From Bacillus sp. J33 (GTDB lineage: Bacteria > Bacillota > Bacilli > Bacillales > Cytobacillaceae): a stretch of 64,000 bases of DNA. The notes beneath the pieces were generated by a model. The model ran no database searches and was not told where the DNA came from. It saw only the letters and a program-made list of their open reading frames with translations. The stretch spans positions 18,580 through 82,579 of the forward strand of contig NZ_JAEL01000009.1 in NCBI RefSeq assembly GCF_000518885.1, given 5' to 3'. Shown piece by piece: positions 1 to 64,000 of the stretch (position 1 is its first letter; each line of letters begins with the position of its first letter). The translations under genes were made by a program, and so were the position numbers.

Positions 1-34
1 GGAAATCAACAGGCCAATTTTATAGAAGTAAAAA

Positions 35-80
35 GAGGGTGCCCGAAAGTTAGACTTTTGGGACACCCTCCTAATTTTTT
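35..80. terminator. Bidirectional hairpin terminator
   Basis: A long stem formed by 35-50 and 54-70 is followed by a T run at 75-80 and preceded by an A run, so it can end transcripts from either side, including the DUF3231 gene that stops at 227. The arm reading GGGTGTCCCAAAAGTC on the minus strand also resembles ends of some Bacillus transposons, but no transposase is present here. Confidence 0.6.
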
Positions 81-226
81 ACGGCTTTTTTTGATTTAGG
101 TCTTAATAAGTTCTTTTCTTTCCCTCCGCCTGTATCATTCACTCAAATGCAGGAAGTGCGATGCTCCACATTAGTTTTTCAAATGGACTCTTATTCACTT
201 ATACATACCCTAATAACAATGTTTTA

Positions 227-1231
227 TTATTTTTCTTTTGCAATTTCTTTTCTATTAGGAGCAAGTGGCGGCTGTTCTAACCATTTATTTTGCACCATAA
301 TATCGAACCATTTTTTGGTAACCGCAAGATTCTTTAGAATGGTGGTTTCGTAAGTGGCTACAAGATCTGTACGCATAGCTGATGCTAGACCTGTCCCATG
401 ATATGCCTGTGCGGCTTGGAACAAGAAACCAATATGATACAACATTAATTTATCGGAAAAAGGAGAGTCCGTTGAAGTTGTCACTTCTGTTTCCCACGAC
501 CTAGGAACTGGCAAATTATCCTTGTGCATTATTTTTGCAAGTGCTTGTATTTGTCCATCAGACGTTTTCTCGGAATCCTCTAAAAATTTTCTTACCTCTT
601 TTGTTTGAGCAACTTGACTGAATGCGATAGAAAGAGTTTTAGCCATAATACTCTTTTTAATGTTGATAGAAATACTGATGATTTCTATTGCCGTTAAACG
701 TCTCCCTTTTCCAAAAAATCCATCTGTGAAATCTTGGCTAGAAATAATTTCAGGGTTCTTGGCAGGATAAAATAAAGGATCCCTTTGGAAATGCCCTTTC
801 TCGAGCAACAATTCAATCGTTTGGTGATACATTTTTTTCGCATCGTTATCGCATGAATCGTAAAAATCCCTTAAGTCTTTTCTAACTGAAACACCAAATG
901 CAGTGGTATGTCCGAGCAAACCATGCAAAGTCATTATATGTAGATAATTTAAGCAAAATATGTCAGTGAACAATCTCCCTGAATCTTTATTAAGGTCAGA
1001 TTCGGTAAATCCAATTGGAACTGGAAACCCTTCGTTTTCCATAAAAGTTACGAGTTGTTTCTTTTGTTTTTCGAAGGTCTTAATAGCATCCTCAAAAATA
1101 GCTTTTATTGACTCGTCCTCAATAATAGAAAACATATATCTATTTACTACATCTGTCATTGTTCCGTTTACATACTCTCCCCACAATGTTCCTATTTCGG
1201 AAGATGTGAGTTTTAATTTATTCTTATCCAC
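227..1231 (-). CDS. DUF3231 family protein
   Basis: A 334-residue soluble protein of the DUF3231 family, common in spore-forming bacilli and without an established function. It has two similar halves of about 160 residues, each predicted to be an all-helical bundle; related helix pairs (SEIGTLWGEY near the N-terminus, FLFQAAQAYHGTGLASAMRTD near the C-terminus) recur in this family. There is no signal peptide. The start is GTG at 1231, chosen because AGAGGTGAT sits five bases upstream. The gene stands alone, with a perfect inverted repeat about 50 bp upstream that could be an operator. Family assignment is from recognised sequence features; the biological role is unknown. Confidence 0.8.
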   Translation of the reverse strand: MDKNKLKLTSSEIGTLWGEYVNGTMTDVVNRYMFSIIEDESIKAIFEDAIKTFEKQKKQLVTFMENEGFPVPIGFTESDLNKDSGRLFTDIFCLNYLHIMTLHGLLGHTTAFGVSVRKDLRDFYDSCDNDAKKMYHQTIELLLEKGHFQRDPLFYPAKNPEIISSQDFTDGFFGKGRRLTAIEIISISINIKKSIMAKTLSIAFSQVAQTKEVRKFLEDSEKTSDGQIQALAKIMHKDNLPVPRSWETEVTTSTDSPFSDKLMLYHIGFLFQAAQAYHGTGLASAMRTDLVATYETTILKNLAVTKKWFDIMVQNKWLEQPPLAPNRKEIAKEK

Positions 1232-1281
1232 ATTATCACCTCTTAGGTATTATTTGATAATTTGGCAGTAAATATAAATTT

Positions 1282-1308
1282 TTTTACTAAAGGGTCATTT
1301 TAGTAAAA
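1282..1308. promoter_or_regulatory. Perfect inverted repeat, possible operator
   Basis: TTTTACTAAA (1282-1291) and its exact complement TTTAGTAAAA (1299-1308) flank a 7-base loop, 50-77 bp upstream of the divergent DUF3231 start. There is no G+C-rich stem or T run of terminator type, so a protein-binding site is more likely. Confidence 0.35.
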
Positions 1309-1362
1309 TATCTGTTGAGACAATTTTGTAGATCATTCGCATTTTTCATTTTTCACTCAATC

Positions 1363-1428
1363 GGGCGCAATTCAAGAGTAAGAATTGGGCTCTTTCTTTG
1401 TAAATAGGGCCAGAATGTTGAGGAACTC
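1363..1428 (+). repeat. Stem-loop repeat family, copy 1
   Basis: GGGCGCAATTC, a short loop, then GAATTGGGCTC, followed by TTTCTTTG and the tail AGGGCCAGAATGTTGAG. The same plan recurs at 3296, 4610, 5794, 19738, 19929 and partly at 37008 and 57770. The rest of the 1232-1709 gap holds only the inverted repeat at 1282 and the promoter at 1645. Confidence 0.5.
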
Positions 1429-1644
1429 ACCCTAGAGATAAATGTGGAAATTGGTTTAAGATTTTAGGAATTTAAAGTAAGGTTTCAGATATAAGTGAAA
1501 TGAAGTAAAGGTTATTTTAAATGTTGAAGAGAAATGATACAGAAATAAAATAAGGGGTATGTGTTTTGTAGTAACCCTAAAGATGCTTGTAATGTCATAA
1601 CTCTTAAGCACTCTTATTACTGTGTTTATTAAATTCAGAATTTA

Positions 1645-1673
1645 TTGATATTTTAAAATAATTGAAATAAAAT
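1645..1673 (+). promoter_or_regulatory. Predicted sigma-A promoter for the YfcC-type gene
   Basis: TTGATA (1645-1650), 17 bases, TAAAAT (1668-1673). It lies 37 bp before the ATG at 1710. Confidence 0.4.
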
Positions 1674-1709
1674 GATAAATAGACACTATTATTTAACAAG
1701 GGGGAAGAT

Positions 1710-3125
1710 ATGAATACACAAATAGAATCAAATCGAAAAAAATCTAAACAATTTAAGTTTACTATGCCGGATACTTATGTACTCCTGTTTATTATCGTAA
1801 TTCTTGCTGTGGGTGCTACATACATGATACCGGCGGGAGAATTTGAACGCGAAACAGTCAATAACATGACTGTAGTAGTTTCTGACTCTTATCATACAGT
1901 TGAAAGCAATCCCGCCAGTCTATTTGACATCGTTCTTTCATTTCAGAAAGGAATGGTTCAATCCGGAAGCATTATTTTTTTGATTTTGTTTATGGGGGGA
2001 CTTATTGAGGTAATCGAATCGACCGGTTCTATTAAAGCCGGAGTTATGAAGGCCATTGACAAGACGAAAGGAAACGAATTTATTCTTATTGCGACGATCT
2101 CGGTGATCTTTGCTTTCGCGGGAGCAGCCAGTATTGTGGCAAATTCCGTGATCGCCTTTGTATCGATTGGGGTAATTATTGCAAGAGCCATGCGTCTAGA
2201 CCCGATTATTGCTGTAGCGATTACGTTTGGTGCGACATTTGCAGGGTTCAACGTAGGTTTTGTTAATCCTTATACGGTTGGCATTGCACACAATATTGCC
2301 GAGCTGCCAATGTTTTCGGGACTTGTGTTTCGTCTTGTGGTGTTTTCTGTTATCGTCTCCGCAACTGTTTGGTACACGTGGCGTTATGCTAAAAAAGTTT
2401 TGAAAGATCCGAGTCAAAGTATGGTTTCAAATTCATACGGCGGGGATGAGGAAAAAATTGAGAACCACATTGAATTCACCACAAAACATAAGGCAGTATT
2501 AGGTTTTGTGGTGCTTGCATTTATGTTTATGGTTTATGCTACGGTACAGTTTAGCTGGTCAATTGATCAAATGGCTGCCTTTATTTTGGTGATTGCTATT
2601 GGTGCAGGATTCATTGGGAGAATTCATTATAATCAATTTATTGCACATTTTATGAAGGGGGCTGAAAAGTTAGTTTATGGTGCTCTCGTAGTTGGTGCCG
2701 CACGGGCTATTTTAGTGATTATGGAAGACGGAAAAATTCTGGATACCATTGTCAATAGCCTATCTGGCTTATTAACTGATCTTCCGCCAGTGATTGCTGC
2801 GATTGCGATGTTTGTTTCGAACGGCGTGATTAACTTTTTTATTCCTTCTGGAAGCGGTCAGGCTGTTGTTGTTATGCCGATCATGACACCGTTAGCCGAT
2901 ATGGTTGGCATTACGAGACAAGTGGCTGTACAGGCCTATCAATTCGGAGATGGATTTACCAACAGTATTTTGCCGACCTCAGGCCCCTTGATGGCCAGTC
3001 TCGCTGTGGCAGGCGTTCCCTATATGAAATGGGTAAGGTGGATGATGCCGTTGTTTCTTATTTGGGGAGTGATTGCCATAGCTGCACTTGCCGTCGGTGT
3101 TCTTATTAATTGGGGACCGTATTAG
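1710..3125 (+). CDS. YfcC/DcuC-superfamily membrane transporter
   Basis: A 471-residue integral membrane protein of the YfcC family, within the C4-dicarboxylate/arginine-ornithine carrier superfamily. After a basic cytoplasmic start it has about 11-12 hydrophobic segments. The motifs IPAGEF near residue 34, the G/N-rich re-entrant segment GFNVGFVNPYTVGIA near 177-191 and the second one NFFIPSGSGQA near 382-392 are typical of the family, where the conserved Asn/Ser/Gly loops form the substrate site. The ATG at 1710 has AAGGGGGA seven bases upstream. It is monocistronic. The substrate cannot be told from sequence; peptides, amino acids or dicarboxylates are all possible. Confidence 0.85.
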   Translation: MNTQIESNRKKSKQFKFTMPDTYVLLFIIVILAVGATYMIPAGEFERETVNNMTVVVSDSYHTVESNPASLFDIVLSFQKGMVQSGSIIFLILFMGGLIEVIESTGSIKAGVMKAIDKTKGNEFILIATISVIFAFAGAASIVANSVIAFVSIGVIIARAMRLDPIIAVAITFGATFAGFNVGFVNPYTVGIAHNIAELPMFSGLVFRLVVFSVIVSATVWYTWRYAKKVLKDPSQSMVSNSYGGDEEKIENHIEFTTKHKAVLGFVVLAFMFMVYATVQFSWSIDQMAAFILVIAIGAGFIGRIHYNQFIAHFMKGAEKLVYGALVVGAARAILVIMEDGKILDTIVNSLSGLLTDLPPVIAAIAMFVSNGVINFFIPSGSGQAVVVMPIMTPLADMVGITRQVAVQAYQFGDGFTNSILPTSGPLMASLAVAGVPYMKWVRWMMPLFLIWGVIAIAALAVGVLINWGPY

Positions 3126-3497
3126 AATACCACTTTAATAACGAAACAAAATAAAGACGTTTAGCTGCTTACACACTTTGTTTGGAATTCCAAATTGTTC
3201 GCAATAAAAGAGATATTTTATTAAAGACTAATGCAATAACTTACGTTACAAGGAAAAATATCTAATCTTTTTTTAAAAATGTTCTTCAAGAAACGGGGCG
3301 CAATCCTGGAACAAGGATCAGCGCTTCTTTTCATTTAAGGGCCATATAATGGAGCAATAATCCTAAATAAAATTGGATAAGGAGTTTATAAAGATTTGTA
3401 ATTAAATTACTCTTTCACTCAAAGAAATGAAACTTAGTATATTGCAAATCGTATATTAAAGTGATTTAGAGAGTTACGATTACGATATAAGGGGGCA
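3126..3497. other. Intergenic region with stem-loop repeat copy 2
   Basis: The only structure seen is a stem-loop repeat at 3296-3357 (GGGGCGCAATCCT, loop, AGGATCAGCGC, then TTTCATTTAAGGGCCATA), which could end transcription of the upstream transporter gene. No open frame of note is present. Confidence 0.45.
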
Positions 3498-3761
3498 TTG
3501 AAACTGTTACCGATTATTTTATCTATACTACTAATAATCAGTCTAATTTTTTCTATATCTGTTCTGATTAATAAAAGAAAAAAGGCTGGAATAACAGGGG
3601 TAAAAAGTGCTTTAACTTCAATTTGTTTTTTTCTTATTGCCATAACAAACCTTTTTGCTTATTGGTTTAATTTTATGGGACTAATTAATTGGTTTATTAC
3701 GGTTGTTTTGTTGAGTTTAGGTGCTTATTTTACAAAATATATGCCAATGCCTGAAAGGTGA
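3498..3761 (+). CDS. Small membrane protein, unknown
   Basis: An 87-residue protein with three hydrophobic segments (about residues 2-22, 37-53 and 58-78) separated by a basic loop INKRKKAG. The start is TTG at 3498, supported by ATAAGGGGG with five to seven bases of spacing; no in-frame ATG is better placed. I do not recognise a family. It is a plausible three-pass membrane protein of the kind common in Bacillus, and it stands alone between two repeat-bearing intergenic regions. Confidence 0.6.
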   Translation: MKLLPIILSILLIISLIFSISVLINKRKKAGITGVKSALTSICFFLIAITNLFAYWFNFMGLINWFITVVLLSLGAYFTKYMPMPER

Positions 3762-3949
3762 TTTTTAAGAAGCAGTACAGTAACTGATTATTGTGGATTA
3801 AGAGCCTGTGCTAATTTTGAAATAATATTATTAGGCTAAAAAGCATGAAAGTTTAACAAGGCTTTATATTAGATAGGGATATATATTGGCAGATTTTTCT
3901 AGTTATTACTAACCGTCACATTAACCTGCTCAAAGGGGGAAATAAGGAA

Positions 3950-4492
3950 TTGAATCCAAACATGATTAAGTTTCGAAGGCTTATAGTAGAAGATTTGCCA
4001 CTTATGTATAACTGGATTAGAAATGACCGCTTTGTTAACCGGTTTTGGGCTAACAACAAAAAAGAACCTTATGAAAAGGTAACCAAAGAGTTTTCTGATT
4101 ATATCAAGAGGGTTGAACCAACTGATCCATATCTAATTCTTTATGATGTTACTCCTATTGGTTATATACAAACATTTAAATGGAGTGATTATCCAGTATT
4201 TGAAAAGTACGTTAATCTAACTAATTCAGCCAGTTTAGACCTATTTATAGGAGAAGAGGAGTATAGAAATAAAGGACTTAGTACTAAAATTCTGTCCCTT
4301 TTTCTAAGTCAGTTTGTTTTTTCCGATGAAAGTGTAGACAGGTGTATGATTAATCCAGAGGTTAACAATAGTAAAGCTATACGGGCCTATGAAAAAGTCG
4401 GGTTTCATATTATTAAAATGGTCACAGATATCCCGGAAGAACCTGGACCTGTTTTTTTCATGAGTTTAGATCGTCATGAGTTCCAAGGATAA
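3950..4492 (+). CDS. GNAT N-acetyltransferase, AAC(6')-like
   Basis: A 180-residue GNAT-fold acetyltransferase. The order of motifs fits the aminoglycoside 6'-N-acetyltransferase / siderophore-acetylating subgroup: N-terminal FRRLIVEDLPLMYNWIRND, the acidic strand ASLDLFIGE, the acetyl-CoA loop EYRNKGLSTKI near residues 104-114 and the C-terminal NPEVNNSKAIRAYEKVGF. Acetyl-CoA would be the donor; the acceptor is unknown. The TTG at 3950 follows AAAGGGGGAAATAAGG; an ATG four codons later is the alternative start. A stem-loop repeat lies downstream. Resistance to aminoglycosides is possible from subgroup similarity but is inference only. Confidence 0.75.
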   Translation: MNPNMIKFRRLIVEDLPLMYNWIRNDRFVNRFWANNKKEPYEKVTKEFSDYIKRVEPTDPYLILYDVTPIGYIQTFKWSDYPVFEKYVNLTNSASLDLFIGEEEYRNKGLSTKILSLFLSQFVFSDESVDRCMINPEVNNSKAIRAYEKVGFHIIKMVTDIPEEPGPVFFMSLDRHEFQG

Positions 4493-4985
4493 ATATCATT
4501 AAAAGAAAGAGTCGGAAACCAAGTGATTCTTAATTGGTTCTTATTGAACTTTGTGCTTTTCTGTATTATCTGGTACAGCTATTGTAGAACGATCTTCCGT
4601 GATGCGATTGGGCGCTATCCTGGAAGGATGAGCGCTTATTTTTCATTTAAGGGCCATAATGTTGAGGAAGAGAAATGAACACCTTATTTTGTTATTCTGG
4701 TTGTTTAGTGGTAAATTTTCCTGTACACTTTTTAGCAGAGATGTAAATGGAAGGGGAAATCAACTCAACATGTGGACATCCTTGTAATGATTATCTAAAT
4801 GAATAGAATATTAGCCTTAACGGGTGAAGTATGTCTATTTTTAAATCATTAACAAGGGTCGCTTGGTGTGTTAATACCTGACAACACTAGTGGTGGATAC
4901 CTTTGTATCTGCTTTTTTGTGTTTCAAGGAAATTTTACATCTCTTTTATTCACCTCTTAGCACCCCAAAAATAGGAGGATTACTA
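4493..4985. other. Intergenic region with stem-loop repeat copy 3
   Basis: The stem-loop repeat occupies 4610-4668 (GGGCGCTATCCT, loop, AGGATGAGCGC, TTTTTCATTTAAGGGCCATAATGTTGAG). The remainder shows no gene. An in-frame extension of the following SDR gene up to 4890 has no ribosome binding site and is not counted. Confidence 0.45.
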
Positions 4986-5765
4986 ATGACTGGTCTAAAA
5001 GGGAAAGTTGCAATAATTACAGGTGCAAGTCGTTCAAAAGGAATAGGGGCAGCTATTTGCCGCTCACTTGCGAACGCTGGAGCAGATATATTTTTTACAC
5101 ATTGGTCTCTATTTGATGAGACTAATGGTAATGGTTTAGATAAAGATTTTCCAAATATCTTATGTAAAGAGTTAAGAAATATAGGAGTAAATGCTGCTCA
5201 TATGGAGGTTGACCTGAGTTTAAGAGAATCACCAAGTCTTATTATGGATAGGGTAGAAGAAACGTTAGGTACACCTAGTATATTAGTTAACAATGCTACT
5301 TTTGAATCGCCTGCAAATTTTCGAACATTGAATACAGAGATTCTGGACCAGCATTACAAAGTGAACAACAGTGGGACACTCATGCTGTCTGTGGAATTTG
5401 CTAGAAGGTATGAACAGTCATTTCCCGAAAGAAAAGATGGCCGAATCATTAATATGATATCTAAAGGTCCAGATCCAAACAATTTAGCCTATATAGCAAC
5501 TAAGGGGATGGTGATTGCAATCACTGAACCTTTATCAGTTGCATTAGCGCCCATCGGTATTACAGTAAATTCAGTTGATCCTGGACCTACAGATTCAGGC
5601 TGGATGAATGAGGAAATGAGAAATCATTTACTTCCACTATTTCCTGCAGGACGTTTAGGAGTACCTGAAGATGCAGCACGGTTCATAACTTTCTTAGCCA
5701 GCGAGGATTCTGGCTGGATTACAGGACAAACGATAAAATCAGACGGTGGATTTTTAGGTAAATAG
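4986..5765 (+). CDS. Short-chain dehydrogenase/reductase
   Basis: A 259-residue classical-type SDR with a Rossmann fold. The cofactor motif TGASRSKGIG is at residues 12-21, NNAT near residue 100, and the active-site Y169-x3-K173 is present. The candidate catalytic Ser (S159) is only ten residues before the Tyr, whereas relatives I recall have about thirteen, so the active-site loop appears three residues shorter. The motif VNSVDPGPTDSGWM near 195-208 is typical of a Bacillus SDR group annotated as 3-oxoacyl-ACP reductase-like. The ATG at 4986 follows AGGAGG by six bases. Substrate unknown. A stem-loop repeat follows the stop codon. Confidence 0.8.
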   Translation: MTGLKGKVAIITGASRSKGIGAAICRSLANAGADIFFTHWSLFDETNGNGLDKDFPNILCKELRNIGVNAAHMEVDLSLRESPSLIMDRVEETLGTPSILVNNATFESPANFRTLNTEILDQHYKVNNSGTLMLSVEFARRYEQSFPERKDGRIINMISKGPDPNNLAYIATKGMVIAITEPLSVALAPIGITVNSVDPGPTDSGWMNEEMRNHLLPLFPAGRLGVPEDAARFITFLASEDSGWITGQTIKSDGGFLGK

Positions 5766-5793
5766 AAGAAAAGGAACATGCTTTTCATTAAAA

Positions 5794-5856
5794 GGGCGCA
5801 ATTCTGCAGTAAAGAATTGCGCTCAATCTTTATGTAAAGGGACAGATTGTTGAATA
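5794..5856 (+). repeat. Stem-loop repeat family, copy 4
   Basis: GGGCGCAATTCTGCAGTAAAG followed by AATTGCGCTC forms the stem, then a T-rich stretch and the tail AAAGGGACAGATTGTTGAATAACTC. It begins 29 bp after the SDR stop codon and may act as its terminator. Confidence 0.55.
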
Positions 5857-5876
5857 ACTCAAAGTAAGAAAAGGTA

Positions 5877-5906
5877 ACCTCCCAATCATAGGAAAGATTG
5901 GGAGGT
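5877..5906. terminator. 11-bp perfect hairpin between convergent genes
   Basis: ACCTCCCAATC (5877-5887) pairs exactly with GATTGGGAGGT (5896-5906). It lies between the converging SDR and methyltransferase genes. The flanking T runs are weak, so terminator function is only likely. Confidence 0.45.
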
Positions 5907-5927
5907 AGGTCCGTTATTAACCGAATA

Positions 5928-6845
5928 TTAATTTTTTACAGCATGGATGTAATGAATCGTTTCGAATGCAGACAAATAGTCTGTACGATTACGAAAGAAT
6001 TGATTATGAATAGTAATAGGTGATAAATGTTCATAAATAAGTAAACCTGAGTTTTCTAACATTTTCTCCATTTCATCATAAGTAAAACATGATTTCATTG
6101 GCTCACCACTGGCTGAAGCCATTTGAACCATATGTTGAACTCGATTAGACATTCCTTTTTCTTCAAAAAGTTTGTCGTCTGCATAATCAAAAACGATAGA
6201 ACTTCCTGATGGAATTTTGGCGAATAATTTATTAATCAAGTTGGCATTTTCCTCTTTTGTTAAATAATAAGAAACACCTAAAAGACTAAAGAACGTTTTT
6301 TTGTTAGGCATAAAACCTTTTTCAACAAGATTTTGAACAGTAAATTCTTTGGTGAAATCCATTGAAACAAAATGAAGATTATCCGGAATTTGATAATTTG
6401 CATTTGCTAACCTCATCTTTTTAAAGTCTTGTGTGCCTGGATAATCAACTTCAAATATTTCTAAGCTGCCGTTTAATTCCGGGTGCCGGAAACAAAAGGT
6501 ATCTAATCCAGCTCCTAGAATGACATACTGTTTAACACCTAACAGCAATTCATGAAATAAGACGTTTTCGCAATAGGCAGCACGTGCTAAAGGAGTTGGA
6601 GAAAGTTGGACTTGTGTAATCCATTTTAACATTTCATCTGGATGATCTTGAAACTTCTGTGCAATCTCATGATTAAAGAATTGAATTCCTTTGATCATGT
6701 TCTCACGAATATTTGCAAATTCTTTTTGTGTTATTAAATCTTTTGCAATACAATCATCAAAAATTTTGGGTGTGTCATATTTACTATGGTATGCTCGACC
6801 AAAGGCTGAGATTAAGGAAGTTAAACTTGATTCATTTTTCTCCAT
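5928..6845 (-). CDS. Class I SAM-dependent methyltransferase (leucine carboxyl methyltransferase family)
   Basis: A 305-residue protein of the LCM/PPM1-type methyltransferase family (the TIGR00027 group in bacteria). The SAM-binding motif VILGAGLDTFCFRHPE is near residues 107-122, followed by the acidic EVDYPGTQDFKK segment that contacts the ribose, and FSLLGVSYYLTKEE later on. The bacterial members have mostly undefined acceptors; O-methylation of a small molecule or carboxylate is possible. The start at 6845 has GAGAGG six bases upstream. A strong sigma-A promoter and, just before the ribosome binding site, a complete intrinsic terminator precede the gene, which suggests expression by antitermination. 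Confidence 0.8.
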   Translation of the reverse strand: MEKNESSLTSLISAFGRAYHSKYDTPKIFDDCIAKDLITQKEFANIRENMIKGIQFFNHEIAQKFQDHPDEMLKWITQVQLSPTPLARAAYCENVLFHELLLGVKQYVILGAGLDTFCFRHPELNGSLEIFEVDYPGTQDFKKMRLANANYQIPDNLHFVSMDFTKEFTVQNLVEKGFMPNKKTFFSLLGVSYYLTKEENANLINKLFAKIPSGSSIVFDYADDKLFEEKGMSNRVQHMVQMASASGEPMKSCFTYDEMEKMLENSGLLIYEHLSPITIHNQFFRNRTDYLSAFETIHYIHAVKN

Positions 6846-6862
6846 ACATTACCTCTCCCATA

Positions 6863-6900
6863 TAAAAAAAATAAGATTCCCCTGGCCAGGAGAACCTTAT
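6863..6900 (-). terminator. Leader terminator / putative attenuator of the methyltransferase gene
   Basis: On the minus strand, 6900-6871 folds into a 13-bp stem with a GGCC loop (all positions pair, allowing G-U pairs), immediately followed by eight T residues. It lies only about 20 bp upstream of the ATG at 6845 and downstream of the promoter at 6927-6955, so transcription must pass it to express the gene. Confidence 0.6.
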
Positions 6901-6926
6901 TATACACTCAAACAATTTAACTGTAA

Positions 6927-6955
6927 ATTATAGCATAAATTAATTTTTTTGTCAA
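6927..6955 (-). promoter_or_regulatory. Consensus sigma-A promoter for the methyltransferase gene
   Basis: On the minus strand TTGACA (6955-6950), 17 bases, TATAAT (6932-6927): a perfect consensus pair. A second TATAAT (6904-6899) overlaps the base of the leader hairpin. Confidence 0.65.
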
Positions 6956-7093
6956 TAAAAAACGCGTTGTATTATGATGTAAATTCCATTTTAAGTACAA
7001 TCTAACAAAAATGTAATATTAATCCGAATAATGTTATTTGATTCAATGGCAGGTCATCTAATTCTCTTTTACTATGTTCTAAAAAGAGATTGG

Positions 7094-7720
7094 ATGGTGT
7101 TAGGTTTGGATATTTCAGAAGTTAATCTATCATTGTTTAGGTTGGTGAATGACTTAGGAAAAGATCATCCCTTTTTGAATCCCGCATTTAGTTTTATTGC
7201 AGAATATATGGTTTTTTTACTTGCGCTCAGTGTTCTTTTTATTTGGTTTACAAGAGATACGGATAATAGGATGATGATTCTTTGTGCATCGATCGCTTTC
7301 ATTTGTGCCTTTACGATAGGAAAGCTTTCAGGGGTATTTCACTCAAATTATCAGCCTTTTGTTGAATTGCCAGACGTTAATAAACTGATACATAAAGAAA
7401 AAGACAATTCTTTTCCAAGTGACCATACAATATTATTCTTCACATATTGTATTTCATTCTGGCTCTTTAAGAGAGGCTGGTCAATTTTATGTATATTGTT
7501 AGCTGTTCTGGTGGGGGTCTCCCGTATATGGGTTGGGGTCCATTACCCTTTTGATGTTTTAGCAGGAATAGTAATAAGCCTAGCTGCTGCAACTTTTATA
7601 TATTTAACCATCCCTAAACTAAGTGTTGCTCAAACCATCTTAAAAATTTATGAAAAATGTGAAAACATGCTTCTTCTTCGGTTCAAAAGAACAAAGGGAA
7701 ACAAGTCAAAAAATTATTAG
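7094..7720 (+). CDS. PAP2-superfamily undecaprenyl-diphosphate phosphatase, BcrC-like
   Basis: A membrane phosphatase of about 208 residues related to B. subtilis BcrC, which dephosphorylates undecaprenyl pyrophosphate outside the membrane and protects against bacitracin. The PAP2 signature is visible: SFPSDHT in the middle and SRIWVGVHYPFDVLAG further on, giving the catalytic His residues, Arg and Asp. Five to six membrane segments are present, with a basic C-terminus. The start is uncertain: ATG at 7094 with AAAGAGA upstream is preferred; a frame beginning at 7031 lacks a ribosome binding site. The N-terminal block SLFRLVNDLGKDHPFLNPAF matches the start region of BcrC proteins. A terminator follows. 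Confidence 0.8.
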   Translation: MVLGLDISEVNLSLFRLVNDLGKDHPFLNPAFSFIAEYMVFLLALSVLFIWFTRDTDNRMMILCASIAFICAFTIGKLSGVFHSNYQPFVELPDVNKLIHKEKDNSFPSDHTILFFTYCISFWLFKRGWSILCILLAVLVGVSRIWVGVHYPFDVLAGIVISLAAATFIYLTIPKLSVAQTILKIYEKCENMLLLRFKRTKGNKSKNY

Positions 7721-7755
7721 ATTTATTCAGCAATCGGATGGTTATGTTCAAGATT

Positions 7756-7778
7756 AGCTGCCGAATCAGGCGGCTTTT
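7756..7778 (+). terminator. Terminator of the bcrC-like gene
   Basis: AGCTGCC (7756-7762) pairs with GGCGGCT (7769-7775), followed by TTTTC. Confidence 0.5.
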
Positions 7779-8009
7779 CTTATTCGACTCCCTCAGTTAA
7801 ATATGCTTTCTCCTGAACGCAAACGGTCAGGTTAGCTGAAGTAGACTTGTTGAACAGTTTTCTCGAACTACGCATTGTACTCCAAATCGTTATTATCCTT
7901 AGTTGCTTTTAAATCACGTTTTTATACTATTGTATAAAATTTCCATATATCCCACATATTTTTTAAAAGTATTGTTCATTATAAAAAAAACGGAAGAAAG
8001 AGGGAAATC

Positions 8010-8483
8010 ATGTTAACAACTATAATTCGAATAGGATCCATACTATCTTGGGGAACTGTTTTCTTTATCCCCCGAAACTCAGTAAAGAGATACATTCCGG
8101 TTACGATTTCGGCTGCACTTGTAGTAGTTACTGCGGCCTTTATTGGTACAAATTATGGCTTTTGGGACATAAAAGGCAATTCCAAAAAAAGAATGTGGAA
8201 CCTGTTATCCCTTGGGTTAGGCTATTTTACAATAGCAAACTTATGGATTTTCCATTTAACCTTTGGTAAATTTCGGTTATATTTTTTAATCAACTTGATA
8301 AACAATTTTGTATATGCTTATGGAATAATACCTATTTTAGAAAAAATGAATTTTTTGAATTATGCTAAATTCAGACGAACATATCATATTATTGTAACAA
8401 TGACACACTCTTTATTCCTATATGGATATCAATTGTTTTTTGATAAACAGGACTCAAGAAATTTACAATGGTTTAATAAATAA
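8010..8483 (+). CDS. Integral membrane protein, unknown
   Basis: A 157-residue protein with about four hydrophobic segments (residues 5-20, 30-48, 64-84 and 90-110) and a polar C-terminus. A conserved domain is not recognised. The ATG at 8010 is preceded by AGAGGGAAATC. The neighbours on both sides are unrelated and it is probably transcribed alone. A hairpin terminator lies about 190 bp downstream. Confidence 0.65.
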   Translation: MLTTIIRIGSILSWGTVFFIPRNSVKRYIPVTISAALVVVTAAFIGTNYGFWDIKGNSKKRMWNLLSLGLGYFTIANLWIFHLTFGKFRLYFLINLINNFVYAYGIIPILEKMNFLNYAKFRRTYHIIVTMTHSLFLYGYQLFFDKQDSRNLQWFNK

Positions 8484-8669
8484 GTGCTCAAATAGAATGC
8501 AATTAGACTAGGAATGCTTTAGTGAAAGGGGATTTGATTGATTTTTAGATTGAAAAGATTTTTTAATTATTCCTTTAAAGGGAGCGATTGTTAAATATCC
8601 AAAATAATCAAAAGCTGAAAATATGCTGGTTTTTATTCATTTCTTGCCTATTTTCGGCTTGTTTCTATA

Positions 8670-8703
8670 AAAAAACATACTGCCAAAAAACAGTATGTTT
8701 TTA
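8670..8703 (+). terminator. Hairpin terminator
   Basis: AAAAACATACTG, a CCAAAAAA loop, CAGTATGTTTTT: a perfect A/T-flanked stem that can work in both directions. Confidence 0.6.
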
Positions 8704-8712
8704 CTACCAAAT

Positions 8713-8754
8713 ACACCGAATACGACACAAGATAAATTGTGTTGTATTCGGTGT
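8713..8754. repeat. 18-bp inverted repeat
   Basis: ACACCGAATACGACACAA (8713-8730) pairs with 8737-8754 with a single G-U position and a six-base loop. It follows ten bases after the terminator. No transposase or long repeat is associated. Confidence 0.5.
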
Positions 8755-8931
8755 AAAAAGCATTTAAATAAAGCTATCTAGCCTAACACAATTGGTAGAA
8801 AAATAGTCTTATTTTGATGCAACACAATTTATAAGTAGATTTCGGAAGGTTAGAATTGATTTATTTTCCATTTTTTTCTTAAACTGCGCTACATCATATA
8901 GTTGCTGGTTCTACGCCTTTCACTGCAGTCT

Positions 8932-8953
8932 GAGAACTCGGAGTCCGAGTTCT
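8932..8953. terminator. Short hairpin at the 3' end of ytbE
   Basis: AGAACTCGG pairs with CCGAGTTCT around a three-base loop. The T run is on the plus-strand side, so its role for the minus-strand ytbE operon is uncertain. Confidence 0.35.
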
Positions 8954-8959
8954 TTTACA

Positions 8960-9805
8960 TTAAAAATCAAAATTATCTGGGTCTGGCCCTACACGAAGAT
9001 TTTGATTTAATCCATCGATAATTTCCATTTCCACTTTCGTCAATTCAAAATCAAACACATTCGCATTTTCAACAATTCGATGCTCTTTTGTTGATTTTGG
9101 AATTGTAACAACCCCGTTTTGCAAGTCCCAACGCAAAATAATTTGGGCGACAGATTTATTGTGCTTATTCGCAATTTCCTGTAAAACTTCGTTGCCCAGC
9201 AACTGACCTTGCATTAATGGAGACCATGCTTCAAGCTGAATACCGTTATCTTGACAAAATGCTTGCAGCTCTTTTTGAGTTAATCGCGGATGGTATTCTA
9301 CTTGATTGACCATCGGCTTAATTTCAGCATCCTTTATTAAGTCCTCCAAATGATGAATTTGAAAATTACTTACACCAATTGCTTTTACTCGGCCTTCTTT
9401 ATAAAGAGTTTCTAACGCTCGCCAAGCATCCTTATATTTTCCTTCAACCGGCCAATGAATCAAATATAAATCTAAATACTCTAAGCCAAGTTTCTTTAAG
9501 CTCGTTTCATAAGCAGCAATCGTTGATTCATATCCTAAATCCGCGTTCCAAACCTTTGAAGTGACAAATAGCTCTTCCCTTGAAATACCTGCTTCTTTTA
9601 AGCCTTCTTCGATCGCTTTGCCAACACCTTCTTCATTCTCATAAATCGCTGCTGTATCCACACTGCGGTATCCATGTTTAATAGCTGTTTTTACTGCGTT
9701 TACTAATTCAGGACCCTCTTCGACTTTAAAAACTCCAATTCCAAACCAAGGCATTTTCACACCATTATGCAAAGTTGTTGTATCTTGTAAATTTTTAACC
9801 ATCAT
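8960..9805 (-). CDS. ytbE: Aldo/keto reductase YtbE
   Basis: A 281-residue NADPH-dependent aldo/keto reductase. It is very close to B. subtilis YtbE, a broad-range AKR, over its full length. The catalytic tetrad is visible: Asp in SVDTAAIYENE, Tyr in the same motif, Lys in VTSKVWNAD and His in YLIHWPVEG. The C-terminal phosphate-binding motif IPKSTKEHRIVENA and the ending RVGPDPDNFDF match the family. The start is ATG at 9805, seven bases after GGAGG; a longer frame from 9820 would start inside that ribosome binding site. It is the second gene of an operon with ytbD, eight bases or so behind its stop, and both are probably controlled by the divergent HxlR regulator. Confidence 0.9.
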   Translation of the reverse strand: MMVKNLQDTTTLHNGVKMPWFGIGVFKVEEGPELVNAVKTAIKHGYRSVDTAAIYENEEGVGKAIEEGLKEAGISREELFVTSKVWNADLGYESTIAAYETSLKKLGLEYLDLYLIHWPVEGKYKDAWRALETLYKEGRVKAIGVSNFQIHHLEDLIKDAEIKPMVNQVEYHPRLTQKELQAFCQDNGIQLEAWSPLMQGQLLGNEVLQEIANKHNKSVAQIILRWDLQNGVVTIPKSTKEHRIVENANVFDFELTKVEMEIIDGLNQNLRVGPDPDNFDF

Positions 9806-9827
9806 TTTTAATACCTCCAAAATTTTA

Positions 9828-11024
9828 TTATGCTGCTTTACTTACTTGATCTTTTCGTTCCAAAGCTCTGCTAAATCCAGTTAAGACTGCAGCCACTAAA
9901 ACCATAAGTGCTCCAATCCAGGACGTATGGATAAGTCCTATCGAGTCTGTAATAAGACCGCCTAAATAGGAGCCTATTGCAATCCCGGCATTAAATGCAG
10001 CAATATTTATTGCCGATGCCACATCAACCGCACTAGGAACAAAACGCTCTGCCAGCATCACAACATATACTTGTAAGCCCGGCACATTCATAAATGCTAA
10101 CAGCCCCATCAAAAGAATCGTTATTAATCCAGCTATTTTAAATGGTGCTGTAAACATCAAAATAAATAAGACGGCTGCCTGAACCATAAACATATAAAAC
10201 AATGCACGAACTGGATTTTGATTCGATAGCTTTCCACCAATCATATTCCCAATCGCAATCGCAATTCCATAAGCTAATAAAATGACAGTCACAGTTCCTT
10301 CTTTAAACCCAGTGATGTCTTGAAGCAATGGTGATAAGAAGGTAAACACGACAAAAGTTCCGCCATATCCTAATGCTGTAATAATGAATAAAAGCAATAA
10401 CCGGCCATTTGTCACAAGCTTAAGCTGATCACGAAAGGCTGTTTTTCCTCCTTTTCGTAAATTAGATGGGACAAGAATGCTATTTGCAATTAAGGCAATG
10501 ACGCCAATGATAACAATGGCAATAAAGGCTGTTCTCCAACCTAGCTGCTGTCCAATAAAGGTTCCAAATGGAACACCTGTTACCGTAGCTACTGTAAGAC
10601 CTGTAAACATAATGGAAATCGCACTAGCTCTTCGATTTTCCGGAACTAAATCGGCAGCTATTGTCGATCCTATTGACATAAAGACCCCATGTGAAAATGC
10701 TGAGATTACACGTGCTGCAAGCAATAACCCGATTGTCGTAGAGATAGCAGCAAGAGTATTGCCAATAATAAAGACAAGCATAATCCAAAGTAATAATGTC
10801 TTACGTGACATTCTCGATGTCAAAGATGTCAAAACAGGAGCTCCAAATGTTACCCCTAAGGCATATAAAGAAACCGTTAACCCTGCAGTGGTCACCGGAA
10901 TACTTAAATCATTTGCAATAAGCGGCAGCAATCCGACACTGATAAATTCAGTTGTTCCGATTGCAAAAGCACTTACTGCTAAGGCAAGCAATGCTAACAT
11001 GCTTTGCTTTTTACTTAAATCCAT
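9828..11024 (-). CDS. ytbD: MFS transporter YtbD
   Basis: A 398-residue major facilitator superfamily exporter with 12 predicted membrane helices, of the drug:H+ antiporter 12-TM group (AraJ/YdhP type). The N-terminal GTTEFISVGLLPLIANDL and the loop-2/3 signature near ARVISAFSHGVFMSIG fit this group. The ATG at 11024 is preceded by AAAGGAGGAG. It is the first gene of a ytbD-ytbE operon and shares a control region with the divergent HxlR gene, the same arrangement as in B. subtilis. Likely role: efflux of small toxic compounds; the substrate is unknown. Confidence 0.88.
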   Translation of the reverse strand: MDLSKKQSMLALLALAVSAFAIGTTEFISVGLLPLIANDLSIPVTTAGLTVSLYALGVTFGAPVLTSLTSRMSRKTLLLWIMLVFIIGNTLAAISTTIGLLLAARVISAFSHGVFMSIGSTIAADLVPENRRASAISIMFTGLTVATVTGVPFGTFIGQQLGWRTAFIAIVIIGVIALIANSILVPSNLRKGGKTAFRDQLKLVTNGRLLLLFIITALGYGGTFVVFTFLSPLLQDITGFKEGTVTVILLAYGIAIAIGNMIGGKLSNQNPVRALFYMFMVQAAVLFILMFTAPFKIAGLITILLMGLLAFMNVPGLQVYVVMLAERFVPSAVDVASAINIAAFNAGIAIGSYLGGLITDSIGLIHTSWIGALMVLVAAVLTGFSRALERKDQVSKAA

Positions 11025-11149
11025 GTTTTCTCCTCCTTTTTTCTGTTATATAAATGGAAACTTTCATTTCAGCGAATAATAAACTTTGAAAGAAAGTATG
11101 GTATCCATCAGCCGGCAAATGTTATTATGAGATATATCATTCATAATGA

Positions 11150-11202
11150 AAAGTACGCACTTTAAAGTTATATAGAAACCTAAAAGTACTATAGGCACTT
11201 TT
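11150..11202. promoter_or_regulatory. Two palindromic candidate operators of the HxlR regulator
   Basis: AAAGT-acgc-ACTTT (11150-11163) and AAAAGT-9-ACTTTT (11182-11202) lie between ytbD and ytcD, close to the ytcD start. They share the AAAGT/ACTTT half-site, suiting a dimeric winged-helix regulator that controls itself and ytbDE. Confidence 0.45.
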
Positions 11203-11231
11203 TAGTTCCTATGGGAAGGAGGAGGACAAAG

Positions 11232-11603
11232 ATGCAAAAAAAGAAATACAATATCTCTGTTGAAGCGACATTAGAAGTCATAGGCGGAAAGTGGAAATGT
11301 GTGATTCTTTGCCATCTGACTCACGGAAAAAAACGAACAAGCGAATTAAAGCGCCTCATGCCGAATATCACACAAAAAATGCTTACTCAACAGCTGCGCG
11401 AGCTTGAAGAGGATGGGGTCATCAATCGAATCGTGCACAATCAAGTTCCACCAAAAGTAGAATACGAACTCAGTGAATATGGACGAAGCTTAGAAGGTAT
11501 CCTAGATTCATTATGTGCATGGGGTGAAAAACATTTAACGAAAGTATATGGAGATAAATTTTCTGTTTTAGAAGATAGTGTGTTGAATGAACAGCTTAAG
11601 TGA
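11232..11603 (+). CDS. ytcD: HxlR-family transcriptional regulator YtcD
   Basis: A 123-residue HxlR-type (MarR-like winged helix) regulator. The family pattern is clear: VEATLEVIGGKWKCVILCHL, then KRTSELKRLMPNITQKMLTQQLRELEEDG as the recognition helix region, and PPKVEYELSEYGRSL as the wing. A Cys in the N-terminal part (KCVILC) is a feature of redox- or aldehyde-sensing members, but its role here is not known. The start is ATG at 11232 behind GGAGGAGG; a frame from 11211 would begin upstream of that site. It is divergent from ytbDE and by synteny with B. subtilis probably regulates it. Confidence 0.88.
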   Translation: MQKKKYNISVEATLEVIGGKWKCVILCHLTHGKKRTSELKRLMPNITQKMLTQQLRELEEDGVINRIVHNQVPPKVEYELSEYGRSLEGILDSLCAWGEKHLTKVYGDKFSVLEDSVLNEQLK

Positions 11604-11981
11604 GGGGATTCGGAGTTTGGGTCTTCTGGGGATTATTTAGTTTGATTAGTGACTCTTTTCATCTATTTTTCATTTGAGGTAACGAATAGGTCTGATTTGT
11701 TACATCGTTTCTTCCAACTCAGCTAGATCGGACACGATTAGATCCGATTCGTTACTCTTCTTCTTTCGACTAAACATAGAACGGACACAAATAACCGGAC
11801 ATTAATTGTAAGACAGGTAAAGTGAAACTTCCATCATTGGGGGGGTTCATTCATCCACCAATGATGGTTAGTCGCGTTCTACTGTCGCTAAGATCTCCGC
11901 TAATGCCAGATGTCTCTATATTACTATCTATCACCATATAAATAAAAAATAAGCCTGTTAGCACTAACAGGCTTATTTTTG
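11604..11981. other. Intergenic region with a 10-bp perfect inverted repeat
   Basis: CCATCATTGG (11831-11840) and CCAATGATGG (11858-11867) form a perfect stem with no T run. Otherwise only the yidC2 terminator at 11945 is seen and there is no gene. Confidence 0.4.
11945..11980 (-). terminator. Terminator of yidC2
   Basis: AAAAATAAGCCTGTTAG and its complement CTAACAGGCTTATTTTT with a three-base loop start directly at the yidC2 stop codon. T runs exist on both strands. Confidence 0.8.
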
Positions 11982-12764
11982 CTATACGCTTTCTGCTTTA
12001 ACTGCTTTGCTTGATTTTGGCTTGTATAATTTCTTCCCTAATATGGACTGAAAAATTAAGAAAGTTCCTCCGACTGCCCAGTATAGTGGGAGTGCTGCCG
12101 GAGCGTTTAGAGAGAACATTACGATCATAAGCGGTGACAAGAGCCCCATAATTTTCATTTGAGACTGGTTTTGAGTAGGCATATTTGACATCGATACTTT
12201 AAATTGTACATAGTAAACGATCCCAGCAATTGCCGTAATCCAAATATCCGGCTGTCCTAGGCTGAACCAGAGGAACGAGTGCGTCGCAATTTCTTCCGAG
12301 CCCCTGATTGCATAGTAAAACCCCATCAAGATCGGCATTTGAATAAGCATTGGAAGACATCCGATAGAAAGTGGATTCACTCCGTGTTTTTTATACAATC
12401 CAAACATTTCCTGCTGTAGCTTTTGTTGTTCTTTCTGGTCCTTGGCAGCCTTTATCTTTTTCTGGATAGCATCCATTTCAGGCTTTAATAAGTCCATCTT
12501 TTCCTTCATATGCTGTTGATTTTTATACTGTGTCAACATCAATGGCAACAAAATGAGTCGAATAATCAGTGTAATCAATATGATTGACAATCCAAAGCTG
12601 CCATTAAATAAATTAGCGATACTATGAATGGCTGATGCAAATGGATGAACAAGCACATTTTGAAAAAAAACATCCCCAATTGAATTTTGTGCAGAACATG
12701 CAGAAAGTACAAAGGCAGTTATCATAACTACAATAAAAACAAAAAGGTTTTTATTCCGTTTCAT
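11982..12764 (-). CDS. yqjG: Membrane protein insertase YidC2 (YqjG/MisCB type)
   Basis: A 260-residue Oxa1/YidC/SpoIIIJ-family insertase that helps proteins into the membrane. It begins with a lipoprotein signal (lipobox LSAC, Cys23), then has five membrane segments; the conserved Arg of the hydrophilic groove is in LITLIIRLILLP and the long cytoplasmic hairpin QQHMKEKMDLLKPEMDAIQKK follows. The length is right for the Gram-positive YidC forms. The start is ATG at 12764, seven bases after GGAGG. The gene is directly preceded by a MifM-like arrest peptide and its ribosome binding site is sequestered in a hairpin with the end of that leader, so it is the regulated second YidC rather than constitutive SpoIIIJ. 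Confidence 0.9.
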   Translation of the reverse strand: MKRNKNLFVFIVVMITAFVLSACSAQNSIGDVFFQNVLVHPFASAIHSIANLFNGSFGLSIILITLIIRLILLPLMLTQYKNQQHMKEKMDLLKPEMDAIQKKIKAAKDQKEQQKLQQEMFGLYKKHGVNPLSIGCLPMLIQMPILMGFYYAIRGSEEIATHSFLWFSLGQPDIWITAIAGIVYYVQFKVSMSNMPTQNQSQMKIMGLLSPLMIVMFSLNAPAALPLYWAVGGTFLIFQSILGKKLYKPKSSKAVKAESV

Positions 12765-12811
12765 CTTTCTTCCTCCAGTCATTTTTTTAAAAATGCTTTT
12801 TAAGAGAAAGA
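12764..12811 (-). promoter_or_regulatory. Hairpin sequestering the yidC2 ribosome binding site
   Basis: In the minus-strand transcript TCTTTCTCTT (12811-12802), inside the last codons of mifM, pairs with AGGAAGAAAGA (12774-12764), giving ten base pairs with one bulged A and one G-U pair. The second arm covers part of the GGAGG and the A of the start codon. A ribosome stalled near the end of mifM would cover the first arm and free the start site. Confidence 0.6.
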
Positions 12812-13087
12812 ATGGAAACCTTCAGAATCGTCACCCGAACTTTCTTTTCTGCGAATAGATTTTGCAATCCAACCTAATATAGAGTTAGACCTCCACTCAT
12901 AAAGCTGCAGAATAGAAGGTGTTGATAAAGTTAAATTTACCTTTGAAGACGAAGCACATGCTGCTTCGATAAAATCATATTCAATATGCCAAGTCCAAAT
13001 ATATTTAATCGTTAAGCTTAAAAGAAAGCTAGCATAGAATGCATATATAGTAGAAATATTTGTAAAATCCAAAATAACCTCGTACAA
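12800..13087 (-). CDS. mifM: MifM-like ribosome arrest peptide (YidC activity sensor)
   Basis: A 95-codon membrane leader peptide, the same length as B. subtilis MifM, which monitors membrane insertion by YidC and arrests its own translation to induce yidC2. The start is TTG at 13087, five bases after AGGGGTG; a longer frame up to 13201 lacks a better site. A membrane segment spans about residues 12-33. The arrest region keeps Ile70, Trp73 and Ile74, positions I recall as critical in B. subtilis, and an acidic cluster DDSE at 86-89 where multisite stalling was mapped there. The transcript end can pair with the yidC2 start site. A sigma-A-like promoter lies upstream. Assignment rests on these coincidences, not on an alignment search. 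Confidence 0.8.
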   Translation of the reverse strand: MYEVILDFTNISTIYAFYASFLLSLTIKYIWTWHIEYDFIEAACASSSKVNLTLSTPSILQLYEWRSNSILGWIAKSIRRKESSGDDSEGFHSFS

Positions 13088-13117
13088 ATTTTCACCCCTA
13101 AAAGAGCTGCTAAGAGA

Positions 13118-13146
13118 AGTATAATAAAAGATTAAGTGCAAGGCAA
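13118..13146 (-). promoter_or_regulatory. Predicted sigma-A promoter of mifM-yidC2
   Basis: On the minus strand TTGCCT (13146-13141), 17 bases, TATACT (13123-13118). The start site would be about 13111, giving a leader of about 24 nt before the mifM TTG. Confidence 0.5.
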
Positions 13147-13548
13147 TAGAATGGATATCTGAGAAGGGCTGCTGAATTAACAAAGGATCCAGGAATGACA
13201 AGGATTTTGGGCCGCTTTTGTAAACATCTGGTTATTGACCGAACTTTATATCATTGGTTTCTTCGTTTTTATTTTATTCACTAAAATACCGAAAAGGCAG
13301 TTATTTAATAAGGATTAGTGGTTTTAGGACTAAGTCCAAATTTTGGTATTCCAGAATCGGGCACCGATTTTTCGTAATGAGTTCCATCACCAGCTTCCCT
13401 TTACTTCTTAGCCCACCTATAATTCCCATAAACTACTTTTATCTAAGTTGTAAAACTTATAACTGGAAAATAATCACAAAAAAATGAAACTTTCACCCTG
13501 TAACATTTTTTGAAAATAGTATTATTTATGCGAAATTTTAAAAATAGT

Positions 13549-13576
13549 TTGAAAAATGAAATTAGAATGATATGCT
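13549..13576 (+). promoter_or_regulatory. Predicted promoter of the bacillolysin gene
   Basis: TTGAAA (13549-13554), 16 bases, TATGCT (13571-13576) with an extended TGA before the -10. The gap 13147-13548 contains nothing else recognised. Confidence 0.4.
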
Positions 13577-13605
13577 AGTTTTCGAAAATACCATATGTTA
13601 ACTAA

Positions 13606-15306
<1,701 letters not shown>

Positions 15307-15314
15307 AATTTGGC

Positions 15315-15353
15315 GATAGGATGTCCTAGTGGATGCATTTAGGATATCCTATC
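15315..15353 (+). terminator. Hairpin after the bacillolysin gene
   Basis: GATAGGATGTCCT pairs with AGGATATCCTATC (15341-15353), starting nine bases after the stop codon. The following T-rich stretch is interrupted, so efficiency is uncertain. Confidence 0.5.
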
Positions 15354-15423
15354 ATCCATAATATTTTCTTGACTTTATTACGGTCATACAATTTACCACC
15401 CCAGTCGCCTTAAGGCGGCTTTT

Positions 15424-15640
15424 GTGCGACGGGCAGTCGTATAGCGTGCTGAATTTATCAGCACCCTTCATTTCTTTATCCAGATAGAAACGTCATTGCG
15501 ATGAAACGACTAAATGAAGGGTAAAGAAAGGATTTCCAAGCGGTGAAAGTCCACTCCAGGGTAGCCTAATCTACGGCATCATTGCGAGGTGGTGTCTGAA
15601 GGAGATGCGGAAAATCGAGAGACTCGTAGGAAAAAACACC
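15424..15640 (+). mobile_element. Truncated group IIC intron, 5' (domain I) fragment
   Basis: The fragment starts GTGCGACGGGC and later shows GGTGAAAGTCCAC, GTAGCCTAATCTACGGC and TCTGAAGGAGATGCGG, pieces in the order of domain I of bacterial group IIC introns. It is preceded at once by a small terminator-like hairpin with GCTTTT (15408-15423), the known insertion context of class C introns. No reverse transcriptase reading frame or domain V follows; the fragment breaks off before the MerR gene. This comes from motif memory, not a covariance search. Confidence 0.6.
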
Positions 15641-15646
15641 ATATAT

Positions 15647-16333
15647 TCAATGCTGGTTTAATATTTTGGACAATTTATAAAGATAGGATATCCCTTTAAG
15701 CTGTTTTTGGTTTCGTTTATTTAAATGTTTTTGAAGATCATGTATTACTTTTCTTACTTCTTCAAGATCATGTTGGTTTAATTCTTTTATCTCCTTTTTT
15801 ATTTGAATAACCTCATATGAATAAACTGCATTCTGAGTTATTTTCATTAATAAGGCTTTTATGAGCTGGAATGTGTCAAATAGGCGATAGTTATTTAGTT
15901 CTCCTCTCCTGGACGTAATAAATCCTTCCTTTTCCCAATATCGAAGAGTTGATGGAGGTATATTTGTCTGAAGTGACAATTCTCCAATAGTCATAGCGTG
16001 TTCATGAGTCAAGGTTTCCAGGTGTTTATTCACTCGTTCAATCGTAATTTTGTCCTCATAATTTGCTACTTGCGCATGATTGATTATCCAAAGAGCAGCG
16101 TCTAGTTCTTTTCGCTGCAGCTTTTTTAGAACAGCTGATGTTATATCCATTCCAAACCCAGGTGACATAGCTGCAATACACTCAAAATAGGCTACATGTT
16201 CCTCTGTATATATCCTATAGCCAGCAGATGACCGTTCAGGCTTCGGCACAATTCCTCTATCTTCATAGCTTCTTAAAGTGCTTGTACTAATATTTAATTT
16301 TTTTGCAATATCTATAGGCCTTATTTTTTTCAA
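15647..16333 (-). CDS. MerR-family regulator with two HTH domains
   Basis: A 228-residue regulator carrying two MerR-type winged helices. The first covers about residues 3-70 (IDIAKKLNISTSTLRSYEDRG, AGYRIYTEEHV) and the second about 112-180 (MTIGELSLQTNIPPSTLRYWEKEGF, NNYRLFDTFQ). The C-terminal part is helical and basic, with no Cys pattern for metal binding. Such double-headed proteins can bind DNA as a monomer-like unit. The start is TTG at 16333, behind AGGAG with nine bases of spacing; a frame from 16369 lacks a ribosome binding site. It is divergent from the 165-residue hypothetical gene at 16484, which could be a target. Confidence 0.8.
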   Translation of the reverse strand: MKKIRPIDIAKKLNISTSTLRSYEDRGIVPKPERSSAGYRIYTEEHVAYFECIAAMSPGFGMDITSAVLKKLQRKELDAALWIINHAQVANYEDKITIERVNKHLETLTHEHAMTIGELSLQTNIPPSTLRYWEKEGFITSRRGELNNYRLFDTFQLIKALLMKITQNAVYSYEVIQIKKEIKELNQHDLEEVRKVIHDLQKHLNKRNQKQLKGISYLYKLSKILNQH

Positions 16334-16483
16334 TGAGTACACTCCTATATTTGATAACTGTACATTCATGTAAAGTTTATCAAATCAAGTGTTGCAAATT
16401 CAGCCATTTTTTTAAAAAACATTAGAATTGGCTTTAATGTTGTAAGCTTGAATTGTAAGATAAAAAAATTTGGAGGGATTCAT

Positions 16484-16981
16484 ATGACGACAGTAAATAT
16501 TCAGCCGCAGATGACCATCTATGAGTTAGGGGAAGTGCTATCTGCTTTTATAAAAGAACATTGGGAAGAAGTACTGAACAGGAATATCACTGAGCTTGAA
16601 CAGCTATTTCCGGAATATGAAGATGCAACATACGGCATGTATTTAGATAAGCTTATTCCGCCAGTTTGGAAACTAATAAAAGAAAATGGGTTTCGATCTG
16701 CAGAAATAACGAAAGAGGATGACTTTGTCATTGGAGAGTGCCTACACTTTAGAAATTCAATGGAAAAGGCTAAGTGGGGCACACCTCATCATGAAAAACG
16801 CGTTTTTTGGATTGTGATTGAAAATCAACATAAAAATAAGATTGGAACTCTGCTGTTTGAGCTGTCTCATTCACATATTGAGTTTAACTTGCCGGCGTCG
16901 CCAAGGTTCCTTTCTTTAGAAGAAATTAAACGAGAAGAAATCATTAAAAAAATTATTCAGCTAGAAGAGAACTTGTCATGA
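16484..16981 (+). CDS. Hypothetical protein, 165 residues
   Basis: A soluble, acidic protein with no signal peptide or membrane segment and no family that I recognise. It contains a helical N-terminus ([18 protein letters not shown]) and a mixed middle with [18 protein letters not shown] and [20 protein letters not shown]. The start is ATG at 16484 with GGAGGG seven bases upstream; the frame extends to 16448 without a better site. It lies divergent to the double MerR regulator. The decayed streptogramin lyase begins just after its stop. Confidence 0.65.
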
Positions 16982-16991
16982 TCAAATAGAC

Positions 16992-17223
16992 CACCTGATC
17001 GATGAATACGAACTTCTTGACATAGATTCAGGCCATTATGGAATAACCATAGGAAAAGATGGTGCGCTATGGTTTACAGATAAAGCCAATCAAATTGGTC
17101 GAATTACAATGAAAGGTGAAATTACAGAATATTCAATCCTTGAAAGCGTGGAATTGCACTAGGACCCGACGGTGACATTGGTTCGCTGAGGAATGCAATA
17201 AGATAGGCCGGCTTCGTTTATTA
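16992..17223 (+). pseudogene. Remnant of virginiamycin B lyase (vgb)
   Basis: One frame reads [32 protein letters not shown], a blade of the Vgb beta-propeller (the G-DG-hydrophobic-WFT...IGRI pattern). After a frame change it continues IALGPDGDI, and after a second change WFAEECNKIGRL. About 230 of the roughly 900 bases expected remain, with two frameshifts and no start. Vgb lyases linearise streptogramin B antibiotics. It abuts the intact vat-like gene, so a vgb-vat pair appears to have lost its first member. Confidence 0.65.
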
Positions 17224-17250
17224 TAAAAATCCTGAAAGGAAGTAGATGGT

Positions 17251-17904
17251 ATGGAATCAAATAAGCAGCATGGGCCAAATCCTAAAGATAAATATCCGAT
17301 TAAAGGAAATCATGTGGTGCAATTTATTAAAAATACAATTACTAGACCAAACATTATTGTGGGCGATTACTCCTATTACGATGCAAGAAATGGTGAATCC
17401 TTTGAAGATCAAGTGTTATATCACTACGAATTCTTTGGTGACAGACTTATTATAGGGAAATTTTGTGCCATAGCACCCGGGGTAACGTTTATTATGAATG
17501 GCGCAAATCATAGAATGGATGGTTTTTCAACCTACCCGTTCAATATTTTCGGACACGGTTGGGAGAAATATACACCTTCTTTAGATCAGTTGCCAGTTAA
17601 AGGTGATACCATAATTGGAAATGATGTTTGGATTGGAATGGATACGGTCATAATGCCTGGAATAAAAATAGGGAACGGTGCAATTGCAGCAGCCAAATCG
17701 GTTATTACGCAAGATGTGGAACCTTACACGATCGTTGGGGGAAATCCTGCAAAGAAACTTAAAAACCGTTTCTCAGAAGAAATTGTTACCGAATTGCTAG
17801 ACATTAAATGGTGGGATTTGGATATTGATATTATTTCTGCTCATATTGATGTGATAGTTAATGGAGATATAGAGAATTTAAGAAATTTAAAAAATAGTAT
17901 ATGA
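17251..17904 (+). CDS. Vat-type streptogramin A O-acetyltransferase (xenobiotic acetyltransferase)
   Basis: A 217-residue left-handed beta-helix hexapeptide acetyltransferase. It matches the Vat proteins through the whole length: [14 protein letters not shown] at the start, [27 protein letters not shown], the catalytic His87 in NGANHRMDG, then [24 protein letters not shown] and VGGNPAKKL, with the WWDLD motif near the end. Vat enzymes acetylate group A streptogramins using acetyl-CoA and give resistance. The ATG at 17251 has GGAAG about eight bases upstream. Chromosomal Vat homologues in environmental Bacillus are common, so the exact substrate is open. Confidence 0.85.
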
Positions 17905-18028
17905 CAAAGTAACAGCTTCCGAGAATCCTGCTCAATAAAGTAAAATTTATAAAATGCTCTTTCACGTATTTAGCTCATCTGATTTCTTACCATTCATGAC
18001 CAGCATACTGCGGTTAAAAAAAGAATAA

Positions 18029-18511
18029 ATGAAAAGGATGTGGACCCACTTGGGCTTTCTGCTGTTTTTGCATCTTTTAGGGGCGGTTATTTTTTTGGGA
18101 AATATTATTACTGCAGCGTTTTGGAAGGTTCGGGCCGATAGAAAGGAGGATCCTGCATTCATTCACAACACGGTGAAAAACGTGATGCTGGCCGACTTTA
18201 TATTTACTCTGCCAGGTTTAATTCTAATTATCGTTTCCGGTAGTCTAATGGCTTTTCAAGCAGGGTATTCGATGTCTGGTTTCAATTGGCTTACCCTTTC
18301 GTTGATCCTGTTTTCTCTAACCGCCATCCTCTGGCTGACGGTCCTGTTGCCCGCACAGCGCAGCATGATCCGCCACAGCGCCCAATCGATAGAGACCGGC
18401 ATCATTTCTAAAGCGTACCGGAAAGCATCGCTTTATTGGGCCATTTTCGGAATCACTTCTACTTTATTACCTGTCATTATTTTGTATTTTATGATAACTA
18501 AAGGTTTTTAA
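18029..18511 (+). CDS. DUF2269 family integral membrane protein
   Basis: A 160-residue four-helix membrane protein. The N-terminal HLLGAVIFLGNIITAAFWK, followed by a basic/acidic loop and three more hydrophobic segments, is the pattern of the DUF2269 family (function unknown, sometimes with DoxX-like proteins). The ATG at 18029 has only a weak A-rich upstream region; an ATG three codons later is an alternative. It is followed 17 bp later by a DoxX gene, probably as an operon. Confidence 0.7.
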   Translation: MKRMWTHLGFLLFLHLLGAVIFLGNIITAAFWKVRADRKEDPAFIHNTVKNVMLADFIFTLPGLILIIVSGSLMAFQAGYSMSGFNWLTLSLILFSLTAILWLTVLLPAQRSMIRHSAQSIETGIISKAYRKASLYWAIFGITSTLLPVIILYFMITKGF

Positions 18512-18528
18512 TAAGAGGAGGAATACGA

Positions 18529-18963
18529 ATGGCTCCGTTTATCCTATTGATTGTGTCATTCTTGATTTTTCGCTTGATCGGTTTTCTTGGACTGTCTTAT
18601 TTTGATGGCTGGGAAACTTCTTTGCGAATTGCTGTTGCTCTGATGTTTATATTTACAGCAACGGCTCATTGGGGAAAGAGACGCCCGGATCTCATCAAAA
18701 TGGTTCCTCCAGCTTTGTCAAATCCAGGTTTCATCGTAACCATTACTGGAATATTCGAAATTGTTGGTGCCATAGGTCTATTATTTCCCATCACATCAAG
18801 TATTGCTTCAATCGGTTTGGCAGTATTGCTTATTGTGATGTTCCCAGCTAATGTTCGCGCTGCACGAAAAGGGATCACCATTGGCGGAAGACCAAGTACT
18901 CCTCTTTTCCCTCGAACGATTTTACAAATTATATTTTTGATAGCTGTTATTCTGGCTGGATGA
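18529..18963 (+). CDS. DoxX family membrane protein
   Basis: A 144-residue protein with four hydrophobic segments. The family features are ALMFIFTATAHWGKRRPDLIKMVPP, then GIFEIVGAIGLLFP and the basic loop FPANVRAARKGI. DoxX-like proteins are small quinone-related or oxidative-stress-linked membrane proteins; the role is not defined here. The ATG at 18529 has AAGAGGAGG upstream. It is probably cotranscribed with the DUF2269 gene. The intergenic stretch after it (18964-19207) holds an imperfect hairpin near 19110 and nothing else recognised. Confidence 0.8.
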   Translation: MAPFILLIVSFLIFRLIGFLGLSYFDGWETSLRIAVALMFIFTATAHWGKRRPDLIKMVPPALSNPGFIVTITGIFEIVGAIGLLFPITSSIASIGLAVLLIVMFPANVRAARKGITIGGRPSTPLFPRTILQIIFLIAVILAG

Positions 18964-19207
18964 GGTTTTTAATAGACTATTATTATGAGAATTATGTTAT
19001 AAACTAGAAGATTTTAACTTCCTCTAACGGGTTTATGTGAAAGTTAAAAAGACATCTCCTAAGCTTTCCTTGTTCCACAATGCGAATCTAATATAGGCAT
19101 CTTGGTTATTCCAGAAAAGGGTGCTTTTCTGTAGGAACTCGTCTTTTTGTGTATATCGTCACTAGGTATTTAAAGAGATATAATATCCAAGGGTAGGGAG
19201 GGATATT

Positions 19208-19720
19208 ATGAGTAAACCAATATTAATTGAGGATTATAATTCCGATTGGTCTAGTGAGTTTGACCGTGAAAAAGAGAACTTATTAAAAATCTTTGGTAGC
19301 AAGGTTATTTCTATTGAGCATATAGGTAGTACATCTGTTACTGGATTAGGAGCAAAACCTATCATAGATATTATGGGTGGAGTAAATAATTTAGAAGATG
19401 TTGATGAGTTCATTGAACCTTTAAAAAGCATTGGGTATGAATTTGTAAGTCATAAGGATTTTCCTAAAAGGCGTTTCTTTAGAAAAGGACAATGGAGAGC
19501 AGGTACGCACCATTTACATTTTTACCAGTTTGAAAGCGAAGATTGGTATAACAATATTTTGTTTAGAAATTTCTTAAGAACTCATCCTGACGCACTTAAT
19601 CAGTATCATCAATTAAAAAAAGAGCTAGCTGATAAATATCGCGATGACAGGGTTGCATATACCAAGGCGAAAGCACCGTTTATACAAAATTTAATTAAAA
19701 AAGCAAAACAGAGTAAATAA
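19208..19720 (+). CDS. GrpB family protein (nucleotidyltransferase fold)
   Basis: A 170-residue GrpB/UPF0157 protein. The N-terminal ILIEDYNSDWSSEFDREKENL and SIEHIGSTSVTGLGAKPIIDIMGGV segment is the family hallmark and resembles the GS-x-DxD region of minimal nucleotidyltransferases. HHLHFYQFES and the C-terminal YTKAKAPFIQNLIKKAK complete the pattern. Members are found as stand-alone proteins or fused to dephospho-CoA kinase; activity is largely unproven. The ATG at 19208 has GGGAGGG upstream. A stem-loop repeat follows 18 bp after the stop. Confidence 0.85.
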   Translation: MSKPILIEDYNSDWSSEFDREKENLLKIFGSKVISIEHIGSTSVTGLGAKPIIDIMGGVNNLEDVDEFIEPLKSIGYEFVSHKDFPKRRFFRKGQWRAGTHHLHFYQFESEDWYNNILFRNFLRTHPDALNQYHQLKKELADKYRDDRVAYTKAKAPFIQNLIKKAKQSK

Positions 19721-19737
19721 AGCATTGTTCAACAAAA

Positions 19738-19968
19738 TGGCGCATTTCTGGAGCTTGAAATGCGCTCTTCTTAAAACGAAAGTCTAAAAAGGATTTATTT
19801 AAAATAAACAATAGCTAATTAACATCTATCCAAAATCGCTATTTGAAAGGCAACTTAAAGTCTACTAGAGAAATATTGGTAAAAGAATAATACGGGTTAA
19901 GGTAAATTAAAGAATATAAGTTATCCCAGAAAGGAGCACACTTCTGCAGCAATAATTGTGCTCTTTGT
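19738..19968 (+). repeat. Stem-loop repeat family, copies 5 and 6
   Basis: Copy 5 (19738-19768) reads GGCGCATTTCT...AAATGCGCTC and sits right after the grpB-like gene. Copy 6 (19929-19968) reads GAGCACACTTCTGCAGC...AATTGTGCTCTTTGTT. Both keep the stem plan but carry compensatory changes (GCGCA/TGCGC versus GCACA/TGTGC). The gap 19721-20076 otherwise contains nothing recognised. Confidence 0.5.
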
Positions 19969-20076
19969 TCATGTATGTATCCTTACCCTCAGCATGCTCT
20001 TGGTCTGCATTTCTCCCGCATCGCGTTTTTCATTATGCATTTTGTCTTATTTGATCCAATAGTTTAATAAAAAATA

Positions 20077-20538
20077 TTAGAGCTTCAGTTTTAAGCCTTC
20101 GTGTGTTGCTTTAAAACCTAAACGCTCATAAAACCTTAATGCATCTGGCCTTTTTTTATCAGTTGTTAGCTGCACAAGATGGCAGCCGCGTTCTTCTGCA
20201 CGCTGAATGGCCCATTTTATTAGGTCAGTACCCACACCTTTGCCTCTTACAGAAGCTGATGTTCTTACTCCTTCGATCGTAGCTCTCCATCCACCCTGAT
20301 GTGTTATATACGGTGTAAAAGTAATTTGCAGGACCCCAATCACATCATTGCCGAGACAAGCAACGACTAACTCGTTATTAGGGTCAGCTGCAATAGCCTC
20401 AAATGCTAGCTTGTAACTATTAGGAAGCGGGTGCTCATAACGCTCACGCTTACTTCCTAAAACATCATCAGCAAGCATTGCTACAATACTATCTAAATCT
20501 TTTTCGGCAGCTATTCTAAACCTTATTTCTGTTTCCAA
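20077..20538 (-). CDS. GNAT family N-acetyltransferase
   Basis: A 153-residue acetyltransferase. The GNAT motifs are clear: the N-terminal FRIAAEKDLDSIVAMLADD, motif A RTSASVRGKGVGTDLIKWAI (acetyl-CoA pyrophosphate loop R-G-x-G-x-G) near residues 95-114, and motif B CHLVQLTTDKKRPDALRFYERLGF. The insert RYEHPLPNSYKLAFEAI matches a subgroup common in firmicutes. The start is TTG at 20538 behind AGAGGGGAA; a frame from an ATG at 20556 has no site. The acceptor is unknown. Confidence 0.8.
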   Translation of the reverse strand: METEIRFRIAAEKDLDSIVAMLADDVLGSKRERYEHPLPNSYKLAFEAIAADPNNELVVACLGNDVIGVLQITFTPYITHQGGWRATIEGVRTSASVRGKGVGTDLIKWAIQRAEERGCHLVQLTTDKKRPDALRFYERLGFKATHEGLKLKL

Positions 20539-20897
20539 TAAAATTTCCCCTCTCATTATTCAGCTTTATTACTTTCATGCTAACCGGTTTTAGATCATCA
20601 GGTAATTATTATATTTTTATTGCTTTGCATAAGGAATCCTTATGAAATTGTTAGATATTCTTCTTCCATTCTTCTGCTGGAAGAGAGGAAAGCGGGAGAC
20701 CCCACAGGCGAAGCCGTCCGGCATCGTACTATTGAACGGGTTATTTTTTTGAATATTCATTATAATGCGGGTTGTTTATTGAAAGCGGATTCATAATTTA
20801 ATATAATGAACTTGAAAAACTACTAATTGATACTCTGATTCTCTTCACAGATGATACAAATGTATGCGGGAAAAATTTTTTTATAAGAGGGGGATCC
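20539..20897. other. Intergenic region with a fragment of the MITE-like repeat
   Basis: 20679-20720 (GGAAGAGAGGAAAGCGGGAG then ACCCCACAGGCGAAGCCG) matches the inner part of the longer repeat at 38991-39206. Its ends are missing. No gene is present in the gap. Confidence 0.55.
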
Positions 20898-22784
20898 ATG
20901 AATACGACTTTTTATTTTGATACTTGGAAGCGATTTGTTAAAGAAGGCGTTCTTGATAAAGCACGATTAGACAAACGAATTTTGGAATCCTGGTACCGAT
21001 GTAAAAAAGAAAAGGTAAACCCATATTTGAATAAAGGCATGCATTTATTAACAGAAGAGGAATTACATAAAAAGAAAGCTAATCAATCTCTGCTTATCGA
21101 AATGACCGACCCCTATTTAAAAAAGATGGATCAGATGATAAAAAGCTCAGGTATGATGGCATTATTGGTCGATCCTGATGGATATGTATTATCCATAACG
21201 GGAAATGAAAAAACAGTAAGGGATGCACGCAGAATTAACTTTGTTGAAGGCGTGCGCTGGACTGAGGCTGCGGTCGGGACAAACGCAATTGGAACAGCAT
21301 TGGAAGCAAAAGAAGCTGTCATGATTCAGGGCCATGAACATTATTCTGTGGCATCGCATCAATGGAGCTGTTCTGCGACTCCAATCATGGATGAGAATGG
21401 AAGCTTACTGGGTGTTATTGATGTATCATGTCCGGTTGAACAATCCCATCCATTTATGATTGGCATGGTTACTTCCATTGCTTATGCCATTGAAAAAGAA
21501 TTAATCAAGAGATCCTACAGCAAAGAAATCACCCTTATCCAGCAAGCGTCCCAATTAGCTGAGACACATCACAACGACCTCTTCATTGTATGTAATCAAA
21601 ACCAGAAGATTATATCCGCAAGTAAACCCATTCGTGAGAAAATACCACACGCAATCGGAATGAATCTGCATGAAATGCTGCATAACAGATACCAAATTAA
21701 AGTTGAAATGCCTTTCTATGCAAAGGAAGACAACTGTATAAATGGAAGCTGCTTTTTCCTGTCAGAGGTGAATACGCATCATCAAAAAGCTTGCTTTATT
21801 CCATCAAAACCAGCAGACTCCTTTTTATTTAAAGGGGAGTGTGGAATAAGTGATGTTTTTCAAAACACGTTAAAAAAAGTAAAACTCGTAGCTCCAACAG
21901 AAGCCACCGTGTTTATTTCAGGGGAAACTGGTACAGGCAAAGAGCTGATTGCAAGGGCCATCCATGATAACAGCCCCCGCAAAAACGGTCCTTTTATTTC
22001 GTTAAATTGCGGAGCCATACCTAAAGACCTAATTGAAAGTGAGCTCTTTGGATATGCAGAGGGGGCATTTACTGGGGCCAAGCGCCAAGGATATAAAGGA
22101 AAATTTGAACAGGCTCAGAAGGGAACGATTTTTCTTGATGAAATTGGTGAAATTCCGCACACCATGCAGGTAGCTTTACTGCGTGTCCTTCAGGAAAGGA
22201 AAGTTATGCCAATTGGAAGTGCGACGGAAGTTCCAATAGATGTACGTATTATAACGGCAACACACCGTGATATTACGGAGCTTGTAAAAAAGGGGGATTT
22301 CCGGGAGGACCTTTATTACCGGTTAAATGTATATCCAATTGATGTTCCGCCTCTGAGAAATAGAAAAGAAGATATCCCGTATCTCATTATGCATATTTGT
22401 CAAAAGAACAACTGGAACTTAGTGAATATAGACATCCAGGATCTGGCAGCCAGATTAAGAGACTATGACTGGCCAGGAAACATAAGAGAATTAACCAATC
22501 TGCTGGAGCGGCTGCACATTATGCTCCCGGGTCAACAGTCAGGCAAACACATATTAGAACAGCCTATGGAGCTATTAAAAATAAATCACTCATCTATTCC
22601 TCCCGCAAACAAACAAGAAGAAGCTAAATTAGAAGAAACAAGTTTAAAAGCACGTGAGAGGATACAAAAGGATTTAATGCTCGACGCATTAAAGCGGACA
22701 AATGGAAATGTAACAGCAGCAGCAAAATTCCTCGGCATTCCAAGAAGTACTTTTTATAAAAGGCTTAAGAAGTTTGGACTGTGA
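20898..22784 (+). CDS. Sigma-54-dependent activator, AcoR-like
   Basis: A 628-residue enhancer-binding protein. An N-terminal GAF-type sensory region (about 60-200, including [20 protein letters not shown]) resembles AcoR, activator of acetoin catabolism. The AAA+ domain spans about 315-545, with Walker A GETGTGKE at 342-349 and the sigma-54-contacting GAFTGA at 389-394. A Fis-type HTH closes the protein ([26 protein letters not shown]). The ATG at 20898 has GAGGGGG upstream. No acetoin genes or -24/-12 promoter are visible nearby, so the target lies elsewhere or is not acetoin. Confidence 0.85.
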
Positions 22785-22959
22785 GGAAACGATGCATTGG
22801 GACGGTTCTTTTGCTTTCGGAAAGGAAGTAAGGGAACCGTTCCTGTGGTTTAGCTGCAATTTTAATCTTACGTAAATGCAGTCTGACCTCATTATGGTGA
22901 AATAGGATGATAAGTGATAATATATCAGTTGTATTCCCTCCAAGAAACGGGGTTATTCC

Positions 22960-24081
22960 ATGAAATCCTATTGGTTATGGATCCTGCTTAACGTGGCTGT
23001 CTGGCCGTTTGCGATCGGTTATCTGAACCTTCCTATAAATCAATTAACTGGTGTCCTATTGGGAGCTGCCCTTTACTTCCTGCTCTTTTTTCTTGTTCCC
23101 TTAATCGAAAAAAAGCCCATTATCTTATTTTTCGTTTTATGTACGAATATCCTTATTGCCACAGGTATCCTATTTCCGTACAGCGGTGAGTTTAGCCCAT
23201 TTCTTCTTCTTATCCTTTCTCTTTTAATCGCTGAGGGCTTTTATCGTCTGCCGCTTCGATATAGTATAGCGAATGGGGCATTGGCTGTAATCGGGTTATG
23301 GATCTCCGCTTTATATAGTAATCTGGGGCTGTTCATCGATTTTTATATTGTCATATACACCATTTTTCTTTTCATGGCTCTTATCCATTATAAGAAAACA
23401 AAGGATCAGCTGATGGATGTGGAAGCACGTTACGAGGCGATTTTAGGTGAGTATCGTGATGTAAAGCGAAGGGCTGTTTCAGAGGAAGAACTGGCCAGGC
23501 AGGAAGAGAGGGTGCTGATTGCCCATGAAATCCATGATTCGGTTGGACATAAGCTGACGGCACTCATTATGCAGCTGGAAATGTTTCGATTGCAAATCTC
23601 AGAAGACCATAAGGAACGGGTGGAATCATTAAAGGAACTGGCCAGTGGAAGCCTGGATGAAACACGCAGGGCCGTTAAATCGCTAAAGGCGAATGACACG
23701 GGCGGACTTCCCGGCATCCTGCGTTTAATTCGCAAGCTGGAATTGGAAAATATGATGCATATTCATTTCTCTGTAAAATACGGTGCCTTTTCTGCCCCTT
23801 TGACTGGTGAGCAATCATTTGCCATCTATCGTTCTGTCCAGGAAGCATTAACGAATATCATGAAACATAGTGATACGAAGGAAGCAGAAATTACCTTTGA
23901 AGCACCAGGCGGCAGTATTTTTCGATTTGAAATTAAAAACCCTATCTCTGAAACGGGAAACTACCAGGAAGGCTTTGGCCTAAGTCAGATGCGGCAGCGG
24001 TTAGAGAAACATAATGGCGGTTTGAAGGTGTACCAAACCGAAGGACAATTCATAGTCAGCGGCTTTATAAAAATAAAATAA
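22960..24081 (+). CDS. Sensor histidine kinase, LnrJ/YfiJ-like
   Basis: A 373-residue NarL/DesK-class sensor kinase. Five or six membrane helices fill about residues 1-145 with almost no extracellular domain, a coiled stretch follows, then the HisKA_3 dimerisation domain with phospho-acceptor His192 (IAHEIHDSVGHKL) and a HATPase_c domain (EALTNIMKHS, then GFGLSQMRQRLEKHNG). This build and the gene order kinase-regulator-ATPase-permease-permease match the B. subtilis LnrJKLMN linearmycin response system. A MITE-like repeat separates it from the regulator gene. The intergenic region before it carries an imperfect GGAACGGTTCCC-type hairpin (22804-22843). Confidence 0.82.
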   Translation: MKSYWLWILLNVAVWPFAIGYLNLPINQLTGVLLGAALYFLLFFLVPLIEKKPIILFFVLCTNILIATGILFPYSGEFSPFLLLILSLLIAEGFYRLPLRYSIANGALAVIGLWISALYSNLGLFIDFYIVIYTIFLFMALIHYKKTKDQLMDVEARYEAILGEYRDVKRRAVSEEELARQEERVLIAHEIHDSVGHKLTALIMQLEMFRLQISEDHKERVESLKELASGSLDETRRAVKSLKANDTGGLPGILRLIRKLELENMMHIHFSVKYGAFSAPLTGEQSFAIYRSVQEALTNIMKHSDTKEAEITFEAPGGSIFRFEIKNPISETGNYQEGFGLSQMRQRLEKHNGGLKVYQTEGQFIVSGFIKIK

Positions 24082-24086
24082 GGCAG

Positions 24087-24306
24087 TTTTCGTAAATTTT
24101 AGTTGGTTTCGAGAGGCAAAAAAGTTTAACCGCTGAGTTGATTGGAGCGGAAGGGGCGAGACTCCTGCGGGAGAAGCGAGTCAAAGGGAGACCCCGCAGG
24201 TGCGAATGCACCGAGGAGGCTCCCGGACCGCCCGCGGAAAGCGAGTCCCTGCAGCGGAAATCAACGGGTATAATTCAAACGCTATATCAATAATCTTGAA
24301 ACAGAG
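24087..24306. repeat. MITE-like element, copy A
   Basis: The left end TTTTCGTAAA (24087-24096) and a degraded right end CAATAATCTTGAAACAGAGC frame a G+C-rich core: GAGTTGATTGGAGCGG, GACTCCTGCGGG, GAGACCCCGCAGG, CCGAGGAGGCTCCCGG, CCCGCGGAAAGCGAGT, GCGGAAATCAAC. It has no coding capacity and folds back on itself. Copy B is at 38991-39206, a fragment is at 20679, and bases 1-10 of the window match the core's 3' end. Confidence 0.7.
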
Positions 24307-24336
24307 CAAAAATAATACCAAGTACAGGTGATATCC

Positions 24337-24969
24337 ATGATTCGAATACTCCTGGCAGAAGATCAGGTAATGGTTAGACAGGGCTTAAAGATGATGATTG
24401 AAACAGAGGATGAGTTTCAAGTCACCGGGGAAACGGATAATGGCAAAGAAGCCATCGCCCTTTGTGAAAAGATGCAATTTGATATTGCGATTCTCGATAT
24501 TCGCATGCCTGTGATGGATGGATTGAAAGCGGCAAAGGTCATTCAATCGCGCTGGCCCCATACGAAAATTTTAATGTTAACAACCTTTGATGACGATGAT
24601 TATGTCATGGAGGCGCTCCGGATAGGCGTAAGTGGATACATTTTAAAAAATGGTGATACGGATGCACTGCTTCGTTCGATCCGCAGTGCATTAAAGGGCG
24701 GGTTATCAATCGAAGAGCAAGTCGCCGCCAAGGTCGTTCCCCAGTTAATGAAGCAGCAAGACAGTAAGGAACCGGACCCGTCTTTGACGCCAAGGGAACG
24801 GGCTATTTTAAAATGTATAGGCGAAGGGCTCAGCAATAGCGAAATTGCCGAAAGGCTGGCTATATCTGCAGGTACTGTCAAAAATAACACAAGCCAAATT
24901 TTAACGAAATTAGATCTAAGGGATCGCACGCAGCTGGCGATCTATGCAATCCGCCATAACCTTGTATAA
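24337..24969 (+). CDS. NarL/LuxR-type response regulator, LnrK/YfiK-like
   Basis: A 210-residue response regulator. The receiver domain (1-120) has the acidic pair E8-D9, phospho-acceptor D54 (AILDIRMP) and Lys in the ILKNGD loop. The C-terminal LuxR-type HTH is LTPRERAILKCIGEGLSNSEIAERLAISAGTVKNN-type near residues 145-180. The start is ATG at 24337 with AGGTGAT five bases upstream; a GTG nine bases earlier overlaps that site. It is the partner of the preceding kinase and probably activates the ABC genes that follow. Confidence 0.88.
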   Translation: MIRILLAEDQVMVRQGLKMMIETEDEFQVTGETDNGKEAIALCEKMQFDIAILDIRMPVMDGLKAAKVIQSRWPHTKILMLTTFDDDDYVMEALRIGVSGYILKNGDTDALLRSIRSALKGGLSIEEQVAAKVVPQLMKQQDSKEPDPSLTPRERAILKCIGEGLSNSEIAERLAISAGTVKNNTSQILTKLDLRDRTQLAIYAIRHNLV

Positions 24970-25086
24970 ATCAACATAAATGATTAAAGTAATGGATAAA
25001 TACATAAGTCGTGACTGGAGGCAGTAGTGATACTGTTTCTTTTTTTATATCTTAAACGTAACAAACCAATGAAGGAGTGCGGTTTT

Positions 25087-26019
25087 ATGCTGGAAACAGT
25101 AAAACTTACGAAAAGTTTTAAAGATAAAAAAGTGGTGGATGAAATCAACCTTTATTTACATGCAGGGGAATCAGTTGGGCTGCTTGGGCCGAATGGCGCC
25201 GGCAAATCAACAACGATTTCCATGATTGCTTCCCTTATCCGGCCAACTTCCGGGGATGTCAAGCTTGATGGGAAAAGTACCATTCAAGACCCTTCTGACC
25301 TCCGAAAAGTGCTTGGGGTTGTTCCACAGGAAATTGCGTTATATGAGGAGCTTTCGGCATATGAAAATCTGAAATTTTTCGGTAAAGCCTATCGGGTGAA
25401 AAAGGACGTTTTAGAAGAGCGGATTCAGGAAGTGCTGGATATGGTTGGGTTAAAGGATCGCCAAAAGGGGCTTATTAAAACCTTTTCCGGCGGGATGAAG
25501 AGAAGAATCAACATCGCAGCTGCCTTGCTGCATAACCCAAGAATTCTCATTCTGGATGAACCAACTGTCGGAATTGATCCCCAGTCAAGAAACCATATAT
25601 TAGAGACCGTTCGGCAATTAAATGAAACCCATGGCACAACAGTCCTTTACACCAGTCATTACATGGAGGAAGTTGAGCAATTATGCAATCGGGTCTACAT
25701 CATGGATCACGGAAAAATTATCGCGACAGGCAGCAAGGAAGAATTGTTAAGTATATTATCCAGCGAAGATACGATTCAGGTACAGCTCAGCAAGAGAAGT
25801 GAACCGTTCATAAACATGATCAAATCTTTCCCGAATGTTCTTCAAGCAGATGAAACCAATGAGGGGCTTCGCATGATTTCGAAAAAGAACCACAATCTTT
25901 TAAGCGAGCTCGTACATGCTGCAGAAAAAGAAGGCATTCAAATCGTTAACTATCAAGTAGAAATTCCAAGCCTGGAGGATGTCTTTTTACACCTGACAGG
26001 GAAAACCTTGCGGGATTAA
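25087..26019 (+). CDS. ABC transporter ATP-binding protein, LnrL-like
   Basis: A 310-residue ATPase of the DrrA/CcmA drug-export subfamily. Walker A GPNGAGKST is near residues 38-46, the signature FSGGMKRRINIAAALLHNP near 137-155, Walker B ILILDEPTVGIDP after it, and the H-loop TSHYMEEVEQL later. A C-terminal regulatory extension ending in LEDVFLHLTGK is typical of this group. The start is ATG at 25087 behind AAGGAG. It energises the two permeases encoded immediately downstream; the five-gene order matches lnrJKLMN. Confidence 0.88.
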   Translation: MLETVKLTKSFKDKKVVDEINLYLHAGESVGLLGPNGAGKSTTISMIASLIRPTSGDVKLDGKSTIQDPSDLRKVLGVVPQEIALYEELSAYENLKFFGKAYRVKKDVLEERIQEVLDMVGLKDRQKGLIKTFSGGMKRRINIAAALLHNPRILILDEPTVGIDPQSRNHILETVRQLNETHGTTVLYTSHYMEEVEQLCNRVYIMDHGKIIATGSKEELLSILSSEDTIQVQLSKRSEPFINMIKSFPNVLQADETNEGLRMISKKNHNLLSELVHAAEKEGIQIVNYQVEIPSLEDVFLHLTGKTLRD

Positions 26020-26032
26020 GGAGAGGTGAAAA

Positions 26033-27292
26033 ATGGGCACTTTTATATATAAAGACCTGCTGGTATTCTGGAGAGACCGCAAAGAGATCTTAATGGCTCT
26101 ATTGCTTCCCATTCTCCTTATTGTCATCTTAAACTATGCCTTTTCAGGTCTTTTCAATGATGATGAAGACGCTGTTCATATAGATATCGCAGTGGTGCAC
26201 GAAGATGATGTAGATAAAGGGAAAGTGCAATTTGAAGATACTGTGCATGAAAAGGATTTATCTGCTGCGGATAAAAGTACCGTACTGGCTGAAGCAGCAA
26301 ATCTTGATCCCGTTCAGCTTATCGATGATTTTTTAAATAACCCTGATATGCAAAAATGGGTAACCGTAAAGGAATTAAGTGAACAGGAAGCATCGGAGCA
26401 AATCAAAAATGGGGAACTGGATGCGTTTTTAAAGATTCCGGAAGGATTTACGCATGATGTTCTTTCCAGTGTCCTGTTAGGAGAACCAGCCCAGGCATCC
26501 TTAATGATTTTAGCAGAAAAGGAATCTGCTGAGGTCAGTACCCTTCAAGAGATCATCTATGGCTTTACGGATTCTGTAAATATGCAGTTTGCCCTTGGGA
26601 GTATGGGGGAATTGGCGTCAGCTGACCCAGTCCTGCCTGAGGGGGGAAGGGAAGTGGTTGATGGGGCTGAGACGTATACCATTTCCCAATACTTTACGAT
26701 TGCCATGGGTACTCTGTTTGGCTTATTCCTGGCTCAAACGGTAGCGTTAAAAACCGTAACTGAAAAGCGTGAGCGGGTATTTAACCGGATCTTGTTAACC
26801 AATAGCCATCCGATGTACTTTTTAATTGGGAAAACGGCGGCTGCCTTTATACTATCATGTATACAGCTGGCTATTACCTTTACAGCCGTTCAATTGCTGT
26901 TAGATGTATTTCCCGATAAATCGTTAACATTTTGGGCCGGATTAATGGTTGTCATGATGGCATTTGCCTTAACCATTGCGGGACTATCGGCTTTATTAAC
27001 ATCCATCACGCTCCATGTAAGTGACAGTAATGCAGCAAGTGGAATTTCCACCCTCATTATTATGGGGCTTGGGGTTCTGGGCGGCAGCTTCTTCCCGCTT
27101 GAAGGGCTTCCGGAGCCGCTCCAAAAAATTGGCGAATGGACACCTAATGGCTTTACACAGACAGCACTAATAGAATGGGTTCAATATAGCCATGTAAGTG
27201 ACTTGCTCTTCCCGGTTGTCTTTCTTTTGGCTGTATTTATCGTTTGTTTTGGCATCAGTATGTCAATCTTTCCAAAAGGGGGGAGAAGCTAA
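26033..27292 (+). CDS. ABC-2 type permease, LnrM-like
   Basis: A 419-residue ABC-2 permease. A first membrane helix (about 20-38) is followed by a large extracellular domain of about 190 residues (rich in acidic residues), and then five helices from about residue 225 on. The order helix-ectodomain-five helices is that of YhgE/DrrB-like exporters, including LnrM. The C-terminal part contains LIIMGLGVLGGSFFPLEGLPEPLQKIGEWTPNG, the conserved ABC-2 signature region. GAGAGGTG precedes the ATG. The stop TAA overlaps the next start by one base. Confidence 0.85.
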   Translation: MGTFIYKDLLVFWRDRKEILMALLLPILLIVILNYAFSGLFNDDEDAVHIDIAVVHEDDVDKGKVQFEDTVHEKDLSAADKSTVLAEAANLDPVQLIDDFLNNPDMQKWVTVKELSEQEASEQIKNGELDAFLKIPEGFTHDVLSSVLLGEPAQASLMILAEKESAEVSTLQEIIYGFTDSVNMQFALGSMGELASADPVLPEGGREVVDGAETYTISQYFTIAMGTLFGLFLAQTVALKTVTEKRERVFNRILLTNSHPMYFLIGKTAAAFILSCIQLAITFTAVQLLLDVFPDKSLTFWAGLMVVMMAFALTIAGLSALLTSITLHVSDSNAASGISTLIIMGLGVLGGSFFPLEGLPEPLQKIGEWTPNGFTQTALIEWVQYSHVSDLLFPVVFLLAVFIVCFGISMSIFPKGGRS

Positions 27293-28392
27293 TGAGTCCA
27301 GTGTTTTACGCTCAATTGTTAAAGGATAAACGCAAACCGCTGCTTATCCTGTTATTTATTGGCCTCAGTATTTTAGCCACTCTCATTTTTGGGAATTCGG
27401 CCAGACAGACGGAAACGACGGTTGCGGTTTTTGCCTCTGGTTCAAATGCCAAGGAAATTGAACAAAAATGGGTGAAGTTATTAAATGATGATACTGAAAC
27501 GAAATATATCATTTCAGAAGAAAGGATAGCGCGTGAACAGGTTAGAGAGGGAAAAAGGGATGTGGCGATTCATGTCATGGAAAATGATTATCGCTTAATT
27601 ACATCCTCAGATATGCCAAACATCCAGCTTGTGGAGGAAGAGGTCCATAAAGTTTTTACAGAAGAAGCAAAGCTTCAAGCGATAGCCGGCTCACAAAATA
27701 CTGCAATATTAAGAGAAGAAGTGGAGAGCTACATGGAAAAACCGCCATTAACCGTTCAAACGAAAAATGTTAAAGGCGGAGAACTTACGGGCCATGATAT
27801 GGGTACCCAGCTGCTGTTTGGTTTTACCTTGTTTATTGCCATGTTTACGATCGGATTTAAGGTTAATGCCATTAATGCAGATAAGGTAAGCGGGGTTTGG
27901 AACCGCTTGAATCTATCCCCGGTGAGCAAAGCCAATATGTATGCCGGTCACTTATTGTATAGCTTTTGCATTGGATTTTTTCAAATGGCCGTTGTTTTTC
28001 TCATCTTTGAATATGTGATGAACTATGAGATTGGGCATCTTCCGATCATTCTAACGATAGCGGCGGTATTTACATTAAGCACCGTAAGCTTGGCCATGCT
28101 AATTGCAGGAATGACCAAAACACCTGAGAAGTTTAATATGATTTATCCATCTTTTACTCCGATGATTCCCGTGATCAGCGGCGTATATATGCCTCCAGGT
28201 ACCATAGATAACCCAGTATTCAGCTTTATGGCAGATCTCTTCCCGCTCGGCTATGCAATTGAAGCCATGATGGATGTCACACTCTTTGGTGCAGGCTGGA
28301 GTGATATTGCGCTGCCCGTTTCGTTCATGCTCCTTATTGCTGTGATGTATATGGGGATTGGGATTAATCTGGGAGAACGGGGGAGGCGGTGA
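27292..28392 (+). CDS. ABC-2 type permease, LnrN-like
   Basis: A 366-residue second permease with the same build as its neighbour: one N-terminal helix, an extracellular region of about 140 residues, then five helices, with GVYMPPGTIDNPVFSFMADLFPLGYAI as the ABC-2 signature region. The ATG at 27292 shares a base with the upstream stop (TAATG) and GGGGGGAGAAG precedes it, so translation is probably coupled. The two permeases likely form a heterodimer with the ATPase at 25087. A clear terminator follows about 55 bp later. Confidence 0.85.
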   Translation: MSPVFYAQLLKDKRKPLLILLFIGLSILATLIFGNSARQTETTVAVFASGSNAKEIEQKWVKLLNDDTETKYIISEERIAREQVREGKRDVAIHVMENDYRLITSSDMPNIQLVEEEVHKVFTEEAKLQAIAGSQNTAILREEVESYMEKPPLTVQTKNVKGGELTGHDMGTQLLFGFTLFIAMFTIGFKVNAINADKVSGVWNRLNLSPVSKANMYAGHLLYSFCIGFFQMAVVFLIFEYVMNYEIGHLPIILTIAAVFTLSTVSLAMLIAGMTKTPEKFNMIYPSFTPMIPVISGVYMPPGTIDNPVFSFMADLFPLGYAIEAMMDVTLFGAGWSDIALPVSFMLLIAVMYMGIGINLGERGRR

Positions 28393-28445
28393 TTATTGGT
28401 TGTAGAAATGGAATATATGCTTAATAAAAACTATATAAACAACAG

Positions 28446-28485
28446 AAGGCGGTTCCTATTATGCATTGAGGGGAACTGCCTTTTT
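28446..28485 (+). terminator. Terminator of the lnr-like operon
   Basis: GGCGGTTCC (28448-28456) pairs with GGAACTGCC (28472-28480, one G-U), followed by TTTTT. It lies inside a spurious 74-codon frame. Confidence 0.75.
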
Positions 28486-28615
28486 CTAGTTACTTATATA
28501 CTTTCCCCTCTTACGATAGTCAAATTGCACTGTAAAAATTTTGAATATTCAAATGAATTTGATTTCACTAATAAAGGTGAAGAAATTTTGTCTGTTCGCT
28601 GTAAGCGGCTTTTTC

Positions 28616-28641
28616 TATAATGAAAAGTGTAATCGATTACA
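28616..28641 (+). promoter_or_regulatory. -10 element and palindromic cre-like site before the PRD regulator
   Basis: TATAAT (28616-28621) is followed by the perfect palindrome TGTAATCGATTACA (28628-28641), 29 bp before the ATG. The palindrome fits the TGnnAnCGnTnnCA frame of CcpA cre boxes and would lie at the start of transcription. It could equally be the operator of the encoded regulator. No convincing -35 was found. Confidence 0.45.
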
Positions 28642-28670
28642 TGAGCAACTACTAGTAGAGCGGTGAGGAT

Positions 28671-30521
28671 ATGTTAACGTCAAGAGCGTTTCAGCTGGCA
28701 AACAAATTATTAATGTCAAAATCCCCATTAAGGATTAAAGATTTATCTGTGGAGTATGGTGTAAGTACCCGAACAATTAAGTATGATTTGGAAATGGTGA
28801 GAGACTGGTTTAAAACCCAGAACCATCAACTGCATTCCCAAACAACGAAAGGTATATGGATTGAATGCAGTGATCAAGCACGAATGAACCTTAGGAGAAT
28901 CCTGACTCAGTTTGAACGTTCCAATATTTATCCGGACCAGACGGTGCGTGTGAGGAAAATTATCCTGGCTTTAATCTTAACCAATGAGTATATTACTGCT
29001 GCTGATTTTTCTGAATCATTAGATGTAAGCAGAAATACCATCCTAAGTGATTTAAATAAGGTGGAAGAATTCCTTTGTTCATGGGGGATAAATCTTGAGA
29101 GAAAACAAAGGGCTGGATACAGGCTTTTAGGGGAAGAGCTTCAAATTCGCTTAATGCTTGAACACATGATCTACAACGATCTGGATGATTATGAAATCTA
29201 TAAAATGACGACTCGAATCACGAAGAAGGACAATGATGCAGATGCAGGGCTTCTCATGGATGAAGCCTTAATGAATGCTTATAAAGCTGTTGAGGAACAG
29301 ATGAGGGAATTGTACAATCCTTCATTGGCTCCCATCATACGCCTGTCCGATTTGCTGAAAAGTCTGTTCCGGATCACCTTTTCAGTTATCAGGCTGAATA
29401 TGGGCCATACCATCAGCAGCTACCGTGTTTTAGACAGATCCGAAATTAAGGATGATGGGTCTAAGTTTTTAGCTTCTGCCATGGGAAAAATCCTCTCTGA
29501 TTTGCAGCTGCCATTATTGGAGGAGGAGTTCCTATATGTAACAGGCAGTCTTGAGAAGGAAACCGAACCTGTAGATGCAGTTGAGATAACGGAAAAAATC
29601 ATCCATTACGTAAGCAAGCTGGAAGGAATTGATTATCAAAAGGATCACAAGCTTTACAGCAACTTGCTGGCTCACTTGTCGCTAAGGTTCCAAAACGGAT
29701 CTCTTTATTTAAACGAAATGAATCCAATGGAGGAAGAGATTAAAAGAAATCACCCTGAACTTTTTAAAAGCGTTCAGCATGCATGCTGCCGTTTTATTAA
29801 ACAGCATGCATTGATTGCCCAGGATTCGTTCATCTCCTTAATAGTCCTTCATTTTCTGGTATCTTATGAGAATACATTTAAGCCAAAGCGGAAAGTAAAA
29901 GTTCTTTATGTGTGTTCAACCGGAAGAGGTGTGGCACGGCTTATTAAAAACCGCGTTGAAAAAGAGATTCCGGCTGTGGATATCGTTGCCTATTGTTCCC
30001 TTCTTGAAGTGGAAGAAATATGCCAGCGGGAAGAGGTTGATATGATCGTAAGCGTCTTTCCGGTTGAAACAACCATTCCTGTTGTGGTTGTAGAGCCGCT
30101 TCCGGGAAAAAGTGATATTGAGGCAATTAGAGAGCAAATGAAACTGTTAATCGGACCGGAAGCGGAGGAGATCAATAACCTTCTTGAGGATAGTGATTTT
30201 CGGTCAATCCGTGAAGAAACTGAAACCATAAGCCAGGAGATTATTTTAAAAGGTTTTGAAGTGGTACAGGCATTGCTGGATGCTTTTCCAATTGAATCAA
30301 AGGAAGATTGGAAGAATGCTTTTGAAATCCATGTGTTCTTAATGGTCCACCGTTATTATTTTGATAAGCAATATGACCAGTATTTCTATAGCAGCCAGCA
30401 GCTTTTGGACAGTGATGTAGAAATGATGAATAAAGTTCGAAGTATTTTGGAAGGTAAAGACCTGCAGGTTCATGATGCAGAAGTTTTTACTCTATTACAA
30501 TACTTTAAAAAATGGAAGTGA
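28671..30521 (+). CDS. PRD-containing transcriptional regulator with EIIB-like domain
   Basis: A 616-residue BglG/MtlR-type activator. Two N-terminal winged helices (about 1-60, SVEYGVSTRTIKYDLEMV, and 75-150, SESLDVSRNTILSDLNKVEEF) are followed by two PRD domains (about 200-300 and 310-400) and a PTS EIIB-like domain from about 405 with Cys415 in VLYVCSTGRGVARL. Beyond about 500, the segment EIHVFLMVHRYYFD looks like a further PRD-like helical region rather than a normal EIIA domain. PRD and EIIB domains normally sense PTS phosphorylation, yet no PTS transporter gene is present in this cassette. It precedes the operon by four bases and is presumably its regulator. Confidence 0.82.
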   Translation: MLTSRAFQLANKLLMSKSPLRIKDLSVEYGVSTRTIKYDLEMVRDWFKTQNHQLHSQTTKGIWIECSDQARMNLRRILTQFERSNIYPDQTVRVRKIILALILTNEYITAADFSESLDVSRNTILSDLNKVEEFLCSWGINLERKQRAGYRLLGEELQIRLMLEHMIYNDLDDYEIYKMTTRITKKDNDADAGLLMDEALMNAYKAVEEQMRELYNPSLAPIIRLSDLLKSLFRITFSVIRLNMGHTISSYRVLDRSEIKDDGSKFLASAMGKILSDLQLPLLEEEFLYVTGSLEKETEPVDAVEITEKIIHYVSKLEGIDYQKDHKLYSNLLAHLSLRFQNGSLYLNEMNPMEEEIKRNHPELFKSVQHACCRFIKQHALIAQDSFISLIVLHFLVSYENTFKPKRKVKVLYVCSTGRGVARLIKNRVEKEIPAVDIVAYCSLLEVEEICQREEVDMIVSVFPVETTIPVVVVEPLPGKSDIEAIREQMKLLIGPEAEEINNLLEDSDFRSIREETETISQEIILKGFEVVQALLDAFPIESKEDWKNAFEIHVFLMVHRYYFDKQYDQYFYSSQQLLDSDVEMMNKVRSILEGKDLQVHDAEVFTLLQYFKKWK

Positions 30522-30525
30522 ATGT

Positions 30526-31683
30526 ATGAATGAACCTATGATCATTCAAAATGGGTTAGTCATTGACCCAGAAGCCTTAACCATTAAAGAGATGGATATT
30601 GGCATTCTAAATGGAAGATTTACTCCTGATGAAGAAGTGCTGGAGAAGGTACATCAAAAAGTGCAGTATATTGATGCGTCAGGGTATTATGTATCCCCGG
30701 GATTTATTGATTTACATGCCCATATCTTTAAGGATTGTACAGAGTTGGGAATTGATCCGGATCTTGTTGGTGTAGATCAAGGAGTCACGACCATTGTGGA
30801 TGCAGGAAGTTCTGGATACGACAACTACAGTCTGCTTAAGGAAGAAATCATTAATAATAGCAAAACAGAAATATTAGCCTTTCTCAATATTTCACGGAAA
30901 GGGTTGTGTCACGGACTTTCGGAACTTGCTAACTTAGACGATTTGATGACCCTTGAGGAAGCACAAGAGATTTTAAAGAAAGAAAAAGGTATTGTTGGGC
31001 TTAAGGCCAGAATGAGCGGATCTGTTGTACAGGATAGCGGAATACAGCCTCTCAAACATGCCAGAAAACTAGCAGACGAATTACATAAACCAATAATGGT
31101 CCATATTGGAAATCCTCCTCCAAAATTACAAGAGATTTTCCCCCTTCTTGAAAAAGGGGATATTGTGACACATGCCTTTCATGGGAAAAAACATGGAATC
31201 TTAAAAGAGTCGGGTGAATTGATACCTGAAGCAATAGACGCAATTAGAAGAGGTGTCCGGTTTGATGTTGGCCATGGGACTTCGAGTTTTAGCTATAAAA
31301 CGATGAGAAGGTTTAAGGAAATTTATGATATTGCTTTTACGATCAGTACCGATATCTATAAGAAAAACTATTCTCATCCTGTAGGGAGTCTTATGGTTAC
31401 TATGACAAAGCTGCTTTCCCTTGGCTATTCTTTAACCGAAGTGGTGGCAGCAGTCACGAAACGGGCTGCAGATACGCTGCATTTAACTGAACAAGGAACA
31501 TTTAAATATGGCACTAGAGCAGATGTTACGATCTTTGGGCTAGAAGAAAGGAATGTTCTTCTAGCCGATTCGGAAGGAGAAGAATTGGCCTGTCATCAAA
31601 TTCTCACTCCATACATGACCATAAAGACTGGAAAGGTGGCATACCAGAAAGAAGATGGAATTAAAAACACAAGAGCTTTATGA
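30526..31683 (+). CDS. Amidohydrolase/deacetylase family metallohydrolase (EF_0837/AHA_3915 type)
   Basis: A 385-residue amidohydrolase-superfamily enzyme with a TIM-barrel. Metal ligands are visible as HAH in DLHAHIFKD near residues 65-70, a likely carboxylated Lys in VGLKARMSG, His in MVHIGNPP and HAFHGK, and Asp in ISTDIYKK. The N-terminal (IQNGLVIDPE) and C-terminal (GTRADVTIFGLE) beta-sandwich strands are typical. It is the family always found with DgaE/KDGP-aldolase genes, where deacetylation of an N-acyl amino-sugar acid is a reasonable guess. The start is ATG at 30526; the gene overlaps the next by 29 bases. Confidence 0.82.
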   Translation: MNEPMIIQNGLVIDPEALTIKEMDIGILNGRFTPDEEVLEKVHQKVQYIDASGYYVSPGFIDLHAHIFKDCTELGIDPDLVGVDQGVTTIVDAGSSGYDNYSLLKEEIINNSKTEILAFLNISRKGLCHGLSELANLDDLMTLEEAQEILKKEKGIVGLKARMSGSVVQDSGIQPLKHARKLADELHKPIMVHIGNPPPKLQEIFPLLEKGDIVTHAFHGKKHGILKESGELIPEAIDAIRRGVRFDVGHGTSSFSYKTMRRFKEIYDIAFTISTDIYKKNYSHPVGSLMVTMTKLLSLGYSLTEVVAAVTKRAADTLHLTEQGTFKYGTRADVTIFGLEERNVLLADSEGEELACHQILTPYMTIKTGKVAYQKEDGIKNTRAL

Positions 31684-31984
31684 AAAAAGCGAAGAACCGC
31701 AATTATGCAAAGAAGTGATGCAATTTGCGGTACAGCTCATGTCACAGGAAAACATTAAGATGACAGATGCTCAATTGCTATCTTTGTTATCTCATATTTC
31801 AGCAATGATATACCGCTCCAAACATAAAGAAGAGATTCAGCCTGTAGATGCATCTCTTTTTCAAGAAGTTTCCGATGGATCTATAGATATGGCAAAACTA
31901 GTCTGCGGGCTAATCTCTGACTTGCATGATGATGAGAAATACTTGCTTTCTATACATTTTGAATCTGCAAAAATGAACAATTAA
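31655..31984 (+). CDS. Small stand-alone PRD domain protein (EF_0829/AHA_3910 type)
   Basis: A 109-residue protein consisting of essentially one PRD-like helical domain (MQFAVQLMSQENIKMTDAQLLSLLSHISAMIYRSK). Stand-alone PRD proteins of this size occur in the same conserved cassette in Enterococcus and Aeromonas. It contains a conserved His (LSHIS) that could be a phosphorylation site. The ATG at 31655 lies inside the end of the amidohydrolase gene, implying coupled translation. Possible role: a phospho-sensing or regulatory subunit. Function unproven. Confidence 0.7.
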   Translation: MELKTQELYEKSEEPQLCKEVMQFAVQLMSQENIKMTDAQLLSLLSHISAMIYRSKHKEEIQPVDASLFQEVSDGSIDMAKLVCGLISDLHDDEKYLLSIHFESAKMNN

Positions 31985-31997
31985 GGGAGGAAATATT

Positions 31998-32357
31998 ATG
32001 AATCAAGTGGTTGTCGTAATTGGAGATCGTTTAGGAAAAGGCCAAAATGTAGCAAAAGGAGTTGAAGCAGCTGGCGGAAAAGCTATTGTAATTAACGGAG
32101 TTGGTGCAGATATGCGTCTTGGAGATGTCATGAAAGCTGAAAATGCGGACCTGGGCATATCTTTCTGCGGAAGCGGAGGCGCAGGAGCCATCACAGCACA
32201 AACGAAATATGGGTATCCTGCCCATTATGGTATGCGCTCCATTGAAGAGGGTGTAACAGCTGTTAATGAAGGGAAACGCGTGCTGGGATTTGGGTTTATG
32301 GATGTTGAGGAATTAGGAAAGCGTATTACAGAAGCTTATATGAAAGCAAGAGTGTAA
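31998..32357 (+). CDS. SFCGS-family glycine-rich protein (EF_0830/AHA_3911 type)
   Basis: A 119-residue soluble protein with the family motif ISFCGSGGAGAITAQ holding the only Cys (Cys57). The N-terminal VVVVIGDRLGKGQNVAKGVEAAGG reads like a beta-strand, glycine-rich loop and helix of a small alpha/beta fold, similar in size and logic to PTS EIIB subunits, which carry phosphate on one Cys or His. That resemblance is inference. GGGAGG precedes the ATG by seven bases. It stands with DUF4312, DUF4311 and DUF4310 genes in a fixed order. Confidence 0.8.
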   Translation: MNQVVVVIGDRLGKGQNVAKGVEAAGGKAIVINGVGADMRLGDVMKAENADLGISFCGSGGAGAITAQTKYGYPAHYGMRSIEEGVTAVNEGKRVLGFGFMDVEELGKRITEAYMKARV

Positions 32358-32361
32358 GCCT

Positions 32362-32715
32362 ATGGAAAAAGTCATTCAGCAAAAAGTCAGAGTAAAAGGT
32401 ACAGGCAAGACCAAAGAACATGCCATTAATTTCGCTCTTGGACAAATACAAAAAAAAATCCTGGACGAACATAAAGCTTTAATGATTCGCATTGAACCTT
32501 TAGGGATTGAATTGATCGAAGCCATTGAACAAACCCATACAGAACGGTTTATGCTCTTTTTCTTTCCAAGAAAGAGACAGACTTACAAAGTTGTTTTAGA
32601 CGTTACTGTTCAAGCAACCTTATTAAATGTGAATGAAATTGATTTTAAGAGATTGGAAGAGCCTGGAGGAGTGATGAATGGGATTTTCCAAAATCAGCAA
32701 ATAACAGAGAAATAG
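32362..32715 (+). CDS. DUF4312 family protein (EF_0831/AHA_3912 type)
   Basis: A 117-residue soluble protein of the DUF4312 family. It has an N-terminal strand-helix segment with VKGTGKTKEHAINFALGQIQKKI, a middle LMIRIEPLGIELIEAIEQTHTERFMLFFFPRKRQTYKVVLDVTV and no Cys. The alternating strands suggest a small alpha/beta or dodecin-like fold; no activity is known. It starts four bases after the SFCGS stop codon. Its constant place between the SFCGS and membrane genes suggests a subunit of the same complex. Confidence 0.8.
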   Translation: MEKVIQQKVRVKGTGKTKEHAINFALGQIQKKILDEHKALMIRIEPLGIELIEAIEQTHTERFMLFFFPRKRQTYKVVLDVTVQATLLNVNEIDFKRLEEPGGVMNGIFQNQQITEK

Positions 32716-32725
32716 GAGGGGGAAC

Positions 32726-33511
32726 ATGGAGGTATTGGAAATAGCTATAAAGTCAATCATTATCGGTGCCTTTGTCGGCGTAGGGGTCGGAGCAGGAGCA
32801 GCCAGAATGTTCCACGCGCCCAAAGTGCAGGGGATGGGGGCATTCCGTACTTTAGGGGAGCTCAATGCCTGCGCTGGTGACGCAGCATCCCATTTTTCCT
32901 TCGGGCTTGGATTCTTTTTTAACGCATGGGCATCTTCTGTTGGTGCTGGTGCTTTCACACAGGATGTTGACCACCGGATTATCCCGAATTGGGCTGCATC
33001 TGTCCTTATGCGCAAAGGAAAACGTCCTGAAGATACCCTGCATAATCCTCAGAAAATGGCTATTGCCGGGGGCATCATCGGAATTATTGTCGTTGCTTTC
33101 TTAAATCTTACTGCATCCGCCATTCCTGAATCACTGCAGGCTATTGCCGTTAAAGTGCTTGTTCCTGCTGCGAACCTATTAATTAACCCAGTAATGCCAG
33201 TCATTTTCTGGCTTGCTGCACTGGATGCCGGGAAACGTTCCGGGTTTTGGGGGACTATCTTTGGAGGAGCTGCTCATTTAATCATGGGGAATGCTGTTCC
33301 TGGTGTTGTTTTAGGGATTTTAATAGGCAAAGGCGTAGATGACAGCGGATGGAATAAAGTCACGAAAACATTGATCACTTCTGTTATTTTACTATTTGTA
33401 TTAAGTGCATTCTTCCGTGGATTTGATATGCAGTTATTAGAAAGCATGTATATTGATACCCCGGAATGGCTGAAAGACTTGCATAGATTATTAGGATTAG
33501 AGGTGAAGTAA
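32726..33511 (+). CDS. DUF4311 integral membrane protein (EF_0832/AHA_3913 type)
   Basis: A 261-residue membrane protein with about six or seven hydrophobic segments. Characteristic blocks are GAFVGVGVGAGAARMFHAPKVQGMGAFRTLGELNACAGDAASHFSFG-type sequence in the first 60 residues and NPVMPVIFWLAALDAGKRSGFWGTIFGGAAHLIMGNAVPG later. Charged or polar residues inside the hydrophobic stretches (His, Glu, Asn, Asp) could line a substrate path. AGGAGGGGG precedes the ATG. With DUF4310 it makes a membrane pair comparable to EIIC/EIID of mannose-type PTS, but without recognisable homology. Confidence 0.8.
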   Translation: MEVLEIAIKSIIIGAFVGVGVGAGAARMFHAPKVQGMGAFRTLGELNACAGDAASHFSFGLGFFFNAWASSVGAGAFTQDVDHRIIPNWAASVLMRKGKRPEDTLHNPQKMAIAGGIIGIIVVAFLNLTASAIPESLQAIAVKVLVPAANLLINPVMPVIFWLAALDAGKRSGFWGTIFGGAAHLIMGNAVPGVVLGILIGKGVDDSGWNKVTKTLITSVILLFVLSAFFRGFDMQLLESMYIDTPEWLKDLHRLLGLEVK

Positions 33512-33512
33512 A

Positions 33513-34211
33513 ATGAACTCTCAAACTGCCCGAGCTATAGATCAGGAGGTAAATAAAAAGCCAGAGATTGATATGAGCAAAAACTTCTGGTATGCAGACT
33601 GGTCATTCCCTATTTTCGTTGCCCTTCTATCCTCAGGGATCTTTGCGGGAACACATATGTACTATGTTTATAAAATCGGTGCTTTTAATGATGTTGCGAT
33701 CGTGGCTATGTTAGAAGCTGGAATTCAGGGTGCTGGCTATGGAGCTGCGGCAGCATTTGGAGCAAGCTTCTTATTTGCACGAATATTAGAGGGTTCGCTT
33801 GTTGGGATCCTGGACATTGGAGGCTCGCTTCAAACTGGTATCGGCATTGGGGTACCTGCCTTATTGCTGGCATCGGGGATTACCGCGCCACTTGAAAACT
33901 TTATCCTTTCTATCATTACTGGTGCCTTGCTTGGGGTAATTGTAGGGTATGTCATTATTGGAATCCGTAAATTCACGGTAAACCAATCAAACTCAACCTT
34001 TGGAGCAGACATAATGATGGGAGCAGGCAATGCATCCGGCCGTTTCCTGGGTCCTCTAATTGTCATCTCAGCAGCAAGTGCATCCATTCCAATTGGCATC
34101 GGATCAATTATTGGTGCAGCCATTTTCTACGTTTGGAAAAAACCTGTTGCGGGTGGAGCTATTTTAGGAGCCATGATTTTTGGAGCAATCTTCCCAATTT
34201 CTTTAGAATAG
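33513..34211 (+). CDS. DUF4310 integral membrane protein (EF_0833/AHA_3914 type)
   Basis: A 232-residue membrane protein with about six helices, rich in glycine and alanine. The cytoplasmic N-terminus (about 35 residues) is hydrophilic, followed by FWYADWSFPIFVALLSSGIFAGTHMYYVYKIG and the loop LEGSLVGILDIGGSLQTGIGIG. It begins two bases after the DUF4311 stop, with AGAGGTGA as ribosome binding site, so the two are almost certainly made in equal amounts. Its function is unknown; a permease subunit is the simplest reading. Confidence 0.8.
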   Translation: MNSQTARAIDQEVNKKPEIDMSKNFWYADWSFPIFVALLSSGIFAGTHMYYVYKIGAFNDVAIVAMLEAGIQGAGYGAAAAFGASFLFARILEGSLVGILDIGGSLQTGIGIGVPALLLASGITAPLENFILSIITGALLGVIVGYVIIGIRKFTVNQSNSTFGADIMMGAGNASGRFLGPLIVISAASASIPIGIGSIIGAAIFYVWKKPVAGGAILGAMIFGAIFPISLE

Positions 34212-34223
34212 GTGTGAGTTAAA

Positions 34224-35336
34224 ATGAGTGTTTTTGAATCATTTGGATTACGTAAGGTCATTAACGCCAGCGGTAAAATGACGGCATTGGGCGCATCTGC
34301 TGTCAGTGATGAAGTGGCGGCTGCCCTACAGAAGGCATCACAGGATTATGTAGATATAGATGAAATGATGGAATTTGCAGGACAGGTCATAGCTGAATAT
34401 ACAGGAGCCGAAGATGGCTGCCCAACATGCGGTGCAGCTGCAGGGATCGCCATCTCTGTCTCTTCCGTCATTACTGGAAAAAACCTCACTTTAATTGAAA
34501 GGATGCCAGAATCAGAGGGGCTTAAGAATGAGATCATTCTACAAAAGGGCCAGCAAATCCACTTTGGGGCTAATATTGGTCAAATGATCCGGTTAGGAGG
34601 AGGCAAAGTGGTTGAAGTGGGAAGCGCCAATAAAGTAGAAGCAGACCATATTCAGCAGGCCATAACAGAAAAAACTGCTGCGCTTTTTTATGTTAAATCT
34701 CATCACGCTGTACAAAAAGGAATGCAGCCGATAGAAACGATGCTGGAAATTGCGAATAATCATAATATCCCATTCATTATTGATGCAGCAGCAGAGGAAG
34801 ACTTTAAAAAGTATATAAAAATGGGTGCTGATATTGTAATATACAGCGGCGGAAAAGCGCTGGAAGGTCCCACTTCCGGTTTAATCTGCGGGAAAAAAGA
34901 ATGGATGGAAGCATGCAGAATGCAATATAAAGGCATTGGGCGGCCAATGAAAATTGGAAAAGAAGGGGTTGCAGGGCTCATTGCAGCATTAAAGCAATAT
35001 CCATTTAAAAAAGACAATGCAGAAGACCAAATTGCACGAATGAAAAAGCTGTGCCAATCGCTTGAAAATGTTGAAGGCCTTACATGTTCAATCAAGCAGG
35101 ATGAAGCAGGAAGGGCAATCTACCGGGCACAAATTGAAGTTGATTCCGATAAGGCAGGTATGACTGCTGAACAGCTACTTAACCGCCTTGAAACAGGTAA
35201 TCCGGCGATTTACCTTCGCCATCATTATGTCAACATAGGCATTTTAGCCGTGGATCCGCGGCCGCTTCTTAAAGGACAGGAAGAAATTATTGCAAATACA
35301 ATAAAGAGTATACTAAAAGAGGAGCAGCTTTTATGA
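34224..35336 (+). CDS. dgaE: DgaE-like PLP-dependent ammonia lyase
   Basis: A 370-residue fold-type I PLP enzyme related to D-glucosaminate-6-phosphate ammonia lyase DgaE (and SelA). The PLP lysine is K211 in YSGGKALEGP and the preceding Asp is in PFIIDAAAEED. The start FESFGLRKVINASGKMTALGASAVSDEV and CPTCGAAAGIAISVSSVITG are family hallmarks. It would eliminate ammonia from a 2-amino-2-deoxy sugar acid phosphate to give a 2-keto-3-deoxy sugar acid phosphate. Its gene overlaps the aldolase gene by four bases (ATGA). The true substrate in this cassette is not proven. Confidence 0.82.
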   Translation: MSVFESFGLRKVINASGKMTALGASAVSDEVAAALQKASQDYVDIDEMMEFAGQVIAEYTGAEDGCPTCGAAAGIAISVSSVITGKNLTLIERMPESEGLKNEIILQKGQQIHFGANIGQMIRLGGGKVVEVGSANKVEADHIQQAITEKTAALFYVKSHHAVQKGMQPIETMLEIANNHNIPFIIDAAAEEDFKKYIKMGADIVIYSGGKALEGPTSGLICGKKEWMEACRMQYKGIGRPMKIGKEGVAGLIAALKQYPFKKDNAEDQIARMKKLCQSLENVEGLTCSIKQDEAGRAIYRAQIEVDSDKAGMTAEQLLNRLETGNPAIYLRHHYVNIGILAVDPRPLLKGQEEIIANTIKSILKEEQLL

Positions 35337-36055
35337 ACCATAAAGTCATTTTTAATGTATTAGCAAAGGATGAAAATAATGCGAAAGAGCTTGTGGATGC
35401 AGCCGGAGACCGTGTATTAGTAGGCATAATGGTTAAAAATTTTCCGAATGAGGAAGACGCTATAGAACAAGTGGAATTTTATAAAAAACAGAATATTCCT
35501 GTTTCCGTAGGCTTGGGAGCGGGCGATCCTGCGATGTGGAAAATGGTAGCCGATGTTTCGGCCAAAACGCATCCTGAGCATATAAATCAAGTGTTCCCAG
35601 CTGCCGGATATACTCTCGGGCGTATTTCCGAGCTTAATTTCTCAAATACCATTGTCAATGCGCTGATTGAACCATCTGGAACTCCTGGACAAGTCTATAT
35701 CTCAACTGGTCCCAACAGTTCTGAATACAAAGAAAAGGTATCTTGCGAAATGGCTGCATCAATGCTTGCTGAAATAGGGGTCCACTCTGTTAAATTCTAT
35801 CCAATTAACGGAGATGAAAGACTGGATGAAGTAGCAGCTATGGTTAAGGCTGCTTCACAGGCTGGCTTGAAAATTTTTGAACCCACAGGCGGTATTGATG
35901 TCGAAAACGTATACCGAATTGTCCAAACCTGCCTTGAAAATGGGGCTGAAATGGTTATTCCACATTTGTATACTTCTTTAGTAAATAAGGAAACTAGCAA
36001 AACTGAAGTAGAGAAAATCGAACAGCTGATAAACATGAAATGGAATGTCAATTAA
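35333..36055 (+). CDS. dgaF: KDGP aldolase family protein (DgaF-like, EF_0839/AHA_3917 type)
   Basis: A 240-residue class I aldolase-like protein with a TIM barrel. The Schiff-base Lys is expected in VHSVKFYPINGDERLDEV, and VGLGAGDP and EPTGGIDVENVY provide the phosphate-binding loops. The family cleaves or is predicted to cleave 2-keto-3-deoxy-6-phosphogluconate to pyruvate and glyceraldehyde 3-phosphate, the step after DgaE. The ATG overlaps the DgaE stop (ATGA), showing translational coupling. A hairpin follows directly after the stop codon. Confidence 0.82.
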   Translation: MNHKVIFNVLAKDENNAKELVDAAGDRVLVGIMVKNFPNEEDAIEQVEFYKKQNIPVSVGLGAGDPAMWKMVADVSAKTHPEHINQVFPAAGYTLGRISELNFSNTIVNALIEPSGTPGQVYISTGPNSSEYKEKVSCEMAASMLAEIGVHSVKFYPINGDERLDEVAAMVKAASQAGLKIFEPTGGIDVENVYRIVQTCLENGAEMVIPHLYTSLVNKETSKTEVEKIEQLINMKWNVN

Positions 36056-36058
36056 GAG

Positions 36059-36090
36059 AAAAGGAGCTTTCGTCTGATAGCTCCTTTTTA
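36059..36090 (+). terminator. Terminator after the KDGP-aldolase gene
   Basis: AAGGAGCT (36061-36068) pairs with AGCTCCTT (36079-36086), followed by TTTATTTTT. The HAD gene 20 bp further may be expressed by partial read-through. Confidence 0.6.
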
Positions 36091-36109
36091 TTTTTAGGAG
36101 GGTTAATAA

Positions 36110-36772
36110 ATGAATTCATATGCAGTTATATTTGATATGGATGGTGTCATTGTAGATAGTGAACCCGTTTTTAAAAGGCTGAATGAAGAATTGTTTCAAG
36201 AGTTAAATTTAACGGTGCCTGATGAGATACGATCACAATTTACAGGAGGGAGTGCCAATCGTAAATGGAGATTGATAAAAGAACACTGTGGAGTTACACA
36301 GCCTTTAGAGGAGCTTATTAGCTTTCAAAAAGATTTTTTCAGGTCAAGGAATGTCCGATTTGATGAGATTTTATTCCCGGGAGCACGCCCATTGCTAGAT
36401 ATGCTAAAAAAGCATGAAATTCCGGCAGCACTTGCATCCTCTTCAGATAGGGAACGAATTAATAAAGTTATAGACGATTGCAATCTCTATGGTTTTTTTG
36501 ATTCAGTAGTCAGTGGGGAGGTATTCGAGGAAAGCAAACCACATCCAGAAATCTTTCTTCATACCGCTGCAAAATTAGGAATGGAACCTGAAAGGTGTGT
36601 CGTCATTGAGGACTCCTTAAATGGATTAACTGCAGCTGCACGTGCTGGTATGAAGAAAATTGGAGTTAAGCATAAACAAATCCCTATGGATTTATCAATG
36701 GCAGATTATACTGTTTCATCCTTGGAGGAAATAGACCAATTGTTGTTAGAAAAAGTTTTGAAGAAATCATAA
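36110..36772 (+). CDS. HAD-superfamily sugar phosphatase / beta-phosphoglucomutase-like
   Basis: A 220-residue HAD subfamily IA protein. Motif I is FDMDGVIVDSEP (nucleophile Asp9 and general acid Asp11), motif II is ALASSSDRERI, motif III Lys is in EESKPHPEIF and motif IV is VIEDSLNGLTAA. The helical cap lies between residues 15 and 80. This group dephosphorylates sugar phosphates or isomerises beta-sugar phosphates. It has its own TAGGAGGG ribosome binding site and follows the aldolase by 54 bp across a terminator. It probably serves the same catabolic route, for example by removing a toxic phosphate ester. Confidence 0.82.
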   Translation: MNSYAVIFDMDGVIVDSEPVFKRLNEELFQELNLTVPDEIRSQFTGGSANRKWRLIKEHCGVTQPLEELISFQKDFFRSRNVRFDEILFPGARPLLDMLKKHEIPAALASSSDRERINKVIDDCNLYGFFDSVVSGEVFEESKPHPEIFLHTAAKLGMEPERCVVIEDSLNGLTAAARAGMKKIGVKHKQIPMDLSMADYTVSSLEEIDQLLLEKVLKKS

Positions 36773-37143
36773 ATTTAATTCTTTTAACTATGGCATTTTA
36801 GAGCTGATCAATGACCAAGGGCTCTCCCTTCTATCGAACCACTGAAAAAGCACTTTTTAAAAAATATGTCTGGACGGAGAAATTTTAAACAAAGATATCT
36901 AAGCGCACTGAAAACACCTTAGGCTTTATTATGGAAAGAAAAACCTACATCTACTCGGTTGAAAAAGCGAAGCGAAATTAAATAATCACATGGAAGTAAA
37001 AATAACTGCGCCCGTCCCTTTGCTGCTAAAGCTGGGAATAGGCGCTTTTTTTGAGAAATTGGGCTATTTCAAGAGGGTTATTGGCTGATCATGTCGAAAA
37101 TTTACATAGTAAAATTTTACAATTTAAGGAGTCCAATCAGATT
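36773..37143. other. Intergenic region with hairpin (stem-loop repeat copy 7)
   Basis: GCGCCCGTCCC (37008-37018) pairs with GGGAATAGGCGC (37034-37045) and is followed by TTTTTTT. It works as a terminator-like copy of the GCGC stem-loop family. Nothing else is seen; a frame running from 37051 into the next gene lacks a start site. Confidence 0.45.
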
Positions 37144-37758
37144 ATGAAAAAAAATGTACTGATCATTTTTGCCATTATCATCACTCTCTTTTTTGGCGAC
37201 CGATTTATAAGGCCGGGAATTGAATCCTCAGAAGATGAAAAAAAGAAGGAAGAAACCAAGATTAACAGAGACGAGCTGGAAGCTGAAGATTACGAGAAGA
37301 TTTTTAAAAAAGCTATGAAGGAAGCAGAAGGCTTTGGCATTAAAGACAGGGATATTGAAAGCTGGGTGGTAAGACAAATTGCATACAGGACAGTGGATAA
37401 TAAGCCAGCGTTAAATAAACAAGCACTAATAAACGAGGCCATGGAAAAGGTTCAATATGCGGATGCCTACATGGAATACGCTGAGGCGAAATATGGAGTT
37501 AGTGTTTCTGAGCAAGAGATGGAGGCCTTAGCAGAAGAGGAATTAAGCCAAGTATATGCAAAAGCATATGGGGTAACTCCAAAGGAGGCTCTATTAAAGA
37601 TTGAACGCAAGTCGCTCAAGCAGGCAGCGACTTTAAAAAAACTTTTTCCTATTTTAAAGGAAGAATATAATACAGATGATGACCATGTCGTATTAAGTGA
37701 ATATGCCAGTGAGGTAGAAAACTTTATGGCTGGGAATGGAATGGGGAGTAATACTTAG
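37144..37758 (+). CDS. Exported or membrane-anchored protein, possibly SurA-N-like
   Basis: A 204-residue protein with an N-terminal hydrophobic anchor (about residues 4-20, VLIIFAIIITLFFGD) and a highly charged helical rest. The region AEAKYGVSVSEQEMEALAEEELSQVYAKAYGVTPKEAL resembles the helical chaperone part of SurA/PrsA-like proteins, but no prolyl isomerase domain follows. The start is ATG at 37144 with TAAGGAG upstream; a frame from 37051 is longer but unsupported. A terminator follows. Function not known. Confidence 0.6.
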   Translation: MKKNVLIIFAIIITLFFGDRFIRPGIESSEDEKKKEETKINRDELEAEDYEKIFKKAMKEAEGFGIKDRDIESWVVRQIAYRTVDNKPALNKQALINEAMEKVQYADAYMEYAEAKYGVSVSEQEMEALAEEELSQVYAKAYGVTPKEALLKIERKSLKQAATLKKLFPILKEEYNTDDDHVVLSEYASEVENFMAGNGMGSNT

Positions 37759-37783
37759 TATTTAACCATTTTTCCTATTAGGA

Positions 37784-37811
37784 GCAATCCCGCAAAAGGG
37801 TTTGCTTTTTT
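37784..37811 (+). terminator. Terminator after the exported protein gene
   Basis: GCAATCCC pairs with GGGTTTGC (one mismatch) and is followed by TTTTTT. Confidence 0.6.
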
Positions 37812-37851
37812 ATTACCCTGGCTTAATACAAATTTTGATTATTCTAAAAAT

Positions 37852-37898
37852 CTATTATAATGATGACACTAACCAGAAAGGTGTTATCATTATAGTAG
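37852..37898. promoter_or_regulatory. Long inverted repeat upstream of ctaB
   Basis: CTATTATAATGATGACAC (37852-37869) and GTGTTATCATTATAGTAG (37881-37898) are near-perfect inverted copies with an 11-base loop. A TATAAT lies in each arm. It may be an operator covering a promoter for the ctaB unit. Confidence 0.4.
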
Positions 37899-37925
37899 AT
37901 TTCATTTTTGGAGAATGATTTTTCA

Positions 37926-38069
37926 ATGAAAAACGTTACGGTTCTACAAGGTCCGAACGAAGCTAAATATCATTTTTCCTATATAAATCAAGGGGAACGC
38001 TTTCTTATAGTATTCAGGCATATAGATAGAGATAATCAAGCAAAAGGGGAAAAGAACCATCATGAATGA
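37926..38069 (+). CDS. Possible 47-codon upstream ORF of ctaB
   Basis: A 47-residue frame with GGAG about twelve bases before its ATG ends in a TGA that overlaps the first codons of ctaB by eight bases. The product (MKNVTVLQGPNEAKYHFSY and on) has no membrane segment and no family I recognise. It could be a coupling leader or chance. Confidence 0.3.
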   Translation: MKNVTVLQGPNEAKYHFSYINQGERFLIVFRHIDRDNQAKGEKNHHE

Positions 38070-38979
38070 GGAAGAAAACGTAATAAGACAAAGCCAGCCT
38101 TTTTCAAAGATCCTGGCCAAAACCATTAAAACAGGGATTATTAAATCAAACCTGATTCCGATGTTCGCAGGATTAACATTGTCAATATATACGTATCAAT
38201 ACGGCCTCCTGGAGAAATTGCCGGAAATCATATTGGCTTTTATTGGTTCCAGTTTAGTAATGGGGGCAGCGGGGGCTTTTAATAATCTTTATGACCGGGA
38301 CATCGATTCGATCATGGAAAGAACGAAAAGCAGGCCAACTGTTACAGGAGAAATTAAGCCCAAACAAGTATTATGGCTCGGGATCATCATGTCTGTATTT
38401 GGGATCATAGCTCTTGCATTCACGACTCCTTTGGCAGCATTTCTGGGGTTTCTGGGGTTATTTTTTTATGTCGTCCCTTATACCATGTGGACTAAGAGGA
38501 AAACAGTTTACAATACGGAGGTCGGAAGCATTTCTGGTGCGATGCCGCCTCTTATTGGATGGGCTGCCATACATCCGGACATCACACATCCTGCTATCCT
38601 GGGGCTGTTTGTTATCACAGTCATCTGGCAAATGCCGCATTTCTATGCGATCGCAATCCGGAAACACGATGAATATAAAGCGGCAAACGTACCTATGCTG
38701 CCCGTTGTAAAAGGGGTTAGGAGAACGTATATCCAAACAAATATATATTTAGTCATTTTAATCGGGATAAGCTTTCTATTAGGGTCATTAAGCATTGGCC
38801 TTATGCTGGTAGCCCTGCTGCTGGGTGTTATCTGGCTGAGCTTAAGTGTTTACGGCTATAAGCGGATGGATCCTGAAAAGTGGGCGAAATCGCTGTTTAT
38901 TTTCTCCCTGGTTCATATGACAGTCCTGTTTTCAACAGTCATTATCTACTCTCTTATGGGGATTATTTTTGATTTGTAA
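38062..38979 (+). CDS. ctaB: Protoheme IX farnesyltransferase (heme O synthase)
   Basis: A 305-residue UbiA-family prenyltransferase that adds a farnesyl group to heme b, giving heme O for terminal oxidases. The first Asp-rich motif NNLYDRDIDSIMERT is near residues 74-88 and the family block GAMPPLIGW near 160, with TVIWQMPHFYAIAIRKHDEYKAAN after it. Eight to nine membrane helices are present. GAAAAGGGGA precedes the ATG. No cta genes are adjacent, so this is probably a lone copy of the CtaO type found in addition to the cta operon. Confidence 0.88.
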   Translation: MNEEENVIRQSQPFSKILAKTIKTGIIKSNLIPMFAGLTLSIYTYQYGLLEKLPEIILAFIGSSLVMGAAGAFNNLYDRDIDSIMERTKSRPTVTGEIKPKQVLWLGIIMSVFGIIALAFTTPLAAFLGFLGLFFYVVPYTMWTKRKTVYNTEVGSISGAMPPLIGWAAIHPDITHPAILGLFVITVIWQMPHFYAIAIRKHDEYKAANVPMLPVVKGVRRTYIQTNIYLVILIGISFLLGSLSIGLMLVALLLGVIWLSLSVYGYKRMDPEKWAKSLFIFSLVHMTVLFSTVIIYSLMGIIFDL

Positions 38980-38990
38980 AAAGAAGGGTG

Positions 38991-39206
38991 TTTTCGTAAA
39001 GATTGTTGCTTTTCGGATGGTTAACTAAGTTTAACCAACTGAGTTGATTGTAGCGGAGGGCACTTGACTCCTGTGGGAAGAGAGGGAAGTGGGAGACCCC
39101 ACAGGCGAAGCCGAGGAGGCTCTCATTCCTCCCCGCGGAAAGCAAGTGCCCGTAGCGGAAATCAACCGGCAGAAATTCTATGTAAAACAACAATTTAGGA
39201 GAAAAG
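38991..39206. repeat. MITE-like element, copy B
   Basis: The left end TTTTCGTAAAGATTGTTGCT and a degraded inverted right end AACAACAATTTAGGAGAAAA (about 39187-39206) flank the core GAGTTGATTGTAGCGG, GACTCCTGTGGG, GAGACCCCACAGG, CCGAGGAGGCTCTC, CCCGCGGAAAGCAAGTG, GCGGAAATCAAC. It is the best-preserved of the copies here and inserts just after ctaB. Confidence 0.7.
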
Positions 39207-39215
39207 AGCCAAAGA

Positions 39216-39250
39216 AAAAGACACACTGAAGCTTTCAGTGTGTCTTTTAA
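39216..39250. terminator. Bidirectional terminator between ctaB and the HAAS gene
   Basis: AAAAGACACACTGAA (39216-39230) pairs perfectly with TTCAGTGTGTCTTTT (39234-39248) around a three-base loop. Confidence 0.75.
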
Positions 39251-39272
39251 TAGTAAAAAAGATTAGCAGCAG

Positions 39273-40289
39273 TTAAGCAAGAGGCTTATCGGACGATATT
39301 CTAGACTTGCGGATGCCATCAAAGATGCTAATGCCGTCATAGATCAGGAAGGTTATGATCATACCTCCGATCAGCCAATTTTTAAATTGTGCGGCAGATA
39401 TGGAGAATAAGTCGGCCATATAGGCAACAAATTCCTGCTGGAGTAAATTCGGATTTAATACGATGAAGATGAAAACGATGGCTGCGAACAGTTCAAGAAC
39501 AGTGTTGTAGATGGCCATTCTTTTTGTCCATTGGCCGGCAATTAATTTGTAAAGAGCCAATCCAACTTCGAGTGCAATGATGACAACCACGATCGGCCAA
39601 TAGCTGAGCAGAACTTCTTGATTGACCGCTGGGATTTTGAATTCCAGGTCTTCTCCGCCGCCTCTATAGATACCTATAAGGCGGTCAGCATAAAAGTAAA
39701 GTGTTGCCCAAATTGCTGTCCACATTAAGCTTCCAAAAACCTCAAACTTTGTAATGGCCTTTTTCTTGGGGATATAGGTGATGTTTTTCAAATCATCGGG
39801 AGTCCATGGCTTTAAACTTGGTGATAAAGGATGCTGATCTTTTCCTTTATCTACCCGTTCGATCATGGCAAACACGATCGTCAGCCAGAAGAACACCTGG
39901 ATGGCGACTTCAATGAGCCTCCAAATTCCTTCCCCCATAAAATGGAGCATTACGTTCACAATTGTATCACCCTGGCTAAAATCAAAAATAAACTCCGCAG
40001 CAATGGAAATCAGCGCGATTGCAGCGGCAATCGGTAAGATCATTTTTAATAGTGATACATATACATCAAAGTAGCGCGGCCCAATGAGATGCATAGGCTG
40101 GTCCCGGTATCCGCTTGCTAATGCAGCCGGATTTCCCAGTTTCTTAAGGACCTCCTTAATATCTTCTTCACTATATTCATCTGGAAGCATATCCTCAATG
40201 GTTGAACGCAGCTCGAGTGCAATATCTGCACGGTTTTTTTCAGGCAGCCTGCGAGTGACTTCCTGTATATAAACTTCAATCAAATTCAT
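39273..40289 (-). CDS. HAAS-domain membrane protein
   Basis: A 338-residue protein with an N-terminal cytoplasmic HAAS signalling domain (MNLIEVYIQEVTRRLPEKNRADIALELRS-type, ending with LGNPAALASGYRDQPMHLIGPRYFD), followed by about six membrane helices. HAAS proteins are paired with PadR regulators in firmicutes and are thought to be signalling or membrane-sensing partners. The start at 40289 lies inside the 3' end of the PadR gene (14-bp overlap), so the two are one transcription unit. The extracellular signal is unknown. Confidence 0.8.
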   Translation of the reverse strand: MNLIEVYIQEVTRRLPEKNRADIALELRSTIEDMLPDEYSEEDIKEVLKKLGNPAALASGYRDQPMHLIGPRYFDVYVSLLKMILPIAAAIALISIAAEFIFDFSQGDTIVNVMLHFMGEGIWRLIEVAIQVFFWLTIVFAMIERVDKGKDQHPLSPSLKPWTPDDLKNITYIPKKKAITKFEVFGSLMWTAIWATLYFYADRLIGIYRGGGEDLEFKIPAVNQEVLLSYWPIVVVIIALEVGLALYKLIAGQWTKRMAIYNTVLELFAAIVFIFIVLNPNLLQQEFVAYMADLFSISAAQFKNWLIGGMIITFLIYDGISIFDGIRKSRISSDKPLA

Positions 40290-40623
40290 CTTCCTCATCC
40301 CCTTTTAATAGCCTATTAAGTTCCATGGAATTTTTTATCCATTCCTTTCTTAACTGCAAAAAGGTCTCCAATCCAAACTCACTTAACACATAATATTTCC
40401 GCGGCCGGCTCTCAGACGTATCCCAGCTGCTTGTGACAAGCTCCTGTTTTTCTAAACGGCGAAGCAATGGATACAGGGTGCTTTGATCTATGGTTATGCC
40501 TGAGTCCTCCAATAATTGAACAAGTGAATAACCATACTGCGGTGTTCGCAGCTGGCTCAAAACGGCTAATGTCAGCGTGCCCCTCCTAAGCTCTGTCGTT
40601 AACGAATTTAATAAAGTGCTCAT
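40276..40623 (-). CDS. PadR-family transcriptional regulator
   Basis: A 115-residue PadR-type (PadR-s1) winged-helix regulator. The hallmark RRGTLTLAVLSQLRTPQYGYSLVQLLEDSGI is followed by DQSTLYPLLRRLEKQELVTSSW and the wing SRPRKYYVLSEFG. A short C-terminal helix follows. GGTGGGTGA precedes the ATG at 40623. The gene is first in a two-gene unit with the HAAS protein and probably represses it through the duplicated sites directly upstream. Confidence 0.85.
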   Translation of the reverse strand: MSTLLNSLTTELRRGTLTLAVLSQLRTPQYGYSLVQLLEDSGITIDQSTLYPLLRRLEKQELVTSSWDTSESRPRKYYVLSEFGLETFLQLRKEWIKNSMELNRLLKGDEEDEFD

Positions 40624-40642
40624 TCACCCACCTCACTTTTTA

Positions 40643-40692
40643 TATACTATATGTCATACACTATATGGTTTATACTATGTATCATACAGTAT
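40643..40692. promoter_or_regulatory. Tandem candidate PadR operator
   Basis: TATACTAT...CATACACTAT (40643-40664) and TATACTAT...CATACAGTAT (40671-40692) are two near-identical 22-bp units 28 bp apart, 20-70 bp upstream of the padR start. Each has an ATACT/AGTAT-type dyad. Confidence 0.5.
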
Positions 40693-40881
40693 TGTTGTGA
40701 CAATAACAATATATTTTTTAAGATAGATGATTATGCCCACTAAAGCAGCTTGACAGGAGTGATGATCTAGCGGTCAAATTAATATTTCAGCAAGTGATTC
40801 TCCAATTGTAACCCTTCCGATTATTTGACTCCCTAGACTGATACACTCAAAGAGAAGATAAACTTCTAGGGGGAAATGAGA

Positions 40882-41499
40882 ATGAAAAAAATGATTTTGT
40901 TTTTAAGCTTGATCATGGGGCTGGCGGCCTGTTCTGCGGCTGATGAAAGCACAGAAACAAAGAAGGAGGCTGCGAAAGATAAACAGGCTGAGGAAAATGA
41001 ATCCGTTGAAGTGGATAAAGGGCTGCTGAATGTAGAGGTTACTTTGCCAGCTTCCATGTTTGAAGGAGAAGACATGGATAGCTCCATTGCGGAGGCAGAG
41101 AAAGAAGGCATCAAAGTTACAAAGAATGATGATGGATCTGTCACCTATAAAATGTCCAAAAGCAAGCATAAGGAAATGATGAAGGAAATCGAAGCAGAAC
41201 TTCAGAAAACGGTTGAGGATACAAAGAATGGCGAGGATTACGCGTCTGTAAAGGAAGTAACGTATAACAAAGATTTCTCAGAGTTCACACTCGAAGTGGA
41301 AAGAGAAGCCTATGAAAATAGCTTTGATGGCTTTGCCGTGTTTGGGCTTGGTCTGTCAGGTATGTACTATCAATTATTCACCGGTGTTGATCCGGATGAC
41401 TATGAAGTGAAAATCTTCGTGAAGGATACGGCAACTTGAGAGGTATTTGATGAGGTTGTTTATCCGGATGCGATGGAAGAATCAGGAGAAGAATCATAA
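40882..41499 (+). pseudogene. Lipoprotein gene with a premature in-frame TGA
   Basis: The intact frame (40882-41439) encodes 185 residues with a lipoprotein signal (lipobox LAAC) and a charged exported domain. At 41437 a TGA follows KDTAT, and the same frame continues for another 19 codons (EVFDEVVYPDAMEESGEES) to a TAA at 41497. A single change from GGA (Gly) would give the TGA, since ATGEVFDEVV is a natural reading. The ribosome binding site AGGGGG fits ATG 40882 better than the ATG at 40876. The truncated form may still work. No family recognised. Confidence 0.6.
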
Positions 41500-41504
41500 A
41501 TGAT

Positions 41505-41544
41505 ATTGCCTGCCCTCATTATAAAATAGGGCAGGCAATTTTTT
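41505..41544. terminator. Bidirectional terminator
   Basis: ATTGCCTGCCCT (41505-41516) and AGGGCAGGCAAT (41528-41539) form a perfect 12-bp stem followed by TTTTT, between the converging lipoprotein and atoE-like genes. Confidence 0.8.
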
Positions 41545-41550
41545 ATTGAA

Positions 41551-42894
41551 TTAAAACACCATCGGAATAAACGTAACCCCAACTACTGCAATAACAAACA
41601 AAATAATAAGCGAAACCAAGCAATATCCCCAAATATCTTTTAAAGATAATCCTGACAAGCCTAAAGCCGGGAGCACAAAGAATGGCTGCAGTAAATTCGT
41701 TACTAGATCCCCAATTGAGACTGTGTTGATAGCTATTGATACAGGGATTCCCATCGTTTGTGCAGCTTCTACCATGATAGGGCCCTGGATTTGCCACTGG
41801 CCTCCAGCTGATGGCACAAAAATATTAACGATTGAGGCAGATAATAGACTGAAAAAGGGGAAAGTGAAATCGTTTGAAATGGCCACAATGCCGTTTGAAA
41901 TCATGACAATTAAACCTGAACCAATCATCATACCCATGATTCCAGCGTAAAAAGGGAATTGAAGGGCGATGCCGCCGGCTGATGGCATGGCGCTGGTAAT
42001 GGCGCTAATATAGCTCTTGGGAGAGCCATGTAAGGCCAATCCAAGGATGATAAAGCCAAAATTCAGGATGTTAAGGTCAAGATTGAAGCCATTTTTGGAA
42101 AAATACATAAATAGCCAGATTGCACCTATCCCGACGATTAGATAGTTTAATACTTTGCTATTGTCCAAGCGTTCCGCCAGGCTTGGTGCATTTTCAAGTG
42201 AAGCAGGTGATGTTTCCATGCTGGCTGCAATTTCATCGTTTTTATTAAAAGGAATGGCCTCATCTGATTTAGGCATCATTTTAATATAAGCAAAAATGAC
42301 AGCAGCCAATCCGGCTAATGCGACAAACAGCATAGTCGGGCTCAAGATTGTTTCTGTTAATGGTATTAGGCCAATTTTCTCTTCTAAGGAGTGCTGTGGA
42401 GTATTCACTAGGAGAGGTGCTGTTAATGTAATGCTGATTGGGAGTATGGCAATCGTTGCGGTGTATGCTGCTGCTATGAGAATTCGAAAGTCTGCTGTCT
42501 GGACGTTTCTTGCTACTTCCATTGCAAAGAGCGTTCCTAATACAAACCCTAAACCCCAGCTTAAATAACCGCCAACAGCAGCGACAATCATGGTAATAAT
42601 GATAGCTGACTTCTGGGTTTTTGGAATGGTCGCTCCTTTTTGAACCCATTTTTGGACAAGGGGTGCCTTAACAAGCGCATAACCCGTAATAATAATTAAG
42701 ATCATTTGTGTAGTAAAAGCCAAAAACCCCCAAAAACCGTTGTACCAGTGTTCAATCATGCCAAAGAAGCTTTCGCCTGTCATGACCATGCCCATAGCCA
42801 AAACAATCAGGGTAAGAAGCAAGGCAAAAATGAATGCATTGGGTAAATACTTTTCAACACCAACTTTAAAGCTTTGCGAAATGGTTCTTAACAT
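41551..42894 (-). CDS. Short-chain fatty acid transporter, AtoE-like
   Basis: A 447-residue transporter of the AtoE/TIGR00366 family, importing short-chain fatty acids such as acetoacetate or butyrate. About ten to twelve membrane helices; the motif FWGFLAFTTQMILIIITGYALV near the N-terminus and VNIFVPSAGGQWQIQGPI in the C-terminal half are characteristic. AAGGAGG precedes the ATG at 42894 by seven bases. It is divergent from a TetR gene, with a twin operator next to its -10 box and a cre-like site in the leader. Together with the acyl-CoA ligase and thiolase it forms a fatty-acid use module. Confidence 0.85.
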   Translation of the reverse strand: MLRTISQSFKVGVEKYLPNAFIFALLLTLIVLAMGMVMTGESFFGMIEHWYNGFWGFLAFTTQMILIIITGYALVKAPLVQKWVQKGATIPKTQKSAIIITMIVAAVGGYLSWGLGFVLGTLFAMEVARNVQTADFRILIAAAYTATIAILPISITLTAPLLVNTPQHSLEEKIGLIPLTETILSPTMLFVALAGLAAVIFAYIKMMPKSDEAIPFNKNDEIAASMETSPASLENAPSLAERLDNSKVLNYLIVGIGAIWLFMYFSKNGFNLDLNILNFGFIILGLALHGSPKSYISAITSAMPSAGGIALQFPFYAGIMGMMIGSGLIVMISNGIVAISNDFTFPFFSLLSASIVNIFVPSAGGQWQIQGPIMVEAAQTMGIPVSIAINTVSIGDLVTNLLQPFFVLPALGLSGLSLKDIWGYCLVSLIILFVIAVVGVTFIPMVF

Positions 42895-42943
42895 TTAAAT
42901 CCTCCTTTAATTTGATTCTTATTTTCTTGGTATTAGACTTTTA

Positions 42944-42957
42944 AAAAAGCGCTTACA
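42944..42957 (-). promoter_or_regulatory. cre-like site in the atoE leader
   Basis: On the minus strand TGTAAGCGCTTTTT fits the first ten positions of the CcpA cre consensus (TGnAARCGnTnnCA) but not the last CA. It lies about 35 bases downstream of the predicted start of transcription, a position suited to roadblock repression by glucose. Confidence 0.4.
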
Positions 42958-42998
42958 TATTCGCAGAAAACAGGTTGACGAAGCAGGTATCACTTGAG

Positions 42999-43047
42999 AT
43001 TATATAAACTATAGTCTATGAGTGTAGTTTTACAAACCGCAGTCTAA
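42999..43047. promoter_or_regulatory. Twin TetR operator and -10 box of the atoE gene
   Basis: AAACTATAGTCTAT (43006-43019) and AAACCGCAGTCTAA (43034-43047) share the AGTCTA half and lie 28 bp apart. On the minus strand a TATAAT (43004-42999) directly abuts the first site. The same layout recurs before the acyl-CoA ligase gene. Confidence 0.55.
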
Positions 43048-43091
43048 TTGTCAAGTTTATTTTTAATTTTCTGAAAAGGGATGATTGTCGG

Positions 43092-43685
43092 GTGAATAAA
43101 AGGCAGCTGCAAGCATTGGAGACGAAGAAAAGAATTTTGAATGTTGCTTTGGAATTGTTTCAGGAGAAGAGCTTCAGTAATGTGACGGTTGATGAGATCA
43201 TTGAAAAAGCCCAAACCTCCAAAGGGGCATTTTATAATCATTTTAAAAGCAAGCATGATATTTTCTTTGAAAAGTTTCAGGAAGTTGACCAGTATTATGT
43301 ACAGAAATTAGAGCCGGAATTTCATTTATTCCATTCTGCCGAGGAAAAACTCCGGTGGTTTTTCTTTAAGCAGATGGAGTATATCGAGATAAATCTTGGC
43401 TGGGACGTTATTAGAACCATTTACGAGCATGAGCTCAATGTTGAAGCAGAAAGCTTTTTTTTAATACCTGACAGGCCGCTTTACCAAATCCTAAGAAGGT
43501 TATGTGACGAAGGAAAACGAGACGGGGAGCTTCGAACAGATCTTTCCACAGACGAAATGGTTGATATATTTGCCCGAACCATAAGAGGAATCCTATATGA
43601 TTGGGGCATCAATAAAGGATCTTTTTCACTGCAAAAAGAGCAGAGCTTTTTATTTGATGCGGTGATAAGAGGGTTAAAAAAATAA
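43092..43685 (+). CDS. TetR-family regulator of the fatty-acid module
   Basis: A 197-residue TetR regulator. The N-terminal HTH is clear (KRILNVALELFQEKSFSNVTVDEIIEKAQTSKGAFYNHFKSKHDIF) and the C-terminal 140 residues form the ligand domain, which for this setting could bind an acyl-CoA. The start is GTG at 43092 with AAGGG about eleven bases upstream. It lies between the atoE-like gene and the ligase gene. Four matching AGACT/AGTCT sites in the two control regions are its probable targets. Confidence 0.85.
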   Translation: MNKRQLQALETKKRILNVALELFQEKSFSNVTVDEIIEKAQTSKGAFYNHFKSKHDIFFEKFQEVDQYYVQKLEPEFHLFHSAEEKLRWFFFKQMEYIEINLGWDVIRTIYEHELNVEAESFFLIPDRPLYQILRRLCDEGKRDGELRTDLSTDEMVDIFARTIRGILYDWGINKGSFSLQKEQSFLFDAVIRGLKK

Positions 43686-43816
43686 TAGATATGGAGTTAA
43701 TAGGCCCCCATTTAAGGTGCCTTTTTCTTTTGAGATAGAAATGTGCAGGTATCTATTATTTCTAGCTGAAAGAACATAAAACAAACAATTTCTGAATATA
43801 AAAAATATTGACGCAT

Positions 43817-43863
43817 AGACTGCAGTCTGTAAAAATAATATTAAAGACTATAGTCTATATAAT
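43817..43863. promoter_or_regulatory. Twin TetR operator and -10 box of the acyl-CoA ligase gene
   Basis: Perfect palindromes AGACTGCAGTCT (43817-43828) and AGACTATAGTCT (43845-43856) are 28 bp apart. TATAAT (43858-43863) starts just one base after the second, the mirror of the atoE promoter layout. Binding would block the promoter. Confidence 0.6.
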
Positions 43864-43907
43864 CCTCTGGTTTTTTGAAAGCGTATACAAAAGGGAAGGT
43901 GGTCTAT

Positions 43908-45422
43908 TTGCTTACCTATGGAAACTTAACATTGCACTCACTGCTGCAAAAACAAGCTGAGAGATTTCCTGAAAAGAATTTCATTGTTTTTAAAGATGAA
44001 ACGATCACTTATCATGAATTCCTCAATCGCACAGAAAAGATGGCAGGCTGGCTGATGGATAAAGGAATACGAAAAGGCGATACTGTTGCTGCTTTCCTTT
44101 CCAATTCCCCTTTATTTTATGAGACCTGGTTTAGCTGTGCAGCCATCGGAGCCGTACTTTTGCCGATCAACACTGCTTCTACACCATCTGAACTTGAATA
44201 TTTCTTAAGCCATTCTGATTCAAAGGGGCTGATTTATGAGGGAAACCTCGTAAATGAACAGCATTTGATGGTTGCGGAAGAGCAATCTCTGCTTTTTATT
44301 CAAAAGGATGAAGAGAACTGGAGCAGAGAAAAAGAGAAATGCCAATTCACCCCGGCGGATCAGCCTATCTATCCTGGTGATGTTGCCTGCATCATGTATA
44401 CCTCCGGAACAACTGCAAAACCAAAAGGTGTGTTAATTACACATGAGAATTATTTATTTGCCGGACATTCTGCTGTTCTGTATCAGCAATTAACTCCAGA
44501 AGACCGCTACCTGGTCTTTCTGCCGCTATTCCATGTGAATTCGCAATACTATACATCCATGGCAATGCTTGCTGTCGGAGGAACCATTATTTTGCTGGAA
44601 CGATTTAAATCCTCCACTTTTTGGGATGATGTCAAGAAATACAGGCCGACCGTTTCCAGCCTGGTGGCAACAGTCATCAAGATGCTGCTTGAGTGCCCAA
44701 AGCATCCAAGTGAGAAGGGACATACACTTCAAAAGGCAGGATACGGTCTTTTTGTTCATTATCAGGATCTGTTAAAGTTCCAGGAAAGGTTCGGAGTGAA
44801 GCTTTATCAATGGTATGGAATGACCGAATCCATCACGACAAACATCGTAACCCCACTGCATGAAGAGATGATGACTGATCCTGAATCTGGAATCGTGCCG
44901 ATTGGCAAGCCCGGACTTGGCCAGGATGTGAGAATTATAAAAGAAGACGGGGAAGAGGCAGGACCGGGAGAGGTCGGAGAGATTATCATCAAAAGTCCGT
45001 CCCTTATGAAGGGGTATTATAAGAATCCTGAAGCGACTGCCAAAACCCTGCAAAATGGCTATCTATATACAGGGGATAAGGGCTATTACAACGAGGAGGG
45101 CTTTATCTGGTTTGTTGACCGCAATAAAGACATGATCAAACGCGCCGGAGAAAATATCTCTTCGATTGAAGTAGAGAATGTTCTATCAAGCCATGCGTCC
45201 GTTGAAGAATGTGCCGTGATTGGGGAACCGGATTCTTTAAGGGAAGAAGCGGTTATCGCCTATATTAGATGCTCAGAAGGAAAACAGGTTTCTTCCGATG
45301 AGCTTAATGAATTCTGTAAAGAACGTCTATCCTATTTTAAAGTTCCGCAGGAGTTCCGGTTTGCCGAGGACTTCCCAAGAACCTCGATTGGGAAAATCCA
45401 AAAGAATTTATTAAGAAAATAA
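43908..45422 (+). CDS. Acyl-CoA synthetase (AMP-forming)
   Basis: A 504-residue class I adenylate-forming acyl-CoA ligase. The P-loop YTSGTTAKPKGV is near residues 165-176, the motif YGMTES about 310, the hinge and TGDKGYYNEEGFIWFVDRNKDMIKRAGENIS in the last third, and the catalytic Lys in IGKIQKNLLRK at the end. It activates a carboxylic acid, likely short or medium chain, for beta-oxidation. The start is TTG at 43908 behind AAGGTGG; a TTG at 43875 is earlier but lacks a site. A repeat of the TetR operator overlaps its promoter. The thiolase gene follows. Confidence 0.85.
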   Translation: MLTYGNLTLHSLLQKQAERFPEKNFIVFKDETITYHEFLNRTEKMAGWLMDKGIRKGDTVAAFLSNSPLFYETWFSCAAIGAVLLPINTASTPSELEYFLSHSDSKGLIYEGNLVNEQHLMVAEEQSLLFIQKDEENWSREKEKCQFTPADQPIYPGDVACIMYTSGTTAKPKGVLITHENYLFAGHSAVLYQQLTPEDRYLVFLPLFHVNSQYYTSMAMLAVGGTIILLERFKSSTFWDDVKKYRPTVSSLVATVIKMLLECPKHPSEKGHTLQKAGYGLFVHYQDLLKFQERFGVKLYQWYGMTESITTNIVTPLHEEMMTDPESGIVPIGKPGLGQDVRIIKEDGEEAGPGEVGEIIIKSPSLMKGYYKNPEATAKTLQNGYLYTGDKGYYNEEGFIWFVDRNKDMIKRAGENISSIEVENVLSSHASVEECAVIGEPDSLREEAVIAYIRCSEGKQVSSDELNEFCKERLSYFKVPQEFRFAEDFPRTSIGKIQKNLLRK

Positions 45423-45542
45423 ATAATAGAGCAATAGATTATTTTATTAAAAGGGGGAAACTTTTGGGAATCAAAGGCGATAACTGGTGAAGATATCAGC
45501 GTTTCGGGCGGCAGGTAATAGAAATTAAAGGAGGCAGTTTTC

Positions 45543-46721
45543 ATGAAAGGAATTTATATACTTGATGGTGCACGTACACCTTTTACTGAATTCGGAGGGT
45601 CGTTTAAGGACATAACCGATATTGATCTTGCTGTTTATGCGGCAAAGGAAGCCATTAAACGAAGTCAGGTATCAGAGGAAGATATCAAGGATGTTAATTT
45701 TGGCAATGTGATTCATACGAATCAATCATCTTCCTATTTAGCACGGCATATAGGGTTGAAAAGCGGCATTCCTCAGAGTACCCCCGCATTAACTGTAAAC
45801 CGCCTGTGCGGATCAGGGATGCAGGCGATTGTCTCAAGTGCCATGACGATTTTGCATGGAGACGCGGAGGCTGCGCTTGCTGGCGGAACAGAGAACATGA
45901 GCCAATCCCCTCATGTTCTGCGCCAAACACGCTGGGGATCTCCTGGAGGTGCTCCCCCGGTTGATGACATGCTGTGGGGAACTTTAACAGATTCATATAT
46001 TGGCTGCGGTATGGGAGTGACTGCAGAAAACTTAGCTGAGCGTTATTCGATTACGAGAGAAGAGCAGGATCAATTTGCAGTTGAATCGCATAAAAGGGCC
46101 GCAAGTGCTTCGGAATCCGGCCGCTTTGCTAAAGAAATAGTACCCGTTTCTGTTAAGCAAAAACGGAAAGAAGCTGTGATAGATCAAGATGAACACATTC
46201 GTCCAGATACCAATTTTGAAAAAATGAGCAGCCTGAAAACGGCTTTTAAAAAGAATGGAACCGTAACGGCAGGAAATGCGAGCGGAATCAATGACGGAGC
46301 TGCCGCCGTTGTTCTCGCAGGTGAATCCTATGCTAATAAGCACAGCAAAAAGCCGCTGGCACGCATTGTCTCCTGGGGGATTGCCGGTGTGGGTCCAGAA
46401 ACAATGGGAATAGGCCCAGTCCCAGCCATGCAAATCGCTTTAAAAAAGGCAGGGCTGAGCTGGAATGATATTGGTTTAGTTGAGATCAATGAAGCATTTG
46501 CTGCACAATCACTGGCAGTGATAAAAGAACTGAAATTGGATCAGGAAATCGTCAATGTGAATGGAGGAGCCATCGCTCTGGGACATCCGGTGGGAACGAG
46601 CGGAGCAAGAATTAGCTATTCACTGGCTGTGGAGATGAATGACAGGAATGTGAAATATGGGATTGCTTCCCTTTGCATAGGAGGAGGGCAGGGGATTGCC
46701 CTGTTGTTAGAAAAGGTTTAA
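45543..46721 (+). CDS. Acetyl-CoA acetyltransferase (thiolase)
   Basis: A 392-residue thiolase. The acylated Cys89 is in NRLCGSGMQAIVS, the two catalytic His regions are EINEAFAAQ and NGGAIALGHPVGTSGAR, and the C-terminal Cys is in CIGGGQG. It cleaves acetoacetyl-CoA or a 3-ketoacyl-CoA, or runs in reverse. GGAGG lies nine bases before the ATG. It shares direction and operon with the acyl-CoA ligase and completes the pathway from imported short-chain acid to acetyl-CoA, although no CoA-transferase, hydratase or dehydrogenase gene is nearby. Confidence 0.9.
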   Translation: MKGIYILDGARTPFTEFGGSFKDITDIDLAVYAAKEAIKRSQVSEEDIKDVNFGNVIHTNQSSSYLARHIGLKSGIPQSTPALTVNRLCGSGMQAIVSSAMTILHGDAEAALAGGTENMSQSPHVLRQTRWGSPGGAPPVDDMLWGTLTDSYIGCGMGVTAENLAERYSITREEQDQFAVESHKRAASASESGRFAKEIVPVSVKQKRKEAVIDQDEHIRPDTNFEKMSSLKTAFKKNGTVTAGNASGINDGAAAVVLAGESYANKHSKKPLARIVSWGIAGVGPETMGIGPVPAMQIALKKAGLSWNDIGLVEINEAFAAQSLAVIKELKLDQEIVNVNGGAIALGHPVGTSGARISYSLAVEMNDRNVKYGIASLCIGGGQGIALLLEKV

Positions 46722-46761
46722 ACCTTTCCTTTCTTTGGTTATTTTGTCAGTTATAAAAAGG

Positions 46762-46803
46762 AAACACCAGTTCATTAGTTCGTTTAATGCCTGGTGTTTT
46801 TTT
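46762..46803 (+). terminator. Terminator after the thiolase gene
   Basis: AAACACCAG (46762-46770) pairs with CTGGTGTTT (46791-46799), followed by TTTT. Confidence 0.75.
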
Positions 46804-46841
46804 CCGTAATTGGGCTATAAAAACACATATATGTGGGATTA

Positions 46842-46940
46842 AAGCTTGTTCCCTGGTATATGCATATTCCCTTTCAGCTCGTCATTCCCATCCTGTTATT
46901 TGTCATATTATCGATTAAAAAACGCTTGAAAAAAGCTTAA
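46842..46940 (+). pseudogene. C-terminal remnant of a membrane protein
   Basis: A frame without a start reads LVPWYMHIPFQLVIPILLFV and ends in a basic tail before a TAA at 46938. The shape (last membrane helix plus ISIKKR-like basic end) resembles the C-terminus of GerAB-type or other amino acid/polyamine transporters. Too short to identify. Confidence 0.3.
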
Positions 46941-46988
46941 TGATCACGCTCAAGCATGTTCATACGCTGATTCATCAACCATGTATAT

Positions 46989-47285
46989 TCACTTTTTTTT
47001 CATTAGAAGCTTATTGTGTACTTTCATTGTGGTCATTAGCAATGGAACTGTAATCACTAACATAAAAATTAAAATTACAGCGTTCATATAGTATTGAATA
47101 TCAGGTTTATATCCATATGTACTGAATAGATAAAAAGAAAAGAGGAACAAACCAGATAAAAACAGCTCAAAAATGAATGTAATCATAAAAAATAGTACAT
47201 AAGGAATAACGATCCCTTTGTGAGAAACGTGTTTTAAAGTTAATCCGTCCCAACATAGGTCCGCTAATTTATACATTTTCCTCAT
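46989..47285 (-). CDS. Small membrane protein, unknown
   Basis: A 98-residue protein with two long hydrophobic helices (about 32-55 and 65-88) and a basic C-terminus (NKLLMKKK). The start is ATG at 47285 behind TAGGAG; a frame from 47306 begins upstream of the site. I do not recognise a family. An ACATACT/AGTATGT palindrome lies 18 bp upstream, similar in half-site to the PadR sites at 40643. Confidence 0.55.
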   Translation of the reverse strand: MRKMYKLADLCWDGLTLKHVSHKGIVIPYVLFFMITFIFELFLSGLFLFSFYLFSTYGYKPDIQYYMNAVILIFMLVITVPLLMTTMKVHNKLLMKKK

Positions 47286-47302
47286 GGTCACCACTCCTAG
47301 GA

Positions 47303-47324
47303 ACATACTTTATATATAGTATGT
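47303..47324. promoter_or_regulatory. Palindromic operator candidate
   Basis: ACATACT (47303-47309), eight bases, AGTATGT (47318-47324), just upstream of the minus-strand membrane protein gene. The ATACT/AGTAT half-site is shared with the PadR locus at 40643-40692. Confidence 0.4.
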
Positions 47325-47374
47325 CCAAAAAGCCGCATTTTCCCTGTTTCATCCAATTTAATAATAATAAGTGA

Positions 47375-47548
47375 TTTAATCTTGGTTGGCATTTTGGCGA
47401 GGTTGGCGGACAACATATTTTTCATGCTTTACCAAGATATAGAGATGATCTTCTGGCAGGTAAAGGAATTTGCTGTTATTGGATGCAATTACCTATTGGA
47501 CAATATAGACTCTCCATATTTTCTTCAAATATATCTGGTAAAAATTAA
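47375..47548 (+). pseudogene. Remnant of a HIT-family hydrolase
   Basis: The frame reads FNLGWHFGEVGGQHIFHALP then RYRDDLLAGKGI and ends at a TAA at 47546. The GEVGGQ, IPRY-like and LAGKGI blocks match the C-terminal third of Bacillus HIT (diadenosine polyphosphate hydrolase-like) proteins, but the central HxHxH residues are deleted and no start is present. Assignment comes from motif memory only. Confidence 0.4.
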
Positions 47549-47571
47549 ATAGTGCAGAAGAGGGAAAAAGG

Positions 47572-47901
47572 ATGAAACAAATTAGGGTATTCATTGGAGT
47601 ATTATTATTTTCTATATTTAGTCTAACAAAAAGTGTTTTAGCCCATAATGGCACTGATGATCAAAGCAGCACAATTGACGTATTTGATCAATGGAATTTT
47701 ATTTTAGCCGGGGTTTTAGTAGTTATTTAAGCTGTTTTTATCTATCAATTAGAAGATCAAAGAACAGGTGGCATCATTATGAAAGCGGTACTGGAAGTCG
47801 TGCAGGGAACAATGATTGGCTATATTTTCTTTAAATGGGCAAGGAAGGAATTGATAAAAGATGTCATTCCAGGTAAATCCGTTACAGGGGTTGTGAAATA
47901 G
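47572..47901 (+). pseudogene. Small exported membrane protein gene split by an in-frame TAA
   Basis: The ATG at 47572 follows AGGGAAAAAGG. It encodes a signal peptide (ending VLAHN), a short acidic stretch and a second helix, then meets TAA at 47728. The same frame stays open for 56 more codons (AVFIYQLEDQ..., then VLEVVQGTMIGYIFFKWARK) to TAG at 47899, which overlaps the GTG of the response regulator. The intact length would be 109 residues. It resembles the start of the gene at 50212 (signal peptide ending FAHG plus helix). Either a nonsense mutation or two small genes. Confidence 0.5.
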
Positions 47902-48611
47902 TGAAGAAAAAGGAAAGTGTCTTAGTGATTGATGATGAATGGAACATGAGGAACTTACTCAAAATTCATTTATCTCCCTACTTTGAAGTCGCAGAAGCTT
48001 CAAGTGGGGCAGAAGCGTTTGGTGTACTTAAAAAGAAGAAAGCAGACTTAGTGATACTAGATTTAATGATGCCTGAAATGGATGGCTGGGAAGTTTGTAA
48101 AAAATTAAGAAAAACAAGTCAAGTTCCAATCCTTATGCTTACAGCGCGAGGAGAAATAAAGGACAAGGTTCAAGGATTTACTGTTGGTGCCGATGATTAC
48201 CTTGTTAAGCCTTTTAACGCAGAAGAATTACTTGTTAGAGCTAAAGCTCTTATTAGGCGTTCAATGTTATCATCAGAATCTAATTTAGTCTCTGATGGGG
48301 TTATTCAACTATCAGATTTGAAAATAGATCAAAAAGAAAGGCAAGTTTATATAAAAAATATCGCTTTAGAGTTAACTCCTAAGGAATATGATCTTGTTCA
48401 GCTTCTTGTGTTAAATCCAAAAACAATCTTTACACGAGATATGCTTATGGATCACATTTGGGGGATTCATGACGTTCTTGATATTCGTACAGTTGATTCT
48501 CATGTTAAAAATGTGCGGGAAAAGTTTCGGAAACATAATCTTTCGTTTAATCCAATAAAAACAGTTTGGGGAAAGGGCTATAAATTTCAAGCCCCTGAAG
48601 ATGGGCAATGA
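47901..48611 (+). CDS. OmpR-family response regulator
   Basis: A 236-residue regulator. The receiver domain contains D11-D12, phospho-acceptor D54 (LVILDLMMPEMDGWE) and the Lys of DDYLVKPFN; the C-terminal winged helix includes LELTPKEYDLVQLLVLNP and RTVDSHVKNVREKF. The start is GTG at 47901, overlapping the stop of the broken upstream gene. The kinase gene overlaps its end by four bases. By context (CopC-CopD, SHOCT, propeller proteins) it may sense metal or envelope stress, but the signal is not shown by the sequence. Confidence 0.88.
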   Translation: MKKKESVLVIDDEWNMRNLLKIHLSPYFEVAEASSGAEAFGVLKKKKADLVILDLMMPEMDGWEVCKKLRKTSQVPILMLTARGEIKDKVQGFTVGADDYLVKPFNAEELLVRAKALIRRSMLSSESNLVSDGVIQLSDLKIDQKERQVYIKNIALELTPKEYDLVQLLVLNPKTIFTRDMLMDHIWGIHDVLDIRTVDSHVKNVREKFRKHNLSFNPIKTVWGKGYKFQAPEDGQ

Positions 48612-50011
48612 AGTGGAACAGTATTGTTGTAAAATTAGGTTCAAGTATTTTACTTTTAGTTTTAGCTATTTTACTCCCATTAGGTTTTATAATGAATCAG
48701 ATATTTTCTGGTTTTTATTTTAGCAAAGTACAGGAACAAATTGATCATTTGTCAGATCGTTATGCAGGCTCGATAAACTCATTGGATGAACAGCACCTTA
48801 AAATGTTCGAATTGCTTGCAACCATGATTGATCAAGAAATCGTAATCGTTGATGACTTGGGAATCGTTGTTGCGAATTCAGGAGTACCAAGTTTGCCTAA
48901 AGGAGAAAAAATCAATTCAGATAAGATTAACTTGCTGGCAAATGACTCAGCTACTCAATACAAGTATTACGATGAAATAAATAATAAACGTTATTTAAGT
49001 ATTGGAAAGCCGATTTATTCTGATCAGGTGTTCATTGGCGGAATCTTCGTTTTAGCTTCAATCGAAGACATGTATAAATCGGTGGATATAATAGAAAAGT
49101 CAGTAATTTTAGCAGGAATAGGCGCTATTTTCTTAGCACTCGGCTTTACCTTTATCTTATCACGTAAATTATCAAACCCACTTTTGGAAATGGAGAAAGC
49201 AACTCGTAAAATCGCAAAAGGTGATTTAAATGCTAGAGTTTCTATACGGACAAAAGATGAAATCGGCTCACTGGCAATTGCTATAAATGATTTAGCTGTT
49301 GAATTACACCGATATCGGTCGAACAGAAGGGAATTTTTTGCAAACATTTCGCACGAGCTGCGAACTCCCATTACGTATCTAGAGGGTTATGCAAATGCAT
49401 TAGAAAATAATCTATATCAATCTGAAGAAGAAAAAAAGCAATATCTTCAAATCATCCAGCAAGAAGCAGGCAGAATGTCTAAACTGGTCAATGATCTATT
49501 TGAGTTATCTAAAATGGAGGAAGGAAAAGTTGAATTGCTTTTTGAGGATGTAGATTTGGTTGAAGTAGTCGAAAATGCACTTTTAAAGACGCAAATGAAA
49601 GCCAAAGAAAAAGGGTTACAATTGGATTTTTACAGATTGCCTGACTTTCCGATTATATATGCTGATGGTTTAAGAATGGAACAAATCATTATTAATTTAA
49701 TTGAAAATGCCATTCGATATACAAAGCAAGGTTTAATTAAAGTTAAGTTATCAAGTGATTCAACTACTGTAAGGTTAACGATTGAAGATACTGGTATGGG
49801 TATTCCAAAAGAAGATGTTCCCTTTTTATTTGAGAGATTTTATCGAGTTGAGAAATCAAGATCAAGAGAATTCGGGGGAACTGGGCTTGGTTTGGCGATT
49901 GTTAAACATCTCGTTGAACTTCAAGGCGGGACCATTTCAGTAAAAAGTAAAGTTGGAAAAGGGACATGTTTTGAGCTTACATTCCCAATCGATAAGGGGG
50001 ATGCTCAGTGA
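48608..50011 (+). CDS. Membrane sensor histidine kinase
   Basis: A 467-residue sensor kinase with two membrane helices (about 7-29 and 163-185), an extracytoplasmic domain of about 130 residues between them, a HAMP domain (SNPLLEMEKATRKIAKGDLNARV), the HisKA domain with His249 (ISHELRTPITYLEG) and a HATPase_c domain (N box LIENAIRYT, G boxes DTGMGIP and GGTGLGLAI). It pairs with the preceding response regulator (ATGA overlap) and its stop overlaps the next small gene. Confidence 0.88.
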   Translation: MKWNSIVVKLGSSILLLVLAILLPLGFIMNQIFSGFYFSKVQEQIDHLSDRYAGSINSLDEQHLKMFELLATMIDQEIVIVDDLGIVVANSGVPSLPKGEKINSDKINLLANDSATQYKYYDEINNKRYLSIGKPIYSDQVFIGGIFVLASIEDMYKSVDIIEKSVILAGIGAIFLALGFTFILSRKLSNPLLEMEKATRKIAKGDLNARVSIRTKDEIGSLAIAINDLAVELHRYRSNRREFFANISHELRTPITYLEGYANALENNLYQSEEEKKQYLQIIQQEAGRMSKLVNDLFELSKMEEGKVELLFEDVDLVEVVENALLKTQMKAKEKGLQLDFYRLPDFPIIYADGLRMEQIIINLIENAIRYTKQGLIKVKLSSDSTTVRLTIEDTGMGIPKEDVPFLFERFYRVEKSRSREFGGTGLGLAIVKHLVELQGGTISVKSKVGKGTCFELTFPIDKGDAQ

Positions 50012-50205
50012 AAAGGATGGAAGTGGTTTTATCCATTTTTTTAATTGCAGCTGGACTAATCTGTTTAACCATGTCTGGTTCATTAATGTTTGAGCAAGGT
50101 TTAACTGTTTATTTAAGAACGTTTATTCAGGTTTGTTTATGGATGGCAATCCCTATTATTTTGATAGGTGTATTTTTCTTATGGAATAGAAAAAAGAGGA
50201 GATAA
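50008..50205 (+). CDS. Two-helix small membrane protein
   Basis: A 65-residue protein with two membrane helices (about 5-24 and 39-58) and a basic end RKKRR. GGGGGATG... lies upstream and the start (GTG at 50008) overlaps the kinase stop codon by four bases, so it belongs to the two-component operon. No family is recognised. It may modulate the kinase, which is inference from position only. Confidence 0.6.
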   Translation: MKRMEVVLSIFLIAAGLICLTMSGSLMFEQGLTVYLRTFIQVCLWMAIPIILIGVFFLWNRKKRR

Positions 50206-50211
50206 ATTTTT

Positions 50212-51341
50212 ATGAAGTTAAAATCATTATTTACATTTTTAATCGTATCTTTATTTACAATTCCGGCTGGTGTATTTGCACATGGGACCGAGGAAGAACA
50301 TCGGCAAGAAGTCGTTACGAATCCATTTTTAACATCTGGCATTGTTATTTCAGCCATTTTATTAATTGCAGGGGTCATTGTACTATTTATGGTTAAGAGT
50401 CGTTTAAAGACAGTGAATGTACAAAAACAAGAAGGAAGAATCAGAAGAGATAAGTTAAACAAATGCTTAAAAATAAGCCAGTGGGTTTCCTTTATATCCC
50501 TAATATCCTTTATTGTTACAGGTGCATTTGTACTATTAAGCGATGATACAAATGATAAGAAAGTTGAGTTTATGCATATTCATGGTTTAGGTTATGTCCA
50601 CTGCTGTAAAAACCATCATCTACCATAGAAAAGCCCATATAGTCATGTTTTTCACCCTCTGCATGACTCCACATACCGTCTTTAAATACTTTTAAGCCAT
50701 CATGTGCAGGTACATAAACTTCAGATCCATCATTTGTGGGCAAAACCCTAGAGATGTTAGATTTATACGGGGAAATTGATTTCCATGGAATGGCTGCAGG
50801 TTATAATTCTCATGCAATTTATGTTATAAATCCGCAAGAAAATTCACGAATGGATGACACTGGCTTGTATTACTCAACAGATGATACAAAAACTTGGACA
50901 AAAAGTGAAATGGAAGGTCTAAGTGGTCAAATCTCAACAATAGCCGTACATCCAACAAATGAAGCCATTGTTGCTTTAGGAACGAATGAAGGTCTTTTTG
51001 TCTCACATGACTACGGTCAATCATTTGATTCCATTTCAGACTCTCCAATAACAGCAGTTTCGTTTTCTAAAACAGGCGAATTATTTGCTGGAGGTGTTTC
51101 TAATGAATTTACTCTTTCAAAATTTAATATTGAAACAAATGAAGAAACAGCACTTTCAATCCCATCATTGAGTGGAGAAAATGCAATAGCCTATATTGCA
51201 GTTAATCCAATAGACGAAAAACAGGTCATATTGACAACCTTTGAAAAAGATATCTATATGACAAAAGATCTTGGTGGAAATTGGAATCAACTAGCTGAAA
51301 AGGGTAAGGGGATTCATCTTAAATCAGATGAAGAGGAGTAA
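50212..51341 (+). pseudogene. F510_1955-type beta-propeller (sialidase-like) protein gene broken by an inversion
   Basis: The 5' part (50212-50595) encodes a signal peptide, two membrane helices and the start of a propeller ending VEFMHIHGLGY. The 3' part (50738-51341) continues GKTLEMLDLYGEIDFHGMAA and further BNR/sialidase-like repeats (TGLYYSTDD, GLFVSHDYGQSF, DIYMTKDLGGNW) to EEE. Between them 142 bp lie in inverted orientation; reversed, they read TNDGSEVYVPAHDGLKVF... in frame with the 5' part. About 20 codons after the inverted piece seem to be missing too. Such proteins are annotated glycosyl hydrolase-like and accompany metal-resistance genes. Confidence 0.7.
50596..50737 (-). other. 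Inverted internal segment of the beta-propeller gene
   Basis: Read on the minus strand this segment gives 47 sense codons with no stop (TNDGSEVYVPAHDGLKVF, then KDGMWSHAEGEKHDYMGF, then SMVDDGFYSSG) that join in frame to GGT TAT at 50590-50595. On the plus strand the frame hits a stop after ten residues. Confidence 0.75.
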
Positions 51342-51347
51342 TTATTT

Positions 51348-51551
51348 ATGATGATGGGTTATGGAATGATGTTAAGCATGCTGTTTTGGATTGTTTTGAT
51401 TGGATTTGCTATTTACGGCTTTATATTATTGATCATGAAACCATTTGAAAATAAATCCAACAATGCTATTAATATCTTAAAAGAACGCTTTGCGCGTGGA
51501 GAGATTGATGCAGTGGAATATAACGAAAAGAAAAATCTCTTGAAAGATTGA
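51348..51551 (+). CDS. SHOCT-domain small membrane protein
   Basis: A 67-residue protein with one N-terminal membrane helix (about 6-30) and a C-terminal SHOCT motif (INILKERFARGEIDAVEYNEKKNLL). SHOCT modules are short oligomerisation/C-terminal domains seen in many small membrane proteins of copper and stress islands. Start ATG at 51348 with GAGGAG upstream; the neighbours are the propeller pseudogene and lgt. Confidence 0.8.
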   Translation: MMMGYGMMLSMLFWIVLIGFAIYGFILLIMKPFENKSNNAINILKERFARGEIDAVEYNEKKNLLKD

Positions 51552-51665
51552 TCGTAACCTTCATAATTAATCAAAATTAAGTTAGTAGTCTTGCTGAAAA
51601 TGAACTACAGGAAACAGACTAAAGGAGAGAATTTTTCCCCTTTTACAAATAGGAGGTTACCTAAG

Positions 51666-52457
51666 GTGGACACAATTCAGCCAATTGATCGAATAGCATT
51701 CGAAGTTGGCCCCATAACAGTCTATTGGTACGGCATTATTATCGCTTTTGGTATTTTTATAGGGCTGTATTTAGCTGCAAAAGAGGCAAAACGTTCAGGA
51801 TTCAATAAAGATATTATTATAGATTTAATGATGTGGGCTATTCCAATTGCTATTATTAGTGCAAGGCTGTATTATGTCATTTTTAAATGGGAATATTACT
51901 CTAATCATTTAGGTGAGATTATAGCTATTTGGGAAGGCGGTATTGCCATCCACGGAGCGCTTATTGGTGCTGCCCTTACTGCTATTGTATTTGCTAAAAA
52001 AAGAGGTGTTTCATTTTGGAAGTTAGCTGATATTTTAGCTCCTAGTATTATTTTAGGGCAAGCAATAGGCCGATGGGGAAATTTTATGAACCAAGAAGCA
52101 CATGGCGGGCCTGTAACCAGAGAATTTCTTGAGAACTTGCAGTTACCTGATCTGATTATTAATCAAATGTTTATTAACGGACAATATTACCACCCTGCTT
52201 TTTTATATGAATCCATTTGGAATATAGCTGGATTTATCGTTCTGCTATTGTTACGGAGAATCAGCCTTCGCCAAGGTGAATTATTTTTAAGCTATATAAT
52301 CTGGTATTCTATTGGGCGTTTCATTATTGAAGGAATGCGGACAGATAGTCTGATGTTAACGGAAACATTAAGAATGGCGCAATTTATTTCTATTATGTTA
52401 ATTCTAAGCAGTGTAATGATTATTTTTTATCGAAGGAACCAATTATTGCCAAAATAG
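51666..52457 (+). CDS. lgt: Prolipoprotein diacylglyceryl transferase (accessory copy)
   Basis: A 263-residue Lgt, transferring diacylglycerol from phosphatidylglycerol to the lipobox Cys of prolipoproteins. The family signature [15 protein letters not shown] is near residues 138-152; HGALIGA and the Arg of [16 protein letters not shown] are also present, with about seven membrane helices. The start is GTG at 51666 with AGGAGG ten bases upstream; the frame is open from 51591. The usual lgt neighbours (hprK, ppaX) are absent, and it lies in a metal-type island, so it is likely an extra copy serving island or other lipoproteins. Confidence 0.88.
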
Positions 52458-52542
52458 AGTCTTTTAAAACTGGAAGTTCTCCATACTTTCTTCAAACTTA
52501 TAATCTAAAATTGCCTTGATCAAACTAAAGGAGGTAATCTTG

Positions 52543-52773
52543 ATGAAAAAGAAAATTGCATTTATTTCATCTTTTGCATTAGCAGCATTGCTTGTGGCTG
52601 GCCAGTTTACTTTTGCGGAAAAACCAGACAGTATGATGAATATGATGAGCGGTAAAGGCATGACGAAGATGATGGAAGCAATGAATTCTCCTGAAGGGCA
52701 AAAAATGATGAAGGCTTGTGAAGAATTTATGGAATCAAGTGATGATAGTGAAGTGAAAGACACATCATTGTAA
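52543..52773 (+). CDS. Small Met-rich exported protein
   Basis: A 76-residue secreted protein: signal peptide of about 23 residues (ending TFAEK), then a methionine-rich part (SMMNMMSGKGMTKMMEAMN, then KMMKACEEFMESS). Methionine clusters of this kind bind Cu(I) or Ag(I) in periplasmic or envelope proteins, fitting the copper-type context; this is inference. The start is ATG at 52543 behind AAAGGAGG. A hairpin terminator follows the stop. Confidence 0.7.
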   Translation: MKKKIAFISSFALAALLVAGQFTFAEKPDSMMNMMSGKGMTKMMEAMNSPEGQKMMKACEEFMESSDDSEVKDTSL

Positions 52774-53140
52774 AGTCTAAAAGACCTTCTGCTGAAGGTC
52801 TTTTAAACTAATTAGCAAAAGGGATAAAGATGATGGAATGGTTACTATAGTTGCTACGTACATTAATGATGCTGTTCTGCATGAAGGGAATGTTTACTGG
52901 AGGATTGTCATTCAAAACAGGTAAATAATTCAGCAGACGACATGAAGTCATTGCCCATGCAAGTTAAAATCTACAGGAGCAAAATATGAAGCTAATGGAT
53001 GAAATGAAATCATTTAAAGAAGCAAATGTAATCTCTATTTCTAAATATAAAGATACAAATCAAAAAATCACATCCTAATGGCAGCCGAAATCTGGTTGCC
53101 TTTTCATATTTAATCTCTTAACGTTTGAGGAGGAAGTTTT
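52774..53140. other. Intergenic region: terminators and a small frame
   Basis: AAAAGACCTTC and GAAGGTCTTTT (52779-52806) form the terminator of the Met-rich protein gene. A 30-codon frame (52986-53078) and a hairpin GGCAGCC/GGTTGCC with TTTTC (53081-53106) follow. Nothing else is recognised. Confidence 0.55.
52986..53078 (+). CDS. Possible 30-residue peptide or gene remnant
   Basis: MKLMDEMKSFKEANVISISK... preceded by AGGAG and followed by a terminator hairpin. It may be a remnant 3' end of a lost gene. Unrecognised. Confidence 0.3.
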   Translation: MKLMDEMKSFKEANVISISKYKDTNQKITS

Positions 53141-54977
53141 TTGCTGGTTTATCGTCATATTTTTACTTTATTAATATTTTCATTTTTAATTCAGTTTCTG
53201 ATGACAGGATCATCAGGATTTGCTCATTCGACCTTGCAGCAAACATATCCAAAAGAAGGGGAAGAGCTGCCAGAAAGCCCATCTTCGATTGAATTGTGGT
53301 TTCAGGATCCTGTCGTTTTACATTCTGAATCTATTCAGCTGGAGGATGCTTCCGGAAATCAGATTGATTTAGAAAAAACAGTGGCCGATCTCGCCGATAA
53401 ATCTCATATAATAGCTACCTTAACTGAAAAAATACCAGCTGGTCATTATGTTGTAAAAATAAACGTAATCGCATTAGATGGTTTTGTCCTGCAAGAAGAA
53501 TTAAATTTCCAGGTGGAAAAACAAGAGGACAGACAAAAGAAAGAGGAGTTAAAATTACTTAAATACTCGCCAGATGATGGTGAGATTGTAGAGGGTTCTC
53601 CTCAGAAAATGGATCTCTGGTTTAATCAGCCAACTGAAATAACTGCTATTGGTGTCTTTGATGACAAACAGCAATCTATTAGTACAAAAGAACCTTTCGC
53701 AGATCCCAATGACCCTAATCATATAATGATTGAGTTTGCTGAAGAATTACCACAAGGAACATACCAAGTAACGTGGTATGCACATCCGAGCAATTTAGAT
53801 GGTAGAAATCAACCAGATATTCTTGATGTTTTTTACTTTGCTGTAAATGAGTTTACACCCATAAAACAACTAAATGCGGGCGAACCAGCAAAATCCATTT
53901 GGTTTGAGAATATGGGATTTAAACAAATAGGTTACTGGCTGCAATTTATGGGGATTACCATTTTATTTGGCAGTACATTTTTTCATTCAGTAATATTGAA
54001 ACAACACAATTTATTAAAATGGCGTAAGCTTTCTTCTGTTTTATTGCTTTTTGTCATATTTGGTATCTCTATTGTTTTAATAGACCAAAAGGGGGAATTA
54101 GAAAGCCTCGCATTAACACAATTTCTATCATTAAAGTTTGTATGGATACCTATATTGCAAATTGTTCTGCTTTTTACTGGAATACTGTTTAAAAAAGCTA
54201 AATTATTTCTTTATGGAATTGCATTACTGCTAATGCCTCTTATAACCGGGCATGCTGCATATCCTCGCTATGGCGGAAATTTATCAGTCATTGTTAATGC
54301 GGTACATTTATTAGCAGCATCGATTTGGATTGGAGGATTATTTGCAATTATAACCATTCCTAAAAAAGAAAAAATAAAGGAATTACTAAAAGAAACTCTT
54401 CCAACTTACTCGAAATGGGCATTTATAAGTTTAGTGGTCATTATAGTTACTGGAATATATATGACAAATCAATATGTCCCTTCTTTTTCAATTAATAGTT
54501 TCATCAAAAGTGAGTGGGGAAAGGCCATTGCGGTGAAGATAACAGCAACGCTAATTATTTTTATTTGGCCCCTTAACAGGTGCAATTGCTGAATTCAATG
54601 TCAGTGAATCCAGTCATATGCTGAATCCAACCTATGAACAATGGCGATTATTATCATTCGGAAGGTATATAACTCGATTAGATTTCCTCTCCATTTTCCA
54701 ATGGTTATCCGGTGCTTTTATTCGGATTAGCTTAAGTATATTCTTATCCAATTACATTTTATTTGGCCTTAACAAAAAGTGGCCCATATTCGTCATTTAT
54801 TTTCTTTTATTCGCTGCTGCATATATACCCGTAAAACCAGTTCAATTTGCTCACCTTTTAAATGATGTTTACTATCCATCTAGTCTTATATTCCTGATTG
54901 CTTTTATTTCACTATTTTTAATCATTATTCTATGGAAGAAGCAAGGGGGGGATCAGCATGCCAGTGAGAAAATATAG
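53141..54977 (+). pseudogene. CopC-CopD copper resistance fusion gene, frameshifted
   Basis: A TTG start with GAGGAGG seven bases upstream. The first frame (53141-54592) encodes a signal peptide, a CopC domain (about 29-125, beginning AHSTLQQTYPKEGEELP), a second CopC-like domain (145-235) and the first helices of a CopD membrane domain (HLLAASIWIGG). Near 54566 one T seems lost from a T run; the sequence GPLTGAIAEFNVSESSHMLN then continues in another frame and the C-terminal part ends at 54977. Intact it would be about 610 residues and act in copper uptake. It overlaps the start of gerAA by 20 bp. Confidence 0.75.
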
Positions 54978-56430
54978 AACAAATCCCTATGATCAGATAG
55001 ATTTATGGATAAACAACATCTCTGAAATTCAGAAAAAAGAAATGAGATTCGAAACAAAAAACAATGATTCTTTAGACATTATTTTTATCTATCATCAGTC
55101 CTTAACAGATAGTAAATATTTAAATGAAACGGTGATTCCTCGTATACGAAAAGAACTGATTTTGTATGAAACAGCTGATAACATTACACTGGATTATAAT
55201 CAATTTACATTTCCGGCCCATGATACCGCTAACTTTAAAGTGGAATTTGAAGAAAGGGTATTTGCCGGATCAGTGGTTATTTTTATAAAATCGAACGATC
55301 AGGCTTTCCATTATGTAGATGCCTCTAATATACCTAAAAGGACTCCCGAGGAATCAAATACGGAGGTTTCGATTCGCGGACCGCGTGACGGCTTTGTTGA
55401 AAGCATCAGTGATAATATTGCGCTAATCCGTCAGAGATTAAAAACAACGTCATTAAAAAGCATTCAGTATACCCTGGGTAATCGAAGTCACACTAAAGTC
55501 TATCTCATTTATTTGGAAGATGTTCTAAATCAAAACATTCTTTCCCTAATACAAACAAGATTAAAAAATATTGAGGTCGACATTTTAACATCCAGTAATC
55601 AGCTTGAAGAACACTTATATGATAAAACATGGTCAATGTTTCCACTAACAGATTATATGGGGCGTCCCGATTATGTTGTTGACGCAATGAACCAAGGGAG
55701 ATTTGCCATTTTAGTTGATGGAAACCCAAGCTGTATTATTGGCCCTACCAGTTTAAATGCTTTATTAAATTCGCCTGAAGACTCGCATCTTAGTTTTTTC
55801 TATGGAAGCGTTGAAAAAATTCTTCGTATTGTAGCACTATTGACTACCATATTTTTACCGGGATTTTGGGTTGCCCTTAATACTCACCATTTGGACCAGC
55901 TTCCCTATCCAATGCTGGCAACCGTTTCAACCTCGCGTTTGGGGCTTCCCTTATCTACTGGTCTTGAAATGGTTATTATGCTTATTTTATTTGAACTATT
56001 TAAAGAAGCAGGTATCCGGCTGCCAAAAGCTGTAGGGCAGACGGTGGCTGTATTAGGAGGATTAATTGTCGGTGATGCAGCCATTCGTGCTGGGCTTACA
56101 TCTCCTACCATGCTGGTTGTCACAGCGATTACGGCCATTTCCAGCTACACCCTTGTTAATCAGAGTTTGTCCGGAAATATCCTGATCCTCCGATACTTTA
56201 TATTAATTATTTCGATTATGCTGGGTCTCTACGGATTTTTCTTGAGCCTCCTATTTTTAGCGTGCTATCTTGTCTCATTAAAAAGCTTTGAGCAGCCGTA
56301 TGTACCCATATTGGCCAAACCCATCATAAGTGATTTTGTAAAAACGTATTTCCGAATTCCTGATAAATGGAATAAAAAAAGAAATACCGCCTATCAGCCT
56401 ATAGACGAGGACCGTAAAGAGGATGAATAA
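54958..56430 (+). CDS. gerAA: Spore germination protein GerAA family (germinant receptor A subunit)
   Basis: A 490-residue GerA-type A subunit. A hydrophilic N-terminal domain of about 275 residues (including the family motif IRGPRDGFVESISDNIALIRQRL near 139-161) precedes five to six membrane helices (from about 285), with LPKAVGQTVAVLGGLIVGDAAIRAGLTSP near 365-392. The C-terminus is cytoplasmic and charged. It forms a receptor in the spore inner membrane with B and C subunits. AGGGGGGGATC precedes the ATG. The stop overlaps the gerAC start (TAATG). Confidence 0.9.
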   Translation: MPVRKYRTNPYDQIDLWINNISEIQKKEMRFETKNNDSLDIIFIYHQSLTDSKYLNETVIPRIRKELILYETADNITLDYNQFTFPAHDTANFKVEFEERVFAGSVVIFIKSNDQAFHYVDASNIPKRTPEESNTEVSIRGPRDGFVESISDNIALIRQRLKTTSLKSIQYTLGNRSHTKVYLIYLEDVLNQNILSLIQTRLKNIEVDILTSSNQLEEHLYDKTWSMFPLTDYMGRPDYVVDAMNQGRFAILVDGNPSCIIGPTSLNALLNSPEDSHLSFFYGSVEKILRIVALLTTIFLPGFWVALNTHHLDQLPYPMLATVSTSRLGLPLSTGLEMVIMLILFELFKEAGIRLPKAVGQTVAVLGGLIVGDAAIRAGLTSPTMLVVTAITAISSYTLVNQSLSGNILILRYFILIISIMLGLYGFFLSLLFLACYLVSLKSFEQPYVPILAKPIISDFVKTYFRIPDKWNKKRNTAYQPIDEDRKEDE

Positions 56431-57542
56431 TGAAAAAAACTCATTTTTTACTTTTGTTGCTAACGATTCTTCCCCTTCAAGGATGCTGGGGAACTGTCGA
56501 ACCACATAGTCAGAATTATATTGTTGTATTAGCTTTTGATTTTAAAGACGATGAATATTATGTCTATACTCAATCCCTAAGTTTTGCCAACATCGCCAAA
56601 CAAGAAGGCGGAGCTCTGCAGGAAGCACCTCCTTCTCTCATAGGAAAAGGAAAAGGCAATTCGTTTGAACAAGCACTTAGAAACCTGGAAGAAACTTCTC
56701 CATTACCATTCCACTATGGTCAAATTAAAAATATTATTTTAAGCGATTCAGTTATGAAACAAAAACTGTCAAATTTCAAAGACTTAATATCAAGAAGTAC
56801 ATTTTTCCGCTATAATACATGGGTATTTGCAACAAAAGAAGATATGATGTCGATTTTGGAGGGAGAAAGCTTTTTTAATTTGCCTCCTGTCTATAGCCTA
56901 ATCTACTATCCGGAATCCTTAATTGATGAAAATAGTTATTTTCCGGTGGTTCGTTATCATCAATTTTTATCAAGTTATACCGAAAAGGTTAGTTCTATTA
57001 TCATTCCTTCCATTTCTATAAATAAATCAGACTGGAGTGAAAAGAAACCTAAAAAGATCGTTGTAATTGATGGAGGATATGTGCTTGAGCAGAATAAAGA
57101 AACGGTTTTTCTGAATAAGGAGAGTCTTAGGGGCATCCGATGGACGAATAAAGAATACAAGAAATTTCATGTTCAAACCAAACAGGATGATCATGTGGTT
57201 GCATTTGATATCAACGATGCAATATTCGATATTGAAACGTTACCAGGTACTCAGCCAGCCTTTCAAATAAATCTGGAACTCAAAGCAAATGTAGTTCAAA
57301 ATGATGGGCACTTTAAGACTCCACAATTAAAATCCATATTAGAAGAAGAAGTGAAAAAAGAGATCAAAAAGACTTATATAGAAGGAATCAATGAAAACCA
57401 TGATGTTTTTGGTCTGGCTGAAATCCCTTATCGATTTGAACCTGAAAAATGGTCCATTGATCAATTGAAATCGTTACAAGAAGATTCGTTGCAAAAGGTA
57501 GAGGTTAAGGTTCGAATTGATTATGAAGGGGATGTAAAATAG
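56430..57542 (+). CDS. gerAC: Spore germination lipoprotein GerAC family (Ger(x)C)
   Basis: A 370-residue lipoprotein of the Ger(x)C family. The signal peptide ends in the lipobox LQGC (Cys19), then come WGTVEPHSQNYIVVLAFD and three domains typical of GerBC. It is the C subunit of a germinant receptor and needs Lgt for its lipid anchor. The start overlaps the gerAA stop by one base. No gerAB gene (the membrane B subunit, a transporter-like protein) is next to the pair. Confidence 0.88.
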   Translation: MKKTHFLLLLLTILPLQGCWGTVEPHSQNYIVVLAFDFKDDEYYVYTQSLSFANIAKQEGGALQEAPPSLIGKGKGNSFEQALRNLEETSPLPFHYGQIKNIILSDSVMKQKLSNFKDLISRSTFFRYNTWVFATKEDMMSILEGESFFNLPPVYSLIYYPESLIDENSYFPVVRYHQFLSSYTEKVSSIIIPSISINKSDWSEKKPKKIVVIDGGYVLEQNKETVFLNKESLRGIRWTNKEYKKFHVQTKQDDHVVAFDINDAIFDIETLPGTQPAFQINLELKANVVQNDGHFKTPQLKSILEEEVKKEIKKTYIEGINENHDVFGLAEIPYRFEPEKWSIDQLKSLQEDSLQKVEVKVRIDYEGDVK

Positions 57543-58170
57543 TATTCACCTTCCTCTACGTCTTCAGTTCTTCAGGGTATTCCAAGTGCACAAATGCCTG
57601 AAAATAAAGACAATGAGTCTGCATTTAGAATCATTTTTTGATAAAGTTTGTTCAAGGATGCTGAAGATTGGGAGGGGTTTGTAAATAAGTAAATCAACAT
57701 TATCACAAACTCAATTATGTGATAGATGAAAAAAGTGGTATTTTATTGCACCTTCTTATTTCATTTAATGGCGCGCTTGTGGAGCAACGGAGGTAGAAAA
57801 TGATCAAAATTTTTTATAAAACTGAAACTTAAAAAGGTTCAATGCAAGAAATGACTGCTCAATTAGTATTAACGCCAATTTTGTAATCTATGGATATTCT
57901 TTTTGTGAGAATGAATAGAAAGTAAATGTTATTCTTTTTGCATGATTTCCAAGTCAAGTTTCCCTATGAATAATCCAGCGACCCAAGAACCCATTAAAAC
58001 CAAAATATTTTCAAAGTGGGCACCTCATTAGATGTCCATTTTTTTATTTTAAAATTTTCAGAATAATGATTGTTTTCAAAAGGAATCTATGGTAATTTAT
58101 TAAAAACGAAGCCAAGACTTCAAAAATTACAAAAATACAGCACAAACTTCATTTCGAAGGTGACCACTAC
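57543..58170. other. 628-bp intergenic region, decayed sequence
   Basis: A partial stem-loop repeat (57765-57800, TTTCATTTAATGGCGCGC) and a hairpin with T run (TGGGCA/TGTCCA, 58016-58046) are seen. Short degenerate frames exist (one minus-strand frame around 57940-57990 reads MGSWVAGLFIGKLDLEIM and could be a membrane-protein remnant). No gene is supported. Confidence 0.4.
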
Positions 58171-59034
58171 ATGATGCTAAAAGAAACCATAGAAAAAGAG
58201 TTTAATAGCCTTTCCAAAGGCCAGCAGAAAGCGGCAAAGTATTTGCTGGATCATCCAAAGGATTTTGCGGTGAAGTCAGCAGGCGAGATTGGCAAAAGAA
58301 TCGGGGTTAGTGAAACGACCGTGATTCGTTTTTGCTATTCGATTCACCTCTCGGGCTATTCGGAGCTTCAAAAGATGGTTCGCGAGCAGCTGCTGCAAAC
58401 GAATAGCACGCTTGGCCAGTATTTCACGCGCAAGGTGGAGCTGGCGGAGAAGCCTCATTTCTTTGCGAATGCAATGGAGAAGGATTGCCACCATATACGC
58501 GAGACCATTCACAATATTTGTGAGGAAGACTTTGATGGATTGGTGGATCGTATAATTGGAACGAATACAGTTTATGTAACCGGTTTGAGATCTTCTTTTT
58601 CGGCTGCAAGCTGGCTGGCATTCACACTGGGAGTAGTACGAGGCAATACAAAGCTAATCCGGCCGGATACGGATGATTTGCTGCTGACAACCAGTGAAAT
58701 GGATGAGGAATCAACATTTATTGCGATTTCGTTTGACCGTTATATGAAGGATACGATTAAGCTGGCGGAGCTGGCGAAAAAGCAGGGGGCTTTTGTGATC
58801 GGGATTACGGATTCGAGTATCGCACCGATCAAGGAATATGCGGATTTGCTTTTTCATATACACTCATCGGAAAAATCGACGATTGATGCGGCACCAGCCT
58901 TGTTTTCATTTTTGAACGCAGTTATTGCAGGTGTTTCTATTAAGGACAGGGATCGATTCCAAAAACGGAAAGAACAATATGAAAAGCTGGATAATGATCA
59001 CTTTTTTATTCAGCCGGGAGGGAAGATGGATTGA
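58171..59034 (+). CDS. MurR/RpiR-family transcriptional regulator
   Basis: A 287-residue regulator with an N-terminal HTH (SKGQQKAAKYLLDHPKDFAVKSAGEIGKRIGVSETTVIRFCYSIHL) and a C-terminal SIS domain from about 115 (VYVTGLRSSFSAASWLAFTLG, later DTIKLAELAKKQGAFVIGITD). SIS domains bind phosphosugars or related ligands. AAGGTGA precedes the ATG. The gene overlaps the M20 gene by four bases (ATTGA) and is first in the operon, so it is presumably the local regulator, perhaps responding to a D-amino acid derivative or sugar. Confidence 0.85.
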   Translation: MMLKETIEKEFNSLSKGQQKAAKYLLDHPKDFAVKSAGEIGKRIGVSETTVIRFCYSIHLSGYSELQKMVREQLLQTNSTLGQYFTRKVELAEKPHFFANAMEKDCHHIRETIHNICEEDFDGLVDRIIGTNTVYVTGLRSSFSAASWLAFTLGVVRGNTKLIRPDTDDLLLTTSEMDEESTFIAISFDRYMKDTIKLAELAKKQGAFVIGITDSSIAPIKEYADLLFHIHSSEKSTIDAAPALFSFLNAVIAGVSIKDRDRFQKRKEQYEKLDNDHFFIQPGGKMD

Positions 59035-60167
59035 GAGAATACATGGAAGAATTAAAACCTGTGATTGATTGTGTTTTTAAGCATTTGCATGAAAATCCCG
59101 AGATCAGCTGGAAGGAATATAAAACGACGGAGTATTTGCAGACGTTCCTTGAGCACAGGGGATTTGATGTTCAGGTGTTTGGAGATTGTCCGGGCCTAGT
59201 TGTCGAGGTTGGGGAAGGCAGTCCATGTGTTGCACTGAGAGCGGATATGGATGCGCTCTGGCAGGAGGTGGATGGCAAGTTTCAGGCCAATCATTCCTGC
59301 GGCCATGATGCCCATATGAGCATGGCGCTTGGAGCGATGCTTCTGCTTCAAAAAGCAGGAATCCCTTCAAAAGGGAAACTGAAATTCATTTTTCAGCCGG
59401 CTGAGGAAAAAGGGACAGGTGCTTTGAAGTTGATCGAAAAGGGTGTATTGGATGATGTGGATTACTTATACGGTGTCCACCTTAGGCCTATTCAGGAGAT
59501 TCGTGATGGAGAAGCATCCGCAGCCATTTATCATGGTGCAGCAAGATTCCTCACAGGAGAAATTATTGGCGAAGACGCTCACGGCGCACGGCCGCATCTG
59601 GGACAGAATGCGATTGAGATTGGCGCATCCTTAGTGAACGAAATTAAAAGCATTCATCTGGATCCGATGGTTCCTTATACAGTGAAGATGACCAAGTTCC
59701 ATGCAGGCAGTAATTCAGGCAATATCATTCCGGGCAAAGCTTCCTTCAGCCTGGATCTGCGGGCACAAACCAATGAGGTGATTGCCGCTCTGTCTGAAAA
59801 AGTTGAAACGATTACTGAATATTTATCGAAATTATATGGTGTAAAGATCACATTGGAAACGAAAGCGAATGTGGCCGCTGCAGAGGTAGGCGAAGAGGCG
59901 CAGCATTTTATGGAGAAAGCCATTGTGGATGTCCTTGGCAAGGAACAATTAAAGGATCCGATCGTCACTTCAGGCGGAGAGGATTTTCATTTTTACACCT
60001 TGAAGAAACCGAATATTAAGGCCACAATGCTTGGATTGGGCTGTGACTTGCAGCCGGGGCTTCATCATCCGAAAATGACATTTAATCGGGAAGCCATCTA
60101 TTCAGGAATCGAAATCCTGGCAAGTACGATACTGCATACTTTGGAGAGTAACGGAAAGGGGGAATAA
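59031..60167 (+). CDS. M20-family N-acyl-L-amino acid deacylase (desuccinylase)
   Basis: A 378-residue M20D metallopeptidase. The metal-site motifs are visible: NHSCGHDAHM (Cys/His), QPAEEKGTG (Glu pair), EIIGEDAHGARPH (dimerisation domain) and GGEDFHFY and LHHPKMTF near the C-terminus. The start is TTG at 59031 (GGGAGG upstream); an ATG four codons later is the alternative. In G. kaustophilus the corresponding enzyme removes succinate from N-succinyl-L-amino acids, the last step of D- to L-amino acid conversion. The present assignment relies on the gene order with GNAT and NSAR-like enzymes. Confidence 0.82.
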   Translation: MREYMEELKPVIDCVFKHLHENPEISWKEYKTTEYLQTFLEHRGFDVQVFGDCPGLVVEVGEGSPCVALRADMDALWQEVDGKFQANHSCGHDAHMSMALGAMLLLQKAGIPSKGKLKFIFQPAEEKGTGALKLIEKGVLDDVDYLYGVHLRPIQEIRDGEASAAIYHGAARFLTGEIIGEDAHGARPHLGQNAIEIGASLVNEIKSIHLDPMVPYTVKMTKFHAGSNSGNIIPGKASFSLDLRAQTNEVIAALSEKVETITEYLSKLYGVKITLETKANVAAAEVGEEAQHFMEKAIVDVLGKEQLKDPIVTSGGEDFHFYTLKKPNIKATMLGLGCDLQPGLHHPKMTFNREAIYSGIEILASTILHTLESNGKGE

Positions 60168-60169
60168 CA

Positions 60170-60985
60170 ATGGTTTCTACCTTGGAATTAAGGGTTCTTA
60201 AGACATCGGAAGATATGAAACGAATTCAGAAACTGGAACATGAGATTTGGAATATGGCTCCGCTTCCTATCCATCAAACCATTACAGCGGCCCAGAATGG
60301 AGGACTGCTGCTTGGAGCCTTTCACGAAAATGAACTGGTTGGCTTCAGTTACGGGTTTGCCGGTTTTAACAAGGGAACTGGCTATCTGTGCTCCCACATG
60401 CTTGGCATTCACCCTGACCACCAGGATAAAGGCTTGGGTGCCCTATTAAAACAGAAGCAGAAAGAGATGGCTTCCGAAATGGGCTATGACTTGATCACGT
60501 GGACATTCGATCCGCTTGAAAGCCGGAATGCCTACTTGAATCTAGCCAAGCTCAGCGCCATCTGTTCTACTTATGTGGAAAATTGCTATGGGGATATGGA
60601 TGACAGCTTGAATCATGGCCTGCCAACGGACCGATTAAAGGCAGAATGGTGGATTAATAGTTCACATGTGAACGCACCACTGCAGGTAGAATCAGAATCT
60701 GCACAGAATCCATTCGTCTGGGGCGTGTCGGAGGACGATTTTCCGATCCTATTAAATACAGACTGGGAAGGTTCATTGGGTCCTGTGCTTGTACCGGTTC
60801 CCGCAAACTTCCAGGCTATTAAAAACCAAAATTACGAACTTGCAATGGATTGGCGCTTTAAAACGAGAGAGATTCTGAAGCGGCTGTTTGCTCATGGATA
60901 TGCGATGACCAGTTTTAAAAAAGGAAATGAAGGACTCGTGCATTACTATGTATTGGTCCAAAGAGATGGGCTTGAACTCAACTAA
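60170..60985 (+). CDS. GNAT acyltransferase, putative D-amino acid N-succinyltransferase (COG3375 type)
   Basis: A 271-residue protein with an N-terminal GNAT domain: LGAFHENELVGFSYGF, then LCSHMLGIHPDHQDKGLGALLK with the acyl-CoA loop, then LITWTFDPLESRNAYLNLAKLSA. The C-terminal 110 residues form the extra domain of the COG3375 group. Its fixed neighbours (M20 deacylase, NSAR-like enolase) point to N-succinylation of D-amino acids from succinyl-CoA. It starts two bases after the M20 stop. Confidence 0.78.
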   Translation: MVSTLELRVLKTSEDMKRIQKLEHEIWNMAPLPIHQTITAAQNGGLLLGAFHENELVGFSYGFAGFNKGTGYLCSHMLGIHPDHQDKGLGALLKQKQKEMASEMGYDLITWTFDPLESRNAYLNLAKLSAICSTYVENCYGDMDDSLNHGLPTDRLKAEWWINSSHVNAPLQVESESAQNPFVWGVSEDDFPILLNTDWEGSLGPVLVPVPANFQAIKNQNYELAMDWRFKTREILKRLFAHGYAMTSFKKGNEGLVHYYVLVQRDGLELN

Positions 60986-61006
60986 CAGGAAAAGGCGGGA
61001 TGGATT

Positions 61007-62113
61007 ATGAAAGTGACAGAAGTTGTATTGCGCCATATGAAAATGAGAATGAAGGCACCTTTTACCACAAGCTTCGGAACGTTTCAGGATAAAGAATTCC
61101 TTTTGCTTGAAGCCAAGGATGAAAACGGCTTGAGCGGGTGGGGGGAATCTGTTGCGTTCCATTCACCCTGGTACAATGAAGAAACACTGAAAACGAATTG
61201 GCATATGCTGGAGGACTTTATTATACCGGAGCTATTGAACAAGGAAATTGGCCACCCTGATGAAGTGTCCGAGACCCTATCTTACATACGTAAAAATAAT
61301 ATGGCGAAGTCAGCCTTTGAAGGTGCTGTTTGGGATTTATATACGAAGCAGAAAGGCATTCCGCTGGCTGCGGCCATAGGCGGGACAGCCACTGAAATTG
61401 ATGTGGGAATCAGCATCGGCATTCAGGATACCGTGGAAGACTTGCTGCGCCTGATCGAAGAGCATGTGCATGAAGGCTATAAGCGGATTAAAGTCAAAAT
61501 CAAGCCAGGCTGGGATGTTGATGTCATGAGGGAAGTCCGCAAACATTTTCCGGATGTGCAGCTGATGGCTGATGCCAACTCTGCCTACAGGCTGCAAGAT
61601 ATTGAGCTGTTAAAGCAGCTGGATGAATTTGATTTAATGATGATTGAACAGCCACTGGCATCAGACGACATCATCGACCATGCCACGCTGCAAAGAGAGC
61701 TCAAAACCCCAGTTTGCCTGGATGAAAGCATCCATTCTTATGAGGATGCCAGAAAGGCGATTGAGCTTGGAAGCTGCAAGATTATTAATATTAAAATCGG
61801 CCGTGTTGGCGGGCTGACTGAGTCCAAGAAAATTCACGATCTATGCCAGGAGCGCGGTATTCCGGTATGGTGCGGCGGCATGCTTGAATCAGGAATTGGC
61901 CGTGCGCACAATATCGCTTTAACGACTCTATCAAACTTTGTCATGCCAGGGGATACAGCGGCTTCATCACGCTATTGGGAGAAGGATCTAATTGAACCGG
62001 AAGTGACCGTTGATAATGGAATCATTCGAGTGCCAGAAAAACCAGGCCTTGGATATGAGCCTGATCTGGAAGCGATCAAGCAGTTTACTGTTTCGGAAAA
62101 AAGCTATTCCTAG
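61007..62113 (+). CDS. N-succinylamino acid racemase / o-succinylbenzoate synthase (enolase superfamily)
   Basis: A 368-residue member of the NSAR/OSBS (MenC-like) group. The acid/base residues are K162-x-K164 ([11 protein letters not shown]) and K263 ([11 protein letters not shown]), and metal ligands D189, E214 and D239 are all present, at or within one residue of the numbering I recall for the characterised NSAR. Members may make o-succinylbenzoate for menaquinone or racemise N-succinyl amino acids. Here the men genes are absent and the deacylase and GNAT genes are adjacent, which favours the racemase role. AGGAAAAGGCGGG precedes the ATG at 61007. A hairpin follows the stop. Confidence 0.85.
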
Positions 62114-62114
62114 A

Positions 62115-62141
62115 GGGAGAGGGGTACCCTCTTCTCTTTTA
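62115..62141 (+). terminator. Hairpin between the racemase and YkvI genes
   Basis: GAGGGAGAGGGG and CCCTCTTCTC form an imperfect stem followed by TTTT. It may reduce expression of the transporter gene downstream. Confidence 0.5.
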
Positions 62142-62185
62142 AAAACAATTGTCGCAAAATTCTAACATTAAAAAGGGGGATTAAC

Positions 62186-63268
62186 ATGAAAAAGAGTATT
62201 CAAATTGCCGGGGCGTTTATTGGCGTCATTGTAGGAGCAGGTTTTGCTTCAGGCCAGGAGATTCTGCAGTTTTTCACAAGCTTCGGCTGGATGGGAATCA
62301 TTGGAGCCGTCGTAGCCACCTTCCTGTTTGCGTTTCTGGGCATGAATTTAACCCAGCTTGGCAGCAGGCTGCAGACAGACTCCCATAAGGATGTCATCTA
62401 TCATATTTGCGGCAAATATCTTGGAATGGCGGTTGATCTCGTCATTACATTCTTCCTTTTCGGCGTGGCTGCTGTGATGCTGGCAGGGTCCGGTTCCATT
62501 TTTGAAGAGCAGTTTGGCATCCCGGGCATGGCCGGGAATATCATCATGGCGGTGTTAGCGATCCTGACGGTTTGCCTGAATATCCAGAAGGTCATTTCCA
62601 TTATCAGTCTTGTGACACCATTCCTGCTGCTGATGGTCATCTTGATCGGCGGGTATGCTATAAGCACAATAGGCATTGATTTGGCAGAAGTTCAAAAGCT
62701 GGCGGAAAGCCAAACGCCAGCTGCATCGAACTGGTTTATAGGTGCACTGCTATATGTTTCTTATAATATAGCGGCTGGAGCAGCGATGCTAACGGTAATG
62801 GGCGGCACGACAAAAGATGAGAAGCAGGCTGGACTGGGCGGAATCCTTGGCGGTGTTGGCCTGGGAGTACTGATCTTACTGATCAATGTAGGGCTGCTCG
62901 TCAAAATGGATGTCGTTGGGGGTTCAAGCATGCCAATTCTCGCGCTTGCAAATGAAATTTCACCAGCGTTTGGCATATTCATGTTCGTGGTGCTTCTTGG
63001 CATGATCTATAACACAGCAGTCGGCATGCTTTATGCATTCACAGCACGGTTTGTGAAAAGGGAGAATCCGAAATTCAATCTCTTTGTTGTCCTATTCGGA
63101 GCTGCTGCTTTTGGGGCAAGCTTTGTAGGATTTATCACTTTGGTAGGAACGGTTTATCCGTTGATGGGGTATCTGGGATTTACATTGATTGCGGCGATAG
63201 TGGCTGCGTGGTTTAGGGGGAAGAGGAAAACAGAAAGACTAAATATCGGGATTCATGCTGAACAGTAA
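62186..63268 (+). CDS. YkvI-family membrane transporter (COG3949)
   Basis: A 360-residue transporter with about ten membrane helices of the YkvI/APC-fold group. The N-terminal IAGAFIGVIVGAGFASGQEILQFFTSFG is the family signature with the unwound first helix (GAGFASGQE). Substrates in this group are probably amino acids, but none is established. AAAAAGGGGGA precedes the ATG. It lies 72 bp after the racemase gene behind a weak terminator; import of the amino acids treated by the pathway is a fair inference. Confidence 0.8.
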   Translation: MKKSIQIAGAFIGVIVGAGFASGQEILQFFTSFGWMGIIGAVVATFLFAFLGMNLTQLGSRLQTDSHKDVIYHICGKYLGMAVDLVITFFLFGVAAVMLAGSGSIFEEQFGIPGMAGNIIMAVLAILTVCLNIQKVISIISLVTPFLLLMVILIGGYAISTIGIDLAEVQKLAESQTPAASNWFIGALLYVSYNIAAGAAMLTVMGGTTKDEKQAGLGGILGGVGLGVLILLINVGLLVKMDVVGGSSMPILALANEISPAFGIFMFVVLLGMIYNTAVGMLYAFTARFVKRENPKFNLFVVLFGAAAFGASFVGFITLVGTVYPLMGYLGFTLIAAIVAAWFRGKRKTERLNIGIHAEQ

Positions 63269-63290
63269 TGAAAGAAAAGTGCTTCAAATA

Positions 63291-63323
63291 AAGGGGCCGC
63301 TCCATTGCTTGGAGCTGCCCCTT
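63291..63323. terminator. Bidirectional terminator between YkvI and TetR genes
   Basis: AAGGGGCCGCTCC (63291-63303) pairs with GGAGCTGCCCCTT (63311-63323) with one mismatch, between converging genes. Confidence 0.65.
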
Positions 63324-63336
63324 ATTAATGCCATCT

Positions 63337-63945
63337 CTAATCCTTGAGGATTCCCGCTGTGTGAATGGGGCCAAAGAAGGTCATTTTAGCCAGAGTGAGT
63401 GCCATTTCCTGAGGGGTATCCTTTAGGTCATCCGCCAGCCATTGCTGTATGACACCCAAGTGAGCAGACGTCACATAGGCCATTAAATAATCAACAGGTA
63501 CTAGAATATCTTTTTCATTTGAAATAGTCTGGAGCTTTTTAAGGAAGTTTTCTTTCATAAATTCCTTAAATTTTACTTGAAAAGCAAGATCGCCTTGTGG
63601 ACCTAATATCAGCTTCATAAACCGTCCGTTTTCCCTCATGTATTCGAATAATTTTACAACAAACGGAAGAGGTTCCCCACGCAGGTTGGCACTGATGATT
63701 TCCCTCGGATTCAAATCCTTCATGAACTCCTGGATTTCCTGAAAAATTTCGTCCTCACTTTGTTCCAATAAATCGTATTTGTCACGGTAGTGCAAGTAAA
63801 AGGTTCCGCGATTAATATCCGCCTTCTCGGTCAAGTCACGGATGGTTATTCCTTCAAACCCTTTTTCCTCCATTAACACCGTTAAGGCATCTCTGATCAT
63901 TCTTTTTGTCCGGAGGATTCTCCGGTCCGTTTTTAAATCTGGCAT
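63337..63945 (-). CDS. TetR/AcrR-family transcriptional regulator
   Basis: A 202-residue TetR regulator with a typical N-terminal HTH (RTKRMIRDALTVLMEEKGFEGITIRDLTEKADINRGTFYLHYRDKYDLL) and a TetR_C_8-type ligand domain. The group (YfiR/YxaF-like in Bacillus) often controls exporters or membrane proteins encoded next door, but the gene upstream lies beyond the window edge. The remaining 55 bases of the window hold its ribosome binding site region (AAAGGCCGATAGAAAG) and nothing else. Confidence 0.85.
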   Translation of the reverse strand: MPDLKTDRRILRTKRMIRDALTVLMEEKGFEGITIRDLTEKADINRGTFYLHYRDKYDLLEQSEDEIFQEIQEFMKDLNPREIISANLRGEPLPFVVKLFEYMRENGRFMKLILGPQGDLAFQVKFKEFMKENFLKKLQTISNEKDILVPVDYLMAYVTSAHLGVIQQWLADDLKDTPQEMALTLAKMTFFGPIHTAGILKD

Positions 63946-64000
63946 CTTTCTATCGGCCTTTCTTCAATTTTTTTTTATCGTTTATGAATATTTCCGGCTT

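Follow-up and report, generated by a model that had tools for sequence, protein, structure and literature searches.

The PTS is textbook knowledge and its permease superfamilies form an established list; DgaABCD of Salmonella is a PTS of the mannose type. As far as the accessible part of the published account goes, DgaABCD brings in the substrate, the ammonia lyase DgaE receives the 6-phosphate, and Arg301, Arg332 and Arg346 of DgaE bind the phosphate (PMC9529869). The literature searched assigns no function to the cassette EF_0829-0839/AHA_3910-3917 (models TIGR03577-TIGR03583) or to the SFCGS, DUF4312, DUF4311 and DUF4310 families, the last four of which the first-pass annotation had called undescribed.

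A cassette of this kind lies in the window analysed here, a stretch of 64,000 nucleotides from Bacillus sp. J33. The gene order claimed earlier was confirmed: ten genes on the + strand, the regulator through the KDGP aldolase running head to tail from 28671 to 36055, then a terminator and the HAD gene.

28628..28641, + strand: cre-like site TGTAATCGATTACA, a perfect palindrome 29 bases 5' of the regulator
28671..30521, + strand: transcription regulator with HTH, PRD, EIIB-like and EIIA-like regions (HTH_11, Mga, PRD in Pfam)
30526..31683, + strand: amidohydrolase/deacetylase-type metallohydrolase of the EF_0837 kind (NF006689)
31655..31984, + strand: small PRD-only protein, proposed histidine phosphocarrier (PF00874, TIGR03582)
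31998..32357, + strand: SFCGS protein, proposed cysteine phosphocarrier adjoining the transporter (PF14272, 206.5 bits)
32362..32715, + strand: DUF4312 protein, putatively accessory (PF14189, 103.6 bits)
32726..33511, + strand: DUF4311 membrane protein with hydrophobic segments, proposed translocator half (PF14188, 412 bits)
33513..34211, + strand: DUF4310 membrane protein with hydrophobic segments, proposed translocator half (PF14187, 368 bits)
34224..35336, + strand: DgaE-family PLP ammonia lyase (TIGR01437, 526 bits)
35333..36055, + strand: KDGP aldolase of the DgaF kind (PF07071, 286.5 bits; TIGR03581, 316.9 bits)
36110..36772, + strand: HAD phosphatase 3' of the terminator (PF13419; TIGR02009, below its cut-off)

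The amidohydrolase start was read from the sequence as the ATG at 30526, four bases past the regulator stop; the list of open reading frames puts it at 30472, from which the residues of this protein are numbered. The small PRD gene overlaps the amidohydrolase gene (31655 versus 31683). Between the aldolase and HAD genes, the hairpin AGGAGCT-10 nt-AGCTCCT followed by T's was seen in the sequence; with its 10-nt loop it is not listed by a hairpin scan with a loop limit of 8. The palindrome, which would fit a catabolite-responsive site, was matched once versus 0.13 matches expected. Of 29 loci, the window's among them, 4 have cre-like sites in the 250 bases 5' of the regulator, versus 5 of 1450 random 250-base stretches.

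The family assignments of the first-pass annotation held against curated cut-offs, which were passed by SFCGS (206.5 bits versus 27.3), DUF4312, DUF4311, DUF4310, the small PRD protein (TIGR03582), the aldolase (PF07071/TIGR03581), the lyase (TIGR01437, 526 bits over 385) and the amidohydrolase (NF006689, 421.7 bits over 371). A Dga-type end of the pathway, with lyase and aldolase, is likewise supported. The EF_0829/AHA_3910 models TIGR03577, 03578, 03579, 03580, 03581 and 03582 were all above cut-off; the amidohydrolase model TIGR03583 (346.9 versus 432), the DgaE equivalog NF047797 (438.8 versus 600) and NF047796 (276.8 versus 300) were missed.

Of the 321 relatives detected, the best 80 loci were compared. 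The small PRD protein, SFCGS, DUF4311 and DUF4310 were each present in all 80, DUF4312 in 79 of them and the regulator in 78; the amidohydrolase, DgaE and the aldolase occurred in 77 each, and a HAD phosphatase relative in 11. The arrangement is not due to chance, because the core families recur in nearly all of these loci, and the small PRD protein is a member of the invariant core. The locus devoid of DUF4312 (L030) retains the PRD-only protein, and no regulator of the cassette type was found within the stretch around it. DUF4310 and SFCGS exceeded their cut-offs in one and the same set of 7 genomes out of 398, and the cassette occurs in Bacilli, Clostridia, Enterobacterales and on a Bartonella plasmid.

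Two cassettes, L024 and L025, are made up of nothing but the regulator and the five core proteins, with no pathway enzymes within the surrounding stretch. Such separate standing of core and regulator indirectly favours the transport role proposed in the first-pass annotation. It would also suit a sensor, in which the membrane pair, SFCGS and the PRD protein set the activity of the regulator and transport nothing. We consider this very improbable, since most catabolic cassettes (DgaE in 77 of 80 loci) would then be left without an uptake gene in the operon, and the enzymes can lie elsewhere: in G244, the likely genome of L025, the DgaE gene sits on a different contig, beside an EIIC and a kinase of its own.

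The closest solved structures of the DgaE-like protein are 7lc0/7lce (E 5.6e-99), and R301, R332, R346 and H160/H161 are kept, with K211 in the same residue set. The three phosphate-binding arginines were conserved in 88 of 88 sequences; therefore a 6-phosphate is needed. Twelve strong DgaE loci were found in 299 genomes, five of them inside a cassette. All seven cassette-free loci adjoin a phosphorylating gene (PfkB in four, two of which also carry an EIIC, FGGY in two, a mannose-type PTS in one), whereas neither a PfkB nor an FGGY kinase turned up when the same queries were run on 84 cassette loci. The core thus takes the place held by a kinase or a PTS beside other DgaE genes, a further indirect argument for transport. 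The exceptions are the Enterococcus faecalis operon, which holds an EIIC, MupG, a PfkB kinase and a 99-aa protein without a Pfam match, and loci L086 and L133, each preceded by a kinase gene of the OtnK type, which in L133 belongs to a separate run. The first-pass annotation had held that consistent company of a dedicated transporter would speak against its proposal; E. faecalis provides such company with EIIC and MupG, but not consistently, as a search with such an EIIC as the query gave no match in the 84 other cassette loci.

The genes of HPr and Enzyme I lie beside the cassette in four lineages. In all six Paenibacillus loci they precede the regulator by 14-198 bases; in Hungatella they lie 13 bases downstream of the aldolase; in the Bacillota genome G159 they follow the cassette, and the Bartonella HY761 plasmid encodes a single HPr-Enzyme I fusion directly after the regulator. 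Pfam domains were checked for five linked HPr/Enzyme I proteins and the Bartonella fusion. Each of seven Hungatella and Paenibacillus genomes has 3-4 Enzyme I copies. Of the nine linked Enzymes I, eight were placed in a tree, where they did not form one clade (AU p 0.0003, four label changes; p 0.011 without G159, in which the linked copy scores best among its Enzymes I and could be the housekeeping one). All 7 cassette genomes from the phylum draw contained Enzyme I, versus 70 of 189 in the phylum, with kinship ignored. Same-direction linkage concerns 7 of the best 80 of 321 relatives, and the other 73 loci have no linked Enzyme I. In place of the earlier view that the transporter replaces a PTS, the evidence suggests feeding by the general PTS proteins.

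The soluble partners carry invariant residues of phosphorylatable type. In the small PRD protein, H47 and H101 were found in 78 of 78 distinct sequences, and in SFCGS, C57 in 54 of 54 aligned sequences (and in 32 of 32 of another set, six YhfU/DUF2620 proteins among them) and the motif FCGSGGAGA in 88 of 88 frames. Of nine YhfY relatives, three, that of E. coli among them, have lost the second PRD histidine, which counts against PTS-fed uptake. DUF4312 has no conserved His or Cys among 76 aligned sequences, in which E45, P46, E61 and R70 are near-invariant; many polar residues of DUF4311 are invariant. The amidohydrolase, nearest to the solved structures 8wzy, 2ics and 2ogj, keeps H82, H84, H211, H234 and H268 in 83 of 83 sequences. 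In the regulator, H335, C415 and H554 are present in 75 of 75 sequences and H394 in 74 of 75. Its EIIB label is a reading from sequence, and it has no PTS_EIIA_2 match in Pfam at E 1; the Bartonella orthologue does match, giving the sole recognisable EIIA domain.

Altogether, the block from the PRD protein to DUF4310 is probably a PTS-dependent importer that hands a 6-phosphate to DgaE. This reading is favoured because HPr and Enzyme I adjoin the cassette in four lineages with Enzymes I not of one clade, because all seven cassette genomes of the phylum draw have Enzyme I, because the PRD histidines and the SFCGS cysteine are invariant, because DgaE needs a phosphate, while no PfkB or FGGY kinase was detected in the 84 cassette loci searched and a kinase or PTS gene lies beside DgaE in all seven cassette-free loci, and because in Salmonella, as described in the accessible part of its account, a PTS does the same job. 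Transport, the substrate and each phosphoryl-transfer step from HPr on we infer from the observed families, gene order, residues, HPr/Enzyme I linkage and absence of PfkB/FGGY. We give an even chance to the full chain, by which a 2-amino-sugar acid, with D-glucosaminate or an N-acyl form (the putative substrate type of the first-pass annotation) as the likeliest, would be phosphorylated during uptake with PEP phosphate. The phosphoryl group would pass from Enzyme I to HPr, to a histidine of the small PRD protein (rather His47), to Cys57 of SFCGS, and to the substrate while it crosses the DUF4311/DUF4310 membrane pair, with DUF4312 as an accessory; alternatively, SFCGS would be charged by the regulator's EIIA-like domain rather than by the PRD protein. 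The amidohydrolase would strip the acyl group inside the cell, and elimination of ammonia by DgaE would yield 2-keto-3-deoxygluconate-6-phosphate, which the aldolase would cleave to pyruvate and glyceraldehyde-3-phosphate. The regulator would sense the phosphorylation state of the chain.

HPr and Enzyme I could also serve the regulator alone. DUF4311/DUF4310 would then be an ordinary, non-phosphorylating transporter, with the PRD protein, HPr and Enzyme I regulating it or the regulator only, and the substrate would arrive phosphorylated or meet a kinase encoded elsewhere in the genome. To our knowledge, every PRD domain characterised so far is a target of regulation, the regulator itself bears a PRD and PTS-like residues, and kinases do occur in the E. 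faecalis operon and near L086 and L133. We regard this alternative as unlikely, though worth keeping in mind: it sits poorly with the lack of PfkB and FGGY in 84 cassette loci and with the kinase or PTS at all seven cassette-free strong DgaE loci, and the PRD-only protein is present in all 80 cores, including L030 with no such regulator in its stretch, and in Yhf operons, which have a different type of regulator.

A Pfam scan of the ten window proteins found no recognisable EIIA, EIIB or EIIC domain, in the five core proteins or elsewhere, contrary to what a PTS permease of a known superfamily would show; this lack of resemblance also weighs against PTS-fed uptake. SFCGS had no profile similarity to EIIB-Gut (0.06%), and DUF4311/DUF4310 scored under 2% against EIIC-Gut, glucitol EIIB and EIIC being the sole EII types compared. 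Profile comparison found the small PRD protein homologous to YhfY (99.4%) and SFCGS homologous to YhfU/DUF2620 over its whole length (115 columns, 88.9%, E 2.4e-6). A model built from nine relatives of YhfU matched the SFCGS of L030 at 1.8e-5; the window SFCGS reached E 0.076 and 13.7 bits against Pfam DUF2620 (cut-off 25).

The joint SFCGS+DUF2620 profile matched RpiB at 78.9% (E 1.6e-5), with seven control profiles at or below 1.3% and SFCGS and DUF2620 singly at just 12.2% and 21.5%; Cys57 aligned with the RpiB/LacAB cysteine, and Pfam LacAB_rpiB gave weak matches in 19 of 32 members (best E 0.009). Homology to RpiB/LacAB is thus weakly indicated. SFCGS is nearer to these isomerases than to EIIB-Gut, which counts against PTS-fed uptake, and the likeness would suit sugar-phosphate chemistry as well as phosphocysteine. 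SFCGS could accordingly be an enzyme of the RpiB/LacAB kind that has a sugar phosphate as its substrate and Cys57 as its base, leaving transport to DUF4310/DUF4311. We find this improbable: conversion of glucosaminate-6-phosphate to KDGP requires no isomerase, SFCGS is kept in L024 and L025 without pathway enzymes nearby, and above cut-offs it never parts from DUF4310 in 398 genomes.

If PTS-fed uptake is true, the PTS donor proteins feed unrelated permease parts and the permease list is extended, SFCGS, DUF4310, DUF4311 and DUF4312 gain their first function, PRD domains gain a catalytic role, and a function is predicted for the E. coli yhf genes. More tentatively, and with somewhat less than an even chance, we propose that the cassette represents an additional class of group-translocating permeases, dependent on PEP and without kinship to the known EII superfamilies. 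It would combine a PRD EIIA-like histidine carrier, an RpiB-like SFCGS/YhfU EIIB-like cysteine carrier and a DUF4311/DUF4310 (or YhfT) channel, with YhfY-YhfU-YhfT of E. coli K-12 as an unrecognised member.

The glucitol PTS (GutA/GutE/GutB) likewise has two membrane components, soluble carriers and a cysteine near glycines, but no profile similarity (0.06-1.5%, GutB being outside the comparison). RpiB/LacAB isomerases resemble SFCGS weakly around the cysteine, the one active-site residue compared, whereas SFCGS is shorter and the cassette pathway has no isomerase step. Compared with DgaABCD-DgaE-DgaF of Salmonella, the window has a lyase and an aldolase of the same families, and a 6-phosphate enters the lyase there according to the accessible part of that account; the Salmonella uptake is a PTS, whereas no PTS EII family was found in the ten window proteins, of which the lyase and aldolase fall below the equivalog cut-offs. 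The EF_0829-0839/AHA_3910-3917 cassette comprises the same families, to which E. faecalis adds its EIIC, 99-aa protein, MupG and PfkB kinase. The E. coli yhf operon differs in its regulator, in lacking DUF4312 and in having one large membrane protein, YhfT, with no similarity to DUF4311/DUF4310 detectable by profile comparison; no HPr or Enzyme I was labelled in eight yhf stretches of ~20 kb. It nevertheless joins the PRD-only YhfY and the small cysteine protein YhfU/DUF2620 to a membrane protein, as the cassette does, and yhf operons also carry Php and PLP-type genes.

The ten plus-strand cassette genes that the first-pass annotation had described in the window were borne out by gene calls and family profiles; its family assignments were right, and the cassette is real and conserved. 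The best start position of the amidohydrolase gene was 30526. Among the best 80 of 321 relatives, PRD, SFCGS, DUF4311, and DUF4310 were each present in 80/80 loci, DUF4312 in 79, the regulator in 78, and the amidohydrolase, DgaE, and the aldolase in 77 each; the loci were at least 20 kb long in 71 of the 80 cases and shorter in the remaining ones, and L076 is truncated by its contig end. The regulator gene was the last one in 47/80 loci and the first, as in the window, in 26, with other orders in seven. The cut-offs of SFCGS and DUF4310 were passed in an identical set of genomes (7/398 of the phylum). Two loci, L024 and L025, encoded the regulator and the five core proteins with none of the three enzymes within the stretch examined, so the core forms a separate unit. 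A reduced cassette of a Defluviitaleaceae MAG (L030) was devoid of DUF4312 and the PRD regulator; upstream of it lies an MFS symporter gene, and downstream one for a second amidohydrolase that by eye resembles NagA. Directly upstream of the window cassette (22960–28392), genes recognized by eye encode a paired histidine kinase and response regulator, followed by an ABC ATPase and two permeases of the ABC-2 type. No Rfam match was obtained anywhere in the window.

The residues that a phosphate relay might use were highly conserved. His47 and His101 of the small PRD protein, which we take to be the positions where PRD domains get phosphorylated, were kept in 78/78 distinct sequences. Cys57, the only cysteine of SFCGS, was present in 54/54 aligned sequences and the motif FCGSGGAGA in 88/88 SFCGS frames; the length filter of the alignments kept 64/88 loci for SFCGS and 85/91 for PRD, identical rows being then merged. 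Cys415 and His554 of the regulator were found in 75/75 sequences. DUF4312 was ruled out as an EIIA, its alignment showing no conserved His or Cys. PRD and SFCGS occurred in one open frame of 249 aa at a single locus (L132, 9634–10383), and no second fusion was found in the order-level search (1/4 genomes, G274 only). The fusion was considered weak support since the ribosome-binding site and ATG are still present inside the frame and the adjoining DUF4311 gene is broken.

In the Salmonella DgaE study, Arg301, Arg332, and Arg346 of DgaE place the substrate phosphate, as judged by docking, and the 6-phosphate is provided by DgaABCD, a PTS (PMC9529869). These three residues were present in all 88 DgaE sequences compared, with no difference between kinase-bearing and cassette operons. 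Such identity supports a phosphorylated substrate for all DgaE proteins without separating the two kinds of operon. Strong DgaE loci, i.e., ten over the cut-off plus two just under it, numbered 12 in 299 genomes; five lay within the cassette, and in the other 7/7 a phosphorylating gene adjoins DgaE.

Genes beside DgaE at the seven strong DgaE loci outside the cassette:
L196: EIIC, MupG, and PfkB
L197: PfkB
L198: EIIBC, MupG, and PfkB
L199: PfkB
L200: mannose-type PTS
L201: FGGY
L202: FGGY

The same queries (phmmer, E 1e-4) detected no PfkB or FGGY in 84 cassette loci. Among these loci, EII genes occurred only in L015 and L023 (4.9 kb off, by a GH32 gene) and in L129 (14.8 kb). The EIIBC of L015/L023 was rejected as a cassette part, as it belongs to the neighboring GH32 (sucrose-type) run, Pfam having been applied to L015 only. 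ROK matches about 8 kb off in five Paenibacillus loci were not counted as kinases because their length suggests repressors. OtnK-type kinases, missing from the first screen and added later, were encoded upstream in L086 and L133, in the latter within a separate run.

In E. faecalis, the DUF4310 and amidohydrolase genes are separated by those for EIIC, a 99-aa protein, and MupG, and DgaE is followed by a PfkB kinase gene; the gene table of this locus lists no aldolase. This extra block resembles the stand-alone L196 block and hence looks like a second module. Nonetheless, a kinase and an EIIC are present in the cassette operon, which counts against the proposal that the core phosphorylates its own substrate, as do the OtnK-type kinases of L086 and L133. 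As a separate observation, L198 (G066 C8) combines amidohydrolase, DgaE, aldolase, and PfkB with EIIBC, MupG, and a SIS-domain protein resembling MurQ, so the DgaE pathway may join N-acetylmuramate recycling there.

HPr and Enzyme I genes adjoined the cassette in the same direction in 7/80 loci, the other 73 having no linked Enzyme I. In six of six Paenibacillus loci they lay upstream, 14–198 bases before the regulator, and in Hungatella (L026) downstream. The same arrangement was found in G159 (L129), 249 bases after a HAD-type gene; the linked Enzyme I is the best-scoring copy of that genome and may be the housekeeping one. This case and the 73 unlinked loci weigh against a core fed by the PTS. 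The seven Hungatella and Paenibacillus genomes carried 3–4 Enzyme I copies each. Bartonella sp. HY761 has a 55.9 kb plasmid in which a 671-aa HPr–Enzyme I fusion is encoded right after the regulator, which bears a PTS_EIIA_2 domain; no further PTS gene is annotated in the plasmid's gene table, which can be incomplete. This alphaproteobacterial plasmid (NZ_CP104889.1) holds the whole cassette at 7630–17420 (L146). Next to it are genes for type VI secretion and the plasmid's replication/partition genes, present as an inverted repeat; a match was also obtained to another plasmid, HY406.

A tree was built from 24 Enzymes I, eight of the nine linked ones among them; the L032 copy was not included, and that of G055 was omitted owing to an incorrect reading frame. 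In this tree, which has several long-branched rows, including Bartonella and Hungatella, the linked Enzymes I did not form one clade (four label changes, AU p 0.0003; p 0.011 without G159). Enzyme I was present in 7/7 cassette genomes of the phylum draw, two of the same genus and one being the window's own, vs 70/189 across the phylum. HPr-family genes (90–146 aa; PF00381 for the L033 member) of 17 gammaproteobacterial loci were not counted as linkage, lying 7–10 kb from SFCGS on the opposite strand. The mechanism with the best support, to which we give about an even chance, is a PTS-fed, group-translocating importer built of parts unrelated to known PTS permeases. Its main rival, a transporter merely regulated by the PTS, seems rather unlikely.

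Judging from DgaE and the aldolase, the substrate is likely a 2-amino-2-deoxy-aldonate 6-phosphate, and the amidohydrolase, which is similar to 2ics and 2ogj, suggests an N-acyl or ester form. A lactonase-family protein is encoded between the aldolase and the regulator in 23 Enterobacterales loci (L029–L087; PF10282 for the L029 member, the sole one Pfam-scanned). Its presence fits an aldonolactone outside the cell and hints at a lactone as the natural substrate, the localization being a guess from the N-terminus only, which is signal-like by eye.

In the open-licence full texts searched, no function of SFCGS, DUF4312, DUF4311, or DUF4310 was found, and EF0839 was mentioned solely for a possible link to amino-sugar metabolism (PMC7701990). 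Profile comparison led us to reject SFCGS as a glucitol-type EIIB, an idea prompted by sequence likeness, and gave no support for DUF4311/DUF4310 being EIIC-Gut proteins or corresponding to halves of YhfT. A joint SFCGS+DUF2620 profile matched RpiB/LacAB (78.9%, E 1.6e-5) with the cysteines aligned to each other, whereas none of seven control profiles exceeded 1.3% and the two families taken singly reached only 12.2% and 21.5%. SFCGS and DUF2620/YhfU were homologous (88.9%, E 2.4e-6, 115 columns); a model from nine YhfU relatives, L030 excluded, matched the L030 SFCGS at 1.8e-5, and the cysteine was invariant over both families (32/32). The yhf cluster of E. coli K-12 (L127, 3504935–3512344) and eight Bacillota loci (L134–L141) parallels the SFCGS cassette, comprising a YhfZ-type regulator, YhfY PRD, YhfU, YhfT, Php, YhfS, YhfX, and YhfW, with an extra protein of 359–379 aa in 6/8 Bacillota loci. 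The DUF2620 gene is grouped with those for the PRD-only protein and YhfT in 8/8 DUF2620 loci and E. coli K-12, so the trio of PRD-only protein, small Cys protein, and membrane protein occurs twice. The first PRD histidine was kept in 9/9 YhfY relatives and the second in 6/9, being missing in E. coli, which slightly lowered our confidence that the core, YhfY–YhfU–YhfT included, represents a further class of PEP-dependent group-translocating permeases, a reading that we put forward tentatively, as possible rather than probable.
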